A stretch of DNA of 64,000 bases from Vitis vinifera (taxonomy: Eukaryota; Streptophyta; Magnoliopsida; Vitales; Vitaceae): NCBI RefSeq assembly GCF_030704535.1, contig NC_081810.1:7202501-7266500 (forward strand), read 5' to 3'. The position numbers and the translations under genes were made by a program. The notes below the pieces were generated by a model. The model did no database searches and was not told the origin of the DNA. It saw only the letters and a list, made by a program, of their open reading frames with translations. Positions within the stretch are counted from its first letter, which is position 1. Each line of letters starts with the position of its first letter. This document shows positions 1 to 64,000 of this stretch, piece by piece.

Positions 1-2011
1 GGTAAGAGGTAGGTCTAAAAAGGTTTTTTTTTTTTGAAAGGAAAATAAAAAATGATTAAAAAATAATTTTTATATTAAAAAATGCATATAGTTTTTAAAA
101 TTATAAAAATCAATTGAAAAATGGATATACTTTTTTTATCTTTAAAATATTAAGTTAATCAAAGAAAATATAATTTAATAAATAAATAAATAAACTTGTT
201 GAAAATGTTGTATATTTATATATTAATTTAATTATCAAATTATTTTTATGTCTAAAACAAATTTATTATTTTTATTTTAAAAATCAGAATAATTAGAAAG
301 GGTGTCAGAGGGATAAGATTTAGTAGAAAATAGGAGATAAAAAAGGTAAATAGTTGAGAAAATTTCAAAAATATATATCCTTATAAATCATAAATCCTTA
401 AACTAATAATATTTCTTACTAGTATTTAAAATAATAAAATATGTTTGATTTTACATAATTATCAATATTTCCTTTAGATATTTGTATCAAATGTTTCTAT
501 AATCAATTTAGAGTAGTAACAAAAGTTGTAAATTTGAATTATAACATTTTATTTTCTTTATTAAAAAAATCTAACCATTTATTGAAAGAGATTATCTCAT
601 CGTTAATGTGATATTTAGTAATTTATTATTAAAATATTTCATCTTCTTATTTATTGTAATTAAAATAAAAAAATATAATCAAAATTTAAAATAAAATAAA
701 AACTAAAAATGTAATTTGATTTCCCATTCAAATCCATCACCCTCTTATTATTATCTTTTGTTGAATTTTTCTTTATTTATATCTTGTTCTATAAATAGAG
801 AAGAGTTATGAAGAAAACATTAAATTAAAAAAAAAACAACTTTCAAACATGTTTTTTTTGTTTCATTTGTTCTAAAAAATATTTTTTTATTAATTCAATC
901 AAAAATGTTTTTTTTTTTGTTTTTAAAAAACAAAAAATGTTTTTCAAAATTTAGATGTCAAACGCAATTTAATTTTTGAAAACATCAAAAATTGTTTTTA
1001 AAAACTGTTTTTCAAAAATAGTAATCAAGCAGACGTTAACTTCTTTTGACCCACATATGAAAGGCTGGTGTATATATACTATTTACATAAAAGTCACATA
1101 TCATGAGTATATGTACCCATTTTTAAAACATGCTTGAAAAGGTATGATGGATGTAAGGTTAATGAAATGCACCCTTCATGTTGGTTGATTTTAACATCTA
1201 TGTCCTTATTAATAATTTTGTGTGATTCATGAGAGCTCAAACATATTATTTTCTAAGTTGATATATTTTACCTAATTCTAAGTGAAATTACAAATTCATT
1301 GTCCAAACATATTATAAAAAAGAAGTTGGGTTTGAATTTGATTGAATTGATCAATTGAATTGAACCATTCAAGTTGCAAGCATATCAATGACTTGTATAG
1401 GAGAGTTTAGAATATTAATGGTGACCTGTTAATTGATTTATTTTCTAAGGGTAGAAAAAAATAGATTTAAGATATGATTGCATTACCAAAACATCTATCA
1501 ACACACTTAAAAATTGAACCTTTATAAATCATTTTGTGTTGTTATTTATATGACTAAAGAGAAATGCTTTACCCAATCAATTAATTAACATTTGTGAAGA
1601 TTTAAAAAAAAACTATTTAATTTTTTTATTTATATAACTAAAAGTGATTTATGTTAAGTGATGATATCGGTAAAATTTACCGATGATTTTTTCTTTAAAA
1701 GTAATTTTTTTTTATAGAATCATCTATGAAATACGTCTTTTGGCATCATTATAATTGATTTTTCAATCATAAATGATTTTTAAATTTGTTAGAAATGTTT
1801 TGTAAATTTCTTCATATGTAATAATTTTTTTATTCAAAAAATACTTTTTATATTAAAAGTGCCAACATCGCAATTTAAAGATTTTCAACGTGAGGGCTCC
1901 TCGTTCCAAGAACGGGACATTTAAACACAAGCTTGTTAAAAAATCATTCACTTTCTTCGGCGCTGACAACAAAATAACACCGTGTGACTTAAATAAATTA
2001 ATTATCCCTGT
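1..2011. other. AT-rich intergenic DNA, no gene seen
   Basis: This is very AT-rich DNA with long A and T runs. I see no coding exon, no clear repeat ends and no RNA gene. Homology with the duplicated P450 units begins only at about 2012, so the stretch is the unduplicated left flank of the tandem array. Confidence 0.6.
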
Positions 2012-2083
2012 GCCACCTACTTTTCTTATCTCTGGCACGACTCCCTCAATTGTTGTAAGTTGAGTGGAGGAAAATTTTTCGAC

Positions 2084-2091
2084 CCTAAATA
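2084..2091 (+). promoter_or_regulatory. Degenerate TATA-box position of the unit A P450
   Basis: The sequence is CCTAAATA where the intact unit B copy has TATAAATA at the same distance from the start codon. The surrounding promoter is otherwise well conserved. The change would be expected to weaken the promoter of the truncated copy, in keeping with a pseudogene. Confidence 0.5.
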
Positions 2092-2154
2092 ACTGGGCTT
2101 CCATTGTTAAGGGACACCAAGCACAAACATCACTCACTAGTTTCATAGAGCTTC

Positions 2155-2754
2155 ATGGCCATGGAGATCGCAGAAGCTGTAATGGAGGTCTTTTCTCCAT
2201 CTTCTGTAACAGACTGGCTTTTCACACTCAGTGTGGTCCTTCTTTCTGTCCTCTGTTTCTTTCTCGTTCAAAAAATGGTAATCAAAGAAGCTATGAGGAA
2301 ACATACACCAATCCCACTCTTAATCCCCCGTGAAACAATGGACTATTTCAAGATCCACGACAAAAGCAGCAGCAGAGAATATGACATTTATCGCGAAACA
2401 AGGATCCTAGTCAATGCATGGGGAATCGGAAGAGACCCCAAAAGCTGGAAGGACCCAGACGTGTTTTACCCAGAGAGGTTTGAGGACTGTGAGATTGAGT
2501 TTTATGGGAAGCACTTTGAGCTATTGCCATTTGGGGGTGGCAAAAGGATTTGCCCTGGGGCTAACATGGGAGTCATCACCGCAGAGTTCACATTAGCAAA
2601 CCTGGTCTGCTGTTTTGATTGGGAACTTCCCTGTGGGATGAAGATAGAGGACCTTGGTCTTGAAGAAGAGCTGGGTGGCATCACTGCTAGCAGGAAGACA
2701 CCTCTTTGCCTTGTTGCTAGGAGATGTGGTTGCAGTTGCACTGAGCCTATGTGA
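2155..2754 (+). pseudogene. Internally deleted CYP71-type cytochrome P450 (unit A copy)
   Basis: The 199-codon open frame joins the first 40 residues of the intact neighbour (membrane anchor, ending FFLVQK) directly to the K-helix region beginning MVIKEAMRKH. The lost part corresponds to 1,111 bp of the intact gene (13334-14444), covering the proline-rich hinge, most of exon 1, the intron and the I-helix GGTDT. Both breakpoints carry AAAAATGG, so the deletion is readily explained by short-repeat misalignment. The frame is kept. ExxR (EAMR), FYPERF and the haem motif FGGGKRICPG remain, but without the substrate-recognition and oxygen-activating helices it cannot be a working P450. A conserved proline-glycine (YPGT in unit B) has become YRET, which suggests relaxed constraint. 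The promoter TATA position is also altered. Confidence 0.9.
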
Positions 2755-3744
2755 CTGAAAGCTGTGGTAGGAGGGTAGTAGTCTCCAGCATTCATCACTC
2801 TTCCATCAATGATGATGAGTTGGGGAAGAATAATATTATCTTTCTTTAATCACTGTATTAGATCCTCTATCCATGATACAGAGTTCCCCTTCTTATGATA
2901 AAGCTGCTTGTCGGATTGCTTTGATATTTGGGGAACTTGTGTTTTGGAGCTGCTATTTGAGAATTATATGGTTTTCAAAACCCAACAATGAGAAATATGA
3001 GAATCAACTTTTAATATGAAAAGTATTATCGTTTTTGTGCACTTTGAGCCGACTTCATCTTCTATGCCCAAATTGCCCCTCCGTTTCTCAAACTCATCAT
3101 CCTCAACATCATCCCAACTTCCATATCAACAGGACCACTAGAATTAAGAAAAAACACTAAATTCTGAATCTTTAACTTGTCAAAAAAAAAAAAAAAAACA
3201 CTCGATCCGACCACCTAATCTGAATGTTTTCCTCTCTCATTTGGAAGTTTTCTCTCATCTTTCTTCACTTCCAACAACCCAAAATTTCTCTCATTTCAGT
3301 TCATAAACCCAAATCCAAAACTCCAAGGCAGTGTCAAAACACGCCTTTCAATGTGCCTCTGATTGAGACGCTTTAGCTGGGCACTTGCCTTGAGCCCTAG
3401 CCGCAACTGACTCTCATCTAGGAGCCATGGGAGTCCAAGAGAATTTGGGAAAAACAAAATGAAGCTCAGGTGGAGAGAGTAGGTACCCAAAAATTGAAAC
3501 CCTAATGTCCAAATGCTTCTTAGACTCGCAAATCTGTGTCCAAGATAGCTCTATCAACAAGAAATAACACCAAACATCTAGACATTGAATTAGTGAAGCC
3601 CTTGAAGAACCAGAGGAAACGATGCAGAAAATGAAGCGCGAGAGACTCTTAAAGTATTGGGTCCCGACAAACTAATCGACTGATCCTCAACCGAGAAGAA
3701 AAGTCTACTGGAAAAGAGAGAATGTTTGTTCCCCTTTGGTATTT

Positions 3745-4185
3745 TGGTGACTGTATCTTAGGTACTACCTTAATAACCCTTAGATACTACCTTAATCTAC
3801 TTTAGGTACTACCTTTACCGACCTTAGGTACTACTTTAACCGACCTTAAGTACCACCTTAGTTAAATTTGCGTACTACCTGTGTGAAGGCTTGGAACTTC
3901 ATTTGTGGATATTACTTATTTCATTTGTGACCTTTAGAGCATGCTATTTTGTGATTAATTAGTGTGGTCAGTTAGTTCACTTATGATATTTTGGTGACTG
4001 TACCTTAGGTACTACCTTAATAGCCCTTAGGTACTACCTTAATCTACTTTAAGTACTACCTTAACCGACTTTAGGTACTACCTTGGTTAAACTTGCGTAC
4101 TACCTATGTGAAGACTCGAAACTTCATTTGTGGATATTACTTACTTTATTTGTGACCCTTAGAGCATGCCATTTTGTGATTAATG
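3745..4185 (+). repeat. Left-arm tandem repeats of the fold-back MULE
   Basis: Motifs of about 24 bp built on TTAGGTACTACCTTAA recur several times and are themselves nested in a larger unit of about 215 bp. The larger unit also contains a conserved spacer (ACTTCATTTGTGGATATTAC). About two larger units are visible. They are the reverse complement of the array in the right arm. Confidence 0.8.
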
Positions 4186-4820
4186 CTATTGGAAGAGAGA
4201 GAAGATGTTTTAAATCTCTTGACCGAACCTCTATTGAGAAGGGGTAACCGATCGATCGATTTTATATCTAAAACTGAAAATGACACCAACTCGCTCCTAG
4301 ACAATTGAATGAGCTGAAATTGAAAATGAGGAACAAAGAGAAAAGGACATTTGTGGCGAAATCATGAAAGCATAGAAGGACAAATAATGGAAACTGTGTC
4401 CACGATGAAACAACTATCATCTCTTACACTAACCCGTATTTATTCATGTATGTGAATCATTTGAAGGATTAATATCATCTCTACTACAAGATTTAGTTCC
4501 TTCATTTACTACCCAGACTTCATGGGTTTTAATAATGGGTAACTACCAAAACAAGATGCTTCAAACCATACGAGGTTTTTTTTATTACTATTATTATTTT
4601 TATATTTTGGTCGTAATGCTATGCTTGGGTAAATTTATCTTCATTCTGGTCAAATTAATATTGATAAAGATAATTTTTTCCAAAATCAAAAAAGCAATTG
4701 GATTGAAAAAATAAAGAATATTTAACCATCTTATTATTCTATGATGGACATGAAAAAATAGATGGAAAACAAGAGGATAGAGGGTCCATTGATGAGTTTA
4801 CCTATCTCTGATGTATCCAT

Positions 4821-4847
4821 TTATTATTATTATTATTATTATTATTG
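4821..4847. repeat. (ATT)n microsatellite
   Basis: About nine ATT/TTA units lie in the centre of the unit A MULE. The unit B counterpart (about 16986-17000) is a run of T instead, so this tract arose or was lost after the duplication. Confidence 0.8.
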
Positions 4848-5659
4848 TAATTAGAATACCTTATTTATAAGTCATACACATATAAATATTATAAAATAAA
4901 AATATAATACTTTTTATAAATTAATAAATATTCATTTAACGATGAATCAATAACCCTATTAAGATAATAATTTTTCTTGGTCTCAAAAGTATTATTTGTA
5001 AGGTTAAACAAAAATGATGTTACAAGTTACACAAGATTCATTCCATTGGTAACTGATATTATTGCTATTGAGGAAATAGACAAATCTTAACCAAGATCTA
5101 TATATGATAATGAGAATTACAAATAAGAGATATTTGGTAAATTAAACAACATATCCATAAATCTGCATTAACTAAAAATACAATAATCAATTCACCTAAA
5201 CAAAGTACAACTACTAGATAACAATAAAAATTTGGAAGGGCCAGATTGCATCTACAAAGTCCACAAAAGAAGAAGTTACAACTCCTAGTCCCTTGTCTCA
5301 AGTGCAATCCAATATCTACATAAATCATAGGAACTTGTCATACATCTTAATAAAGAAAGAGTATTGATTTTTAGAGACGATAGTTAGGTTAAAAGTTAGT
5401 ACCCACAGTCGTTGAAGTTTCTTGTAGTGGTGAATTAGCTTTATCAGCTCAATTCCATGAATCCCTAAAGCATAACTTAGGTTGAAGGAGGTCAAATTTG
5501 AGTAAATGGGGTAAATAGCTAGCATTATAGTTGCCATAGTTGCTATTATGAATGACTATTGCAAAAGATGGTACAAAACGTATATAATTCACACATGTAT
5601 ACCATATTTTAGGATAGTAATAGTTATTATTAACTAAAAAAATTCAAAATATAACATTT

Positions 5660-6560
5660 CAAGCTTAACTAAGGTAGTACCTAAGGTTGGTTAAAGTAGT
5701 ACCTAAGGTAAATTAAAGTATTACCTAAAGGCTATTAAGGTAGTACCTAAGATATAGTCACCAAAATACCAAAGGTGAACCAATTGACCATACTAATTAA
5801 TCACATAATGGCATGCTCTAAGTGTCATAAATGAAGTAAGTAATATCCACAAATAAAGTTTTGGGTCTTCACACAGGTAGTACACAAGTTAAATAAGGTA
5901 GTACATAAGGCATAATCACCAAAATACCATAGGTGAACCAACTAACCACACCAATTAATCACATAATAGCATGCTTTAAGGGTCACAAATGAAGTAAGTA
6001 ATATCCACAAATGAAGTTTCGAGCCTTCACACAAGTAGTACGGAAATTTAACTAATGTAGTACCTAAGATCGGTTAAGGTAGTACCTAAAATAGATTAAA
6101 ATAATACCTAAGGTACAATCACCAACATACCACAAGTGAACCAACTAACCACGTTGATTAATTACAAAATGACATGCTCTAAGGGTCACAAATAAAATAA
6201 GTAATATCCACAAATGAAGTTTCGAACCTTCAAATTGGTAGTACACAAGTTTAACTAAAGTAATACCTAAGATCGATTAAGGTAGTACCTAAGGGTTATT
6301 AAGGTAGTACCTAAGGTATAGTCACCAAAATACTTTAGGTGAACCAACTGACCACACTAATTAATCACAAAATGACATGCTCTAAGGGTCACAAGTGAAG
6401 TAATTAATATCCACAAATGAAGTTCCGAGCCTTCACACAAGTAATACACAAATTTAACTAAGGTAATACCTAAGGTTGATTAAGGTAGTACTTAAAGTAG
6501 ATTAAGGTAGTACCTAAGGGTTATTAAGGTAGTACTTAAGATACAGTCACCAAAATACCA
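5660..6560 (-). repeat. Right-arm tandem repeats of the fold-back MULE
   Basis: About four larger units of roughly 200-230 bp are made of AAGGTAGTACCTAAGG motifs plus the spacer GTAATATCCACAAATGAAGT. They run opposite to the left-arm array, so the single strand could fold into a very long imperfect hairpin. The right arm has more units than the left, so the arrays expand and contract independently. Confidence 0.8.
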
Positions 6561-7799
6561 AAGGGGATCAAACATTCTCTCTCTTCCAATAGAATTTTCT
6601 TCCTGGTCGAGGATCGGTCGATCGATTCATTGGGACCCAATACTTTAAAAGTCTTACACGCTTCATTTTCCATACCGTTTCCTCTGGTTCTTCAAAGGCT
6701 TTGCTGATTTAGTGGTCTAAGAGAGATGTTGGGTGCTATTTCTTATTGATATAGCTATTTTAGACATAGATTTGCGAGTCTAAGACGTATTTGGAGGTTA
6801 GGGTTTAGGTTTTTGGGTACCTACTCTCTCCACCTAAGCTCCGTTTTGTTTTTCCCAGATTCTATTGGACTCTCATGGCTCCTAGACGAGAGTCAACTAT
6901 GGTTAGGGCTTAGGGCAAGTGCCCAGCTGAGGCGTCTCAACCAGAGACACATCGAAATGTGCGTTTTGACATTGTCTTGGAGTTTTGGATTTAGGTTTCT
7001 GAACTGAAATGAGAGAAATCTTGGGTTGTTAGGAGTGAAAAAAGATGAGAGAAAACTTCCAAATGAGAGAAAAAAACATTCAAATTTGGTGGTCGGGTCA
7101 GGTGTTTTTTTTTTTTTTTTTTGAGAAGTTAGAGATTCAGAATTTAGTGTTCTTTTCTTAATTTCAATGGTCCTGCTGACATGGAGGTTGGGATGGTGTT
7201 GAGGATGCTGAGCTAGAGAAACGGAGGGGCAATTTTGGCACAGAAGATGGAGCCGGCTCAGAGTGCACAAAAACGATAATATTTTTCATATTAAAAGCTG
7301 ATTCTCATATTTCCCATTGTTGGGTTCTGAAAACCATATAATTCCCAAATAGTAGCTCCAAAACACAAGTTTCCCTTAATCTTTTCCTCAACACACGTGT
7401 TTAAGTTTGTGATATTTTCTCTCTTTTTGAAATCCACATGATATTATATCAAGAAGAAATAAGAAAATGGAATTGAAAAAACCATATAAATATCAAATTA
7501 ACACATGAATCATGATTCTGTCTTGTAAAAGCATGATTTCTACGACTATAAAAGGGTTAAATATAACTCCATGAATTAGTTATTTACCTTTTTCCTTTGA
7601 TTATAACAACAAAAATTCTAGCATAAAAATGAAATCCATGGCAGGAAACTAAGAGGAATATGAGAAAAATTAATTGTTTATAATTAATGTTGTTGATACA
7701 GTCACTTTGAGAAATGGCTTGGACCAAGGCTTATTAAACATTGAGATTGTATTTGGTTCTCAAAAAGTACATTAAGGAAGGAAAAAAATATTGAGAAAA

Positions 7800-8870
7800 A
7801 TAATTTTCTCGTGTTTGGTTGTATTATAGAAATACAAAAGAATGAGAGATGAGCTTGTAGAGATTACACGAGGTGAATAGAGATGCGAGGAAGAATGGAA
7901 GACACTTGATGGAACAGATCAGCTCATAGTTCAGGGTGTGGATACAAGGAGTGGGGAAATATGAAATGTTTCGGAAACCTAATAGTTGTATTTAGTTCTA
8001 TTCTTTGTAATATCCTCTATGGTACAACAAAAAGTTTTTCTCTCATTCATGAATGTAGATATTGTTGGTCAAACCATGTTAAAACCTCATGTATCTTTGT
8101 GTCGATTGTTTTATCTTTTTGTGAGCTTGAGTTTAAGATTTCTAAAAAACCAAAAGATTATAAAGGAATTTTGGTTGAAAGTGGAGTTGATTGTTTTTTT
8201 GTTGGGATAGATATAATACAAAAAGAGTATATCATGGAAATACGGAAGATTGACTTAATAGAATTTGATCAAAGGTGGAGATTATTGAAAAGTGTTCCCA
8301 ATTTCTAATTAGTGTAAATTCGTTTTTTGTAAAGAATATTGTATAAAATATTTTTTAAGTTGATATATCATTGTAATATTAGATTTCCTTATAGAATGAG
8401 GAAAGTTATTAAGAATATCTTTATAAATATTTTAGGTCATTAGGGGAAAAGGTCATGAGATGGAGATGTGCTTGTAGAGACTTGTACGGGATGGATAGAA
8501 AGGTAAGAAAGAATAGGAGACACTTGGTGGAGCGAGAGACTCATAGTTCAATGTGTGGATATAAAGAGTGGGGAAACATGAGATGTTTCGGAAACCCAAT
8601 AATTGTATCTGGTTTCATACTTTGTAATATTCTCTATGGTATAATGGAAAGATTCTCTATCATCTGTGGATGTCGGCATGGCTGGTCGAACCATGTTAAA
8701 ACTCCGTGTGCCTTTGTATGAATTGTTTTATTTTTATGTTCTTAAACTAACGTTGTTTGCATTAAAGTTTCCGTTGGCACAACACTTGCATGAGGTGGCT
8801 AGCCTCAAAATGTTCCTTTTACTGGTGGATAAAATGGTTTCCAATAAATGGTATATCAAAGGCCAATAAC
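7800..8870 (+). mobile_element. Worn Copia-type LTR retrotransposon remnant, unit A
   Basis: Two direct, related blocks (about 7850-8110 and about 8455-8760) share a stretch ending in GTCGAACCATGTTAAAAC, which resembles the 3' part of Copia LTRs. Between them a purine-rich AGGTGGAG tract lies just before the apparent start of the second LTR (about 8283). The layout fits two LTRs around a short residue of the internal region, with no recognisable polyprotein. It is old and broken. The same remnant sits at the same place in unit B, so the insertion predates the duplication. Confidence 0.6.
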
Positions 8871-9576
8871 ATCATTAGTGTCTAGGGTTGCATTGCATTA
8901 CTACCTCCATTAAGGGTAATAAAGGTTAACAACTTATTTTCTATTGACTAGGGTCACTGATGACTAGAGTTTCCAAAATCATTATAATAAATTAAACATT
9001 AAAATTCACTTAAAAAACAATAAACAAATCACACGATATTCCCAATTTATTTAATAAATTAAGGAACAAATCAAAATATATTTCAAAAAATGATTCCTTG
9101 ATCTACTTCTAAAAATAAATGAAAAATAGGTAGAGAATTATATAATGACTTATTTGCACTATCAACCCTTACTAAGTTCGTAAATCCAAAGGAACAATGT
9201 TGCAAAAATTTCCTACGAATCACTTGAGAGATTTAAAAAAATCCTTCAAATTAAAGTTTTGATAAATATTATACCCTAAGTATATATTTATTTATTATTT
9301 ATTTATATACCAAAATTTAGTAAATTAATATTCCAAGGGAAATATCCAATTTTCATTACTTATATTCACTTAACTTGTTTTTTTAAACAATCATTCAACC
9401 TTTTTTCCTTAAGAACTTTTAGTCTAATGTTTTTCTAGCATCCAATCATTTAAATAATTTATTTAACCTTTTAGTAAGACCAATTCTTCCATACCTCAAA
9501 ACCATACAAAAAACACTTCTATGATCTAACTTTTATGCATATTTAAAGGATAACCCAATCTATATATTTAGGTTTA

Positions 9577-9602
9577 TTGATTGATTGATTGATTGATTGA
9601 TT
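9577..9602 (+). repeat. (TTGA)n microsatellite
   Basis: About six TTGA/GATT units stand just upstream of the P450 exon-1 relic. Unit B has only two units there, with extra sequence on the left side, so the tract changed length after the duplication. Confidence 0.7.
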
Positions 9603-9738
9603 TATTATTATTTTTCAAAGCCCCAAAATCTATCCTTACAACTCAAGCCCAAAGCTCAACATTAAAGCCTTACTATATTTAATTAACCCAAAGTTTTATT
9701 TTCTTAATTAATTAAATTATGATTTTACCCTAGTTACA

Positions 9739-9995
9739 CAGTGTGGTCCTTTTTTCTGTCATCTGTTTCTTTCTCGTTCAAAAATGGGGAAACAGAGTTG
9801 TAGTAGAAAGAGCAACTACACCTCCAAGCCCTTCAAAACTTGCCATCATAGGCAACTTGCACCAACTAAGCTAATGGTCTTACCGTTCCCTTTGGACACT
9901 TTCCCATAAATATGGGTCTATCATGTTTCTCCAACTTGGTAGTGTTCTACCATTGTAATCTCTTCAGCTGATATGGCTTAATAAGTCTTGATATA
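9739..9995 (+). pseudogene. CYP71-type P450 exon-1 relic, unit A copy 1
   Basis: The fragment matches codons about 24-110 of the intact P450 at 13219. It includes the end of the membrane anchor (TTTCTTTCTCGTTCAAAAATG), the proline-rich hinge region and the IIGNLHQLS stretch. An in-frame TAA at 9872-9874 follows QLS. Homology fades into AT-rich DNA after ISSADMA. It is a dead 5' fragment, with no other P450 exon beside it. Confidence 0.85.
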
Positions 9996-12590
9996 TATGT
10001 TGATGTGAGAGATTCCTCCACATGCATGTATATGTGAAATACATGTGATTTTTTATGGAGTCTTGATATGTATGGTTGAACAAGTCATGCGTTTTCGTCT
10101 TTTCTCTCTATTTGAAACACATGTGATTTTATATCTTTCACATCAACGTATATGAGAAAAATTGTTCTATGATGTTGTTGGTATAGATATTTAGATAAAT
10201 GACTTTGACCAAGGCTAAATAAAACACCTATGTTTGGTTCTTAAAAAATATCGAAAAAAAAGGAAAAAAATTGTTAAGAAAAATGATTTTTACATATTTG
10301 ATTTTATTAAAAGAAATATGAAGAAAAATAAAATATGATTAAAAAGTGATAGAAATTTATGTATTTTAAAATTATTTAATTTATACGTAATGAAGAAAAA
10401 TGAGTTTAAAGAATCATGAAAAAAAATTAAATACTAAATCTGTTTTTTATTTTTATTTATTTGTTTTTTCTTTTCTTTTCTTTTATTTTTTTATTTCTCT
10501 TACATATTCCCCCAAATTTCCTAAAACCCAACATAGCGTAAAAAGTGGTAAACTAATAAGCTTGATAACATTTTATTGAACTAGGCAATTGAAATTTTGA
10601 TTTGGTATGATATTCCCCCACAAGATGGTAGGTCCCTTTAGAGATACCTGGCTCACACATCAAAAGGCAACTCCCTTTTTAATTTGGCGGTTTGGTGACA
10701 AGATCTATGAAATGAATTAGCATAAAGTTATATGAAACCAATGTTATAATAAGTTTTTATGCATTAAGAATTGAGTAATTGAACTTAGACAATTAAATGA
10801 TCGATTCAATTTAGTTTTGTTTAATAATAATTGTTAATTTGGACTAAAACCAACAACTATATAATTGAATATTGTAGACAAAAAGTTTAAATAATATTAT
10901 TATAATAAATCACCTCATATTATTACAACTCATTTCAAATTGTATTATTATAACCCAATGATATGAATAATTATTGTTATAGTTTATTTCAATTATATGA
11001 ATCAACCCATACAAAAAAGCTATGTAAGTGTGGTTTAGGATCTGTTTAAATGTGAAGAGTATACGTTGAATCCATAATATAACTAAATGGATATTACACG
11101 TTATGAGTTTATATGTATAACTTTCATATTGATTTGATTTATTTTTAATTTTTAAATGAAAAATCATGGATTGAATCAATCTGGTTCAATTTTAGGTTTA
11201 CAATATCAAAATTGTTAAAAATTTAAATCTATTTTCAAAAAATATTAGACAACTAATGTTTACTTTTCACAATACCGTGAAAGGGGATTACTAACAGAAT
11301 AAATAATGTAAGAGTGTGGTGGATGATTTAGTATTGTCATTTTTAACCTAATCGATGTATAGAAAACTTGCCACCATAGGCAACTTGCACCAACTAAGCA
11401 AATGGTCTTACCGTTCCCTTTGGACACTTTCCCAGAAATATGGGTCTATCATGTTTCTCCAACTTGGTAGTGTTCTACCATTGTAATCTCTTCAACTGAT
11501 ATGGTTGAATAAGTCTTGATATATATGTTGATGTGAGAGATTCTTCCACATGCAATGTATATGTGAAATACGTGTGATTTTTTATGGAGTCTTGATATAT
11601 ATGGTTGAACAAGTCATGTGTTTTCGTCTTTTCTCTCTATTTGAAACACATGTGATTTTATATCTTTCACATCAACGTATATGAGAAAAATTGTTCATCT
11701 ATGATGTTGTTGGTATAGATATTTAGATAAATGACTCTGATCAAGGCTAAATAAAATACCTATGTTTGGTTCTTAAAAAATATTTAAAAAAAAGGAAAAA
11801 ATTATTAAGAAAAATGATTTTTACATATATGATTTTATTAAAATAAATATGAAGAAAAATAAAATATAATAAAAAAGTGATAGAAATTTATGTATTTTAA
11901 AATTATTGAATTTATACGTAATGAAGAAAAATGAGTTTAAAGAATCATGACAAAAAAATTAAATATTAAATCTGTTTTTTATTTTTATTTTTTAGTTTTT
12001 TTATTTCTCTTACATATTCCCTCAAATTTCCTAAAACCCAACATAGCGTAAAAAGTGGTAAACTAATCGGTTTGATAACATTTGACTGAACTAGGCAATT
12101 TAAATTTTGATTTGGTATGATATTCCTCCACAAGATGGCAGTCCCTTTAGAGATACCTGACTCGCACATAAAAAGGCCGCTCCCTTTTTAATTTGGTGAT
12201 TTGGTGACAAGATCTATGAAATGAATTAGCATAAAGGTATATGAAACCAATGTTATAATGCTATGTTATATCATAGGAGCCTTGGTGATGGAAGTGCATC
12301 GTTTGGTTTAGAGTATCAAATTCAAACCAAGTCATCTAATAAGTTTTTATGCATTAAGAATTGAATAATTGAACTTAGAAAATTAAATGATCGATTCAAT
12401 TTAGTTTGGTTTAATAATAATAATCAATTTAATTACTTGATTTACTTTGTTTCGATTTTATAACAGAAAATAACTATTTTTTCTTTTGTTAATTTGGACT
12501 AAAACCAACAACTATATAATTGAATATTGTAGACAAAAAGTTTAAATAATATTATTATAATAAATCACCCCATATTATTGCAACTCATTT
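9837..12590 (+). repeat. Local tandem duplication inside unit A
   Basis: The segment 9837-11361 is repeated in part at 11362-12590, each copy starting with a P450 exon-1 relic. The first copy lacks about 80 bp (the GGAGCCTTGGTGATGG stretch, present at about 12280 and in unit B at about 22845). The second copy lacks the later part that unit B and copy 1 share. Unit A has therefore been rearranged several times. Confidence 0.75.
11362..11515 (+). pseudogene. P450 exon-1 relic, unit A copy 2 (local tandem duplicate)
   Basis: The relic restarts at ACTTGCCACCATAGG and repeats about 150 bp of the relic at 9837-9995, followed by the same downstream AT-rich DNA. Unit B has only one copy. The second copy therefore arose by a local duplication inside unit A, or unit B lost one. 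Confidence 0.8.
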
Positions 12591-12716
12591 ATCTTAAATC
12601 CGACAAAAAGACATTATTTATGTTTGCTTTTGTCACTTTTTCTTTATATTATAAATCCTTGTTTGTTTTATAAAGTAAGAAAAATGAGGTGAAATGATTC
12701 AATAAATGTAAATGAT

Positions 12717-12736
12717 ATATATATATATATATATAT
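12717..12736. repeat. (AT)n microsatellite
   Basis: A run of about ten AT units, followed by CTTTAAAAATGATG. The unit B counterpart at about 24056-24065 has only a few units. Confidence 0.8.
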
Positions 12737-13147
12737 CTTTAAAAATGATGACTTGAAATCAATAATTAACTATTTCAAGGAGTTAATGTTTTAGACTTAT
12801 CCAAAATATCATTTCTCTTTTTTTTTTCTTTTTTTTTTTTTGCATTTTTTTTTCCTTCTTCTTTTTCAATTTTTTTTTTCATTTTTTAACTAAATCAAAA
12901 TAGAAAAACTAAAACAATGAAGGGTGCCTAAGATGAAAAATGCGAAAACAAAGGGAAATGAAAAAAGAGATAAAAAAAAAAAAAAAAAAAAGCGCAGTTA
13001 TGAGTGATCAATGATAATATAAAAACCCAAAATTAGTTTAGTCGAAACAAAATATAAAAATTCATGTTTCATAGAGCCACCTACTTTTCTTATGTCAGGC
13101 TTGACTCCCTCAATTATTGTTAGCTGAGTGGAGGAAAATTTAGGGAC

Positions 13148-13155
13148 TATAAATA
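13148..13155 (+). promoter_or_regulatory. TATA box of the intact unit B P450
   Basis: TATAAATA lies 63 bp before the start codon at 13219, a distance that allows a short leader of about 30-40 bases. The truncated unit A copy has CCTAAATA here. Confidence 0.55.
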
Positions 13156-13218
13156 ACTGGGCTTCCATTGTTAAGGGACACCAAGCACAAACATCACTCA
13201 CCAGTTTCATAGAGCTTC

Positions 13219-14928
13219 ATGGCCATGGAAATCGCAGAAGCTGTAATGGAGGTCTTTTCTCCATCTTCTGTAACAGACTGGCTTTTCACACTCAGTGTGG
13301 TCCTTCTTTCTGTCCTTTGTTTCTTTCTCGTTCAAAAATGGGGAAACAGAGCTGTATTAGAAAGAGCAACTACTCCTCCAAGCCCTCCAAAACTTCCCAT
13401 CATAGGCAACTTGCACCAACTAAGCAAACTGCATCACCGCTCCCTTTGGACACTCGCCCAGAAACATGGGTCCATCATGTTTCTCCAACTAGGTAGCATT
13501 CCCACCATTGTAATCTCTTCAGCTGATATGGCTGAACAAGTCTTGAGAACCCGAGACAACTGCTGCTGCAGCAGGCCTTCGTCTCCAGGGTCAAAGCTGC
13601 TTTCTTACAATTTTCTGGACCTGGCCTTCGCCCCATACTCAGATCACTGGAAAGAGATGAGGAAGCTTTTCAATGCTAATCTTCTGAGCCCGAAGAGGGC
13701 AGAGTCGCTTTGGCATGCGAGGGAAGTAGAGGTTGGTCGCTTGATCAGCTCTATCTCCCAAGATTCACCTGTCCCAGTTGATGTGACACAGAAGGTATTC
13801 CATCTTGCGGATGGCATTCTTGGTGCTTTTGCTTTTGGAAAGAGTTATGAAGGGAAGCAGTTTCGGAACCAGAAGTTTTATGATGTTCTTGTGGAGGCTA
13901 TGAGAGTATTGGAGGCTTTCTCAGCTGAGGACTTCTTCCCAACAGGAGGGTGGATCATAGATGCCATGTCTGGACTCCGAGCCAAGCGCAAGAACTGTTT
14001 CCAAAACCTTGATGGTTACTTCCAAATGGTGATTGATGATCATCTTGATCCTACCAGGCCAAAACCAGAACAAGAAGACCTGGTTGATGTCTTCATACGG
14101 CTCTTGGAAGATCCGAAAGGTCCATTTCAGTTCACCAATGATCACATCAAGGCCATGCTCATGGTAATTAATTTCTTTTTCTGCTGTTGTTTTCTGGGTG
14201 GTTGCATTTTTATTTATCTTTTTTTTAGTTGTTAATTTTCAAGCATTAAGATAACCAAAATGTATTCTATTTTCCAGAATACATTTCTTGGTGGCACAGA
14301 CACTACCGCAATTACTTTGGACTGGACAATGTCAGAGCTCATGGCAAACCCCAGGGTGATGAACAAGTTACAAGCTGAAGTCAGGAGCTGCATTGGAAGC
14401 AAACCAAGAGTGGAAAGAGATGATCTTAACAATCTCAAGTACTTAAAAATGGTAATCAAAGAAGCTCTGAGGAAACATACACCAATCCCACTCTTAATCC
14501 CCCGTGAAACAATGGACTACTTCAAGATCCACGACAAAAGCAGCAGCAGAGAATATGACATTTACCCCGGAACAAGGATCCTAGTCAATGCATGGGGAAT
14601 CGGAAGAGACCCCAAAATCTGGAAGGACCCAGATGTGTTTTACCCAGAGAGGTTTGAGGACTGTGAGATTGAGTTTTATGGGAAGCACTTTGAGCTATTG
14701 CCATTTGGGGGTGGCAAAAGGATTTGCCCTGGAGCTAACATGGGAGTCATCACCGCAGAGTTCACATTAGCAAACCTGGTCTACTGTTTTGATTGGGAAC
14801 TTCCCTGTGGGATGAAGATAGAGGACCTTGGCCTTGAAGAAGAGCTGGGTGGCATCACTGCTGGCAGGAAGAAACCTCTTTGCCTTGTTGCTAGGAGATG
14901 TGGTTGCAGTTGCACTGAGCCTATGTGA
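13219..14928 (+). CDS. CYP71-type cytochrome P450 monooxygenase (intact, 531 aa)
   Basis: Two exons, 13219-14163 and 14278-14928, are joined across a 114-bp phase-0 GT-AG intron (ATG|gtaatt, tttccag|AAT) at the position usual for CYP71. The protein has an N-terminal membrane anchor (about residues 18-40), a proline-rich hinge PPSPPKLPIIGN (about 52-63), the I-helix GGTDTT (320-325), the ExxR pair E377/R380, FYPERF (436-441) and the haem loop FGGGKRICPG with Cys465. All catalytic landmarks are present. It should be an ER-bound haem monooxygenase using NADPH-P450 reductase; the substrate cannot be told from sequence, and CYP71 enzymes act on terpenoids, phenolics, coumarins and others. At 531 residues it is slightly long because of a Cys-rich tail (CGCSCTEPM). 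A second ATG two codons on (13225) could also start it. It is the parent-like copy of the deletion derivative at 2155. Confidence 0.9.
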
Positions 14929-15089
14929 CTGAAAGCTGTGGTAGGAGGGTAGTAGTCTCCAGCATTCATCACTCTTCCATCAATGATGATGAGTTGGGGA
15001 AGAATAATATTATCTTTCTTTAATCACTGTATTAGATCCTCTATCCAGAAGTTCCCCTTCTTATGATAAAGCTGCTCGCTTTGAGCTTT

Positions 15090-18000
15090 GGGAAACTTGT
15101 GTTTTGGAGCTGTTATTTCAGAATTATATGGTTTTCGGAATAGACAATAGGAAATATGATAATCAGCTTTTCATATGAAAAGTATTATTGTTTTTGTGCA
15201 CTCTGAGCTGGCTTTATCTTCTATGCCCAAATTGCCCCTCCGTTTCTCCAGCTCAATATCCTCAACATCATCCTAACTTCCATGTCAACAGGACCACTAA
15301 AATTAAGAAAAAACACTAAATTACGAATCTTTAACTTCTCAAAAAAGGAAAAAAAAAACACCCAACCCGACCACCTAATCTAAATACTTTCTTCTCTCAT
15401 TTGGAAAATCTCTCATTTTTCTTCACTCCCAACAACCCAAAATTTCTCTAATTTCAATTCATAAACCCAAATCCAAAACTCCAAGGTGGTGTCAAAATGC
15501 ACCTTTCAGCATGCCTCTGATTGAGATGCCTTAGCTAGGCGATTGCCTTGAGCCCTAGCCGTAGCTGACTCTCGTCTAGGAGCCATGGGGGTCCGAGAGA
15601 ATTCAGGAAAAACGAAATAGAGCTTAGGTGGAGAGAGTAGGTACCCAAAAATTGAAACCCTAACCTCCAAATGCTTCCTAGACTCGCAAATATGTGTCCA
15701 AGATAGCTTTATCAGTGAGAAATAGCACCAAACATCTCTTTTAGGCTACTAAATCAGTGAAGCCCTTGAAGAACTAGAGGAAACGATGTAGAAAATGAAG
15801 CGCGGGAGACTCTTAATGTATTAGGTCCCGACGAATTGGTTTATCTATCCTCAATTAGGAAGAAAAGTCTACTGGAAGAGAGAGAATGTTTGATCTTTTT
15901 TGGTATTTTGGTAAATATACCTTAGGTACTACTTTAATTGCCCTTAGATACTACCTTAATCTACTTTAGGTACTACCTTAACTGACCTTAGGTACTACCT
16001 TAACCAACTTTAGGTACTACCTTAACAGACCTTAGGTACTACCTTAGTTAAATTTGTGTACTACTTGTGTGAAGGCTTGGAATTTCATTTGTGGATATTA
16101 CTTACTTCATTTGTGACCCTTAAAGCATGCCATTTTGTGATTAATTAGTGTAGTTGGTTGGTTCACCTATGGTATTTTGGTTACTGTACCTTAGGTACTA
16201 CCTTAATTTACTTTAGGTATTACCTTAACCAACCTTAAGTACTACCTTAGTTAAACTTATGTACTACCTGTGTGAAGGCTCGAAACTTCATTTATGGATA
16301 TTACTTACTTCATTTGTTACCCTTAGAGCATGTCATTTTGTGATTAATGCTATTGGAAGAGAGAAAATATGTTTTGCATCTTTTGACCGACCTTGATCGA
16401 GAAGGGTTAATCGGTTGACCGGTTTTATGTCTAAAACTGAAAATGACACCAACCCGCTCCTAGACAGTTGAATGAGTTGAAGGTGAACACGGGAAATAAA
16501 GAAAAAAAGACATTTGTGGCTAAATCATGAAAGCATAGAAGGACAAATAATAAAAATTGTGTCCATGATGAAACAACTATTGACTCTTATACCAACCCGT
16601 ATTTATTCATGTATGTGAATCATTTGAAGGATCAATATCATCTCTACTACAAGATTTAGTTCCTTCATTTGCTACCCAGACTTCATGGGTTTTAATAATG
16701 GGTACGTAACTACCTAAACAAGATGCTTCAAACCATACGAGGTTTTTTTTTATTTCTATTATTATTTTTATATTTTGGTCGTAATGCTATGCTTGGGTAC
16801 ATTTGTCTTCATTCAGGTCAAATTAATATTGATAAAGATAATTTTTTCCAAAATCAAAAGAATAATTGGATTGAAAAAATAAAGAATATTTAACCATCTT
16901 ATTATTCTATGATGGACATGAAAAAATAGATGGAAAACAAGAGGAGAGAGGGTCCATTGATGTGTCTACCCATCTTTGAGGTATCTATTTTTTTTTTATT
17001 AAAATTAGAATACCTTATTTATAAGTCATACATGTATAAATAATATAAAATAAAAATATAATGCTTTTTATAAATTAATAAATATTCATTTATCGATAAA
17101 TCAATAACCCTATTAAGATAATAATTTTTCTTGGTCTCAAAAATATTATTTATAAGGTTACACAAAAATATTGTTACAAGTTACACAAGATTCATTCCAT
17201 TGGTAACTGATATTGTTGTTGTTGAGGAAATAGGCAAATCTTAACCAACATCTATATATGATAATGAGAATTACAAATAAGAGATTTGTGGTAAATTAAA
17301 CAACATATCCCTAAATTTGCATTAACTAAAAATATAAGAATCAATTCATCTAAACAAAATACAACTACTAGATAACAATAAAAATGTGGAAGGGTCAAAC
17401 TGCATCTACAAAGTCCATAGAAGTAGAAGCTACAACTCCTAGTCTTTTGTCTCTCCAGTGCAATCCAATATCTGCATAAGTCATAGGAACTTGTCATACA
17501 TCTCAATAAAGAAATAGTATTGATTTTTAGAGACGATAGTTAGGTTAAAAGCTAGTACCCACAATCATTGAAGTTTCTTGTAGCGGCGGATTAGCTTTAG
17601 CAGCTCAGTTCCATGAATCTCTAAAGCATAACTCAGGTTGAAATAGGTCAAATTTGAGCAAATGGGGTAAATAGCTAGCATTGTAGTTGTCATAGTTGCT
17701 ATTATGAATTACTATTGCAAAAGATAGTACAAAACGTACATAATTCACACATGTATACCACATTTTAGGATAATAACAATTATTATTGAGTAAAAAATTC
17801 AAAATATAACAAATCAAGCTTAACTAAGGTAGTTACTAAGGTCGGTTAAAGTAGTACTTAAGGTAGATTAAAGTAGTACCTAAAGACTATTAAGGTAGTA
17901 CCTAAGGTATAATCACTAAAATACCAAAGGTGAACCAATTAACTACGCTAATTAATCACATAATGGCATGCTCTAAGGGTCACAAATGAAATAATTAATA

Positions 18001-19400
18001 TCCACAAATGAAGTTCTGAGTCTTTCACACATGTGGTATATAAGTTTAAATAAGGTAATACCTAAGGTCGGTTTATGTAGTACTTAAAGTAAATTAAGGT
18101 AGTACCTAAAGTAGATTAAGGTAATACCTAAGGGCTATTAAATTAGTTACTAAAGTAAAGTCACCAAAATACCATAGGTAAACCAACTAACCACACTAAT
18201 TAATCACATAATGATATGTTCTAAGGGTCACAAATGAAGTAAGTAATATCCACAAATGAAGTTCCGAGCCTTCACACAAGTAGTATGCAAATTTAACTAA
18301 GGTAGTACCTAAGGTCAATTAAGGTAGTGTACCTAAAGTGGATTAAGATATATAGTACCTAAAGGTTATTAGGGTAGTACCTAAGGTACAGTCACCAAAA
18401 TATCATAGGTGAACCAACTGACCACACTAATTAATCACAAAATGACATGTTCTAAGGGTCACAAATGAACTAAGTAATATCCACAAGTGAAGTTCTGAGC
18501 CTTCACACAGGTAGTACGTAAGTTTAACTAAAGTAGTACCTAAGGTCGGTTAAGGTAGTATCTAAGGGCTATTAAGGTAGTACTTAAGGTACAGTCACCA
18601 AAATACCAAAGGGGAACAAACATTCTCTCTTTTCCAGTAGACTTTTATTCCTAGTCGATGACCGATCAACCGATTCGTCGAGATCCAATACTTTAAGAGT
18701 CTCCTGCATTTCATTTTCTGCATCGTTTCCTCTAGTTCTTCAAGGTTTTCGCCGATTCAGTAGTCTAAAAGAGATGTTTGGTGTTATTTCTTGTTGCTAG
18801 AGCTATCTTGGACACAAATTTGCGAGACTAAGAAGTATTTGGAGGTTAGAGTTTCAGTTTTTGGGTACCTACTCTCTCCACCTGAGTTCCATTTCATTTT
18901 TCCCGAATTCTCTTGGACTCCCATGGCTCCTAAACAAGAGTCAACTGCGGTTAGGGCTGAAGGCAAGAACTCAGCTAAGGCGTTTCAGTCAGAGGCACGC
19001 CGAAAGACGCATTTTGACACCACCTTGGAGTTTTGGATTTGGGTTTTTTGAACTAAAATGAGAGAAATTTTGGGTTGTTGGGAGTGAAGAAAAATAAGAA
19101 AGGAAAACATTCAAATTGGGTGTTCGAGTTGGGTGTGTTTTTTATTTTTTAGAAGTTAAAGATTCAGAATTTAGTATTTTTTTTTTTTTCAATGGTCTTG
19201 TTAACATGGAGGTTGGGATGGTGCTAAGGATGCTGAGCTAGAGAAATGGAAGGACAAATTGGGCATAGAAGATGGAGTCAGCTCAGAGTTCACAAAAATG
19301 ATAATACTTTTCATATTAAAAGTTGATTCTCATATTTCCCATTGTTGGGTTCCAAAAACCATATAATTCCCAAATAGCAGCTTCAAAACACAAGTTTCCC
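15090..19400. mobile_element. Fold-back Mutator-like element, non-autonomous, unit B
   Basis: This is the counterpart of 2930-7375 and inserted at the same site. It begins GGGAAACTTGTGTTTTGG and ends CAAGTTTCCC, flanked by TTGAGCTTT (15081-15089) and TTGATCTTT (19401-19409), which differ at one base. Long inverted arms contain TTAGGTACTACC-type arrays (left about 15910-16310; right about 17820-18600). No transposase is visible. It is 135 bp shorter than the unit A copy, mainly through differing repeat numbers. Confidence 0.85.
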
Positions 19401-19849
19401 TTGATCTTTTCCTCAACACATGTGTTTAAGTTTGTGATATTTTCTCTCTTTTTGAAATCCACGTGATGTTATATCAAGAAGAAATAAGAAAAAAGAACTG
19501 AAAAAAACCATATAAATATCAAATTAACACATGAGTCATGATTCTTTTTTATAAAAGCATGATTTCTACTACTATAAAAGGGTTAAATATAACTCCATGA
19601 ATTGGTTATTTACCTTTTGCCTTTAATTATAATAGCAAAAATTCTAGCATAGAAATGAAATCCATGGCAGGAAACTAGGAGGAATATGAGAAAAATTAAT
19701 TGTTTATAATTAATGTTGTTGATACAATCACTTTGAGAAATGGCTTGGACCAAGGCTTATTTAACATTGAGGTTATATTTGGTTCTCAAAAAGTATATTA
19801 AGGAAGGAAAAAAAAATATTGAGAAAAATTATTTTTTTCGTGTTTGGTT

Positions 19850-20905
19850 ATATTATAGAAATACGAAAGAATGAGATATGAGTTTATAGAGATTATACGA
19901 GATGGATAGAGATGTGAGGAAGAATGGAAGACACTCGGTGGAGTGGAAGGGCTCATAGTTCAGGGTGTGGATATAAGGAGTGGGAAAGTGTGGAATGTTT
20001 TGGTAACCTAATAGTTGTATTTGGTTCTATCCTCTGTAATATTCTCTATGGTACAACAAAAAGTTTTTCTCTCAATTGTGAATGTAGATGTTGTTGGTCA
20101 AACCATGTTAAAACTCTGTGTACCTTTGTGTCGATTGTTTTATCTTTTTGTGAGCCTGAGTTTTAAGATTTCTAAAAAACCAAAAGATTATAAAGGAATT
20201 TTGATTGAAAGTGGAGTTGATTGCTCTTTTGTTGGGATAGATATAATACAAAAAGAGTAAATCATGGAAATATGGAAGATTGACTTAATGGAATTTGATC
20301 CAAGGTGGAGATTGTTGAAAAGTGTCTCAAATTACTAATTAGTGTAAATTCCTTTTTTTATAAAGAATATTGTATAAAATATTTCTTAAGTTGATGTATC
20401 ATTGTAATATTAGATTTCCTTATAGTTAATGAGGAAATTTATTAAGAATGTCTTTATAAATATTTTAGGTCATCAGGAGAAAAGGTCATGAGATGAAGAT
20501 GTGTTTGTAGAGACTTGTACAAGATAGATAGAAATGTAAGGAAGAATAGGAGACATCTGGTGGAGCAAGGGACTCATAGTTTAAGGTGTAAATACAAGGA
20601 GTGGGGAAACATGAGATGTTTCGAAAGCCCAATAATTGTATCTGGTTTTGTGCTTTTTAATATTCTCTATGGTATAATGAAAAGATTATGTATCATCTAT
20701 GGATGTAGGCATGGTTGGTCGAACCATGTTAAAACTTTGTGTACCTTTTTATGAATTGTTTTATTTTTATGTTCTTGAACTAATGTTGTTTGCATTAAAG
20801 TTTCTATTGGCACAACACTTGCATGAGGTGACTAACCTCAAAATGTTCCTTTTACTAGTGGATAAAATGATTTCCAATAAATGGTATATCAAAGGCCAAT
20901 AACAT
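19850..20905 (+). mobile_element. Worn Copia-type LTR retrotransposon remnant, unit B
   Basis: This is the counterpart of the remnant at 7800-8870. It has a direct-repeat pair (about 19990-20160 and about 20515-20790), a purine-rich CAAGGTGGAG tract, and an apparent LTR start TGTTGAAAAG at about 20313. It has no recognisable coding region. It is broken and old, and was inserted before the segmental duplication. Confidence 0.6.
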
Positions 20906-21808
20906 CATTATTGTCTAGGGTTGCATTGCATTACTACCTCCATTAAAGGTAATAAAGGTTAACAACTTATTTTCTATTGACTAGGATCACTGATGACTAG
21001 AGTTTCCAAAATCATTATAATAAATTAAACATTAAAATTCACTTTAAAACAATAAACAAATCACACAATATTCCCAATTTATTTAATAAATTAAGGAACA
21101 AATCAAAATATATTTCAGAAAATTATTCCTTGATTTACTTTGGAAATTTCAAACACTTTGATACTACTAAAAATAGATGAAAAATAGGTAGAGAATTATA
21201 TAATGACTTATTTGCACTATCAACCCTTACTAAGTTCGTAAATCCAAAGGAACAATGTTGTAGAAATTTCTTATGAATCACTTGAGAGATTTAAAGAAAT
21301 CCTTCAAATTAAAGTTTTGATAAATATTATACCCTAAGTATATATTTATTTATTATTTAATTATATACCAAAATTTAGTAAATTAATATTCCAAGAGAAA
21401 TATCGAATTTTCATTTCTTTTATTCACTTAACTTGTTTTTTAAAACAATTATTCAACCTTTTTTCCTTAAGGACTTTTAGTCGAATGTTTTTCTAGCATC
21501 CAATCATTTAAATAATTTATTTAATCTTTTATTAAGAACAATTCTTCTATACCTCAAAACCATACAAAAAAAACACTTCTATGATCTAACTTTTATGCAT
21601 ATTTAAGGGATAACCCAATCTATATATTTAGGTTTCTAATGGGAAAAGACAATTTCATCCTATGATTGATTGATTTATTATTATTTTTCAAAGCCCCAAA
21701 ATCTATCCTTACAACTCAAGCCCAGAGCTCAACATTAAAGCCTTACTATATTTAATTAACCCAAAGTTTTGTTTTCTTAATTAATTAAATTATGATTTTA
21801 CCCTAGTT

Positions 21809-22062
21809 ACACAGTGTGGTCCTTTATTCTGTCATCTGTTTCTTTCTCGTTCAAAAATGGGGAAACAGAGTTGTAGTAGAAAGAGCAACTACACCTCCAA
21901 GCCCTTCAAAACTTGCCATCATAGGCAACTTGCACCAACTAAGCTAATGGTCTTACCGTTCCCTTTGGACACTTTCCCAGAAATATGGGTCTATCATGTT
22001 TCTCCAACTTGGTAGTGTTCTACCACTGTAATCTCTTCAATTGATATGACTTAATAAGTCTT
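21809..22062 (+). pseudogene. CYP71-type P450 exon-1 relic, unit B
   Basis: It is collinear with the relic at 9739-9995 and shares its in-frame TAA (21945-21947), so the relic was already dead before the 11-kb duplication. It corresponds to about codons 24-110 of the intact gene and has no companion exons. Confidence 0.85.
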
Positions 22063-24403
22063 GATATATATGTTGATGTGAGAGATTCCTCTACATGCAT
22101 GTATATGTGAAATACATGTGATTTTTTATGGAGTCTTGATAGATATGGTTGAACAAGTCATGCGTTTTCGTCTTTTCTCTCTATTTGAAACACATGTGAT
22201 TTTATATCTTTCACATCAACGTATATGAGAAAAATTGTTCATCTATGATGTTGTTGGTATAGATATTTAGATAAATGACACTGACCAAGGCTAAATAAAA
22301 CACCTATGTTTGGTTCTCAAAAAATATCGAAAAATAAAGGAAAAAAATTGTTAAGAAAAATGATTTTTACATTTTTTTTATTAAAAGAAATATGAAGAAA
22401 AATAAAATATAATTTAAAAGTGATAGAAATTTATGTATTTTAAATTTATTTAATTTATACGTAATGAAGAAAAATGAGTTTAAAGAATCATGAAAACAAA
22501 TTAAATACTAAATTTGTTTTTTATTTTTATTTTTTTGTTTTTTCCTTTCTTTTATTTATTTATTTTTTATTTCTCTTACATATTCCCTCAAATTTCCTAA
22601 AACCCAACTAGTGTAAAAAGTGGTAAACTAATCGACTTGATAACATTTGATTGAACTAGGCAATTGAAATTTTGATTTGGTATGATATTCCCCCACAAGA
22701 TGGTAGGTCCCTTTAGAGATACCTGGCTCACACATCAAAAGGCAGCTCCCTTTTTAATTTGGCGGTTTGGTGACAAGATCTATGAAATGAATTAGCGTAA
22801 AGGTATATGAAACCAATGTTATAATGCTATGTTATATCATAGGAGCCTTGGTGATGGAAGTGCATCGTTTGGTTTTGAGTATCAAATTCAAACCAAGTCA
22901 TCTAATAAGTTTTTATGCATTAAGAATTGAGTAATTGAACTTAGACAATTAAATGATCGATTCAATTTAGTTTGGTATAATAATAATTGTTAATTTGGAC
23001 TAAAACCCAACAACTATATAATTGAATATTGTAGACAAAAAGTTTAAATAATATTGTTATAATAAATCACCTCATATTATTACAACTCATTTCAAATTGT
23101 ATTATTATAACCCAATGATATGAATAATTATTGTTATAGTTTATTTCAATTATATGAATCAACCCATACAAAAAAGTTATGTAAGTGTAGTTTAGGATCC
23201 ATTTAAATGTGAAGAATATACGTACATTGAATCCATAATATAACTAAATGGATATTACACATTATGAGTTTATATGTATAACTTTCATATTGATTTGATT
23301 TATTTTTTATTTTTTAAATGAAAAATCATGGATTGGATCTATCTGGTTCAATTTTAGGTTTACAATAGCAAAATTGTTAAAAATTTAAATCTATTTTCAA
23401 AAAATATTAGACAACTAATGTTTACTTTTCACAATACCATGAAATGAGATTACTAACAGAATAAATAATGTAACGGTGGTGGATGATTTAGTATTGTCAT
23501 TTTTAACCTAATGGATGTATAGAAAAACTTGAAGATCTAGAGGTTGACACTTCTTATCGTTTTATACCTAATCAACATCCAAATAACTTTGAAGATGCAT
23601 GCTTTATGAGACTCATGTAGATTATTTTTTGAGATAGTTTAAAATCATCATATGAAGTATTTTTTGAGATAGTCTAAAAGCCTAGCCATCATCCATCAAT
23701 AATATTTCATGTAGTGAAAATTATTAACCATGTCCCTTTAATAGAGTATTATTCTTTTCCTAAACATGGTATTAAATTCATTATCTATTAATAGAGAATT
23801 TGGTTTTAATAAATGGCTTACCATAGTGATCAAGCAATCATACCATACTGCATTTATTTTTATTAAATAGTACTTTTTGTAAACAAAGAAAGTATCTTTA
23901 TTTATGTTGATTTTGTTATCCTATTTTAACTATATCCTAAATCCAACAAAAAGACATTATTTATGTTGCTTTTGTCACTTTTTCTTTATATTATAAATCC
24001 TTGCTTGTTTTATAAAGTAAGAAAAAGGAGGTGAAATGATTGAATAAATGTAAATGATATATATTTTAAAAAATGATGACTTAAAATCAATAACTAACTA
24101 TTTCAAGGAGTTGATTTTTTAGACTTATCCAAAATATCATTTCTCCTTTTTATTTTCTTTTTTCGGTTTTTATTTTCTTTTCCTTCATCTTCTTTTTCAA
24201 TTCTATTTTTTTTTTTTTCATCTTTTAACTAAATCAAAATAGAAAAAACTAAAACAATGAAGGGTGCCCAAGATGAAAAATGCAAAAACAAAGGGAAATG
24301 ATAAAAAAGAGGAAAAAAAAAAAAAAGCGAAGTTACGAGTGATCAACGATAATATAAAAAACCAAAATTAATATAGTCGAACAAAATATAAAAATTCATG
24401 TTT

Positions 24404-26215
24404 GGTGATAACAATAAACTAAAATTCCTTGAAGCATGGTGATAACAGTAGAATTCGTGTTTGAGAGATGTATCAAATCACTCTTTATGTATATATATTT
24501 TTTAATTAATTTCAAGGCAAGGTGGCAAGGACATATGGTTCATGTGAAGAAGATGAAGACAAGGCTCAACATACCGACATGGAAGAGGTTGGTGGCATTA
24601 CCATCTCTAGAGACTTTTTGGGTCCGGTGGGTGGCTTTATCATGATCAGGACACCCTCTTTGTTTTGTGCCTATAAAATATGGTTGGGTAAACTGTAGAG
24701 TGGGTGTGAAAATGAACCAATTGACATGCTCTCATCAGTGGTTTATAACTTGTAGTTGGATCTCCTAATATTCTATTGCATATATATGCATTTATGTGTA
24801 TCAGATTCTTCATATCTAGTGGGTTGAATTTTGGAAAATGACCCAATTGAGAAGCTCTATCACATGGGCTTTTACTCATGTCATCTTTTATTATTTAATA
24901 AACAAACATATTTTATTATTTATTAAATTTAAAAAACTAAAATAATAATCTTATTTAAATAACATTTCTAACTCTTATCAAACTAAAATAAATATGTTTT
25001 TCTTTCATGTCTTTTTTTTTTTTCATGCTTTGATATTGATATGAAAGTGGAGACATTTGAAACAAAAAATAGGTTTTAATGTTGTGACATCTATTATAAT
25101 TAAAAAATAAGCATATTTTAAATTAAAAATTAAATTTTAAATCTAGTAGATATTAATTTTATCATCATTATTATTTATTGTGATGAATATTTTTTATTTT
25201 AATTAAAAATAATAATGGAAAAAATAATGTGATTGAGATTTTCTTTTTTCTTTTTAAAAAATATATTAATTTGTTCAAATAAGTATAATTATTTTATACT
25301 ACATAATTTCTTTATTTTTCACTTTTCCAATGTGCTATGAGAAAATTCTAATTTTGAGGAAAAAAATGAATTTTATAATCATTAACAATAATTAAAAATA
25401 ATTATTTAGGAATGCTTTTTATTTTATATAAATAAAAAAATTATTTATAGAAAAAGAAAAGGAGAAAAGAGTTGATAAAATTAATATAAATAAAGAAGTT
25501 ATTGCAAATCTCTTCTCTACTCCACACAACGGGAAGATAGATAAGAGTTAAAAAAGACATGAGATTTTTCAGAGATACGTACTAAGCATTTTCTCTCTTC
25601 TAGTATCTTCAACTTCGCTATTTCGTGGCGCATTTACCATTTTCTCCTTATCGATGTGGATTAAAATAATAGATTCACAACAGTTTTGATGAATTTGAGG
25701 AAAGGATGACAGTCTAATAAATATCTAAAACGTTAAGTGTAAAAAAAATTGTCCCAACAAACCTGCACATCACACCTCATCGTGGTATATATCTTCTACA
25801 CACACCTATATATACACGGCGTGAGCCCATTAGGGACATGTGGAGGGTTCCATTTTAATAAAGTTACCTTTTGACAATAGTGATCATTGCATTTTGAATA
25901 CACCTCTCAACACTTGGAAAATTAATCTTCCTATGAACTTAAATTCCAATATATAATTCATTTATAGCACCATCATCAAGCTCATTCATTGAATACAATT
26001 ATTAGATAATAGCGTCCCTACATGGTAAGGGAAGGCGGCTACGTGAAAAACGAGGGCGCAGTAGAGATGGTCCTAGATTCCCAGCTTGCAGAAAGAAGAG
26101 TCCAAGGGGTGAGCCTACCGAGAAGAGGAAAAATTAGAAGGATGACGGCATGTCTTCAATCTTCACCTCTAAATAGAATTCTATATATCCAAATAAAAGC
26201 ACACCTTATCCCTCA
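24404..26215. other. Intergenic DNA between the duplication and the third P450
   Basis: This is AT-rich apart from the P450 3' relic. TATATATA at 25807-25814 is a possible TATA box for the gene at 26216, which would imply a leader near 370 bases. A 65-codon frame at 26022-26219 ends at the P450 start and shows no similarity I recognise; it may be leader sequence. I see no other gene. Confidence 0.5.
24540..24740 (+). pseudogene. P450 3'-end relic
   Basis: The stretch resembles the last part of exon 2 of the P450 at 26216: GACATGGAAGAGGTTGGTGG (VGGIT region), then CACCCTCTTTGTTTTGTGCC and AAATATGGTTGG (the PLC-VPIKYG end), followed by 3' UTR-like ATGCTCTCATCA. The VGGIT segment appears twice in worn form. 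The rest of the gene is missing. It marks a lost P450 between the duplicated units and the third gene. Confidence 0.7.
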
Positions 26216-27914
26216 ATGACCATGAAGATTTCAGAAAACATGTTGCTCCTTTTCTCTCAATCATCTGCAAATCAATGGCTTCTCGCCCTCGGCATACTAT
26301 CTTTTCCTATCCTCTACCTGTTTCTTCTTCAAAGATGGAAGAAGAAAGGCATTGAAGGAGCTGCTAGGCTTCCTCCAAGCCCTCCAAAGCTTCCCATCAT
26401 AGGCAACTTGCACCAATTAGGCAAATTGCCTCACCGCTCCCTCTCGAAACTTTCCCAAGAATTTGGCCCTGTCCTGTTACTGCAACTTGGGAGGATTCCC
26501 ACCCTACTGATCTCATCGGCGGACATGGCCAAAGAAGTGTTGAAGACCCACGACATCGACTGCTGCAGTAGGGCACCCTCCCAAGGCCCCAAGAGACTTT
26601 CTTACAATTTCTTGGACATGTGCTTCTCACCGTACTCTGATTACTGGAGGGCGATGCGGAAAGTGTTCGTTCTTGAGCTTCTAAGCGCGAAAAGGGCACA
26701 CTCATTGTGGCATGCGTGGGAAGTAGAGGTTAGTCATTTGATCAGTTCTCTCTCCGAGGCTTCACCAAATCCAGTTGATCTCCATGAGAAGATATTTTCT
26801 CTTATGGACGGCATCCTCAATATGTTTGCTTTTGGTAAGAATTATGGAGGAAAGCAGTTCAAGAATGAGAAGTTTCAAGATGTTCTTGTTGAGGCCATGA
26901 AAATGCTGGATAGTTTTTCTGCCGAGGACTTCTTTCCGTCTTTTGGGTGGATTATAGATGCTTTGACAGGACTTCGTGCTAGGCACAATAAGTGTTTCCG
27001 TAACCTTGATAATTACTTCCAAATGGTTGTTGATGAACATCTTGATCCCACCAGGCCAAAACCAGAACATGAAGACCTTGTTGATGTTTTGTTAGGATTG
27101 TCAAAAGATGAAAATTTTGCATTTCATCTCACCAATGACCATATCAAGGCCATTCTCCTGGTAAAACACACATACTTCTTCCTCAATTATCATTGTTTGA
27201 TTGAGTTGGGAACCAATTCTGCTTTCTTGCTCCTCTGTTTTCATTCCTTTTGAGTTGATTTTCACACCTGAATTGTTTTTTCAGAATACATTTATTGGTG
27301 GAACAGACACTGGTGCAGTGACAATGGTCTGGGCGATGTCTGAGCTCATGGCAAACCCCAGAGTGATGAAGAAGGTACAAGCTGAGGTCAGGAGCTGTGT
27401 TGGAAGTAAGCCAAAAGTGGACAGAGACGATCTTGCTAAGTTGAAATACTTGAAGATGGTGGTCAAGGAAACTTTTAGAATGCATCCAGCAGCACCGCTA
27501 TTGATTCCACACCGGACGAGGCAGCACTGTCAGATCAATGCCAATGGCTGCACATACGACATCTTCCCACAAACAACAATCCTAGTTAATGCATTTGCAA
27601 TTGGAAGAGACCCCAATAGCTGGAAGAACCCAGATGAGTTTTACCCAGAGAGGTTTGAGGACAGTGACATCGATTTCAAAGGGCAACATTTTGAGCTATT
27701 GCCTTTTGGGGCTGGCAGAAGGATCTGTCCTGCTATAGCCATGGCAGTGTCCACTGTGGAGTTCACACTGGCCAACCTCTTGTACTGCTTTGACTGGGAG
27801 ATGCCAATGGGGATGAAGACACAAGATATGGACATGGAAGAGATGGGTGGCATTACCACCCATAGGAAGACACCCCTTTGTCTCGTACCAATCAAATATG
27901 GTTGCGTGGAGTAA
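26216..27914 (+). CDS. CYP71-type cytochrome P450 monooxygenase (third copy, 524 aa)
   Basis: Exons are 26216-27160 and 27285-27914, with a 124-bp phase-0 intron (CTG|gtaaaa, ttcag|AAT) at the same site as in the gene at 13219. Both first exons encode exactly 315 residues. Motifs are the membrane anchor (about 18-42), PPSPPKLPIIGNLHQLGKLP, the I-helix GGTDTG (320-325), ETFR (E377/R380), FYPERF (434-439) and the haem loop FGAGRRICPA with Cys463. Alanine replaces the usual glycine two residues after the cysteine, which the P450 signature tolerates. The enzyme should be ER-anchored. It is clearly related to the duplicated copies but more distant than they are from each other, so it is an older paralogue and its substrate may differ. 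ATG at 26222 is an alternative start. Confidence 0.9.
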
Positions 27915-28846
27915 TGTGAAAGGAGCCTATTGAGATGCTCTCATCACCTGACCTTGTAGTGCTCTTAGCTGTAAAAGATTCTCCATCTTTAATGGAAGTT
28001 GGGAGTTTCATTTCATGGCCTCTAGATTGTTTGTCGTGATATGAGAAAATTAAATAAAATAACCTCCTTAAGAGTGTTGAGTCACATCTACATAAGACAT
28101 TTGATACAATTTGCAGATATTTATTGCATGGATGTATTTGGTAAGGAACGTGATTGCCAACCAAAAATTATCAAGAATGAGATAATTCAATATATATAAG
28201 TTTATGACAAAATTATGATGGTTGGGCTGAAAAATCATAAGTCATGTAAAACAAAATAGTCCTGATTTTTTTTATAATTGAGACATGTTAAGGAAAGAAG
28301 GCTAACAGCTCATAAGATATTTATGGCTTTTTGTGTTTTAAATTAAAAATGTAATTATGATTAAGGAGGGTAAGATGTGTATCTTAATTGGGTTTTGGAC
28401 TTTAGATAATTGTTATGTTATCATCCAAGTCCCAATCTACTTCTAGTGTGTAATAGTGTTCATTTAGATACCACTAAGTTACTATAGCAAATAGGAACCC
28501 CAAATTAAGTGATCCCAATAATCCCATTTGTGAAGACTTTATGAAATGAAAACAAGTTGAGAGTTTAAATCTTGCTTGCTTATGGAACACTTAGTGGGGG
28601 GTGAATAGATACTTCTTTCCTTTAGCTCAAATATCTATTTTTAAAATTTCTTGAATTAGAGATGAATTAGAGAAATTCAATTTCACCAAGAAATAATGAT
28701 TTACATGAAAAACTACCTACAAAATCTCCTAAAAACTTTGTACATCTAAAAACAAGTCAGAAACAGTATAATTATAATTTACTAAATATGAAGAAGTAGT
28801 ATATAAATTTATCTAACGGATCGTTATTCCTTGAAACTTACACTTT
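27915..28846. other. Intergenic DNA after the third P450
   Basis: The first 150-200 bases are probably the P450 3' UTR. The rest is AT-rich, with no coding exon or repeat end that I can support. Confidence 0.5.
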
Positions 28847-29607
28847 GGTTGCGTTTGTTTTTTTGACTTAATTCTAAATAGAACTTATATTTAACTTAAT
28901 ACTAAATAATGTTTAATAGTATTAAGTATTGAATTGTTTGTTTTTTTAATATTTTAAGTTATTTGTTTTTTTATATACTAGAAACCAATATCTTAATATT
29001 TTATTATTTTCTTGCAAAAATAACATTTTCTTTTAAAATAAATTATAAATAATTGAAATATATTAAGGACATTTATATAAAAAAAAAAAAATAGGTTACT
29101 CTTCCAACAAAAACATGGCAAGGGCTAAATCCACAATTGAGTATGATAGCTGGGAGAACAATCAACCTTTGCTCCCCCAGTGAAACCAGAGAAGACAGCC
29201 TGCAAAAAAAAAAAATCAAATCTCTTTTCCCTAGACACCGTTTGATCATTTGGTAGCACATGAAGCTGATTTAGTGGAAACTGTAAGCAGATCACTTTGA
29301 TATGGTGTTGAAAAGAAACACTAGGCAGAATCTTTGATATGGATGAAAGAAAAGATTGGCATAAGAGAGGAAAGAAAAATGAAAGAAAATGAAAAGACTA
29401 CAAGAAATGTAAGTCTGTTCCTACAGAGAGCCATTTTACATACAGGAAACCCAGCTCACATGTACTATGAAGGGGGAAGTGAAGAAATTCCCTGTAGGTT
29501 AAGGTTGAGGGGAGGAATTAGCACCTGTTATCTTCCAAGATACAAAAACCGATAACCAGGCACTTCATATATAAACACAGTCGAAAGGAGGTACCACCTG
29601 ATTCCTA

Positions 29608-29921
29608 GTTTACTTTTCTCGTTCAGTCTTCCTCTGGTGCATTTCCTGCGATGACTTCATATCACTGTCCTTTCTAGTTGTGGGAGAAATGCTCCCCTGG
29701 TGGCTTTGGACTGGATGGATTTGGGGGTTGTATGTTTGAGAAGCAAGGTAGTTTAAAGCAGTAACGACATCAGCTATGAGAGGCCGCATGTTAGGTTGCT
29801 CCTGCATACACATTGCAGCAATGGCAAGAGCTTGGTACAAACCTCTGACAGGATACTAACCATGGAGTAATGGGTCAGCCATCTGTGAGAATTTCCTCCG
29901 GTCTTTGAACAGGGGTCGTGC
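29608..29921 (-). pseudogene. Receptor-like cytoplasmic kinase (RLCK-VII/PBL type) last-exon relic
   Basis: The minus strand reads from an intron-like acceptor (tttgcag) into ARPLFKDRRKFSQMADPLLHG, then a stop (CTA on the plus strand, 29856-29858), then [16 protein letters not shown] and [19 protein letters not shown], and a short polar tail. This is the C-lobe end of PBS1-like kinases, which usually read [17 protein letters not shown] here. The stop falls where that Gln would be (CAG to TAG). The upstream kinase exons are absent, so this is a dead fragment inside the candidate Pack-type element. A TGCCTGCAAACAGAAGG stretch at the exon edge is repeated about 53 bp away. Confidence 0.85.
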
Positions 29922-30177
29922 CTGCAAACAGAAGGGAGTCTTTAGGCCTGATGGACGAAATTACAAACTTTGCCTGCAAACAGAAGGTTACTTTTTTCCA
30001 ACAAGTAACCTTGGATAAGACTATGCAATGAATAGCATAGACATTAAAGATGGAAACTGATTCACTCAATTAAAATATTTATAACCTTACTAATACTAAA
30101 AGTTACATGCATCACAACTGCAAAATGCCAAACCATGGCCCATTTCAATCAAATACATTGCCTAATACTAAATAGCT

Positions 30178-30500
30178 TTGCTGGCTAGCAGATTACTTGT
30201 AGCTAGTTCATTCTCTTTGAGTCCTCCAAACATTCACCTGGATTATGTTGTATTTTCACAAATACAAAGCCCTGATGTATGCTCATACAACATTATGATT
30301 AAGGTCTTTTCACAAACTTCACATCCACTTGATTCCCTCCACTTTTACCACAAGCTGCTCCACCAAGGCCTATACCCTAATGAGTACAGTTTCTGTTTTG
30401 TGCTCACTTCATGTGCCCAAGCCTTGGCTCTCCAAGAGGGCAAACAAATACAAGCCCAATTAATCAAACACCTCTCTTTGGGCAGTGTCTATGCTAGTAC
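30178..30500 (+). pseudogene. PPR-protein fragment
   Basis: An open stretch without an ATG start reads like the N-terminal part of a PLS-class pentatricopeptide protein: FSQIQSPDVCSYNIMIKVFS, then HFYHKLLHQGLYPNEYSF and LALQEGKQIQAQLIKH. That covers about two repeats. It stops abruptly near 30500, where LRR sequence begins. PPR proteins normally act in organelle RNA processing; this piece is too short to do so and has lost both ends. Confidence 0.8.
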
Positions 30501-30700
30501 TTGACAAGGAACAATCTGACGGGGCAGATTCCCTTCCATTATGGCCATATGTCGAAATTGCTAATTCTGAGGCTTGGGTGGAACAGTCTAACAGGGGTTA
30601 TCCCATTTGCTTTGGGAAACCTTTCATCTCTTCAGCAGCTTTCAGTGGCATTCAATCATTTGGAGGGGGGTATTCCACATGATTTAAGAACTCTAATGGG
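30501..30700 (+). pseudogene. LRR receptor-kinase fragment fused to the PPR fragment
   Basis: Frame 30501-30749 gives TRNNLTGQIPFHYGHMSKLL, then WNSLTGVIPFALGNLSSLQQ and FNHLEGGIPHDL. That is about three 24-residue repeats with the NxLxGxIP pattern of LRR-XII (EFR/FLS2-like) receptor kinases. No signal peptide, membrane segment or kinase is present. It joins the PPR piece within a few bases, in a different reading frame, so the pair is a chimera formed by DNA joining and not a natural gene fusion. Confidence 0.8.
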
Positions 30701-31064
30701 CATCCTAACAAACAGTTTGAGCGCAAATGCTCTACCCAACAAACTATAATATGAAATCAATAAGATTAAACCCAAAATTTTCTTATATTTTCCTTTAGGT
30801 TTCAACAATCAAACAAACCATCAAATCCTAATAACCCAACAAACCACAAAATCACATCAATCAAACAAACCCAAAATAACAATGAGACAACAACCATATC
30901 AAACGGGCTCTAAAAACACATGAACTCAAAAACCCTAAACAGAGCACTTGGATATGTGAACCAGAATAGAGAATGAGAGTTTTAGAGAGAGAAGTACTAG
31001 GAAATGAGACTCGACTGTTCTATTGAAATCCTAAAACCCAAAATAAATTTGGGTTGAGGGTTAC

Positions 31065-31245
31065 CTTCGATCAGATCAACGATGTCGAATGAAAGTGGAG
31101 CGTCTTTCCAATTGTATAGTCTCGGATGGAGAGCGATGGATGAGGAGAATGAAGAAATTACCGCTTTGGGGATGAGGTGAGGGTTGAGGATCGCCGGGTG
31201 CAGAGAGCTGCAAGGGATGGGTGGGTAGGGTTCGGTTTGAAAAAC
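31065..31245 (-). other. GC-richer leader-exon-like piece inside the Pack-type candidate
   Basis: On the minus strand a GC-richer, CT-rich stretch (CTCTGCACCCGGCGATCC region, then CCATCGCTCTCC) ends ATCGAAG|GTAACC, a good splice donor. It looks like a plant 5' UTR exon with the start of its intron. I do not recognise the source gene. It stands out from the AT-rich surroundings and is probably a fourth captured fragment. Confidence 0.4.
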
Positions 31246-31543
31246 TGATTGAATTTTTCTATTTAGCTAAAAATTTAAAAAATTCATAATAAATCATCAA
31301 AAACTAAAAAAACAAACGTGACATTAGTCCTATATCTAAGATGCACCACCACTATGTTCCTTAATGAATCCTCAATGCCTTAAAAGGAATGTGAATCTCC
31401 CTCATGAACTCCAAAAATGAATCATGAACTTTTTGAAAGTTTTGAGTTAAGTGCAAAAAATAATGACTTTAAAGTTTAGACACATAAGTTTTTTAGATAA
31501 TTCTCACAACATGCATATATGAGAGAAAACCTAATAGACTTTG

Positions 31544-31820
31544 GGTGGTGTTTATTTTTTTACTTAATTATAAATAAAACCTTAATGTTTAATAATGTTG
31601 AATATTAAATTGTTTATTTATATATTTTTATTTCTATTAAGTATTAAAAAGTAAAAAAAAAATAATATGTCATTTTTTTTATTTAGAAAAACTATATATT
31701 TTAGTTTTTTTCTATTTAATAAAAAGTTTATAATAAGTTATGGAAAAAGTAGAAAAACAAATAATCTAAATTCTAAAAACAAATTATTTTCAACAAAAAA
31801 TAAAAAAAATAAACACCACC
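31544..31820. mobile_element. Short TIR element (MITE), same family as the Pack-type candidate
   Basis: The ends are inverted repeats: GGTGGTGTTTATTTTTTT on the left and its complement AAAATAAACACCACC on the right, 277 bp in all, AT-rich and without coding capacity. I could not settle the target duplication, so the superfamily remains open. It lies only about 220 bp from the larger relative at 28847-31320. Confidence 0.65.
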
Positions 31821-32819
31821 TTGGAATCAATTTGACAATCATATTTTACTAAAAAACAATTTAGAAATTGAAGAATTTTAAAAATATTTAAAAAGATTTC
31901 ATATTTTAAGTTTAAAAAGATTTGGGAAGATTTTCTTTTTAAAATTCATAATTTAAATTCCTTTTCAAACTTCTTAAAAGATTTGGAAAGATTCACTTTT
32001 TAAAATTTTCAATTTAATTATTTTTCAAAATAACTTCATTATTTAGAAATATTTTTCTTTTTAAATTCTCAATTTAAATTTTTTTTCGAATTAATTTTCT
32101 TCTTATTTTTTATAAGTCCAAGTTTATACCTTTTACATCATTATTCTCATTTAACTCCACCATACTCACATGTTTTTAATCTTAGGTTGATTTTGTAACA
32201 ATCTTGAATGGAATAAATCACAAAAAAAGTACATAAAGTTTTAAATCTAAATGTATGGACCAAAAATTATCAGCATAATTTAAATTATCTAATACACTAA
32301 CACAAACTATGTGATCTCACAAGACTTTAGGGGAAATCCGGGCTACTAGCCACTACAAGGAAGAATAGAGTACTCGTATTGTCTTGCTTCATGCACATGA
32401 GTAGCCTTTGTCACTTTTGTAGAGGCCTTTAACTGTTCTTATTACACTATTAATAGGGTTTTTTACTCGTACATAAAACAAAGAAGACACCTTATTAGCT
32501 ATGGTTTAATAAAAAAACCTTGTGTCAGGTACTTTAGGTTGGAGTAAATGTTATTTCCTTAGAGATAATGAAAACCTAAGTAGCTTCAATTTAACATATG
32601 ATTTAGGGATCTTCCTAAATTATTCTTCTACGAGTCAAACTAATAAAGTATATAATTAAGTATCAAAGTAGTTTAAGAAATTTTCAACATAATCATAGAC
32701 AACTTAAATAGTACCTATATTTGGTGATAATGATTTAGGTTTGAACACTCAAAATGAAATTGAGAGAGAATTATAATCTTTAGATAATTTATTTTTTATG
32801 CAAAATATTGAAATCATGT
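31821..32819. other. AT-rich spacer, nothing recognised
   Basis: Several worn direct copies of an AAAGATTTGGRAAGATT motif occur at about 31890-32060. I see no gene. Confidence 0.5.
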
Positions 32820-34837
32820 TGTGGATCCTGTATTTTTCATGTGCGTTCCCACTCGACGGCGTGATTCGTTTTTTATTTATTTTGTGAAAATTTGATTTTT
32901 TTTTTAAAAAGACTTGGAGTCGACACTTATTTTTGTTTTATTTTTTAAGTCTTAAAACAAAATAAAAAAGAAAAACCCTAAATGTAACTCCTGAAGGAAA
33001 AACAGGTTTGTGAAAAACCGAATCTGGGTTTGGGGGTCAGGTCACCTATTGGAAAGGTACGGTGGTAAGCCGTAGCACTCCTCTAAACTCGTATACATAT
33101 GGTTTTTACTAAAAAAATTAAAGGAATTGTGGCAATCAATTAATTAATTATAGATACCAAGAAAAATAATCAAGCAAATGAGTATGTACAAGTCATAGTG
33201 AAAATCAATATACACAAAAATAATGATGAAATCTAATAACAAAAATATACAAAATAAATAATAAGAGAATTATACAAAATGATTTATTGAACTAAAAAAA
33301 TACTAAAAAAATAGTTTTCAAAAAATTTCAAAGGATTTTGTTAAAAATAATTTTGAATTAATGATTTCAATTTATTCATTTACAAAAAAAAAAAATTTAT
33401 TTTCTCAATCTCATTTGTATTGAATTTTCAAAAAGGTTATTTACACTTATTGTATCAAAAGAATTTATTAAAAAAATTTCAATTACAAAAATTATTTTTA
33501 CTCGCTTTTACTAGAAAATAATGAATTTTTACAATTTTATTTACAAAAGTATTTTGATTCATTTTCATTTTAAAAAAAAGTAATTTATACAAATTATTTA
33601 AAAAGACATAACTTTATTTGCAAAAGAAATTTTAATTAAAAAGAAAAAAATTGGATCGTCCATTTCTAAAAAATATTTTTAATCCCATTTTAATTAGGGA
33701 AAAAAGGAATTCATTTAAAAGAAACATTTTTTTTGGACAATTTTATCAAAGAATTAATTTTTGGGGCAACTTTATTTACAAAACAATTTTTGGACAATTT
33801 TTATTAAACAAAGAAATTTTTGGACAATTTTATTAAAAACAATTTTTCAAATTCTACGAAAAACAATTCTTTTGGATTTTTCTAAGTGCATTTTTTTGAA
33901 TTTTCATAAAAAAAAAAACTTTCTTTAATTAAAAAAAATATTTTAAAATTATTATTTTATTAAAATATATTTACTGAACTCTTTATCTCATTTAAACAAA
34001 ATTTCTAGTTTGCTTGATATTCAATTTTGTACATACTCAATAAATATATACAAACGAATATTTACAAAAACTAATAAAAATAAAACTAAATAAAAGTAAA
34101 AAATAAAATATGTACCAAAATAAACTTACAATAAGTTCAACGTCTTCCTACAACTTGTCAAGTCTCACTTTCTTTCATAAAATTTCGTGTTCCACATGTC
34201 ATAAATTCGTACTCAGCCAATAAGATTGCAAAATGGGTCCATGTAAAAACAAAAATAGCTCAAATGTAAATATCCAAAAATGTACAAAGTTCAAAACAAA
34301 AATTTTCTAAACTTCAAATTAGTCCAATAAATTTCAGCAATTAAAAATAGGTCCAAATTAACAAATATAACCTAACAAAAATATCTTACATATCATAAAC
34401 TCTAATATGAAGTTTCCAAATTAGTAGCCAAAATATAAGCTGAATTAATCAAACCCAAAATATGATAAATTAAAATTAATATTCCATAATCCAAACCCAA
34501 TTTAATATGCAAACTTAAATCCACAACCAAAATCAACCCAGTTTAATATACAAACCTACATCCAAAATACACCACAATATTATATTATATCCAAATTAAA
34601 TAATTAAAATGAGTACAACCATATAAATTATCAATTAATCTAACTCAAATTAATCAATTCTAAATTAATTCATCAACAATAAATTATCTCAAATTTCATA
34701 TTAATTTATCAATAACAAATTAACCTAAATTCCATATTAATTAACAAAGCTCAAACATAAGGCCTACAAATGAACATAAATGCACAAACCCAATTTCAAC
34801 AACAATTAATATTAAAATCAAATAATAAAAAAATTGC

Positions 34838-34890
<53 letters not shown>

Positions 34891-35557
34891 GTGTATGATG
34901 GGAAAATAAGAGAAGAGGTCGTCGGTCGGGAGTGGCTCGTCGGTGGCAACTCCTATGATCCTACCGGCGACAATGAGGGTTGACGGGTTTTTGGGAAACA
35001 AAAATAAAATAAAATAAAAGGAATATAAATAAAAATAAAAATGGGGATGAAGGGGTGTGCGCGGGCAGGAATGGGTATTGGGGCGGAGAGCTGCAAGGAT
35101 AAGAAAGAAAAAAAATGCAAGAGGAAATGGGAGTCGACCATGTGTGGGTGTTCAAAGTCAAGTGGAGTGTGTGTAGTGAGCGAAAAAAATGGGGAAGGAA
35201 AAAAAATGGGTATAGGCCTATGTGGGAGTTGAGGAGGAAGAAGAAAAAAATTAAAAAAAAAAGGGGAGAAGAGGTAAAAAATGAAAAAATGGGGGGAAAA
35301 TAATGAAATAAAAAATAGGGGAGGCCAACATGGGGGGTATGGGTGAGAGAGAGAGAGAGAAAAGAAAAAGAAAAAGAAAAATAAAATAGAATAGAATATA
35401 ATAATAAAAATAAAATAATATATAAAATAATAATAAATTAATAATTAAATGGTGAGTGGACTAAGAAAATCATATATAATTGGGATTTAAAATCTAAAGA
35501 AAAAATTGGACTCAAAATTAATATAAAAATAAAATTGGAACAAATTTGGGGTCTACA
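32820..35557 (+). mobile_element. Solo LTR of a long-LTR Gypsy-like retrotransposon
   Basis: The stretch begins TGTGGATCC and ends GGGTCTACA, an imperfect inverted pair with TG...CA ends. It is flanked by near-identical 5-bp sequences CATGT and CATCT. Just inside the start it carries GACTTGGAGTCG and an AACTCCTGAAGG stretch, which I associate with long LTRs of plant Gypsy elements. There is no internal region and no polyprotein, so it is best read as a solo LTR of 2,738 bp left by LTR-LTR recombination. It is moderately old, judging by the altered ends. Confidence 0.65.
34834..34890. repeat. (AAT)n microsatellite inside the solo LTR
   Basis: About 18 AAT units. They produce a poly-leucine open frame on the other strand that is not a gene. 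Confidence 0.85.
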
Positions 35558-36368
35558 CATCTGCATTTAAGGCAATTTTAGTTTTGGATAGTGAGGTTTT
35601 ATTTGAGAAAATTGGGAGTCTAATTGTATGTTGTTTTGTTACAAAATTATCAAAAGAAGAAATAATTATTGATGTAATGGATTAGGTTCACAATTTTGTT
35701 TCCTTATTACACTAAATTCAATATACCATGCATCCGAGGGTCTTATGGATTAAAGTCGATTTCAAGTTGCTTCAGAGTCAATTTCGATTTGAGGTTCACA
35801 TATATTAGATGTATTAGAGCTTGAGGAATGTTTATTTTATGTTTACCTGATAGAATTTTGGAGAAAAAAAAAAAAGACAGAACCAAATATATGAAATGGA
35901 GCATCTACCTACATTCAAAGGTTGTGCTTGGGACATTCAAACATCCTCAAGGGGGGGTTGTTCAAATAGTTGTTCTTCCAAATTTCTATTTTATGCTTGT
36001 TTTCCATATTTATTTACTTATTTATTATTAATTTTTAACTTTGAAAAATCTCTCCAAATATTCTCCTGAGTTTTTGATATAAGAACTAGGTTTTTTAAGT
36101 TGATAGACAAGTACAATATATATAATATTCATCTCTTAATCTTAGCACTCCATCTCTCACAATTTTCAAATGTCATATTGGAAGTATTTTCGACAAATAA
36201 TGAAGGTGCATTGATGCGCTAGCCTCAACATAGGGTTGAGGCAATTTGATGAGGAGCATATGGTGCTACCTCGAGAACATGTAGGAATTATGTAGATGCT
36301 GATTGATATTAAACTCCCCAGAGTAAAAGCATCGCACATTGCTTTCGTAACCAGTCATGAGAGCTATG
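35558..36368. other. Spacer between the solo LTR and the hairpin-rich element
   Basis: AT-rich DNA; no gene or repeat end that I can support. Confidence 0.5.
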
Positions 36369-36377
36369 TCTTTTGAC

Positions 36378-38053
36378 GGGCTTTTTTAACTTCTGTAGCA
36401 GTTTTAAAAAATAATTTTTAAAAAATGGTAGTTGAGAAAATATTGATAGATCTACGGCAGTTTTGGCTACGTGGAAGGTGTCAGACACCTTCCACAATTT
36501 TTAAAATCATGGAAGAAGTGAATTTAAGTTAAAGGTGTCTCTTGAAGAGACACCTTTTACAATTCCATAAATTTTGATTTATATTAAAGGTGTCTCTTGA
36601 AAAGACACTTTCCATGTGGCAAAAAATCTAACATGCATTAAAGGTGTCTCTTCAAGATACACCTTCCACAATTTGAAAATTTTGAATGTCTCGTAATTTT
36701 GAAGTTAAAGATGTCGCTTAAAGAGACAACTTCTACAATTCTTAAAAATTTTAATTTATACAAAAGGTGTCACTCGAAGAAACACTTTCCACAATTCCAC
36801 AAATTCCAATCTATATATACTAAAGGTGTCTCTTCAAAAGACACCTTCTACAATTCCAAAAAATTGGATTTATACTAAAGGTGTCTCTTAAAGAGACACT
36901 TTCAGTATAAACCTAATTTAAAAAAAATTATGGAAGGTGTCTCTTCAAGAGACACCCTTCAATATAATTCTATTTTTTGGGAATTGTGAAAGGTGACTTT
37001 TGACACCTTCCACAATTTTAAAAAAAAATTTGAAGAGACTTTCCACAATTTTCATTTAAACACAGGAAAATTTTGAATTTATGCTAAATGTGTCTCTTGA
37101 AGAGACACCTTTCACAATTCCTAAAAAAAATGGAATTATACTTAGACGTCTTTCATAATTTTTAAAAAATTGGGTTTATACTGAAAGTGTCTCTTCAAGA
37201 GACACTTTCCACAATTTTCATACTAGAGATGTTCTACGGGTCTCTTTGCTTTTGTGCCATTCGATTTAAATTTCAAGAATGCAAAACCCCCAATGAAAAA
37301 AAAAATGCCTTTGTTTTTTTGCTCCTTGTGCTTTCTGGAGATGTTCTGCAGGTCTCTTTGCTTTTGTGCCATTGGATTTAAATTTCACAAACCCTAAATC
37401 CACGATTTTTGAGCCAGGCTGAAAAACACAACCTTTTCCCCACAAATCATGATCAGATTACCAAATACAATCTTATGTTTTTTTATAAAAAAAAAAAAAA
37501 AAAAATTGGACTGACGAATATTGTGTCGGAACCGGCGGAAAAAAAAAATAGAAACAAAATTCGTAACTTTCCCACACTTTCTTGGCAACCAAACAGAATC
37601 ACAACAAGCCGAACCATAAAAAAAATTAAAACTTTCTCCATAATTTTTATCATACTCGATTTCATTGTTAAAAAAAAACGAAAACTTTAATTTTTTTTCA
37701 ACTTTTCCACACTTTCTTGGCAGCCAAACAGAATCACAACAAGCCAAACCATAAAAAAAAAAATGAAAACTTTTACAGAAAAAACCGGGGGCAATGGTCT
37801 CTCAGATCTACACTTCATTTTCTTCTTATTGGTATTGAGGCAAGGATCTCCACTCTGTGATTGGCGTGCGGGAAAATGGGTTTTGGGGCAGAGGACAAAA
37901 TGATTTTTGAAGCAGAGAAGAAAAGAAGAAAACAGGTTGGGGAAATGGGTTCATCCTACGTGTTAAAAAGTGCCGTAGAATTGGAATTATTTTCCAATCT
38001 ATGGTATTTTAAAAATTATTTTTTCCAATTGCTGTATATTTATCAAGAATCCG
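36378..38053. mobile_element. Non-autonomous TIR element carrying hairpin repeats
   Basis: Ends of about 110 bp are inverted copies of each other (shared blocks AAAAAATAATTTTTAAAA and TCTACGGCA, and a CTACGTG/CACGTAG pair). The element is flanked by TCTTTTGAC (36369-36377) and GCTTTTGAC (38054-38062), alike at eight of nine bases, with a perfect 8-bp core CTTTTGAC. That fits a Mutator-like 9-bp duplication with one change, or a hAT-like 8-bp one. The interior has the palindrome array (36470-37210), two tandem copies of a stretch starting GAGATGTTCTACGGGTCTCT (about 37225 and 37337), and two of CCCACACTTTCTTGGCAACC (about 37570 and 37709). No transposase is seen. Confidence 0.7.
36470..37215. 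repeat. Array of 21-bp palindromes (GGTGTCTCTTGAAGAGACACC)
   Basis: About ten or eleven copies of a near-perfect palindrome, GGTGTCTCTTSAAGAGACACC with variants, are spaced about 50-65 bp apart, with one wider gap at 36960-37080. Between them lie TTCCACAATT and short AT spacers. Each copy could fold into an 8-10 bp stem. It is not a CRISPR array: the spacers are repeated too and the genome is a plant nuclear one. Confidence 0.85.
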
Positions 38054-38062
38054 GCTTTTGAC

Positions 38063-38580
38063 ATCTACATACTTTTTGAGAGACTCTATAAGATATGATG
38101 CTTGAATCTCTCTCCTAATTGAAAATTTTGCATCAACTACTTTAACCACCTATTTGCTACATTTTAAATAGTCTCATAATCAAGAGTACATACTCAGGTT
38201 CATATCTCTCCCTGCTTTTGTAAATCATTCAACATGAAATGTTACAAGAGTGTTAAAATGTTATACATGAACAGAAAAAGGTTTCATTTTCATTTTTCAA
38301 CCCTATAATGATTAAAAGAAGAAATTTAAGTAATTTATTTTAAGAAGTAATGTAATCTTTTTCAAAATTATTTTTAGATCAACCATCAAATCTAGTTAGA
38401 ATCTAATATATTTTCTTTTATAGTATTCAGAATTCAAGACATACATACATCCACAAGAAAGATTTGGACAAACCATCTGGCAATCAGCTTTTCCATAAGT
38501 GATCAATCATCATCAAGATTGCAGTTGTCTGCAAATGTGGAAATCCATGTACTGAGAAACACCTCACATGGCGTTGAAGG
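38063..38580. other. Probable villin promoter region
   Basis: AT-rich and without genes; it precedes a pyrimidine-rich transcribed-looking stretch (38580-38935). I see no dependable TATA box. Confidence 0.4.
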
Positions 38581-38589
38581 TCACGGCCT

Positions 38590-38935
38590 GCACAGAAGGG
38601 GGCACAATGGGCACGCTTCTTTTCCTTTTCTCTTCGTCAAGCACAAAAGGCTTGCTGGGTCCCCCCACAAAGCCAAACTCCACTCTCTTTCTTACTTTCT
38701 GACTCTCTTTCGGTCCCAACCTTGCCTCTTCATCTCTACTCTCTTTATTCTTCTTGAATGTTATCCATTGCCCTTTGATTTTTTTATTTTTTATTTTATA
38801 ATTATTTTTCAAGAGAGGAACTGGGAATATTCTGAATTTCTGAGTTGGGTTCTGTTTCTTGTTTTTCAACGACTCCATACAAGCTTCGGTTGAGACCCCT
38901 AACTGTTGAATCTTCAAATCTCACAAGGGAGAGAG
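38590..38935 (+). other. 5' UTR exon of the villin-1 gene (start approximate)
   Basis: A CT-rich leader-like stretch ends GGGAGAGAG|GTGAGT, a strong donor. The matching acceptor is TACTGCAG at 39171-39178, which places a 243-bp intron in the leader before the coding exon. The 5' edge cannot be fixed from sequence. Short open frames here do not match villin. Confidence 0.55.
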
Positions 38936-39233
38936 GTGAGTTTTTCTTACTGGGTTATGCTGCTATGTCTTTTGCTTTGGTCTTTTCAGTACGTGGGTCG
39001 TGGTTATTTTATGCTTTTTCATTTGGAATTTTCTGATTATTTGTATGCTTTCATCGTAAAGTATTTTCACAACTTCTCAAAACAATTGTTATCACAATCA
39101 CAGTGTAATGTTCTTCTTGATGCATAATGGGCCTTCATTGTAAGCCGACTGTGATTATTGTTGATTCATATACTGCAGAGGCTATTGCAAGTTCTGAGGG
39201 ATGTGTTGTGGGTTTTCAAATGCATAAGAGGAG

Positions 39234-42200
39234 ATGGAAATTGATCCAATATTTCAGGGAGCGGGAGTTAAGGCGTATCCTTATTGACGAATTTGTTTCT
39301 CTGGCTATTATTCACTGTAAATTGCATTCAGCAGTTTTCATTTCTTTTTTTATCGGTGGGTGGGGGGGTTGTGCTGTAGTTTTTCTAGATCTTGATGTGG
39401 AAGAGGTTGACTACATACCTAAACCCTAATATAGACAAGTAAGTGAAAAGACTTGCTCAACTAACAGAGCTTTGTGTTTGTTCCTACTGTATGGACACTG
39501 ATGTTACATTACATGTTGATAGATATTGCTATTCTGGAAGCATGTTTTGTGGAAGCAAATAAAACCATTGACCTAGAAAAAGCAGTTTGTTTTTTGACAG
39601 TCAATTAAGTTAAAAGTTCTATTGAAATTCACAACAATTGGGCATTCAATTGATTGTCGTGGATCTTACCTTGTAGGCACTAGGTGCCATTATAGTTTAA
39701 TACGGGGTAGTTATTTACCAAGTTGTCGAATTTTCATGCTATTTTGTTCTAGAAAGTGGTAATCATTGGCTCTTCTGTATACATTGTGTCGGCATTTAAA
39801 GTTATTATTTTATCCTTAACCCTTCATTTGTTTAGTGGTTTAGAAATCTGGTGCATTGAGAACTTACGGTTGGTTCTGGTCCCAAAATCTTCATATGGGA
39901 AATTCTTCAGTGGGAGTGCATATATAATTCTGAATGTAAGTCGTTGGCAGGTTGGACCTCTTTAATTTCCAACTAAGTTGTTTAACAGGTCATCAACAAT
40001 CTCAGAGACTTAATTTCTATTTAGTGTCTCAAGAAAATTAATTTCATATTTATTTGATAGAAAGTTATTTCATTAGTGATGTGACTTTGATCTGAATGTT
40101 GAGAGTCTAAAGCAGGAAATTATTTTGTTTTGTTTTCCTTTTTTCGCAATGAACTTGACTTTTTGCTTCTGTTTTATATGTGACAGACAGTCTTGCTCAA
40201 AAGCAGCTCTCCTCAACATGACATACATTATTGGCTGGGAAATGATGCAAAAGAGGTTTCATCTCCTCCTTTTATTTTATGATTTGAAATGCTCAAAACT
40301 GTGGTTAGAATTCGAAAAAGCAGAGGAATTGTTATTGGCTTCTATAATATGATGATTAACAACGTGCATGCAAGATAACAGTTATGATGCACCGATCGAT
40401 TGATTACAAGATTCCCAACTAAGAGAACTTATTCAAAGATGAAGCCCGACTAAGAAGTCTGTTGGTGTGAAAATTGTTTTGCCTCAATGGTTAATTGTTT
40501 AATCTGTTCTTTTCTCCTTGGGTGGGGGTCTTTGGAGTGGTAAGATGAGATAACTAGAAAGTGTCATGATCATCACATTAATAGTTGCATCATTCAGTGA
40601 TTTTTGCGTTTCGGTGTTGGGTAGAAACTCCCAAGTTCTCTCACTAGGAAGTTTTGAATCCACAATATATTTCTTTTTCTTGTGAAGACTAAGTCCCCAC
40701 ATAGTCAACCATCCAACACTTGAACAAAGGCTTTGAAATCTTGGGGACACCACCAAGATTACAAGGAACAACCCTAACTTGTTGTATTATCAAAGATAAT
40801 ACAGACAAGACCATCCTAGACCCCTGATCAAGCCTTATTCACATCAAAGCCAAAGTAGGTCATGATCAAACCAGGTCTGGAATACTATGTAGCATACAGT
40901 TACAGAAGTATTTTTCAATTCAAAGAAGCCAATCGGAGAGTGTCACTGGTATGACGGTTAAGTGGTTTCAACTTCCCAAAACTACCTTCAACTACTCATC
41001 AGACAACCCTTAGCTGATGCTTGCCTTTGTCTTAAGCCACATGTCCCAGTTGGTTGCTTGTCATTTGAACAACATCAACAACACTTGCTCAGCCCATGCT
41101 AATGTCATATGCTGTTGCTTACATGGGGTGTGTGGCTATGTGTCAAAGCTCACACCTGGCTTGCATGCCTCTGAACTGATTGAATCCCTATTGTGCTTGT
41201 GCCATGCCAACTATGGAAAATCTTGTCTCACCCCCAACTGTGTACCAACAAGGTGCATCACAAGCATGACATTGCACCCGTATCATGTGCAAGTGAGTGT
41301 TATTATGCCTCAACCAGCGATTGAAGGATGTCCCCTGGTGTGTCTTGACATGCCCCTTGTGGCCTCATGATACAGTACAAAAAGTAAAATGCAAGGAGAG
41401 TAGTGTATAATTGAAAGTACCCTAGGAATCACTCCTAAAAACCTTTAGGCTTCACATCCCAGTACTCTTTGTATCACACAAAGAAAATAGTGGCTGCTAG
41501 AAATTCATTCATTCATTCCTCTCAAAAGACAAATCAACTACTATATAAAACTTTTCTAGGGACTTATAACTCCTTGGAACTAGTCACATAATAATAATGC
41601 AACTTGAAAATAACAAAACTTGGACTGACTACTAAACCACATTAAAGACTATTAGAAAATGAAAATAATAATAACTGAAAATGGTAACTTGTAGCCATTG
41701 ACTAGGCCCGTAATTTTATTTTTGGAAAGTACTTTCTAGGCTGAACCCATATTGAATTATATAAAATCCCAACTAAGCCCATTATCATCCAAAGAATGTC
41801 GAATTAAAGTTTGGGCCTTGGAGCCCACTCCTTTGCGCCTTTGATAAACTTTAAAAGGTGGCTGCTACTTGTCTCTGTCACCTCATCATTTGTAACCCTT
41901 AGATGCCATCTTGAGTGACACACCACACCACCCCCGCATCTGCCCCTTAAAGAACATTTTGAGTCATTTCACAAGTGGCAGAAGAAGACATCCAACATAA
42001 TTGAGGAGGAATAATGTTAGAAATTCTAATAATTATTTTTTGTAGGCCCCACATCCCAACCTCCTTCAAGAAAATACAACTATAGCCAACTTTGGTCGTG
42101 CCATGGTGCTGATGTGTGGCTGTGTGACCACTTAATTGCTCAAGTGTGACCTTATGTTGCCCCATGTTTGGGCATGGGGCTACACTGTTGCCCAAGCGGG

Positions 42201-45200
42201 GCCACATGGTCATGCCATTGCAAGCAAGTGTGCTGCACAACAGCATGTGTGGGCATGCTAATGGATTGCCGATTCATATTGAAGGGCTATGGTTGTTTCA
42301 GGTGCTTGCCACACATGTTGGTGAGCACTGCTAGAGCTTCTCTACCCCTGCCTGGGACGTCCACCCATGCTGATGCATGCCAGGTATCCTTGGCTGCATC
42401 CTTAGACTGTGCCATGGCATTGCACACCATTGCTGTCCAAGATTTTCCCTCATGTTGCAGCCTGGTCCATGTCTGTCAAATGTTCAAGAAAATTCCTCTT
42501 AGTGCCCACCTTTCTCAAACTAGCAACAAATGACTTGGAATGACCAGAATAAGGCTCAGTAGCCACAATCCAACCACCATGCCAAAAACCTCTTGACATG
42601 TCGGCCCTCATGGGTTAGGTGCCAACCATGAGGCTTTTTTTCTAATGGTCAATGTTAGGGTGTAACAAATCCAACCCACCTTCATGCACATTATCATATT
42701 CAAAGTAGAGTTAGTATTTATAAAAATTTGAATTTAAAATTTATATTTGATAATTTATTTCACTGGAGGGTGTTTTAGTTGCTACTTTTGTTGGCAGGTG
42801 GATTCAGCACTGGCATCAGACAAAGCACTTGAATTGGATGCAGCCCTAGGGTCCCAAGCAGTGCAATTTAGGGAAATTCAAGGTCTGGAAACTGAGAAGT
42901 TTTTGTCATACTTTAAACCTTGTATCATACCCATTGAAGGTGTATTTTCTTCTGGACCGGGAGAATTAAATTGTGAGACATACCAAATCAGCCTGTTTAC
43001 ATGCAAGGGGGATCATGTTGTTCATATTAAAGAAGTAAGCTTTTTTTGAAGTGATATACCCATCATATTTTAGTTGTATAAATTAATTCAGTCAACTATA
43101 ACATGGAAAGTCAAGCAATTTTTATGTTCCACTTATCAAGATGAAAATTGAGTGGTTGCTCAATCAACTGTACATGTTCATTTATGATGGATGCTACTGA
43201 GTGAACTTGCATAACTCAGTTTTCTTAGGGCATTAAATTCCAAGTCTGAGTTTTCTGCCTTGAATTGCTTCAACTTTCTTTATAAATACCTCCAGGTGAT
43301 TCTGTTTTACTTGGTTAGCTCCATGTGGGCATGGTCTGAGTGGTGTTTTTTGATGCTCACCAGGTTCCCTTTTCTCGGTCATCCTTGAACCACAATGATG
43401 TATTCATACTTGATACAGCATCAAAAATTTTCCTCTTTAGCGGATGTAACTCCAGCATACAAGAAAGAGCTAAAGCTCTGGAGGTTGTTCAGTATATCAA
43501 AGAGAATAAGCATAATGGGAAGTGCGAGGTCGCAACTATAGGTTGGAATTTATTCTTCTTTTATTTTCTTTGTTGTAAGAAACTAATTTGACAAATGTCT
43601 ATCATTCCTTGTTGCAGAGGATGGAAAATTTGTTGGTGATCCTGATGTTGGGGAATTCTGGGGCTTATTTGGTGGTTATGCTCCTATTCCTCGAGACATA
43701 CCTCCTTCCCTTCAAAAACAACCTGATATTCCAAATGCAAAACTATTCTGGTGAGTTTCACCTTGGGTTTCAGATACACATCTGTGCTGGTTTCTTCTTA
43801 TTCCTGCTCCTGGATATTACTTTGCTTTCATATCATCGTTCATAGAACCAATTAGTTTACTTCTGAGACTGGGATGAATGGACTTCAGATCATTCTAAAC
43901 AGATTCCCAGGCATCCAAATTTATCCATTGTATAAGTATATCCTTATTGGTGTGCCAAAGAATCCTATCTTCTTATATCTTCATAAATGTTGAAATGCTT
44001 GTGCTGTTCAGATTCCTCGGTTTTTCTGAAAATATTGTTTACTGATTCAGATTGATTTGCTTTTCTGGAGGAATCCACTTCCTTTTTCAAATGAAGAAAG
44101 AATCTTTTTTCTTGTAAAACTTACAAGATGCCTTTCTTTCTCTAAGAATGCTTCAAGGTTCTCTTATCAACAGGATAGCTACCCAAGGAAAACTATGCCA
44201 AACTGTGTGTAACATGTTGAACAAAGAAATGCTCGAATCAAACAAGTGCTACATGTTGGACTGTGACAATGAGATTTTTGTTTGGATGGGAAGAAATACC
44301 TCAATTACAGAACGGAAAACTTCAATCTCAGCTGCAGAAGTAAGAATTTACTCTTCCCTTCCTCCCTCACACAGAAACACATGCACATTTTTTGTGTATA
44401 TTTACTTCTTCATATACATGTGGAGATATTATATATGAATTTAAATCTATGTTATTATTATATGAGTGAATTTGTAATTGATCCTTCATGAAACATCAGT
44501 AAGCCCATTAGGGTGATAAAAATGTAGGCCTGTTGGGATGGTTCAAATATGTAGCTAAATGGTGGAAGGGATGAGAAAAAGTGAGGAAAGGAAGGAGGGT
44601 GGGACGTGCGTGTTGGGATTGGAGAGAGTGTTGTCTGATTAACTAGAAGTGATTCAGATCTCATGATTGAACTAACAATGTGGCTCTTCATGGATTAAAC
44701 TGCATGATATAATTCATGTTTCTCACCTTTAATATTTGGAATATGGGCTATAATTTTTTCATTTACTATTTTTTTGTCATCATCTTACTAGTAGCTTTAT
44801 CATAGCTATTTCTTTGGTTGGAATGGTCATTGATTTAATTTAATGTATCTATTATATGGTTTAACTTTTAATGAATTGATAACAAGATATGCAAGTTATG
44901 AACTTATAATTACACTGATGTAGTTACCCTATGGTTTGATGCTGGGGCGCTGTATCAGTGAGGAAACATACTCTTAAAAATTGATATCCAAAATAATCTG
45001 GTATATTTTCTATATTATTCGAAGTCCACTACTCGGTGTTTGTATTGCCAAGCAGGGGCCTGTGAGAGTTCCTTCTAAGTTTGTAATCAACATGATATAA
45101 GCATCCATAGTAAGCACTTCTCCTCTTTTAAATTTAGTGCCTGTGGCTCTACAGAACTTTGCTATATAATAAAGAATCAAATTAAAAGGGAGTTAGAGAG

Positions 45201-48200
45201 ATCAAATATTTGTTATTAGAAGGAAATGTGATGTCATAAAACAACTGGGAAGTTCATTGCATGGAGGACACATTATAGTACATAAAACGTTGTTTTTGTT
45301 GAAGAATGCAGCTGCTCAGGCTTTTCTACATGGGTTTTCTGCTGCATTGTTTCTGACTCAAGTACTGTTATTTTGTTTTAGGATTTCCTCAAATCTCAGG
45401 GCAGGTCAACAAGAAGCCATTTAACTTCCCTAACCGAAGGATCAGAAACTGCCATATTTAGGTCATATTTTGATGTGTGGCCTCAATTGGCTGAGCCCAG
45501 GCTGTATGAAGAAGGTCGAGGGAAAGTAGCAGGTTTAGTAACTTTTGCAACAACATTTGCGATTTTTTTTTTCCATTGCAGTATTAGCAGTATCTATTCT
45601 AATGCCTTCTCTTTCCTTGAATTAATTTTTTATTCCTACTCTATATCTTTTTCAGCAATGTTCAAGCAACAAGGCTATGACGTGAAGGAGCTTCCTGAAG
45701 AAGACTGTGATTCTCTTATAGACTGCAGTGGCACTCTAAAAGTAACTGCTTACTACAAAATTACTAGTTCCTTGAAATTATGGCTGTAAGCTTTTATGAT
45801 ACATATTCTGTGTTGCTGCAATCTGAACATTCCAGGTCTGGCGTGTAAATGATGATGAGTTGTTCCTTGTCCCTGTTGCCGAACAAACAAAGCTTTTCAG
45901 TGGTGACTGCTATATTGTGCAATACAAATATCCTGGCAATGGAAGAGACGAATATTTATTTTATGCATGGCTTGGTCGTGGGGCTGTAATGGTAAGCATG
46001 GTGTATTTATTAATGAGAATTTATGAACAAATTTCTCTTTTTCCATAATCATGTCACTTTTCTCTTTGTTCATTAGTTTCTCCTGCTTGCAGGAAGACAG
46101 AGTTGATGCTATCTCCCGTATGAATACTATTGTCGATTCAATGAAGGGAGATTCAGTTGTGGTTAGTTTTCTCTTTGCATTCTGAAATGCACAATCTATT
46201 GAAACATGTCGTATTAGAATGTTAGTTACCACTTTTGATTTACCTAAAGTTGAATGTTAGCCAAGCATATCTTGAAGCATTCATATGTCCTGAACATATG
46301 GTTGCCAGTGCTTAGTTCATTGATATTCATTTTCACAAAAATGCAAATAGTTTTATTTAAACAGAATAGAAAAGCATTAAAGATGAGGGAACTTTCCTAG
46401 AATGCTAGAACCAAGATTTAGGACATATTTGACATCTGTTCTCCAGCATGTGGAGAAAGCACTCTATTTTTTCTCTTTTCTAGAACAGTGAGGTTGCATG
46501 CTGAATCAGTTATGCACGGAGTCAATATGTTAGTGAAACCCCTTTATGTTGATCCTAGAATTCTTGAGTATATGTGTCTATAGCTTTAGATATTATTTTT
46601 GTCCCTTCATATATATATCGTAATTATGCTGTGTACAATTGCAACCTCGAGCATTGTGTGTTCTTATACTAAGACTATAGGCTACCTCCATTGGAGAAAT
46701 TTAATCTCCATATTTTACACTATGCAGTCCATACAATTAACATGTTGGCTTCCTTCATTTTACTGATCTCTCCTTGAATCAGGAAATGTCATACAAATCT
46801 GTTTTCTTTACTCCTGGACAGAGTCATGCCAGTACAGATCAAGTCAATGAAATTTTATTCCCAACTAAATTTGTTCAATTATCTAAATTCATTTGAACAC
46901 TTGGTTATATCCTATTTTAAAGCCATAGCAATAAATCCCAATGGATGAAATTATAAGCATTGGGTACAAATAGGGAAAAAACAATTGAAATGATGTTCAC
47001 TTTCACAGATAAAATTGGTTATGAGTAAGACATTTCATAGATTCAATTTATTAGCATAAAGGCTGCCAGTGTCTGTAATATGCTTAACACAGCATGACAT
47101 CTCAATGCCAATGACCGTTGGCAGTGTAATCCCAAAACAACAGTATCCATCATCATGAACCCCCAAACAAAAGTACCCATATATTTTCTGTTCTGATAAT
47201 GTATCATTGCCCTTTATCAGGATTATAAGTAATAATCTGTGTTCCCCAGGAGGCCCAGTATGATCAGGCATAATACAGCAGAAAAATAAAAAGAACAATT
47301 CCACTATCCAAGAATGAACTAGATTTACAATACTTGGGCTAAAGCCTTAACAACAACAGGTCTTAATCTCTTAACTCTTAGGCCAGAAATCCCAAGGTTT
47401 CAGTAAAACCTGATCATGGTTCATCAAGATACCTACCACAACAATCTTTACACTCAAATCTGTTTGCTTCAGAATTCTGCTCTTGCAGAATGACCAAAAC
47501 AAGCACTTGACCTAAAAAATGGATTTGGATTGCAAACTTCTAGCAATTTGTATGTAGACAATCTTACCTGGTCCTTTGCTATTTGATTTCTCAGCTAAAA
47601 ATTACCTATGAGAAAAGAAAGTATTGTGCTTTTCATGCATTCAAGAAAGATATCTTTTACTGCCTACATCTTTCAAAGCATTTTTTGAAGGTTCATGACA
47701 CCTGAAATCAAGTTGCAATGAATTGATAAAATTTTTTTGCCACTTATAAACATTTGGACTTCTAACTTGCACCGTAGTCCTTGTTTGGGATAGCTTCTTG
47801 TTTTTGGCTTTGGCTAGAAGTTGAAGTTGAAGTTGAAGTCAAAGTCACAATTTTTAAAGTGCAATATTGGTATTGTAAAAGTTTTATTAAACATGAAAAA
47901 ACTTCTTGCATAAGCCAAAATAGAGCTTTTACAAGAAACAACATTTTCCTAGCTTCCATATTAAGCTCTTTTTCAAGTCATGAGTTCTTTTGAATAAAAT
48001 TAGTCAAATGGGCATAAAGGCTTATATCAAGCTTAAAGAAGAACTTTTGTCTTCTCAAAAGTTGATCCAAACATAATTGCATGATTTTTATATTTTTAAT
48101 GCATATTCTTTTATTTTTCAGGGTCAAGTTATTGAGGAAAAGGAGCCTATTGAATTTTTCTTAATTTTTCAAACATTAATTGTTTTCAAGGTCTGTACCT

Positions 48201-50567
48201 CACTTACCTTCCTCAGAAGCTTGTTTCTTTTTGCTTGTCAAGTGCATTTCTCTTTGATCTAAACTGTTACTAAACATGGGGCATTCTTCTTCTTGTTTTG
48301 TTTTGACATTCATGCAGGGAGGTCTGAGCACACGTTACAAAAGATTTATAGCAGAAAAAGGTATTGCAGACGAAACTTATGATGAAAAAAAGACAGCTCT
48401 TTTTCGAGTTCAGGGAACGAGTCCAAATAACATGCAAGCCATCCAAGTTGATCAAGTAAGTTGGGAAATAGGAACTAGGATACTAAGCAAAGTGAGTGTC
48501 TGCACTTTTAACACTTAGTCAACACACTTTCTTTCTAATCATAGGAAAACTATAGTGTTATAAGAAAGGAAAAGACACTTTTGTGGATACTATCTTCCAA
48601 AGCATCACTTATGGATTTACCCTAACCATTTAATAAGTATGCCGTGTATTGATTTTGAATGATAGGCATCACAATACATGTCCAATTTATGCAAATTACT
48701 CATCCTACAATCCAATAGAATTGCTAACAATCAAATCACAATTTGTATCAGTCCTTTCAGAAAAATGATCAATGTGATTTCCATGTTATGGGTTATTTAA
48801 ACTGTTGACTCAAAGGCTATGTATTCTAAAGTGATATTTTAGATTTTCTGGAGTCTTAAACTGTTCTTCAGTCTACGGTCCCTTTTTCTCTTTCTTTTCT
48901 TTTTTCTTTTTTTTTCGTGATACAGCCTTGGTTTTTCGGAGTTGAAGTGAATATTTTAGCATGAAGTCCCAGGCCTTTAACCATGCTCTTTTTATGATTC
49001 GGAAAAATGGACTGCCACATAATCTGTTCTGGAATTTAGTATCACAAGCAAGTGCTGCTTCTTTTGCTTTCTAGCTAGTGGTTCTTGTCTAAAATCACAT
49101 AAGCCTCTATGATCTTGGTATTAATTGATTGAGGTAATTAAACTGTTGCAGGTTTCAAGTTCCCTGAATTCATCCTATTGTTTCATCTTACAAACCGAAA
49201 CATCTATCTTCACTTGGGTTGGGAACCTCTCCTCAACTAGAGATCATGATCTTCTTGACAGAATGCTGGATCTAATAAATGTGTGTGATTCTGTCATTTC
49301 AAAGTGGACTTGACTGTTTTTCTTTCGTTCTGTAGAAAGCTCCTGTCATGCTTATTGTTTTTGTACTTGTTCTCTTTTGATGCCATTTATAGCCAACATT
49401 GCAACCTATATCAGTGAGGGAAGGTAGCGAACCTGATGTTTTCTGGAAAGCGCTTGGTGGAAAGGCAGAGCATCCAAGGGAAAGGGAGATTAAGGCATAT
49501 GTAGAAGACCCACATTTGTTTACATGTACCTTTACTGATGGTGAGCCAAATACCCTTTCTTTTAAATTTTTTCTCTCAAAAGATAATGTGGCTCTGTCTT
49601 GGTTCAGAATATGCCAGCTGTAAATGGCTGTAAAAACATATCTAATGGCGGGTTGTGTTTCTTTTGCTACTGGTCCGATTTTGCTCACAGGTGATCTTAA
49701 GGTACACTTCCCACACACTTTTGTAGGCATCCATGCATTTCAATAGTTGGAGTACCTTTAGGATATTCAATATGAACTTCCCTTAAGATAGTTTTATGGC
49801 AGAAATTATTTCTTCCGGACACTTTCTTTTCTTCTTCACCTTGTACATAAAAAGCTTTAACTTCTACAAAAAATTAATTGATTCAACAATTTCTTGTATA
49901 AAGTTGCAAAGAAAACTAAAATCAAGTCCTCAATTCATACTAGAACTTAATTTTTTTAACGAACATTTGCAAAGAAGTCACAGGCAACCACACTTTTAGC
50001 AAGTGGCTGTCTTCATATCTCTTCAAACATTGGTAGGGCAGTGCTTGATATGAAAAACAGTCTTCAGTGCATTTTTAGAAACTTTGTGCATCAAATAGAG
50101 CAAGTTGTGTGGACATGTTATATAGTTTAAGAGAAATTAAATTGAACATGTTAGAAATATGAGCGATTCATAGTTGAGGCATGAACCATGTGGTATTTGT
50201 GTGTCTAGTCTGTGCTTCTAGGTGTGTACTTAGTGGTGCGATTATGAAAAACTGCAAATCCATCGAACAGAATAATGGATTCTTCCATGGATTTTACCTA
50301 AGGCTCTATCATTGGCCCAATTTCATACCATTCACCAGATGATTTAGTAAGTCATGTCGACATGATTTTGGTTATACTGCCACATTGCCATTATGAACTG
50401 ATACAGAGAAATATGCAATGGAGATTAACTGAGGAATTTTATTTTATGAAGTGAATTGACATACAACTGACAATAATAGTGAAAAATAAAGAAAAGCTTA
50501 GTTATTTTATTTTGGAGCCAAAAAATATTGAAATCACACTTACCATGGAAATTTTGCAGAAAAAATG

Positions 50568-50615
<48 letters not shown>

Positions 50616-53600
50616 TGCTTTGTTTTTCCCCCTAACTTGGTCCAACTGAATGCTCTCTGCAATGCACTGCTTGGCTCATTGTCAACTCAAATCTTTTATT
50701 TAGCATGCTGTTTTTCCCCCCAACTTGGTCCAACTGAATGCTCTCTGCAACACACTGCTTGACTCATTGTCAAATCAAATCTTTTATTTAGCATGCCTAA
50801 CTGGTCTGAATTCTAAAGTTTGCTTCACTAAAAAATTCTAGTATTCCATGCCACTCTTATAAATTTCAAGTTAAAAAGGTCAAAGATTGATTGTTATACA
50901 TTTCTCTTTTAGTTTGAAGAGGTCGTACCATCATGGACAAAATAACTAGTTCTCTTTTTCTTGTGAAATTTGACTGATGAATGTTCCTGAAATAAACTTT
51001 TGTATGTGCTCTTAAAAACTTTCAGGTGAAGGAGATATTCAACTTCACACAGGATGATCTGACTACAGAAGACAAGTTAATACTAGATTGCAACAGAGAA
51101 ATTTATGTTTGGTGTGGCTGCCATTCAAATGTTAGATCAAAGAAACAAGCTCTTGAGATTGGTCTGGTAATAACTGTTATCTGATCTTGAATTTTTCATT
51201 CTTCAACTCTCTTAAAATAATTTTTTTTTTGGGACAAAAAACTTTGCATTTGTGAAGACAGACAAATACCCACATGTATACAATGTGAGGCCAACAGATG
51301 CATTCTCAACACCTATGTTTGATTCAGTTTATTTCAAAGATGAACCATTCCATGAATATGCCTTAAACATTGCTGTTCAGCTGATTCAAATTTTATGCAA
51401 GCATTTAACAGCCTGTGTATTCATTTAGCATCCAAGTTTTTTATTTTTGAAATAGTTAGTGTGTCCCAGCATTTGGCCTCTATACAGTCACACATTCACA
51501 CATTTTTTAATACTTTGTGTGACATATGGACATTGTAGGAACTAATACATAATATCCTTGGATGAGATCATCTAGAAATGTAAGACCTACATGTAGTTTG
51601 GCATTTTCTGTATGAGATGCTTTGCAACTTTGTCCGTGTCCTAAAGTTTTACCTTGGAACTGGCAGAAATTTCTTGAGATAGACATTCTGGTTGAAGGAC
51701 TTTCCCTGGAGACTCCTATATATGTTGTTACAGAAGGTCATGAACCAACATTCTTCACTCGTTTCTTTGAATGGGATTCCTCCAAGGCAAATGTAAGTGG
51801 ACCATTTCCTATCCTGAAATGATACCTCTCTGTACCTCCTTTGAACTCTGAATATCTTCTTGTTTGGTGTTTAATTTTCCCTTCATTGTAGGCTCTGTTA
51901 CATGGACACTGTTGTGATGTTTTTTTGTAAGACATGACATAAAATGAGTATGGTTATGTGTGGGTTGGGGCACTGTTGTTAGAAACAGAACCAACAAGCA
52001 TGTCAGGAAAAAAATGAAGTTTGTCAGCAACTCCTTAAGGATGCTCGATTAATCTGTTCCTCTCTCTTGTAGATATTCTGAAGAAGTTTAGTACCAATTT
52101 AGATGCGTTATTTTACATGGATACTTGGGGCATAGAAGAGGAAAAAAATAATCATGTTTTCTGTCTTAAATTCTGATTGTTAGACTGATAAGCATGTAAT
52201 ATGAAGTTTAGTGAACAATTCTGAGCTAATTTTCTGCCCTTGTAGATGCATGGTAGCTCATTTGAGCGGAGGCTGGCTATTTTGAAGGGAACAGCACAAA
52301 AGATAGAAGTAAGTTAGTGTCCTTAGTTTTTCACCTAAAAAGCTGAATCTTGAAAATTCTCCCAGGTTCATTTTTTATGATTTCCTCTTTTAATTGAAGC
52401 ATGAAAGTTCTTCTGTTGATAGCATGCCATACTTACCAATGAAAACTCAAATTATAAGCACCAAAATAGCTCAAGAATATTGATAACTTACTGATATTTT
52501 CATCTTGCCACTATGGGCAAGCTTTGTTCCTAAGAATTTCTCACTGATGAAACGTTCTCAAGGGGTTTAGGCTTCACCTGCTTGTCTTTAACTATGGAAA
52601 AGCTTGAGACATTTGATTAGTTAGAGTAAGCTAAAATTACTGATCAGAGTTACCTTCCTTCAAAGAGTAGGCCACAAATAAGTTCAACGGATCACTCATC
52701 ATCATCACCACATTTAACTCAACACATGAAAGGGCAGAAAAGAACAGTATTACCTCATGCATAAGCTTTCCTATTCATCTAGGAGATGGTACCTTTCATT
52801 ACAAGTGTCCTGTTGATATGTAAAATTGAATCAATATAGCCATCTAATGTGAAAAGAGGAAGCATCCAATGTTCTCAAAATTTTAGATTTTTTAGACTAA
52901 TAAAACCATGGGATTTTTCTTCCCTCCTTCAACTGCAATTCAACATTTATTCCACTTACAATTCTTGTAAATGGTGTTTCATCCAGGTACCTTTGAGAAA
53001 TTCATGGAAAGCATGCTCCACAGAGAATACCCCAGATAGTTTGAGAAGCAGATCGGTCAGTTCTAATGGGCTGCGAAGAAGTGCATCTTCTGCCTTCAGT
53101 GTTTCTGGCTCAAATTTGAAGTCCTCAGACAACCACCAAATTTCAAGTGTATCTCCAATTGCAAGATCATTGTTTTCAGGATCTTATCCTGATCATGACA
53201 GTGCTGGTAATGGAACATATCCTTAAATTTGCCCATGAAGAAACTCAGAACCAATGAAATTAGTGTTCTTCATCTTCTAGTCTCTTTCTAGAACATGCTC
53301 TACAATAATGGGAAAATTAATGGTTGGGTCCTGGAAAATCAATTTATTTACTCAATATGTGGAACAAGCATCACTGCTAGTGTATAGTTGAGTCCAAAAG
53401 TTGTTCAAATTGGAAGATTTCAAAAATTTTCTAAGTTTGCGTCTTTTGAATCTGATGCTTAGGTAAATATGATTCATGAATTCCTGAAAACTTGAGGCTT
53501 GGGGCGTCCAATTGGACAGTTTTTCATCAAATCCTGAGTTAGGAAGTGTGAACACCTCAATTGTAGACTAAGATCATGTTGCATGTTTGCCTTTTTTAAG

Positions 53601-54333
53601 AAAAGAGGATTTAGTGGTCAAGGAGGAGGCATGGATGGTATCATCCTCGAGCATTTTTCCAGCAATAACACTATTGTTCCGAGGATGACTTATTTCACTG
53701 TTTGTACACCATTTTTTTTTCTTATGGGTGTTTTACTTTTTCCTTTTTCTTTCTTTATTAAATACCAACCTAGCTTTCATGAAATATTTTCTTTGCAGAT
53801 GGGTCACCAGTACCCCCACGGCCTACAGCAGTTGTGCCAAGCTCCCCTTCTGAGAATGTAGGCCTTGATCAGATTGATGGAGTTAAGATTGATGTTAACT
53901 TGCTAATCTTCCCATATGAGCGTTTAAAAGTTGTGGCTGATGACCCAGTAACAACAGGCATAGATGTGACCAAAAGAGAGGTATCCCTTGCTATATTCTC
54001 TATAGACAATTCAGTCTTCTGAACAGCCTCAAAGGAATATTTTCTCCATGCTATCCTTCTGAATTCTTTGCCTGTTCTTATGAACCGCCATCACAAGTAC
54101 CCGAAAACTATGCACATGTTGCTATGATTGAATGCCATGGCTTTCACCATCCATACAAATTTCAGATTCTAGCTCAATCTTTTAACAAAAGCTATATCTC
54201 CATTTTTGGTTGTTTGCAGGCATATTTGTCAGAAGAGGAGTTCCAGCAGATATTTGGGATGACAAAAACAGCCTTCTACAAACTTCCCAAATGGCGACAG
54301 AACAAGCTAAAGAGGTCTGTTCATCTATTCTAG
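39234..54333 (+). CDS. VLN1: Villin-1-like actin-binding protein (22 coding exons, 908 aa)
   Basis: Exons: 39234-39274, 39836-39935, 40187-40255, 42798-43034, 43364-43541, 43618-43750, 44174-44339, 45382-45532, 45656-45741, 45836-45991, 46093-46161, 48122-48190, 48318-48455, 49152-49280, 49393-49540, 49691-49701, 51026-51166, 51667-51792, 52246-52308, 52987-53206, 53799-53980, 54220-54333. All junctions are GT-AG and keep frame, giving 908 residues, like Arabidopsis VLN1. The start is [20 protein letters not shown]. Six gelsolin-type repeats run to about residue 735 (marks: [59 protein letters not shown]). A Ser-rich linker follows, then the headpiece, whose last 37 residues include [19 protein letters not shown]. 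Villins bundle actin filaments in the cytoplasm; VLN1-type proteins are reported to lack calcium-dependent severing. It appears intact. Confidence 0.93.
40256..42797. other. Villin intron 3 with GC-richer, repeat-like filling
   Basis: This is a 2.5-kb intron. From about 41000 to 42640 the base composition is richer in G and C than in the other introns, with many ATGCC/TGGCAT-like words. On the minus strand, about 41390-41640 has a TATATAGTAG box followed by a CT/GA-rich run, like a transcribed repeat end. I suspect an old mobile element, perhaps LTR-type, but could not find both ends. Short frames here have no known similarity. Confidence 0.4.
46162..48121. other. Villin intron 11, nothing recognised
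   Basis: A 1.96-kb intron of ordinary AT-rich sequence. Several short open frames have no similarity I know. A TTGAAGTTGAAGTTGAAGTC micro-repeat occurs at about 47820. Confidence 0.5.
49691..49701 (+). other. VLN1: 11-bp microexon of villin-1
   Basis: The exon GTGATCTTAAG lies between CACAG and GTACAC. With one base carried from the previous exon it encodes G-D-L-K, which bridges CTFTD and VKEIFNF in the family alignment and keeps phase. It would be missed by most gene finders. Confidence 0.85.
50572..50612 (+). repeat. (GA)n microsatellite in a villin intron
   Basis: About twenty GA units. Just downstream, a stretch of about 90 bp (CAACTTGGTCCAACTGAATG with the following ATCTTTTATTTAGCATGC) occurs twice in tandem, at about 50632 and 50720. 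Confidence 0.9.
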
Positions 54334-55253
54334 GGCGTGTGCCCTCCAGATTAAACCCATAGAGACTGGGATAAACAGATCTTCCTTCTTGAATGGTATA
54401 ATGGGGCAATCTCAGAACCCAGATGCAGTCTACTTTTTGATCCAACTTCTAAGCTTGGCTTGCTCTTTTTGTTGTTGAGCAAATCCTTGATGAAGTCTTA
54501 ATCTTAAATTGAGGAACACATGTTTTTGTTACTGTTCTTAATTAACCCTTCTTGATTATGAATCGAAAGGAACTTGAGTTTGGAGTCAAAGTAGCCTTTA
54601 TGCCCATAAAATTATCACCGATTGGCATCATTGCAAACTTATTATCAAAGTATTCTACCTTAAATTGAACATAATGATAACAAATTTATTTTAATTATGT
54701 TGATTGTTGAATAAAAAAAATCAAATATTTTAATTTTATTTATTTAATTAAAAAACAAATATCACATTAAGTCTTGAATATAATTTAATATTTGATATAT
54801 GTGTATAATATTATTAATTTAATATTTGATAACTAAGATTTTATCCTTCTGAACTTACAATAATATAATTTATAGTTGACTTATTTGGAATGAATAAGCT
54901 TTTAGAGGAATAAATAACTCTTTTTTAAAATTTAATATTTAAACAAATATATAATATAAGTACCTGTATTTAAAATAAAAAATTACATTAAGATTTAAGA
55001 AATAAATAAGTAAAACTAAGGAAGGATATTCGTAACGAGTGATAGAGATTCCTTGTTTAAGGTTACACGAAGATGCCACGTGCACAGTGATCGAGGTTTA
55101 AAAAAATTCGCAAACCCAAAGCAAAGTTTGCTGCCGGCAATTGTTGTCTTCTACGTTACCGTGATACGACCAACTCGCTGCTGTTATTTTTCTTCGAAAA
55201 GACCACTATGCCCTTCCTCTGATCGCCGGTCGTTCAGTCAATAGTCTCATGCC
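54334..55253. other. Villin 3' end to phospholipase C start
   Basis: The first 200-300 bases are probably villin 3' UTR. The middle (54670-55030) is very AT-rich. The last about 200 bases are GC-richer and probably hold the leader of the next gene. Confidence 0.5.
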
Positions 55254-58200
55254 ATGGCCTCCAGGCGGGCCCTCTTAGCTGCCGTCGTCCTCCTCTACCT
55301 GGTTTTTTCTTCAGAGTCTCTCGACTTCAACATACACGGAAAATACAAAATTCATGGCCCCATCAAAACCCTCGTGGTACTGGTCATGGAGAATCGCTCC
55401 TTCGATCACGTTCTCGGTTGGCTCAAATCGGCTCGACCCGAAATCGATGGTCTAACGGGGAAAGAATCGAACCGAGTTAACGCCTCTGACCCAGACTCGC
55501 CAGAAATTTGGGTCTCCGATGATGCTCTGTTCGTGGACTCCGACCCAGGCCACTCGTTTCAGGCAATTCGTGAACAGGTGTTCGGCACGGGGGATTGGTT
55601 CCAGAATCCGGCTCCGATGAGCGGGTTCGCGCAGCAGGCGAAGAACATGAGTGAGGGTTTGTCGAAAACCGTTATGAGCGGGTTCAAGCCGGCGGTGCTG
55701 CCGGTTTACACTGCGCTGGCGAACGAGTTCGCGGTGTTCGACCGCTGGTTCGCGGCGGTTCCGGCGTCGACTCAGCCGAACCGGTTCTACGTCCACTCAG
55801 CGACGTCGCACGGTGCGACGAGCAATGTACGGAAAGACCTCATCCATGGGTTTCCACAGAGGACGATTTTCGATTCGTTGGACGAAAATGACCTCTCCTT
55901 TGGGATTTATTACCAGAACATCCCTGCAACACTGTTCTTCAAGAGCTTGAGGAAGCTGAGGCACGTGACTAGGTTTCATGACTATGCATTAAAGTTCAAA
56001 TTGCATGCTAAGAGGGGTAAGCTTCCGAATTATGTGGTGATAGAGCAGCGGTACTTCGATGTGAAGGAGTTTCCGGCGAATGATGATCACCCATCACACG
56101 ATGTGGCCATTGGGCAGAAGTTTGTGAAGGAGGTTTATGAGATTCTGCGTTCTAGCCCTCAGTGGAAGGAGATGGCATTGTTGATCACATATGATGAGCA
56201 TGGTGGGTTCTACGATCATGTGCCCACCCCTGTATCTGGTGTCCCAAACCCAGATGGGATCATTGGGCCTGATCCTTTTTATTTTCGGTTTGATCGGTTG
56301 GGTGTTCGGGTTCCCACCATACTGGTCTCACCATGGATTGAGAAGGGCACTGGTGAGTTTTTTTTTCTTTGGACTGCTTCATGATTATTGGTTTATTTTC
56401 TTTATTGTGGTTTAAAGTTATGCATTAGCCTCATTTCTTGGTGATTTGCGTGGTAATATTATTTCTCATTGAGTATTTGATGGCAATTTTTTTTAGTAGA
56501 AAACTGGTAATTTATTCTAGAATTATGGTTTTCTCATAGATGTGAGGTTCTTCGGTAGTTATATTGCAGGCCTTGTGCTTGTTTGATCAGATGGGCAGAC
56601 AGTTAGGTTTAGAGTAAATTGAATGGCTTCTTTGGATTTCCTAAGTATAGGTTGTGAAGTGGAATTTGATATAGTATAAGGTTACATGCATGGCATGTCG
56701 GGGTAGGCTTAGTCTGCGGCTGTGGGGAGAGAGATGATTGTAGAATCCTGTGGAGGAATAACAGAAGAGACCAAACCTCTTGCTTAATGTTATGGTAACC
56801 ATATTTTCCTGGGGGTACTTCTAGTAACTTTCAGTTGGTCCCCTTTGTATGAATATTGTCAAGGATCAACAATTTCGGTGGAGGTTCGGCTGCTTGATAG
56901 CAGACTCCGACACTTTAGGGAAATGCCAGAGGACTATGCTTGTGGGGCAAAGCCATGGAAAAGGTTGTCTGCTTGTCCTCTACATTTGGACAGCACAGAC
57001 AATCTTGCATGGTGATGTGCCAGCAATATCTGGTTTCCCCTAGACTTATATGGAATACTTGGGTGGAAGTAGATGGAATTATATGGATGTTCCATGGAAC
57101 AAAGTAGGGAACCCAGCTATATTAGGTAGAAAATTGTTTAGAGAGTGACTTGCAGCTGTTGACACTGGGATTTGGGTTTAATTGCACTGTCCATTAAGGA
57201 GGTGGAACCCTATGTGGTGCTTCTAAAGGGTTGAGCATCTGATGGTATGGAAATAGTTTGAAGAAGTGCAACACCGGGTTCAAGTAGTTATCTTAATAAA
57301 ATCCTAGCCTTACTTGTTTGAATTGAGCACCATTTGCAGTTTGTTCTCACAACTTTATAAAGGGGTTCTAGGTTAATTTGCTTAGATCAGCTTCCTGGTG
57401 AAATAATCCATGTCCAGTATGTGCCTTTGCTTCAGTCTTGATGTGGCCTTGGTTGCCAATTGCCATAATGCCTTCCTTACTTGGAATTACCAGTTATGCT
57501 TCTTGCATCAACTTTGATCTACTTTGACTTTGAAGTTGTTATAGTGCTTGATATACACTGTAGGCACAAATCCTATAGTCTTAAGCTTTTGGGAAAATTG
57601 GTTATCTAATACAGTATCAGAGCCTCGTGTAAGGAGAAGTCGTATGTCTGAATGTCACTACATGTTTGTTTTCACAATTTATTAAGCCTAAACAAAGCTG
57701 CTTTATTTCCTCAATTTATTAAGTTCACATCTAGAGGGAGGGTGTTAGAATGCATGATATACGTTGTGGGACTAAAATCCTACAAACTCAACTTTTTTGG
57801 AAAATTGATTCTCTAATAGAAGTAATAACAAAGTAGCTTTAAGTAAGCTATAATATTTGTGAGACTGTTAAGGAACATTTAATATTGATTTTGCAGTTTA
57901 GCTTTGAGCACTTGTGACTAATGGTTTCTTATTGTCTGGTTTAGTTGTGAAGGACTGCAAATGAGTCATCATGCTATCCATGTGGAACATACATTGTACT
58001 TGTTTCTTAAATTTGGTAACCCTTTAGTTGCATGGTATTGGAGATTAAGAATCAATCATGCATTAACATTACAGGTTGAGATGTACTTATCAAAAAACAA
58101 AAAAAACATTACAGGTTGAGATGTGTCAGCTTCCATAAAATTAAAAAAGGAAGTAACCTCTATAATTTCTTGCATAGGAAAAATAATTGTATCTGGCGTC

Positions 58201-60085
58201 CCTCTTATTATCTATCTAGAGAAAGGGTTCCAAAAAGATGTGGCTGTCAATACTCTTCACAAAATTAATCCTGCCTCAACCTTGAGCTCACCACAAAATA
58301 AGTCTTACATTCAAGTCCCGGGGAACCAAGCAGTAGAAGGAGAGCATGCATCAAAATCCCTGCCATTGTCTGGCCATAACTTGCAATAACAACAATTATT
58401 GAAGGAAGAAAGGGTTGCATAGAAAATTAACTTCAGATTTTAGTCTCATCTCAGACTTATGAAAATAATTCCTTTCCATGGTTGTTTTATCAGTTATTGT
58501 TGTCAGTGTTCCAAGATGTGAATCACCAGTGTGACGTCTTTATGTTTTTTTGGGCCATCCCATGTATTGGGAAAACTGGGTGAAAACAGTGTTCCTGCTC
58601 AAAACTCAACCAGGTTGCTCAACTAGTATAACCCTGCATTCTATTTTAACTGAACCCAAAGTGATTTATTGTCCCTTGTCCAACCTTATTGACTGACCAA
58701 GGCTCGTGCAAGCAAATCAGTTCCAAAATCAGGTTGGATCATGTTCAGGCATGATGCATAGGAGTTTGCCACCCATTTGATTACAAGTTGAGGAACAAAA
58801 TCTCTGGCTGTTTTCTTTTGATCATTATTTTGGTGCTGCTTCTATTTCATTGGTACTGTTTAAAGTTCCAAACTTGCAGGGGATGCATATTTTGTACATT
58901 CTGATAATTATTTCACCGTGTAACTTCATAACTGTTCTACTTTTACTATGTTTTTGGATTTGAGTCCTCCCACTTGCAGATTGACTCTATTGTTTGGTGC
59001 AGTGATTCATGAGCCAACTGGGCCAACCCCACATTCACAGTTTGAACACTCTTCCATCCCTGCAACTGTAAAGAAGCTTTTCAATCTGAAGTCAAATTTC
59101 CTGACTAAGAGGGATGCATGGGCTGGAACTTTTGAGAATTATTTCTACTTCCGTGACACTCCTCGTGATGATTGCCCAGGTTCATATCAATTCCCTTAAT
59201 AAGCACCTAATGAGCTGCATATTGTTCACAGACTATAAAAAGTTTCCATATTAGTTTGTTAGCTAAGGCTTCATGATATGTACCTTAGTGCCCTATTATA
59301 GATGATGGTGACACATCTAAGTACTGTTATGGTAGTTATTCTTCACCAATTCCCTTAGTTAGTCCTTGCTTCGGATCTTGCAGTTGGCATCTGCAATCAT
59401 ATCCTGAATCCTTTGCGAGAATAATATTTGAGATAAAATCCTAAGGTTACATAGGAACAAGAGTTTTAGTTTTACCCTATTAATGTCAATGATATAGATA
59501 GTGTACAGAGCTGTTGAAAGGATGGTCCATGGTTATTTTTTCACCAGAATTTGTTGGCTATTAATCTCCAAAGTCAAATCATCTCTCAATAGATTTGGAA
59601 TGGTACACGTCTCCTAGATGTGACACTAAGGACCCAAGATTAAGATGCATGGTTAACATGCTTTGATTTGATATTATTTTGTCACACAGTTCTGTTTTAT
59701 TTTCTGTTAATCTATATCATCAAATATTCAAGATCAACTCTGTTACCTGGCTGATTGTATAGAAACACTTCCGGAGGTAACAACACCACTGAGGCCACGG
59801 GGACCAAAGGAAGATTTGAGCCTCTCTGAATTCCAAGTCGAACTGATCCAGCTTGCATCCCAGCTAAATGGTGATTATGTCCTGAATACCTACCCATACA
59901 TTGGCAAAAGCATGACTGTGGGTGAAGCCAACCGGTATGCAGAGGATGCAGTGAGAAGGTTTCTGGAAGCTGGAAAGGCTGCTCTAAGAGCCGGGGCCAA
60001 TGACTCTGCCATTGTCACAATGAGACCTTCACTCACTAGCAGAACTATGGGGCCAGATTACAAGAAGTACGTAGAAACCCAATGA
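55254..60085 (+). CDS. NPC1: Non-specific phospholipase C, NPC1-like (532 aa)
   Basis: Three exons, 55254-56352, 59003-59179 and 59763-60085, join in frame (ACTG|gtgagt, gtgcag|TGATTC; CCCAG|gttcat, tgtatag|AAACAC) to give 532 residues, close to Arabidopsis NPC1 (about 540). A signal peptide-like start ([19 protein letters not shown]) suggests entry to the secretory pathway, as in NPC1, NPC2 and NPC6. Phosphoesterase-family motifs are ENRSFDH (46-52), [15 protein letters not shown] (173-187), [10 protein letters not shown] (274-283) and [12 protein letters not shown] (312-323), with the [20 protein letters not shown] block in exon 2. The enzyme cleaves phospholipids such as phosphatidylcholine to diacylglycerol and a phosphorylated head group, and belongs to the family related to bacterial PC-PLC/acid phosphatases. 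All motif residues are present. The first intron is 2.65 kb and carries a miniature LTR element. Confidence 0.93.
57537..57818 (+). mobile_element. Miniature LTR retrotransposon (TRIM/SMART-like) in NPC1 intron 1
   Basis: Two direct repeats of 75-76 bp (57537-57611 and 57743-57818) both start TGTTA and end CTAATA. The first is followed at once by AGTATCAGAGC, resembling the initiator-methionine tRNA primer site. The second is preceded by the purine tract AGAGGGAGGG. The whole is bracketed by perfect 5-bp repeats GAAGT (57532-57536 and 57819-57823). At 282 bp with no coding room it fits the SMART/TRIM class and looks structurally whole. The LTRs differ at roughly a quarter of positions, so the insertion is old. 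Confidence 0.8.
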
Positions 60086-61038
60086 TTCCACTTCAGGAAT
60101 ACCTGTATATACAAGCTCCAGCTCTTCCACTATTATATGTGTATCATTCTTCTAAACTTTATATTCATGTATGTAGTAGGTCCATCTATCAAACAGAACG
60201 ATAGGTCAGTGACACCCAAAATTAAAAGGGCTTCTAGCCTTTCATGATACTCAAATCACTGAGATGGATGGCTATCTCATTAGGGACTTCTTCCACACAT
60301 TTGTGTTGGATCAAGTGGGTACACTTCTGATTCAGACTCGGCTGTTCCATTGCATAATTTTTAGCTTTTCTCTTGCTTATGGGGAAGCATTTCTTTATTT
60401 ATAAAGTCATTGTATTGTCCCACCATCCATGAGAGGCGTGGAAAAATGATCATATAGGTATAGAAAAATGTCCCTCGTTAACCAGGCTTTTCTTAGTCTA
60501 CGGTTAAGAATAAGATTCAGATTCGAAAAGATGATAGGAATCAATGATAATGATATCTTAAGTAATTATCTGCTCTAAATTTTTTTATTAATGGAAAGAA
60601 TGGAAGAATGACTAGAGAAATTAATGGCATACCTAACTTTTAAATATGGTACCTAACATTTAAGTAGTGTCTTTGTCCAAATGATACTTTTTACTAGAGT
60701 TGGAAGCATTTTGCTTGTAAGTTGTAGCCAGTTATAAAATCTCCTTCACTTTTTGCTTTTTCTTTTTTTGGGTAATTTTATTATTCTTTTATTTCTTTAT
60801 TTTTTTGGGTCTGAAAGAACAGCAAGAAGGTTAACAGGAACGTGTGGCCCGTGGACAAGCCTCAACAAATCCTTTCAAACCTAAACCTAAGAACGACGCC
60901 GTTTTGAGTCTTGCTTTACCGGTCCACATAGGGCTCAAAAGAAGTATTAACTACCATTCAAATGTACCTATCCAACCATCTTCTTCCTTACTCCTCTATC
61001 CCCTACCTATCCAACCATTCAAATGTATTGACCAGCCA

Positions 61039-61042
<4 letters not shown>
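60086..61042. other. NPC1 3' UTR and AMT1 promoter
   Basis: The first part is probably NPC1 3' UTR. The rest is the upstream region of the transporter. I can name no clear TATA box. The frame of the transporter stays open upstream to 60844, but this part does not resemble AMT proteins and is probably leader or promoter. Confidence 0.5.

Positions 61043-61078
<36 letters not shown>
61043..61078 (+). promoter_or_regulatory. (CT)n tract in the AMT1 leader
   Basis: About 18 CT units end 8 bases before the start codon. CT/GA repeats are common in plant 5' UTRs and core promoters. In the long open frame they would read as Ser-Leu repeats, which argues against the upstream start. Confidence 0.6.
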
Positions 61079-61081
<3 letters not shown>

Positions 61082-61086
61082 CAGTG

Positions 61087-62484
61087 ATGGAGGTCTCATG
61101 GGAAGCAAGTGTTACAGATTCTATCAATACGGTTTATCTTCTCTTTTCAGCTTACTTGGTCTTTGTGATGCAGCTTGGGTTTGCCATGCTCTGTGCTGGC
61201 TCAGTCCGAGCCAAGAACGCCATGAACATCATGCTCACCAATGTGGTCGACGCCGTTGTCGGCAGCATCTCCTACTACTTCTTTGGCTTCGCCTTTGCCT
61301 TTGGCTCTGGCTCCGCCTCCAACCCCTTCATTGGCACCGACTATTTCGCTCTCAAAGACATCCCTAATTCCACCTACGACTACAGCTACTTCCTCTACCA
61401 GTGGGCTTTCGCCATAGCCGTGGCTGGCATCACCAGCGGCTCCATCGCTGAACGCACCCAGTTCAGCGCCTATCTCATCTTCTCCTTCTTCCTCACTGGC
61501 TTTGTCTACCCTGTCGTGGTCCACTGGCTCTGGTCTTCCAACGGGTGGCTCAGCCCCAGCTCGAGCAACCTCCTGTTTGGTTCCGGCGCAATCGACTTCG
61601 CCGGAAGCGGCGTTGTCCATTTAGTGGGCGGAATCGCCGGATTATGGGGTGCCTTCATTGAAGGCCCACGGGTCGGGCGGTTTGATGCATTTGGTAAACC
61701 CGTACCCATGCGAGGTCACAACGCCACTCTAGTGGTGCTTGGCACATTCTTGCTGTGGTTCGGGTGGTTTGGGTTCAACCCAGGTTCATTCGACAAAATC
61801 CTCGTCTCCTACCCAACCACTACCGACCAAGGTAACTGGACCGCCGTGGGCCGCACAGCAGTGACCACAACACTGGCTGGTTCAGCTGCCGGAATTGCTA
61901 CCTTGTTCGGCAGGCGACTGATAGTGGGTCACTGGGACGCACTGGATGTTTGCAATGGGGTTCTGGGTGGGTTTGTGGCCATCACATCAGGCTGCTCCGT
62001 GGTCGAGCCATGGGCTGCAATTGTATGCGGGTTCTTCTCAGCCTGGGTCCTGATTGGTCTCAACATCCTGGCCCTGAAACTCGGCTTTGATGACCCATTA
62101 GAGGCTACCCAGTTGCATGGTGGGTGTGGAGCCTGGGGTTTGATCTTCACTGGCTTGTTTGCAAAAGAGGAGTTTGTGGTTCAAGCCTATGATTCAGGGG
62201 AGAGTGGCGTGGTGAGACCATATGGGTTGTTCATGGGTGGGGGTTGGGGCTTGATCGGATGCCAGGCGGTTGAGGTTTTGGCGATCATATGCTGGGTCAG
62301 TATCACAATGGGCCCACTTTTCTACGCTCTGCATAAGCTTAAGATATTAAGGATATCCACTGAGGAGGAGGTTGCAGGGCTTGACATCTCCAGCCATGGT
62401 GGCTACGCCTACGTTGCCCACCCAGACGAGGGTCATCCTCGGTTTTATGCGGACTACATGAGGTTGCAAGATCAGAGAACTTGA
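61087..62484 (+). CDS. AMT1: AMT1-type high-affinity ammonium transporter, short N-terminus (465 aa)
   Basis: The gene is intronless, as is usual for AMT1. I chose ATG 61087 ([12 protein letters not shown]...) over 60844 because similarity begins here and the extra 81 residues are low-complexity. The protein is a plasma-membrane Amt/Rh channel-like transporter with about 11 membrane helices: [20 protein letters not shown] (17-36), the signature [20 protein letters not shown] (170-189), the ammonium-recruiting Asp170, and the pore histidine pair His178 and His344 (ATQLHGGCG). The C-terminal regulatory helix ends [13 protein letters not shown]; Ser435 stands where Arabidopsis AMT1;1 has the phosphorylated Thr460. 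The N-terminus before the first helix is only about 16 residues, as in tomato AMT1;3-type proteins, against about 40-50 in most AMT1s. It probably works as a trimer taking up ammonium. Confidence 0.94.
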
Positions 62485-62931
62485 CTATGATGTGTGGTTT
62501 TTCAGGTTTTTATCAAGGCTTGCTATATTGTCTGCTAAATAGCCAAATTGGCCAAAATTCTTCATCATTTTTTCCAGTGAAGTTGTAAGTTCCTCAAATT
62601 GAACATTGTTTTGCCCTTCCATGCAAAACCACATTCATTAACAGTGCACTGCTGAAGGCATGTACTTTGTCTGCAAGTTCAACTTTGTTAAAACAAGTAT
62701 CCCAAGTGATTCTGATTAAGTAAAACTCTCCCTAGTGAATCAAAGACATGAGTCTCTAGCTCTCTTCAAAGATTTACATAAACCTGTTTGAAATAGGAAC
62801 AAAAAGTGAAACCTGAGGCCAACAGAGAGGCATTGTTGTTTCCAATGTGAATTTGTGTATTGTTCACGTGGGACAAATATACAGCTAGGTTTCCTATATA
62901 AAGACTGTTCATAGAGCCCATGAATAAGCTC
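62485..62931. other. Convergent 3' UTRs of AMT1 and the RING ligase
   Basis: Only 447 bp separate the two stop codons, so the two transcripts probably share or overlap their 3' ends. No gene is seen in the gap. Confidence 0.5.
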
Positions 62932-64000
62932 TCACCCGAGATGAGACTCATAGGGAACATATACAGGATCTGGAATGACGAGAGGCAATCTATCTATGTA
63001 CATGAACAGCCTTTTTAAGTTCTCTCTCATGATATAGGTTAAATCGACAATATCAGTGTTATCTGTGTATATCCAAAGGTCACCTGAGTTCATCCTTTTG
63101 AAGCAATCCCGACAAAAGGGGCATGACTGAGACCGATTACGCCTGCAGCAAACACCAAAGGAACATCATCAGAACATTAGCAGGAAAGGCAAAAACACGG
63201 GCTGAACCAACAATAACACGCAACCATAAGCAACATCCTACTCTATTCCAAAAGGATGTTTGCTAATTTGCAATAATGAGGTGATTAAATCAATAATGCA
63301 TCCACTGACAAATGCCCATCTTTGAGACTGGACGGATAACTTAAATATGCAATGAACTGATCATAGAGGTAATGTCCACCCTTGAAACTAGAGGGATGAC
63401 CTAGTAGCAACCAAAGAAAAGTTCCATAATTAGGAGGACCATGCTCCTTCCCATATGCCAATACTAGTTCACAAAGAAATGGAATCCACAAAGAAGATAG
63501 TCCACAACCCTATTTCAATCAAAGAGTGAAAACCCAATTACCATAAGATGGTCCAAATACTTCTAAGGTAAGTTGGAATAATATGTTGGAGAAAGATATC
63601 AATGTTAAAGTATGAACTCTAAATGGTGAAAGGAAAATAAAAAGTGATTAAATTCAACCATTCTAACCAAGTAGATTAAAGGGTATACAAAAGATGTTTG
63701 GAGAAATAAAATAGGGAGCTCACCAGTTCCGATAGCACATCAAGCACAATGAATGGCCACAGTTGGGCAATACAACTTTGCTTTTCATCTCCATGCAAAT
63801 GCCACACTCTTCTTCCCATTCTAGTTCAGCTTCGGAGAGTTTTCTCTTCTCTAATCCGTCATCCCTTCTTTTATACTTCTTAGCACATAACTCTTTCTGT
63901 TTCCTATCATCCAAATCTGTGATCCCTCTTTGAAGTTGCAGTAAAGAAGGAAATATCACCGCTGTTTGTAGAAAACCAAACTTGTAAGCACTCAAGTTGT
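62932..64000 (-). CDS. AIRP2-like RING-type E3 ubiquitin ligase, 3' part (runs off the window)
   Basis: The minus strand has exon 64000-63724 and the last exon 63142-62932, separated by a 581-bp intron (AACTG|gtgagc, gctgcag|GCGTAA) that splits a Trp codon. The product reads SAYKFGFLQTAVIFPSLLQL, then RGITDLDDRKQKE, a charged linker, and a C3HC4 RING: CGICMEMKSKVVLPNCGHSL, CLMCYRNWRNRSQ, SCPFC. It ends with SGDLWIYTDNTDIVDLTYIM and VIPDPVYVPYESHLG, then TGA. All eight zinc ligands are present (C-x2-C, C-x-H-x2-C-x2-C, C-x2-C). Arabidopsis AIRP2, the closest family I know, is a cytosolic E3 that promotes abscisic-acid and drought responses; the role here is inferred. No ATG lies in the visible part, so the start is beyond 64000. 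Confidence 0.88.

Follow-up and report, generated by a model that had tools for sequence, protein, structure and literature searches.

A decayed candidate Pack-type element with PIF/Harbinger-like ends and pieces of kinase, PPR and LRR receptor genes in grapevine DNA

The region extending from 28847 to 31323 of the window (the whole stretch of grapevine DNA analyzed, 64,000 nucleotides) is best read as a Pack-type element. It carries an inverted repeat at both edges, a left end resembling that of a neighboring MITE, and unrelated gene pieces between these edges. With slightly better than even confidence, we regard it as an old non-autonomous cut-and-paste DNA transposon of the PIF/Harbinger type that would have taken up pieces of at least three host genes.

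28847..31323, no strand: candidate non-autonomous Pack-TYPE element, PIF/Harbinger-like, 2477 bp, with inverted ends agreeing at 15/18 positions, a left end in common with the MITE, and host gene pieces inside

On direct reading, this region has the appearance of a decayed, non-coding element of about 2.5 kb. No transposase frame was seen in it, the longest stop-to-stop frame being a 110-aa PPR piece. The gene pieces belong to different families and lie on both strands inside 2.5 kb, in support of the Pack-type reading. A BLAST search of the window revealed no second copy of the element, the only matches being the MITE and short, weak AT-rich segments. The case for the element is its anatomy in one window and in a single decayed copy, from which we infer its mobility, the mechanism of capture, and its superfamily.

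Host gene pieces inside the element

Four pieces of the element were submitted to a Pfam scan, the kinase piece in two versions.

29610..29921, minus strand: RLCK-type kinase last exon, with acceptor TTTGCAG followed by GCACGACC and an in-frame TAG at 29858-29856
30172..30501, plus strand: PPR gene fragment of about 110 codons (PF13041)
30498..30749, plus strand: LRR receptor fragment, with Pfam LRR matches to about 30695, in a different frame from the PPR piece
31065..31240, minus strand: GC-richer, ATG-free, leader-like stretch (putative exon) ending at donor AAG followed by GTAACC, with the GT at 31064-31063

The PPR piece matched PF13041 above the cut-off (E = 5.3e-8) in a frame that starts at 30172 and ends at a stop codon at 30502-30504. 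The LRR piece matched PF00560 (E = 2.7e-8) and PF13855 (E = 6.3e-7), both above the cut-off. In the PDB, plant LRR receptor kinases, such as GSO1 and FLS2, were on top for this piece among the best 60 of 190 distinct sequences. The sequence-only reading had placed PPR repeats and LRR-receptor repeats on the plus strand, abutting within a few bases, and both families were confirmed by these matches, the pieces meeting within about 5 bp near position 30501. Since the frames of the two pieces differ, no fusion protein is encoded.

The kinase last exon, proposed on the minus strand, matched no Pfam family in either version. The part located after the stop codon, taken alone, matched three PDB sequences, all CERK1, with E values of 0.036 to 0.042. 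When the upstream part was included and the stop was replaced by X, eight PDB sequences were matched at E ≤ 0.001, led by ScRIPK (2.1e-6) and PBL2 (1.1e-5), with CERK1 at 1.3e-4. We take ScRIPK and PBL2 to be members of RLCK-VII. These matches identify the piece as a kinase C-lobe, and its membership of RLCK-VII is likely. The proposal of a kinase last exon was thus borne out once the piece was read across the stop, with the acceptor kept and an in-frame stop present. Downstream of the exon, its 3' UTR probably extends to about 29100. By eye, the acceptor motif CTTCTGTTTGCAGGCA (minus strand) is present twice, 52 bp apart, in 29921-29990, which points to a second possible acceptor.

The leader-like stretch is GC-richer than its surroundings (51% in 31101-31200 versus 32-39% in the neighboring 100-bp steps), and no ATG is present on the minus strand between 31260 and 31060. 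Its donor reads GATCGAAG followed by GTAACC. Comparison with Pfam and the PDB revealed no relative of this stretch, and its designation as an exon is therefore putative. The DNA that follows the donor, to about 30710, is presumably intronic. Thus, the composition and the splice donor of the GC-rich leader exon initially described on the minus strand were both found, and its exon status is best treated as provisional.

Since the leader-like stretch and the kinase exon occupy the same strand, arranged 5' to 3' as in a single gene, three sources may suffice to account for the pieces. They would then represent the opposite ends of a single kinase gene, the middle of which was replaced by PPR and LRR scraps, giving three sources and not four. 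We advance this possibility tentatively and consider it unlikely. The leader donor and the kinase acceptor share a strand and stand in gene order, and the lack of an ATG in the leader is as expected of a 5'-UTR exon, but the leader-kinase link is without sequence evidence and the leader without detectable relative. This origin is compatible with the transposon explanation, and both can be true together. Of the three or four unrelated genes originally claimed, kinase, PPR and LRR genes are supported as sources by the comparisons above, whereas the fourth, the leader, may belong to the kinase gene. A spliced leader-kinase RNA coding for a kinase was rejected, because the leader is devoid of ATG and the kinase frame contains a stop. 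It is also conceivable, if highly improbable, that the element is a new minus-strand transcription unit, in which a captured promoter and leader at the right end would be spliced to the captured kinase last exon, the intron harboring the PPR and LRR pieces in antisense orientation. The resulting chimeric RNA could silence kinase, PPR, and LRR receptor genes via small RNAs.

Ends of the element and the neighboring MITE

The features present at the edges of the element, together with the MITE that follows in the same orientation at a distance of 220 bp on the right, are listed below.

28844..28846, no strand: candidate decayed 3-bp target-site duplication, left copy, TTT, 2/3 match with TTA
28847..28864, plus strand: left terminal inverted repeat, GGTTGCGTTTGTTTTTTT
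28847..29093, no strand: AT-rich left subterminal block, the first 75-120 bp of which match the MITE left end, the inner half being not above shuffles locally
31240..31323, no strand: AT-rich right subterminal block, about 60 bp of which (31254-31316) match MITE positions 31707-31761
31306..31323, minus strand: right terminal inverted repeat, reading TGTCACGTTTGTTTTTTT on the minus strand
31324..31326, no strand: right partner of the target-site duplication, TTA
31544..31820, no strand: Tourist-like MITE, 277 bp, with perfect 18-bp inverted repeats GGTGGTGTTTATTTTTTT and flanks TTG and TTG

In inverted comparison, 28847-28864 and 31306-31323 agree at 15/18 positions, including four of the outermost seven. 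The 13-bp core of the ends, CGTTTGTTTTTTT, is exact and, at zero mismatch, unique in the window; allowing one mismatch adds positions 28935 and 37308, and allowing two adds many T-rich places, the ends of the element being themselves T-rich. An exact inverted match of 13 bp was reached by 15/5000 shuffles and by none of 928 window pairs at equal spacing, using 40-mers that were placed after seeing the ends. When the left end was aligned locally with the reverse complement of the right end, the result was ordinary in two tests (362/2000 and 53/1000 shuffles as good). The perfect 18-bp repeat of the MITE was submitted to the same procedures and reached 0/5000 in the exact-core test and 117/2000 in the local test. 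Taking this repeat as real, the local test is therefore weak for short T-rich repeats.

Aligned locally in the same orientation, the left ends of the element and of the MITE gave a score of 55 (shuffle mean of 26.8), reached by 0/2000 shuffles and by none of 460 AT-matched window segments; the inverted comparison with the MITE right end scored 29. In global alignment of the first 120 bp, 0/1000 shuffles were as good. The inner half of the left block behaved differently in the two types of comparison, since 799/1000 shuffles reached its local score and 27/1000 were as good globally. The local result led to rejection of the possibility that the left block is a whole MITE, although the global one leaves room for a trace of the MITE in the inner half. 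At the right end, the local score with the right part of the MITE was 44, which was reached by 10/2000 shuffles and by 3/590 window segments, all three overlapping, and 5/1000 shuffles were as good in comparison with the whole MITE. This match stops at position 31761, leaving 59 bp to the end of the MITE, and when the right end was compared end to end with the terminal 120 bp of the MITE, 74/1000 shuffles were as good. The claim that the ends of the element match both ends of the MITE in order therefore holds for the left end and, loosely, for the right.

The short and weak matches obtained by BLAST in the window, at 79-188, 22551-22584, 24919-24962, and 32927-32968 for the MITE and at 12827-12882 for the element (E values of 8e-6 to 3e-4), were taken for AT-rich noise. 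A MITE suspected at 54716-55015 from BLAST pieces was rejected, as no matching terminal repeat was detected by eye. Three 61-bp tandem repeats are located just right of the MITE, at 31915-32094.

The window as a whole has the look of plant nuclear DNA. Cytochrome P450 genes were recognized by eye at its left, from open frames, with P450-like frames at 2149, 13213-14928, and 26177-27914. Blocks 2271-10750 and 14445-22825 are copies of one another, their aligned pieces (about 3.7 and 5.0 kb) being 88-89% identical. Each block harbors one of the two copies of an element with inverted arms of about 1.2 kb (2930-4184 with 6157-7375, and 15090-16348 with 18199-19400). These arms are 82-85% alike, their outer ends start alike, and they hold 22-bp tandem repeats of a GGTACTACCTTAA-type motif. 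Degenerate tandem copies of a unit of about 59 bp, which contains a hairpin-forming GTGTCTCTTAAAGAGACAC core, form an array at 36483-37209. The window gave no match in Rfam at gathering thresholds. A pattern scan of a viral contig collection with the left end of the element returned no match, and the end sequences were not found by a letter search of the available literature, a weak negative since main texts rarely print such sequences.

Superfamily assignment and rival explanations

The ends of the element and of the MITE were compared over 14 bp with seven PIF/Harbinger termini tabulated in the available part of PMC6327408. All four ends agreed with the Harbinger terminus at 11/14 positions, a value equaled by 31, 6, 12, and 5 of 5000 letter shuffles, uncorrected for the seven termini and in a register chosen with the family in mind. 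The two ends of the element, among the four ends, also agreed with the tabulated ZmPIFa at 11/14 positions. Agreement with the other PIF termini of that table was mostly 6-10/14, as exemplified by DcMaster and PePIF1 (7-9/14). The right end of the element begins with TG, not GG, and the 3-bp flanks are TTT and TTA at the element and TTG and TTG at the MITE, versus mostly TTA/TAA for PIF/Harbinger. The element is accordingly described as PIF/Harbinger-like, a designation drawn from terminal sequence and short of proven membership.

Chance nesting is the main rival of the Pack-type reading, and a live one, although we consider it doubtful. Unrelated duplicated scraps, originating from break-repair filler DNA or degenerate local duplications, would have piled up in an intergenic graveyard, a relative of the MITE would have landed on the left, and the T-rich right side would resemble an end by chance. 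An intact target-site duplication is absent, the match of the right end to the MITE is weak and non-terminal, the inverted pairing was ordinary in two of the three tests, and the window is rich in rearranged duplications, all of which such an accumulation would accommodate. It accounts poorly for an exact 13-bp inverted core found at both edges of the fragment block, for the strong homology of the left end to the MITE, and for the 60 bp of the right block in common with it. The Pack-type capture initially proposed for this region thus retained the inverted repeat at the edges, the MITE-shared left end, and the unrelated pieces, and was weakened by the right end, by an inverted pairing that stood out in only one test out of three, and by a decayed target-site duplication.

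The remaining alternatives involve other types of transposons. Moving the ends inward by 3 bp gives the flanks ACTTTGGT and ACATTAGT, which match at 6/8 positions, as might be left by a hAT-type element with an 8- or 9-bp target-site duplication. A grapevine precedent is Hatvine-6, which carries variable transduplicated DNA and is listed, in the part of PMC2528002 available, with a 13-bp TIR, variable length, and transduplications. The same source gives a 9-bp duplication for Hatvine-6, whereas no 9-bp candidate passed the scan filter here. For the MITE, the same scan gave no 8-bp duplication where its perfect 18-bp repeat ends (TTG and TTG being found instead), the one 6/8 candidate lying at an asymmetric boundary, and the termini are PIF-like in look. 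A hAT origin is therefore improbable. A Helitron with captured gene fragments is scarcely credible. Helitrons may contain several genes per element, but inverted repeats at the ends are not known as a feature of these elements. A scan for CTRR followed by T, preceded by a stem (minimum 6 bp and 50% GC), found none on either strand of 28500-32000. Captured host sequences are nevertheless reported for many maize Helitrons in the portion of PMC13317346 available.

On the preferred Pack-type reading, the outer ends would have been recognized by a transposase supplied from elsewhere, which would have mobilized the whole interval. Faulty repair, or remobilization of neighboring same-family insertions, is the probable route by which the host pieces were acquired. 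The conservation of a splice acceptor and a splice donor suggests that DNA, not cDNA, was captured. The related MITE located in the same orientation 220 bp away fits this proposal, as it indicates that such neighbors occur here, but proves nothing on the acquisition of the cargo. The copy would now be a fossil, with its decayed target-site duplication, its broken frames, and no transposase frame seen.

Comparison with known systems

The capture of gene fragments is already well described in plants, including grapevine, and the element would be another member of this group. According to the available sections of PMC2528002, grapevine elements of the MULE, CACTA, PIF, and hAT types carry transduplicated pieces of genes, among them a PPR fragment found in Cactavine-5. 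In the same sections, Pifvine-3 is a PIF family in which captured host exons and introns are frequent, with complete elements of 5.8-6.7 kb containing a transposase, in contrast to the 2.5 kb and the lack of a visible transposase frame observed here; the likeness is one of description. The MITE at 31544-31820 resembles the Tourist-like MITEs described in the available part of PMC6327408 in being short and coding-free, with 18-bp TIRs and a 3-bp flanking duplication, although this duplication is TTG and the usual one TTA/TAA.

As one decayed copy, the element alone changes little. If the Pack-type reading is correct, it would be a further TIR transposon in which pieces from several families of plant genes, two of them kinase or receptor genes, are brought together in one unit. 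The maize Pack-PIFs presented in the accessible text of PMC8903248 are similarly non-autonomous, with PIF-like ends, host pieces inside, and related insertions nearby in the same orientation. The cluster described there differs in containing pieces of 163 and 58 bp, with 97-98% identity, in 72 and 4 elements, whereas the pieces analyzed here are longer, decayed, and present in one copy. According to that text, neighboring members of one family mostly share an orientation (12/13 PIF pairs in maize), and such local pairs are proposed to capture the DNA located between them. Should there be other copies in which these ends enclose different cargo, the element and its MITE would provide a small natural test of this model of capture by neighboring insertions.
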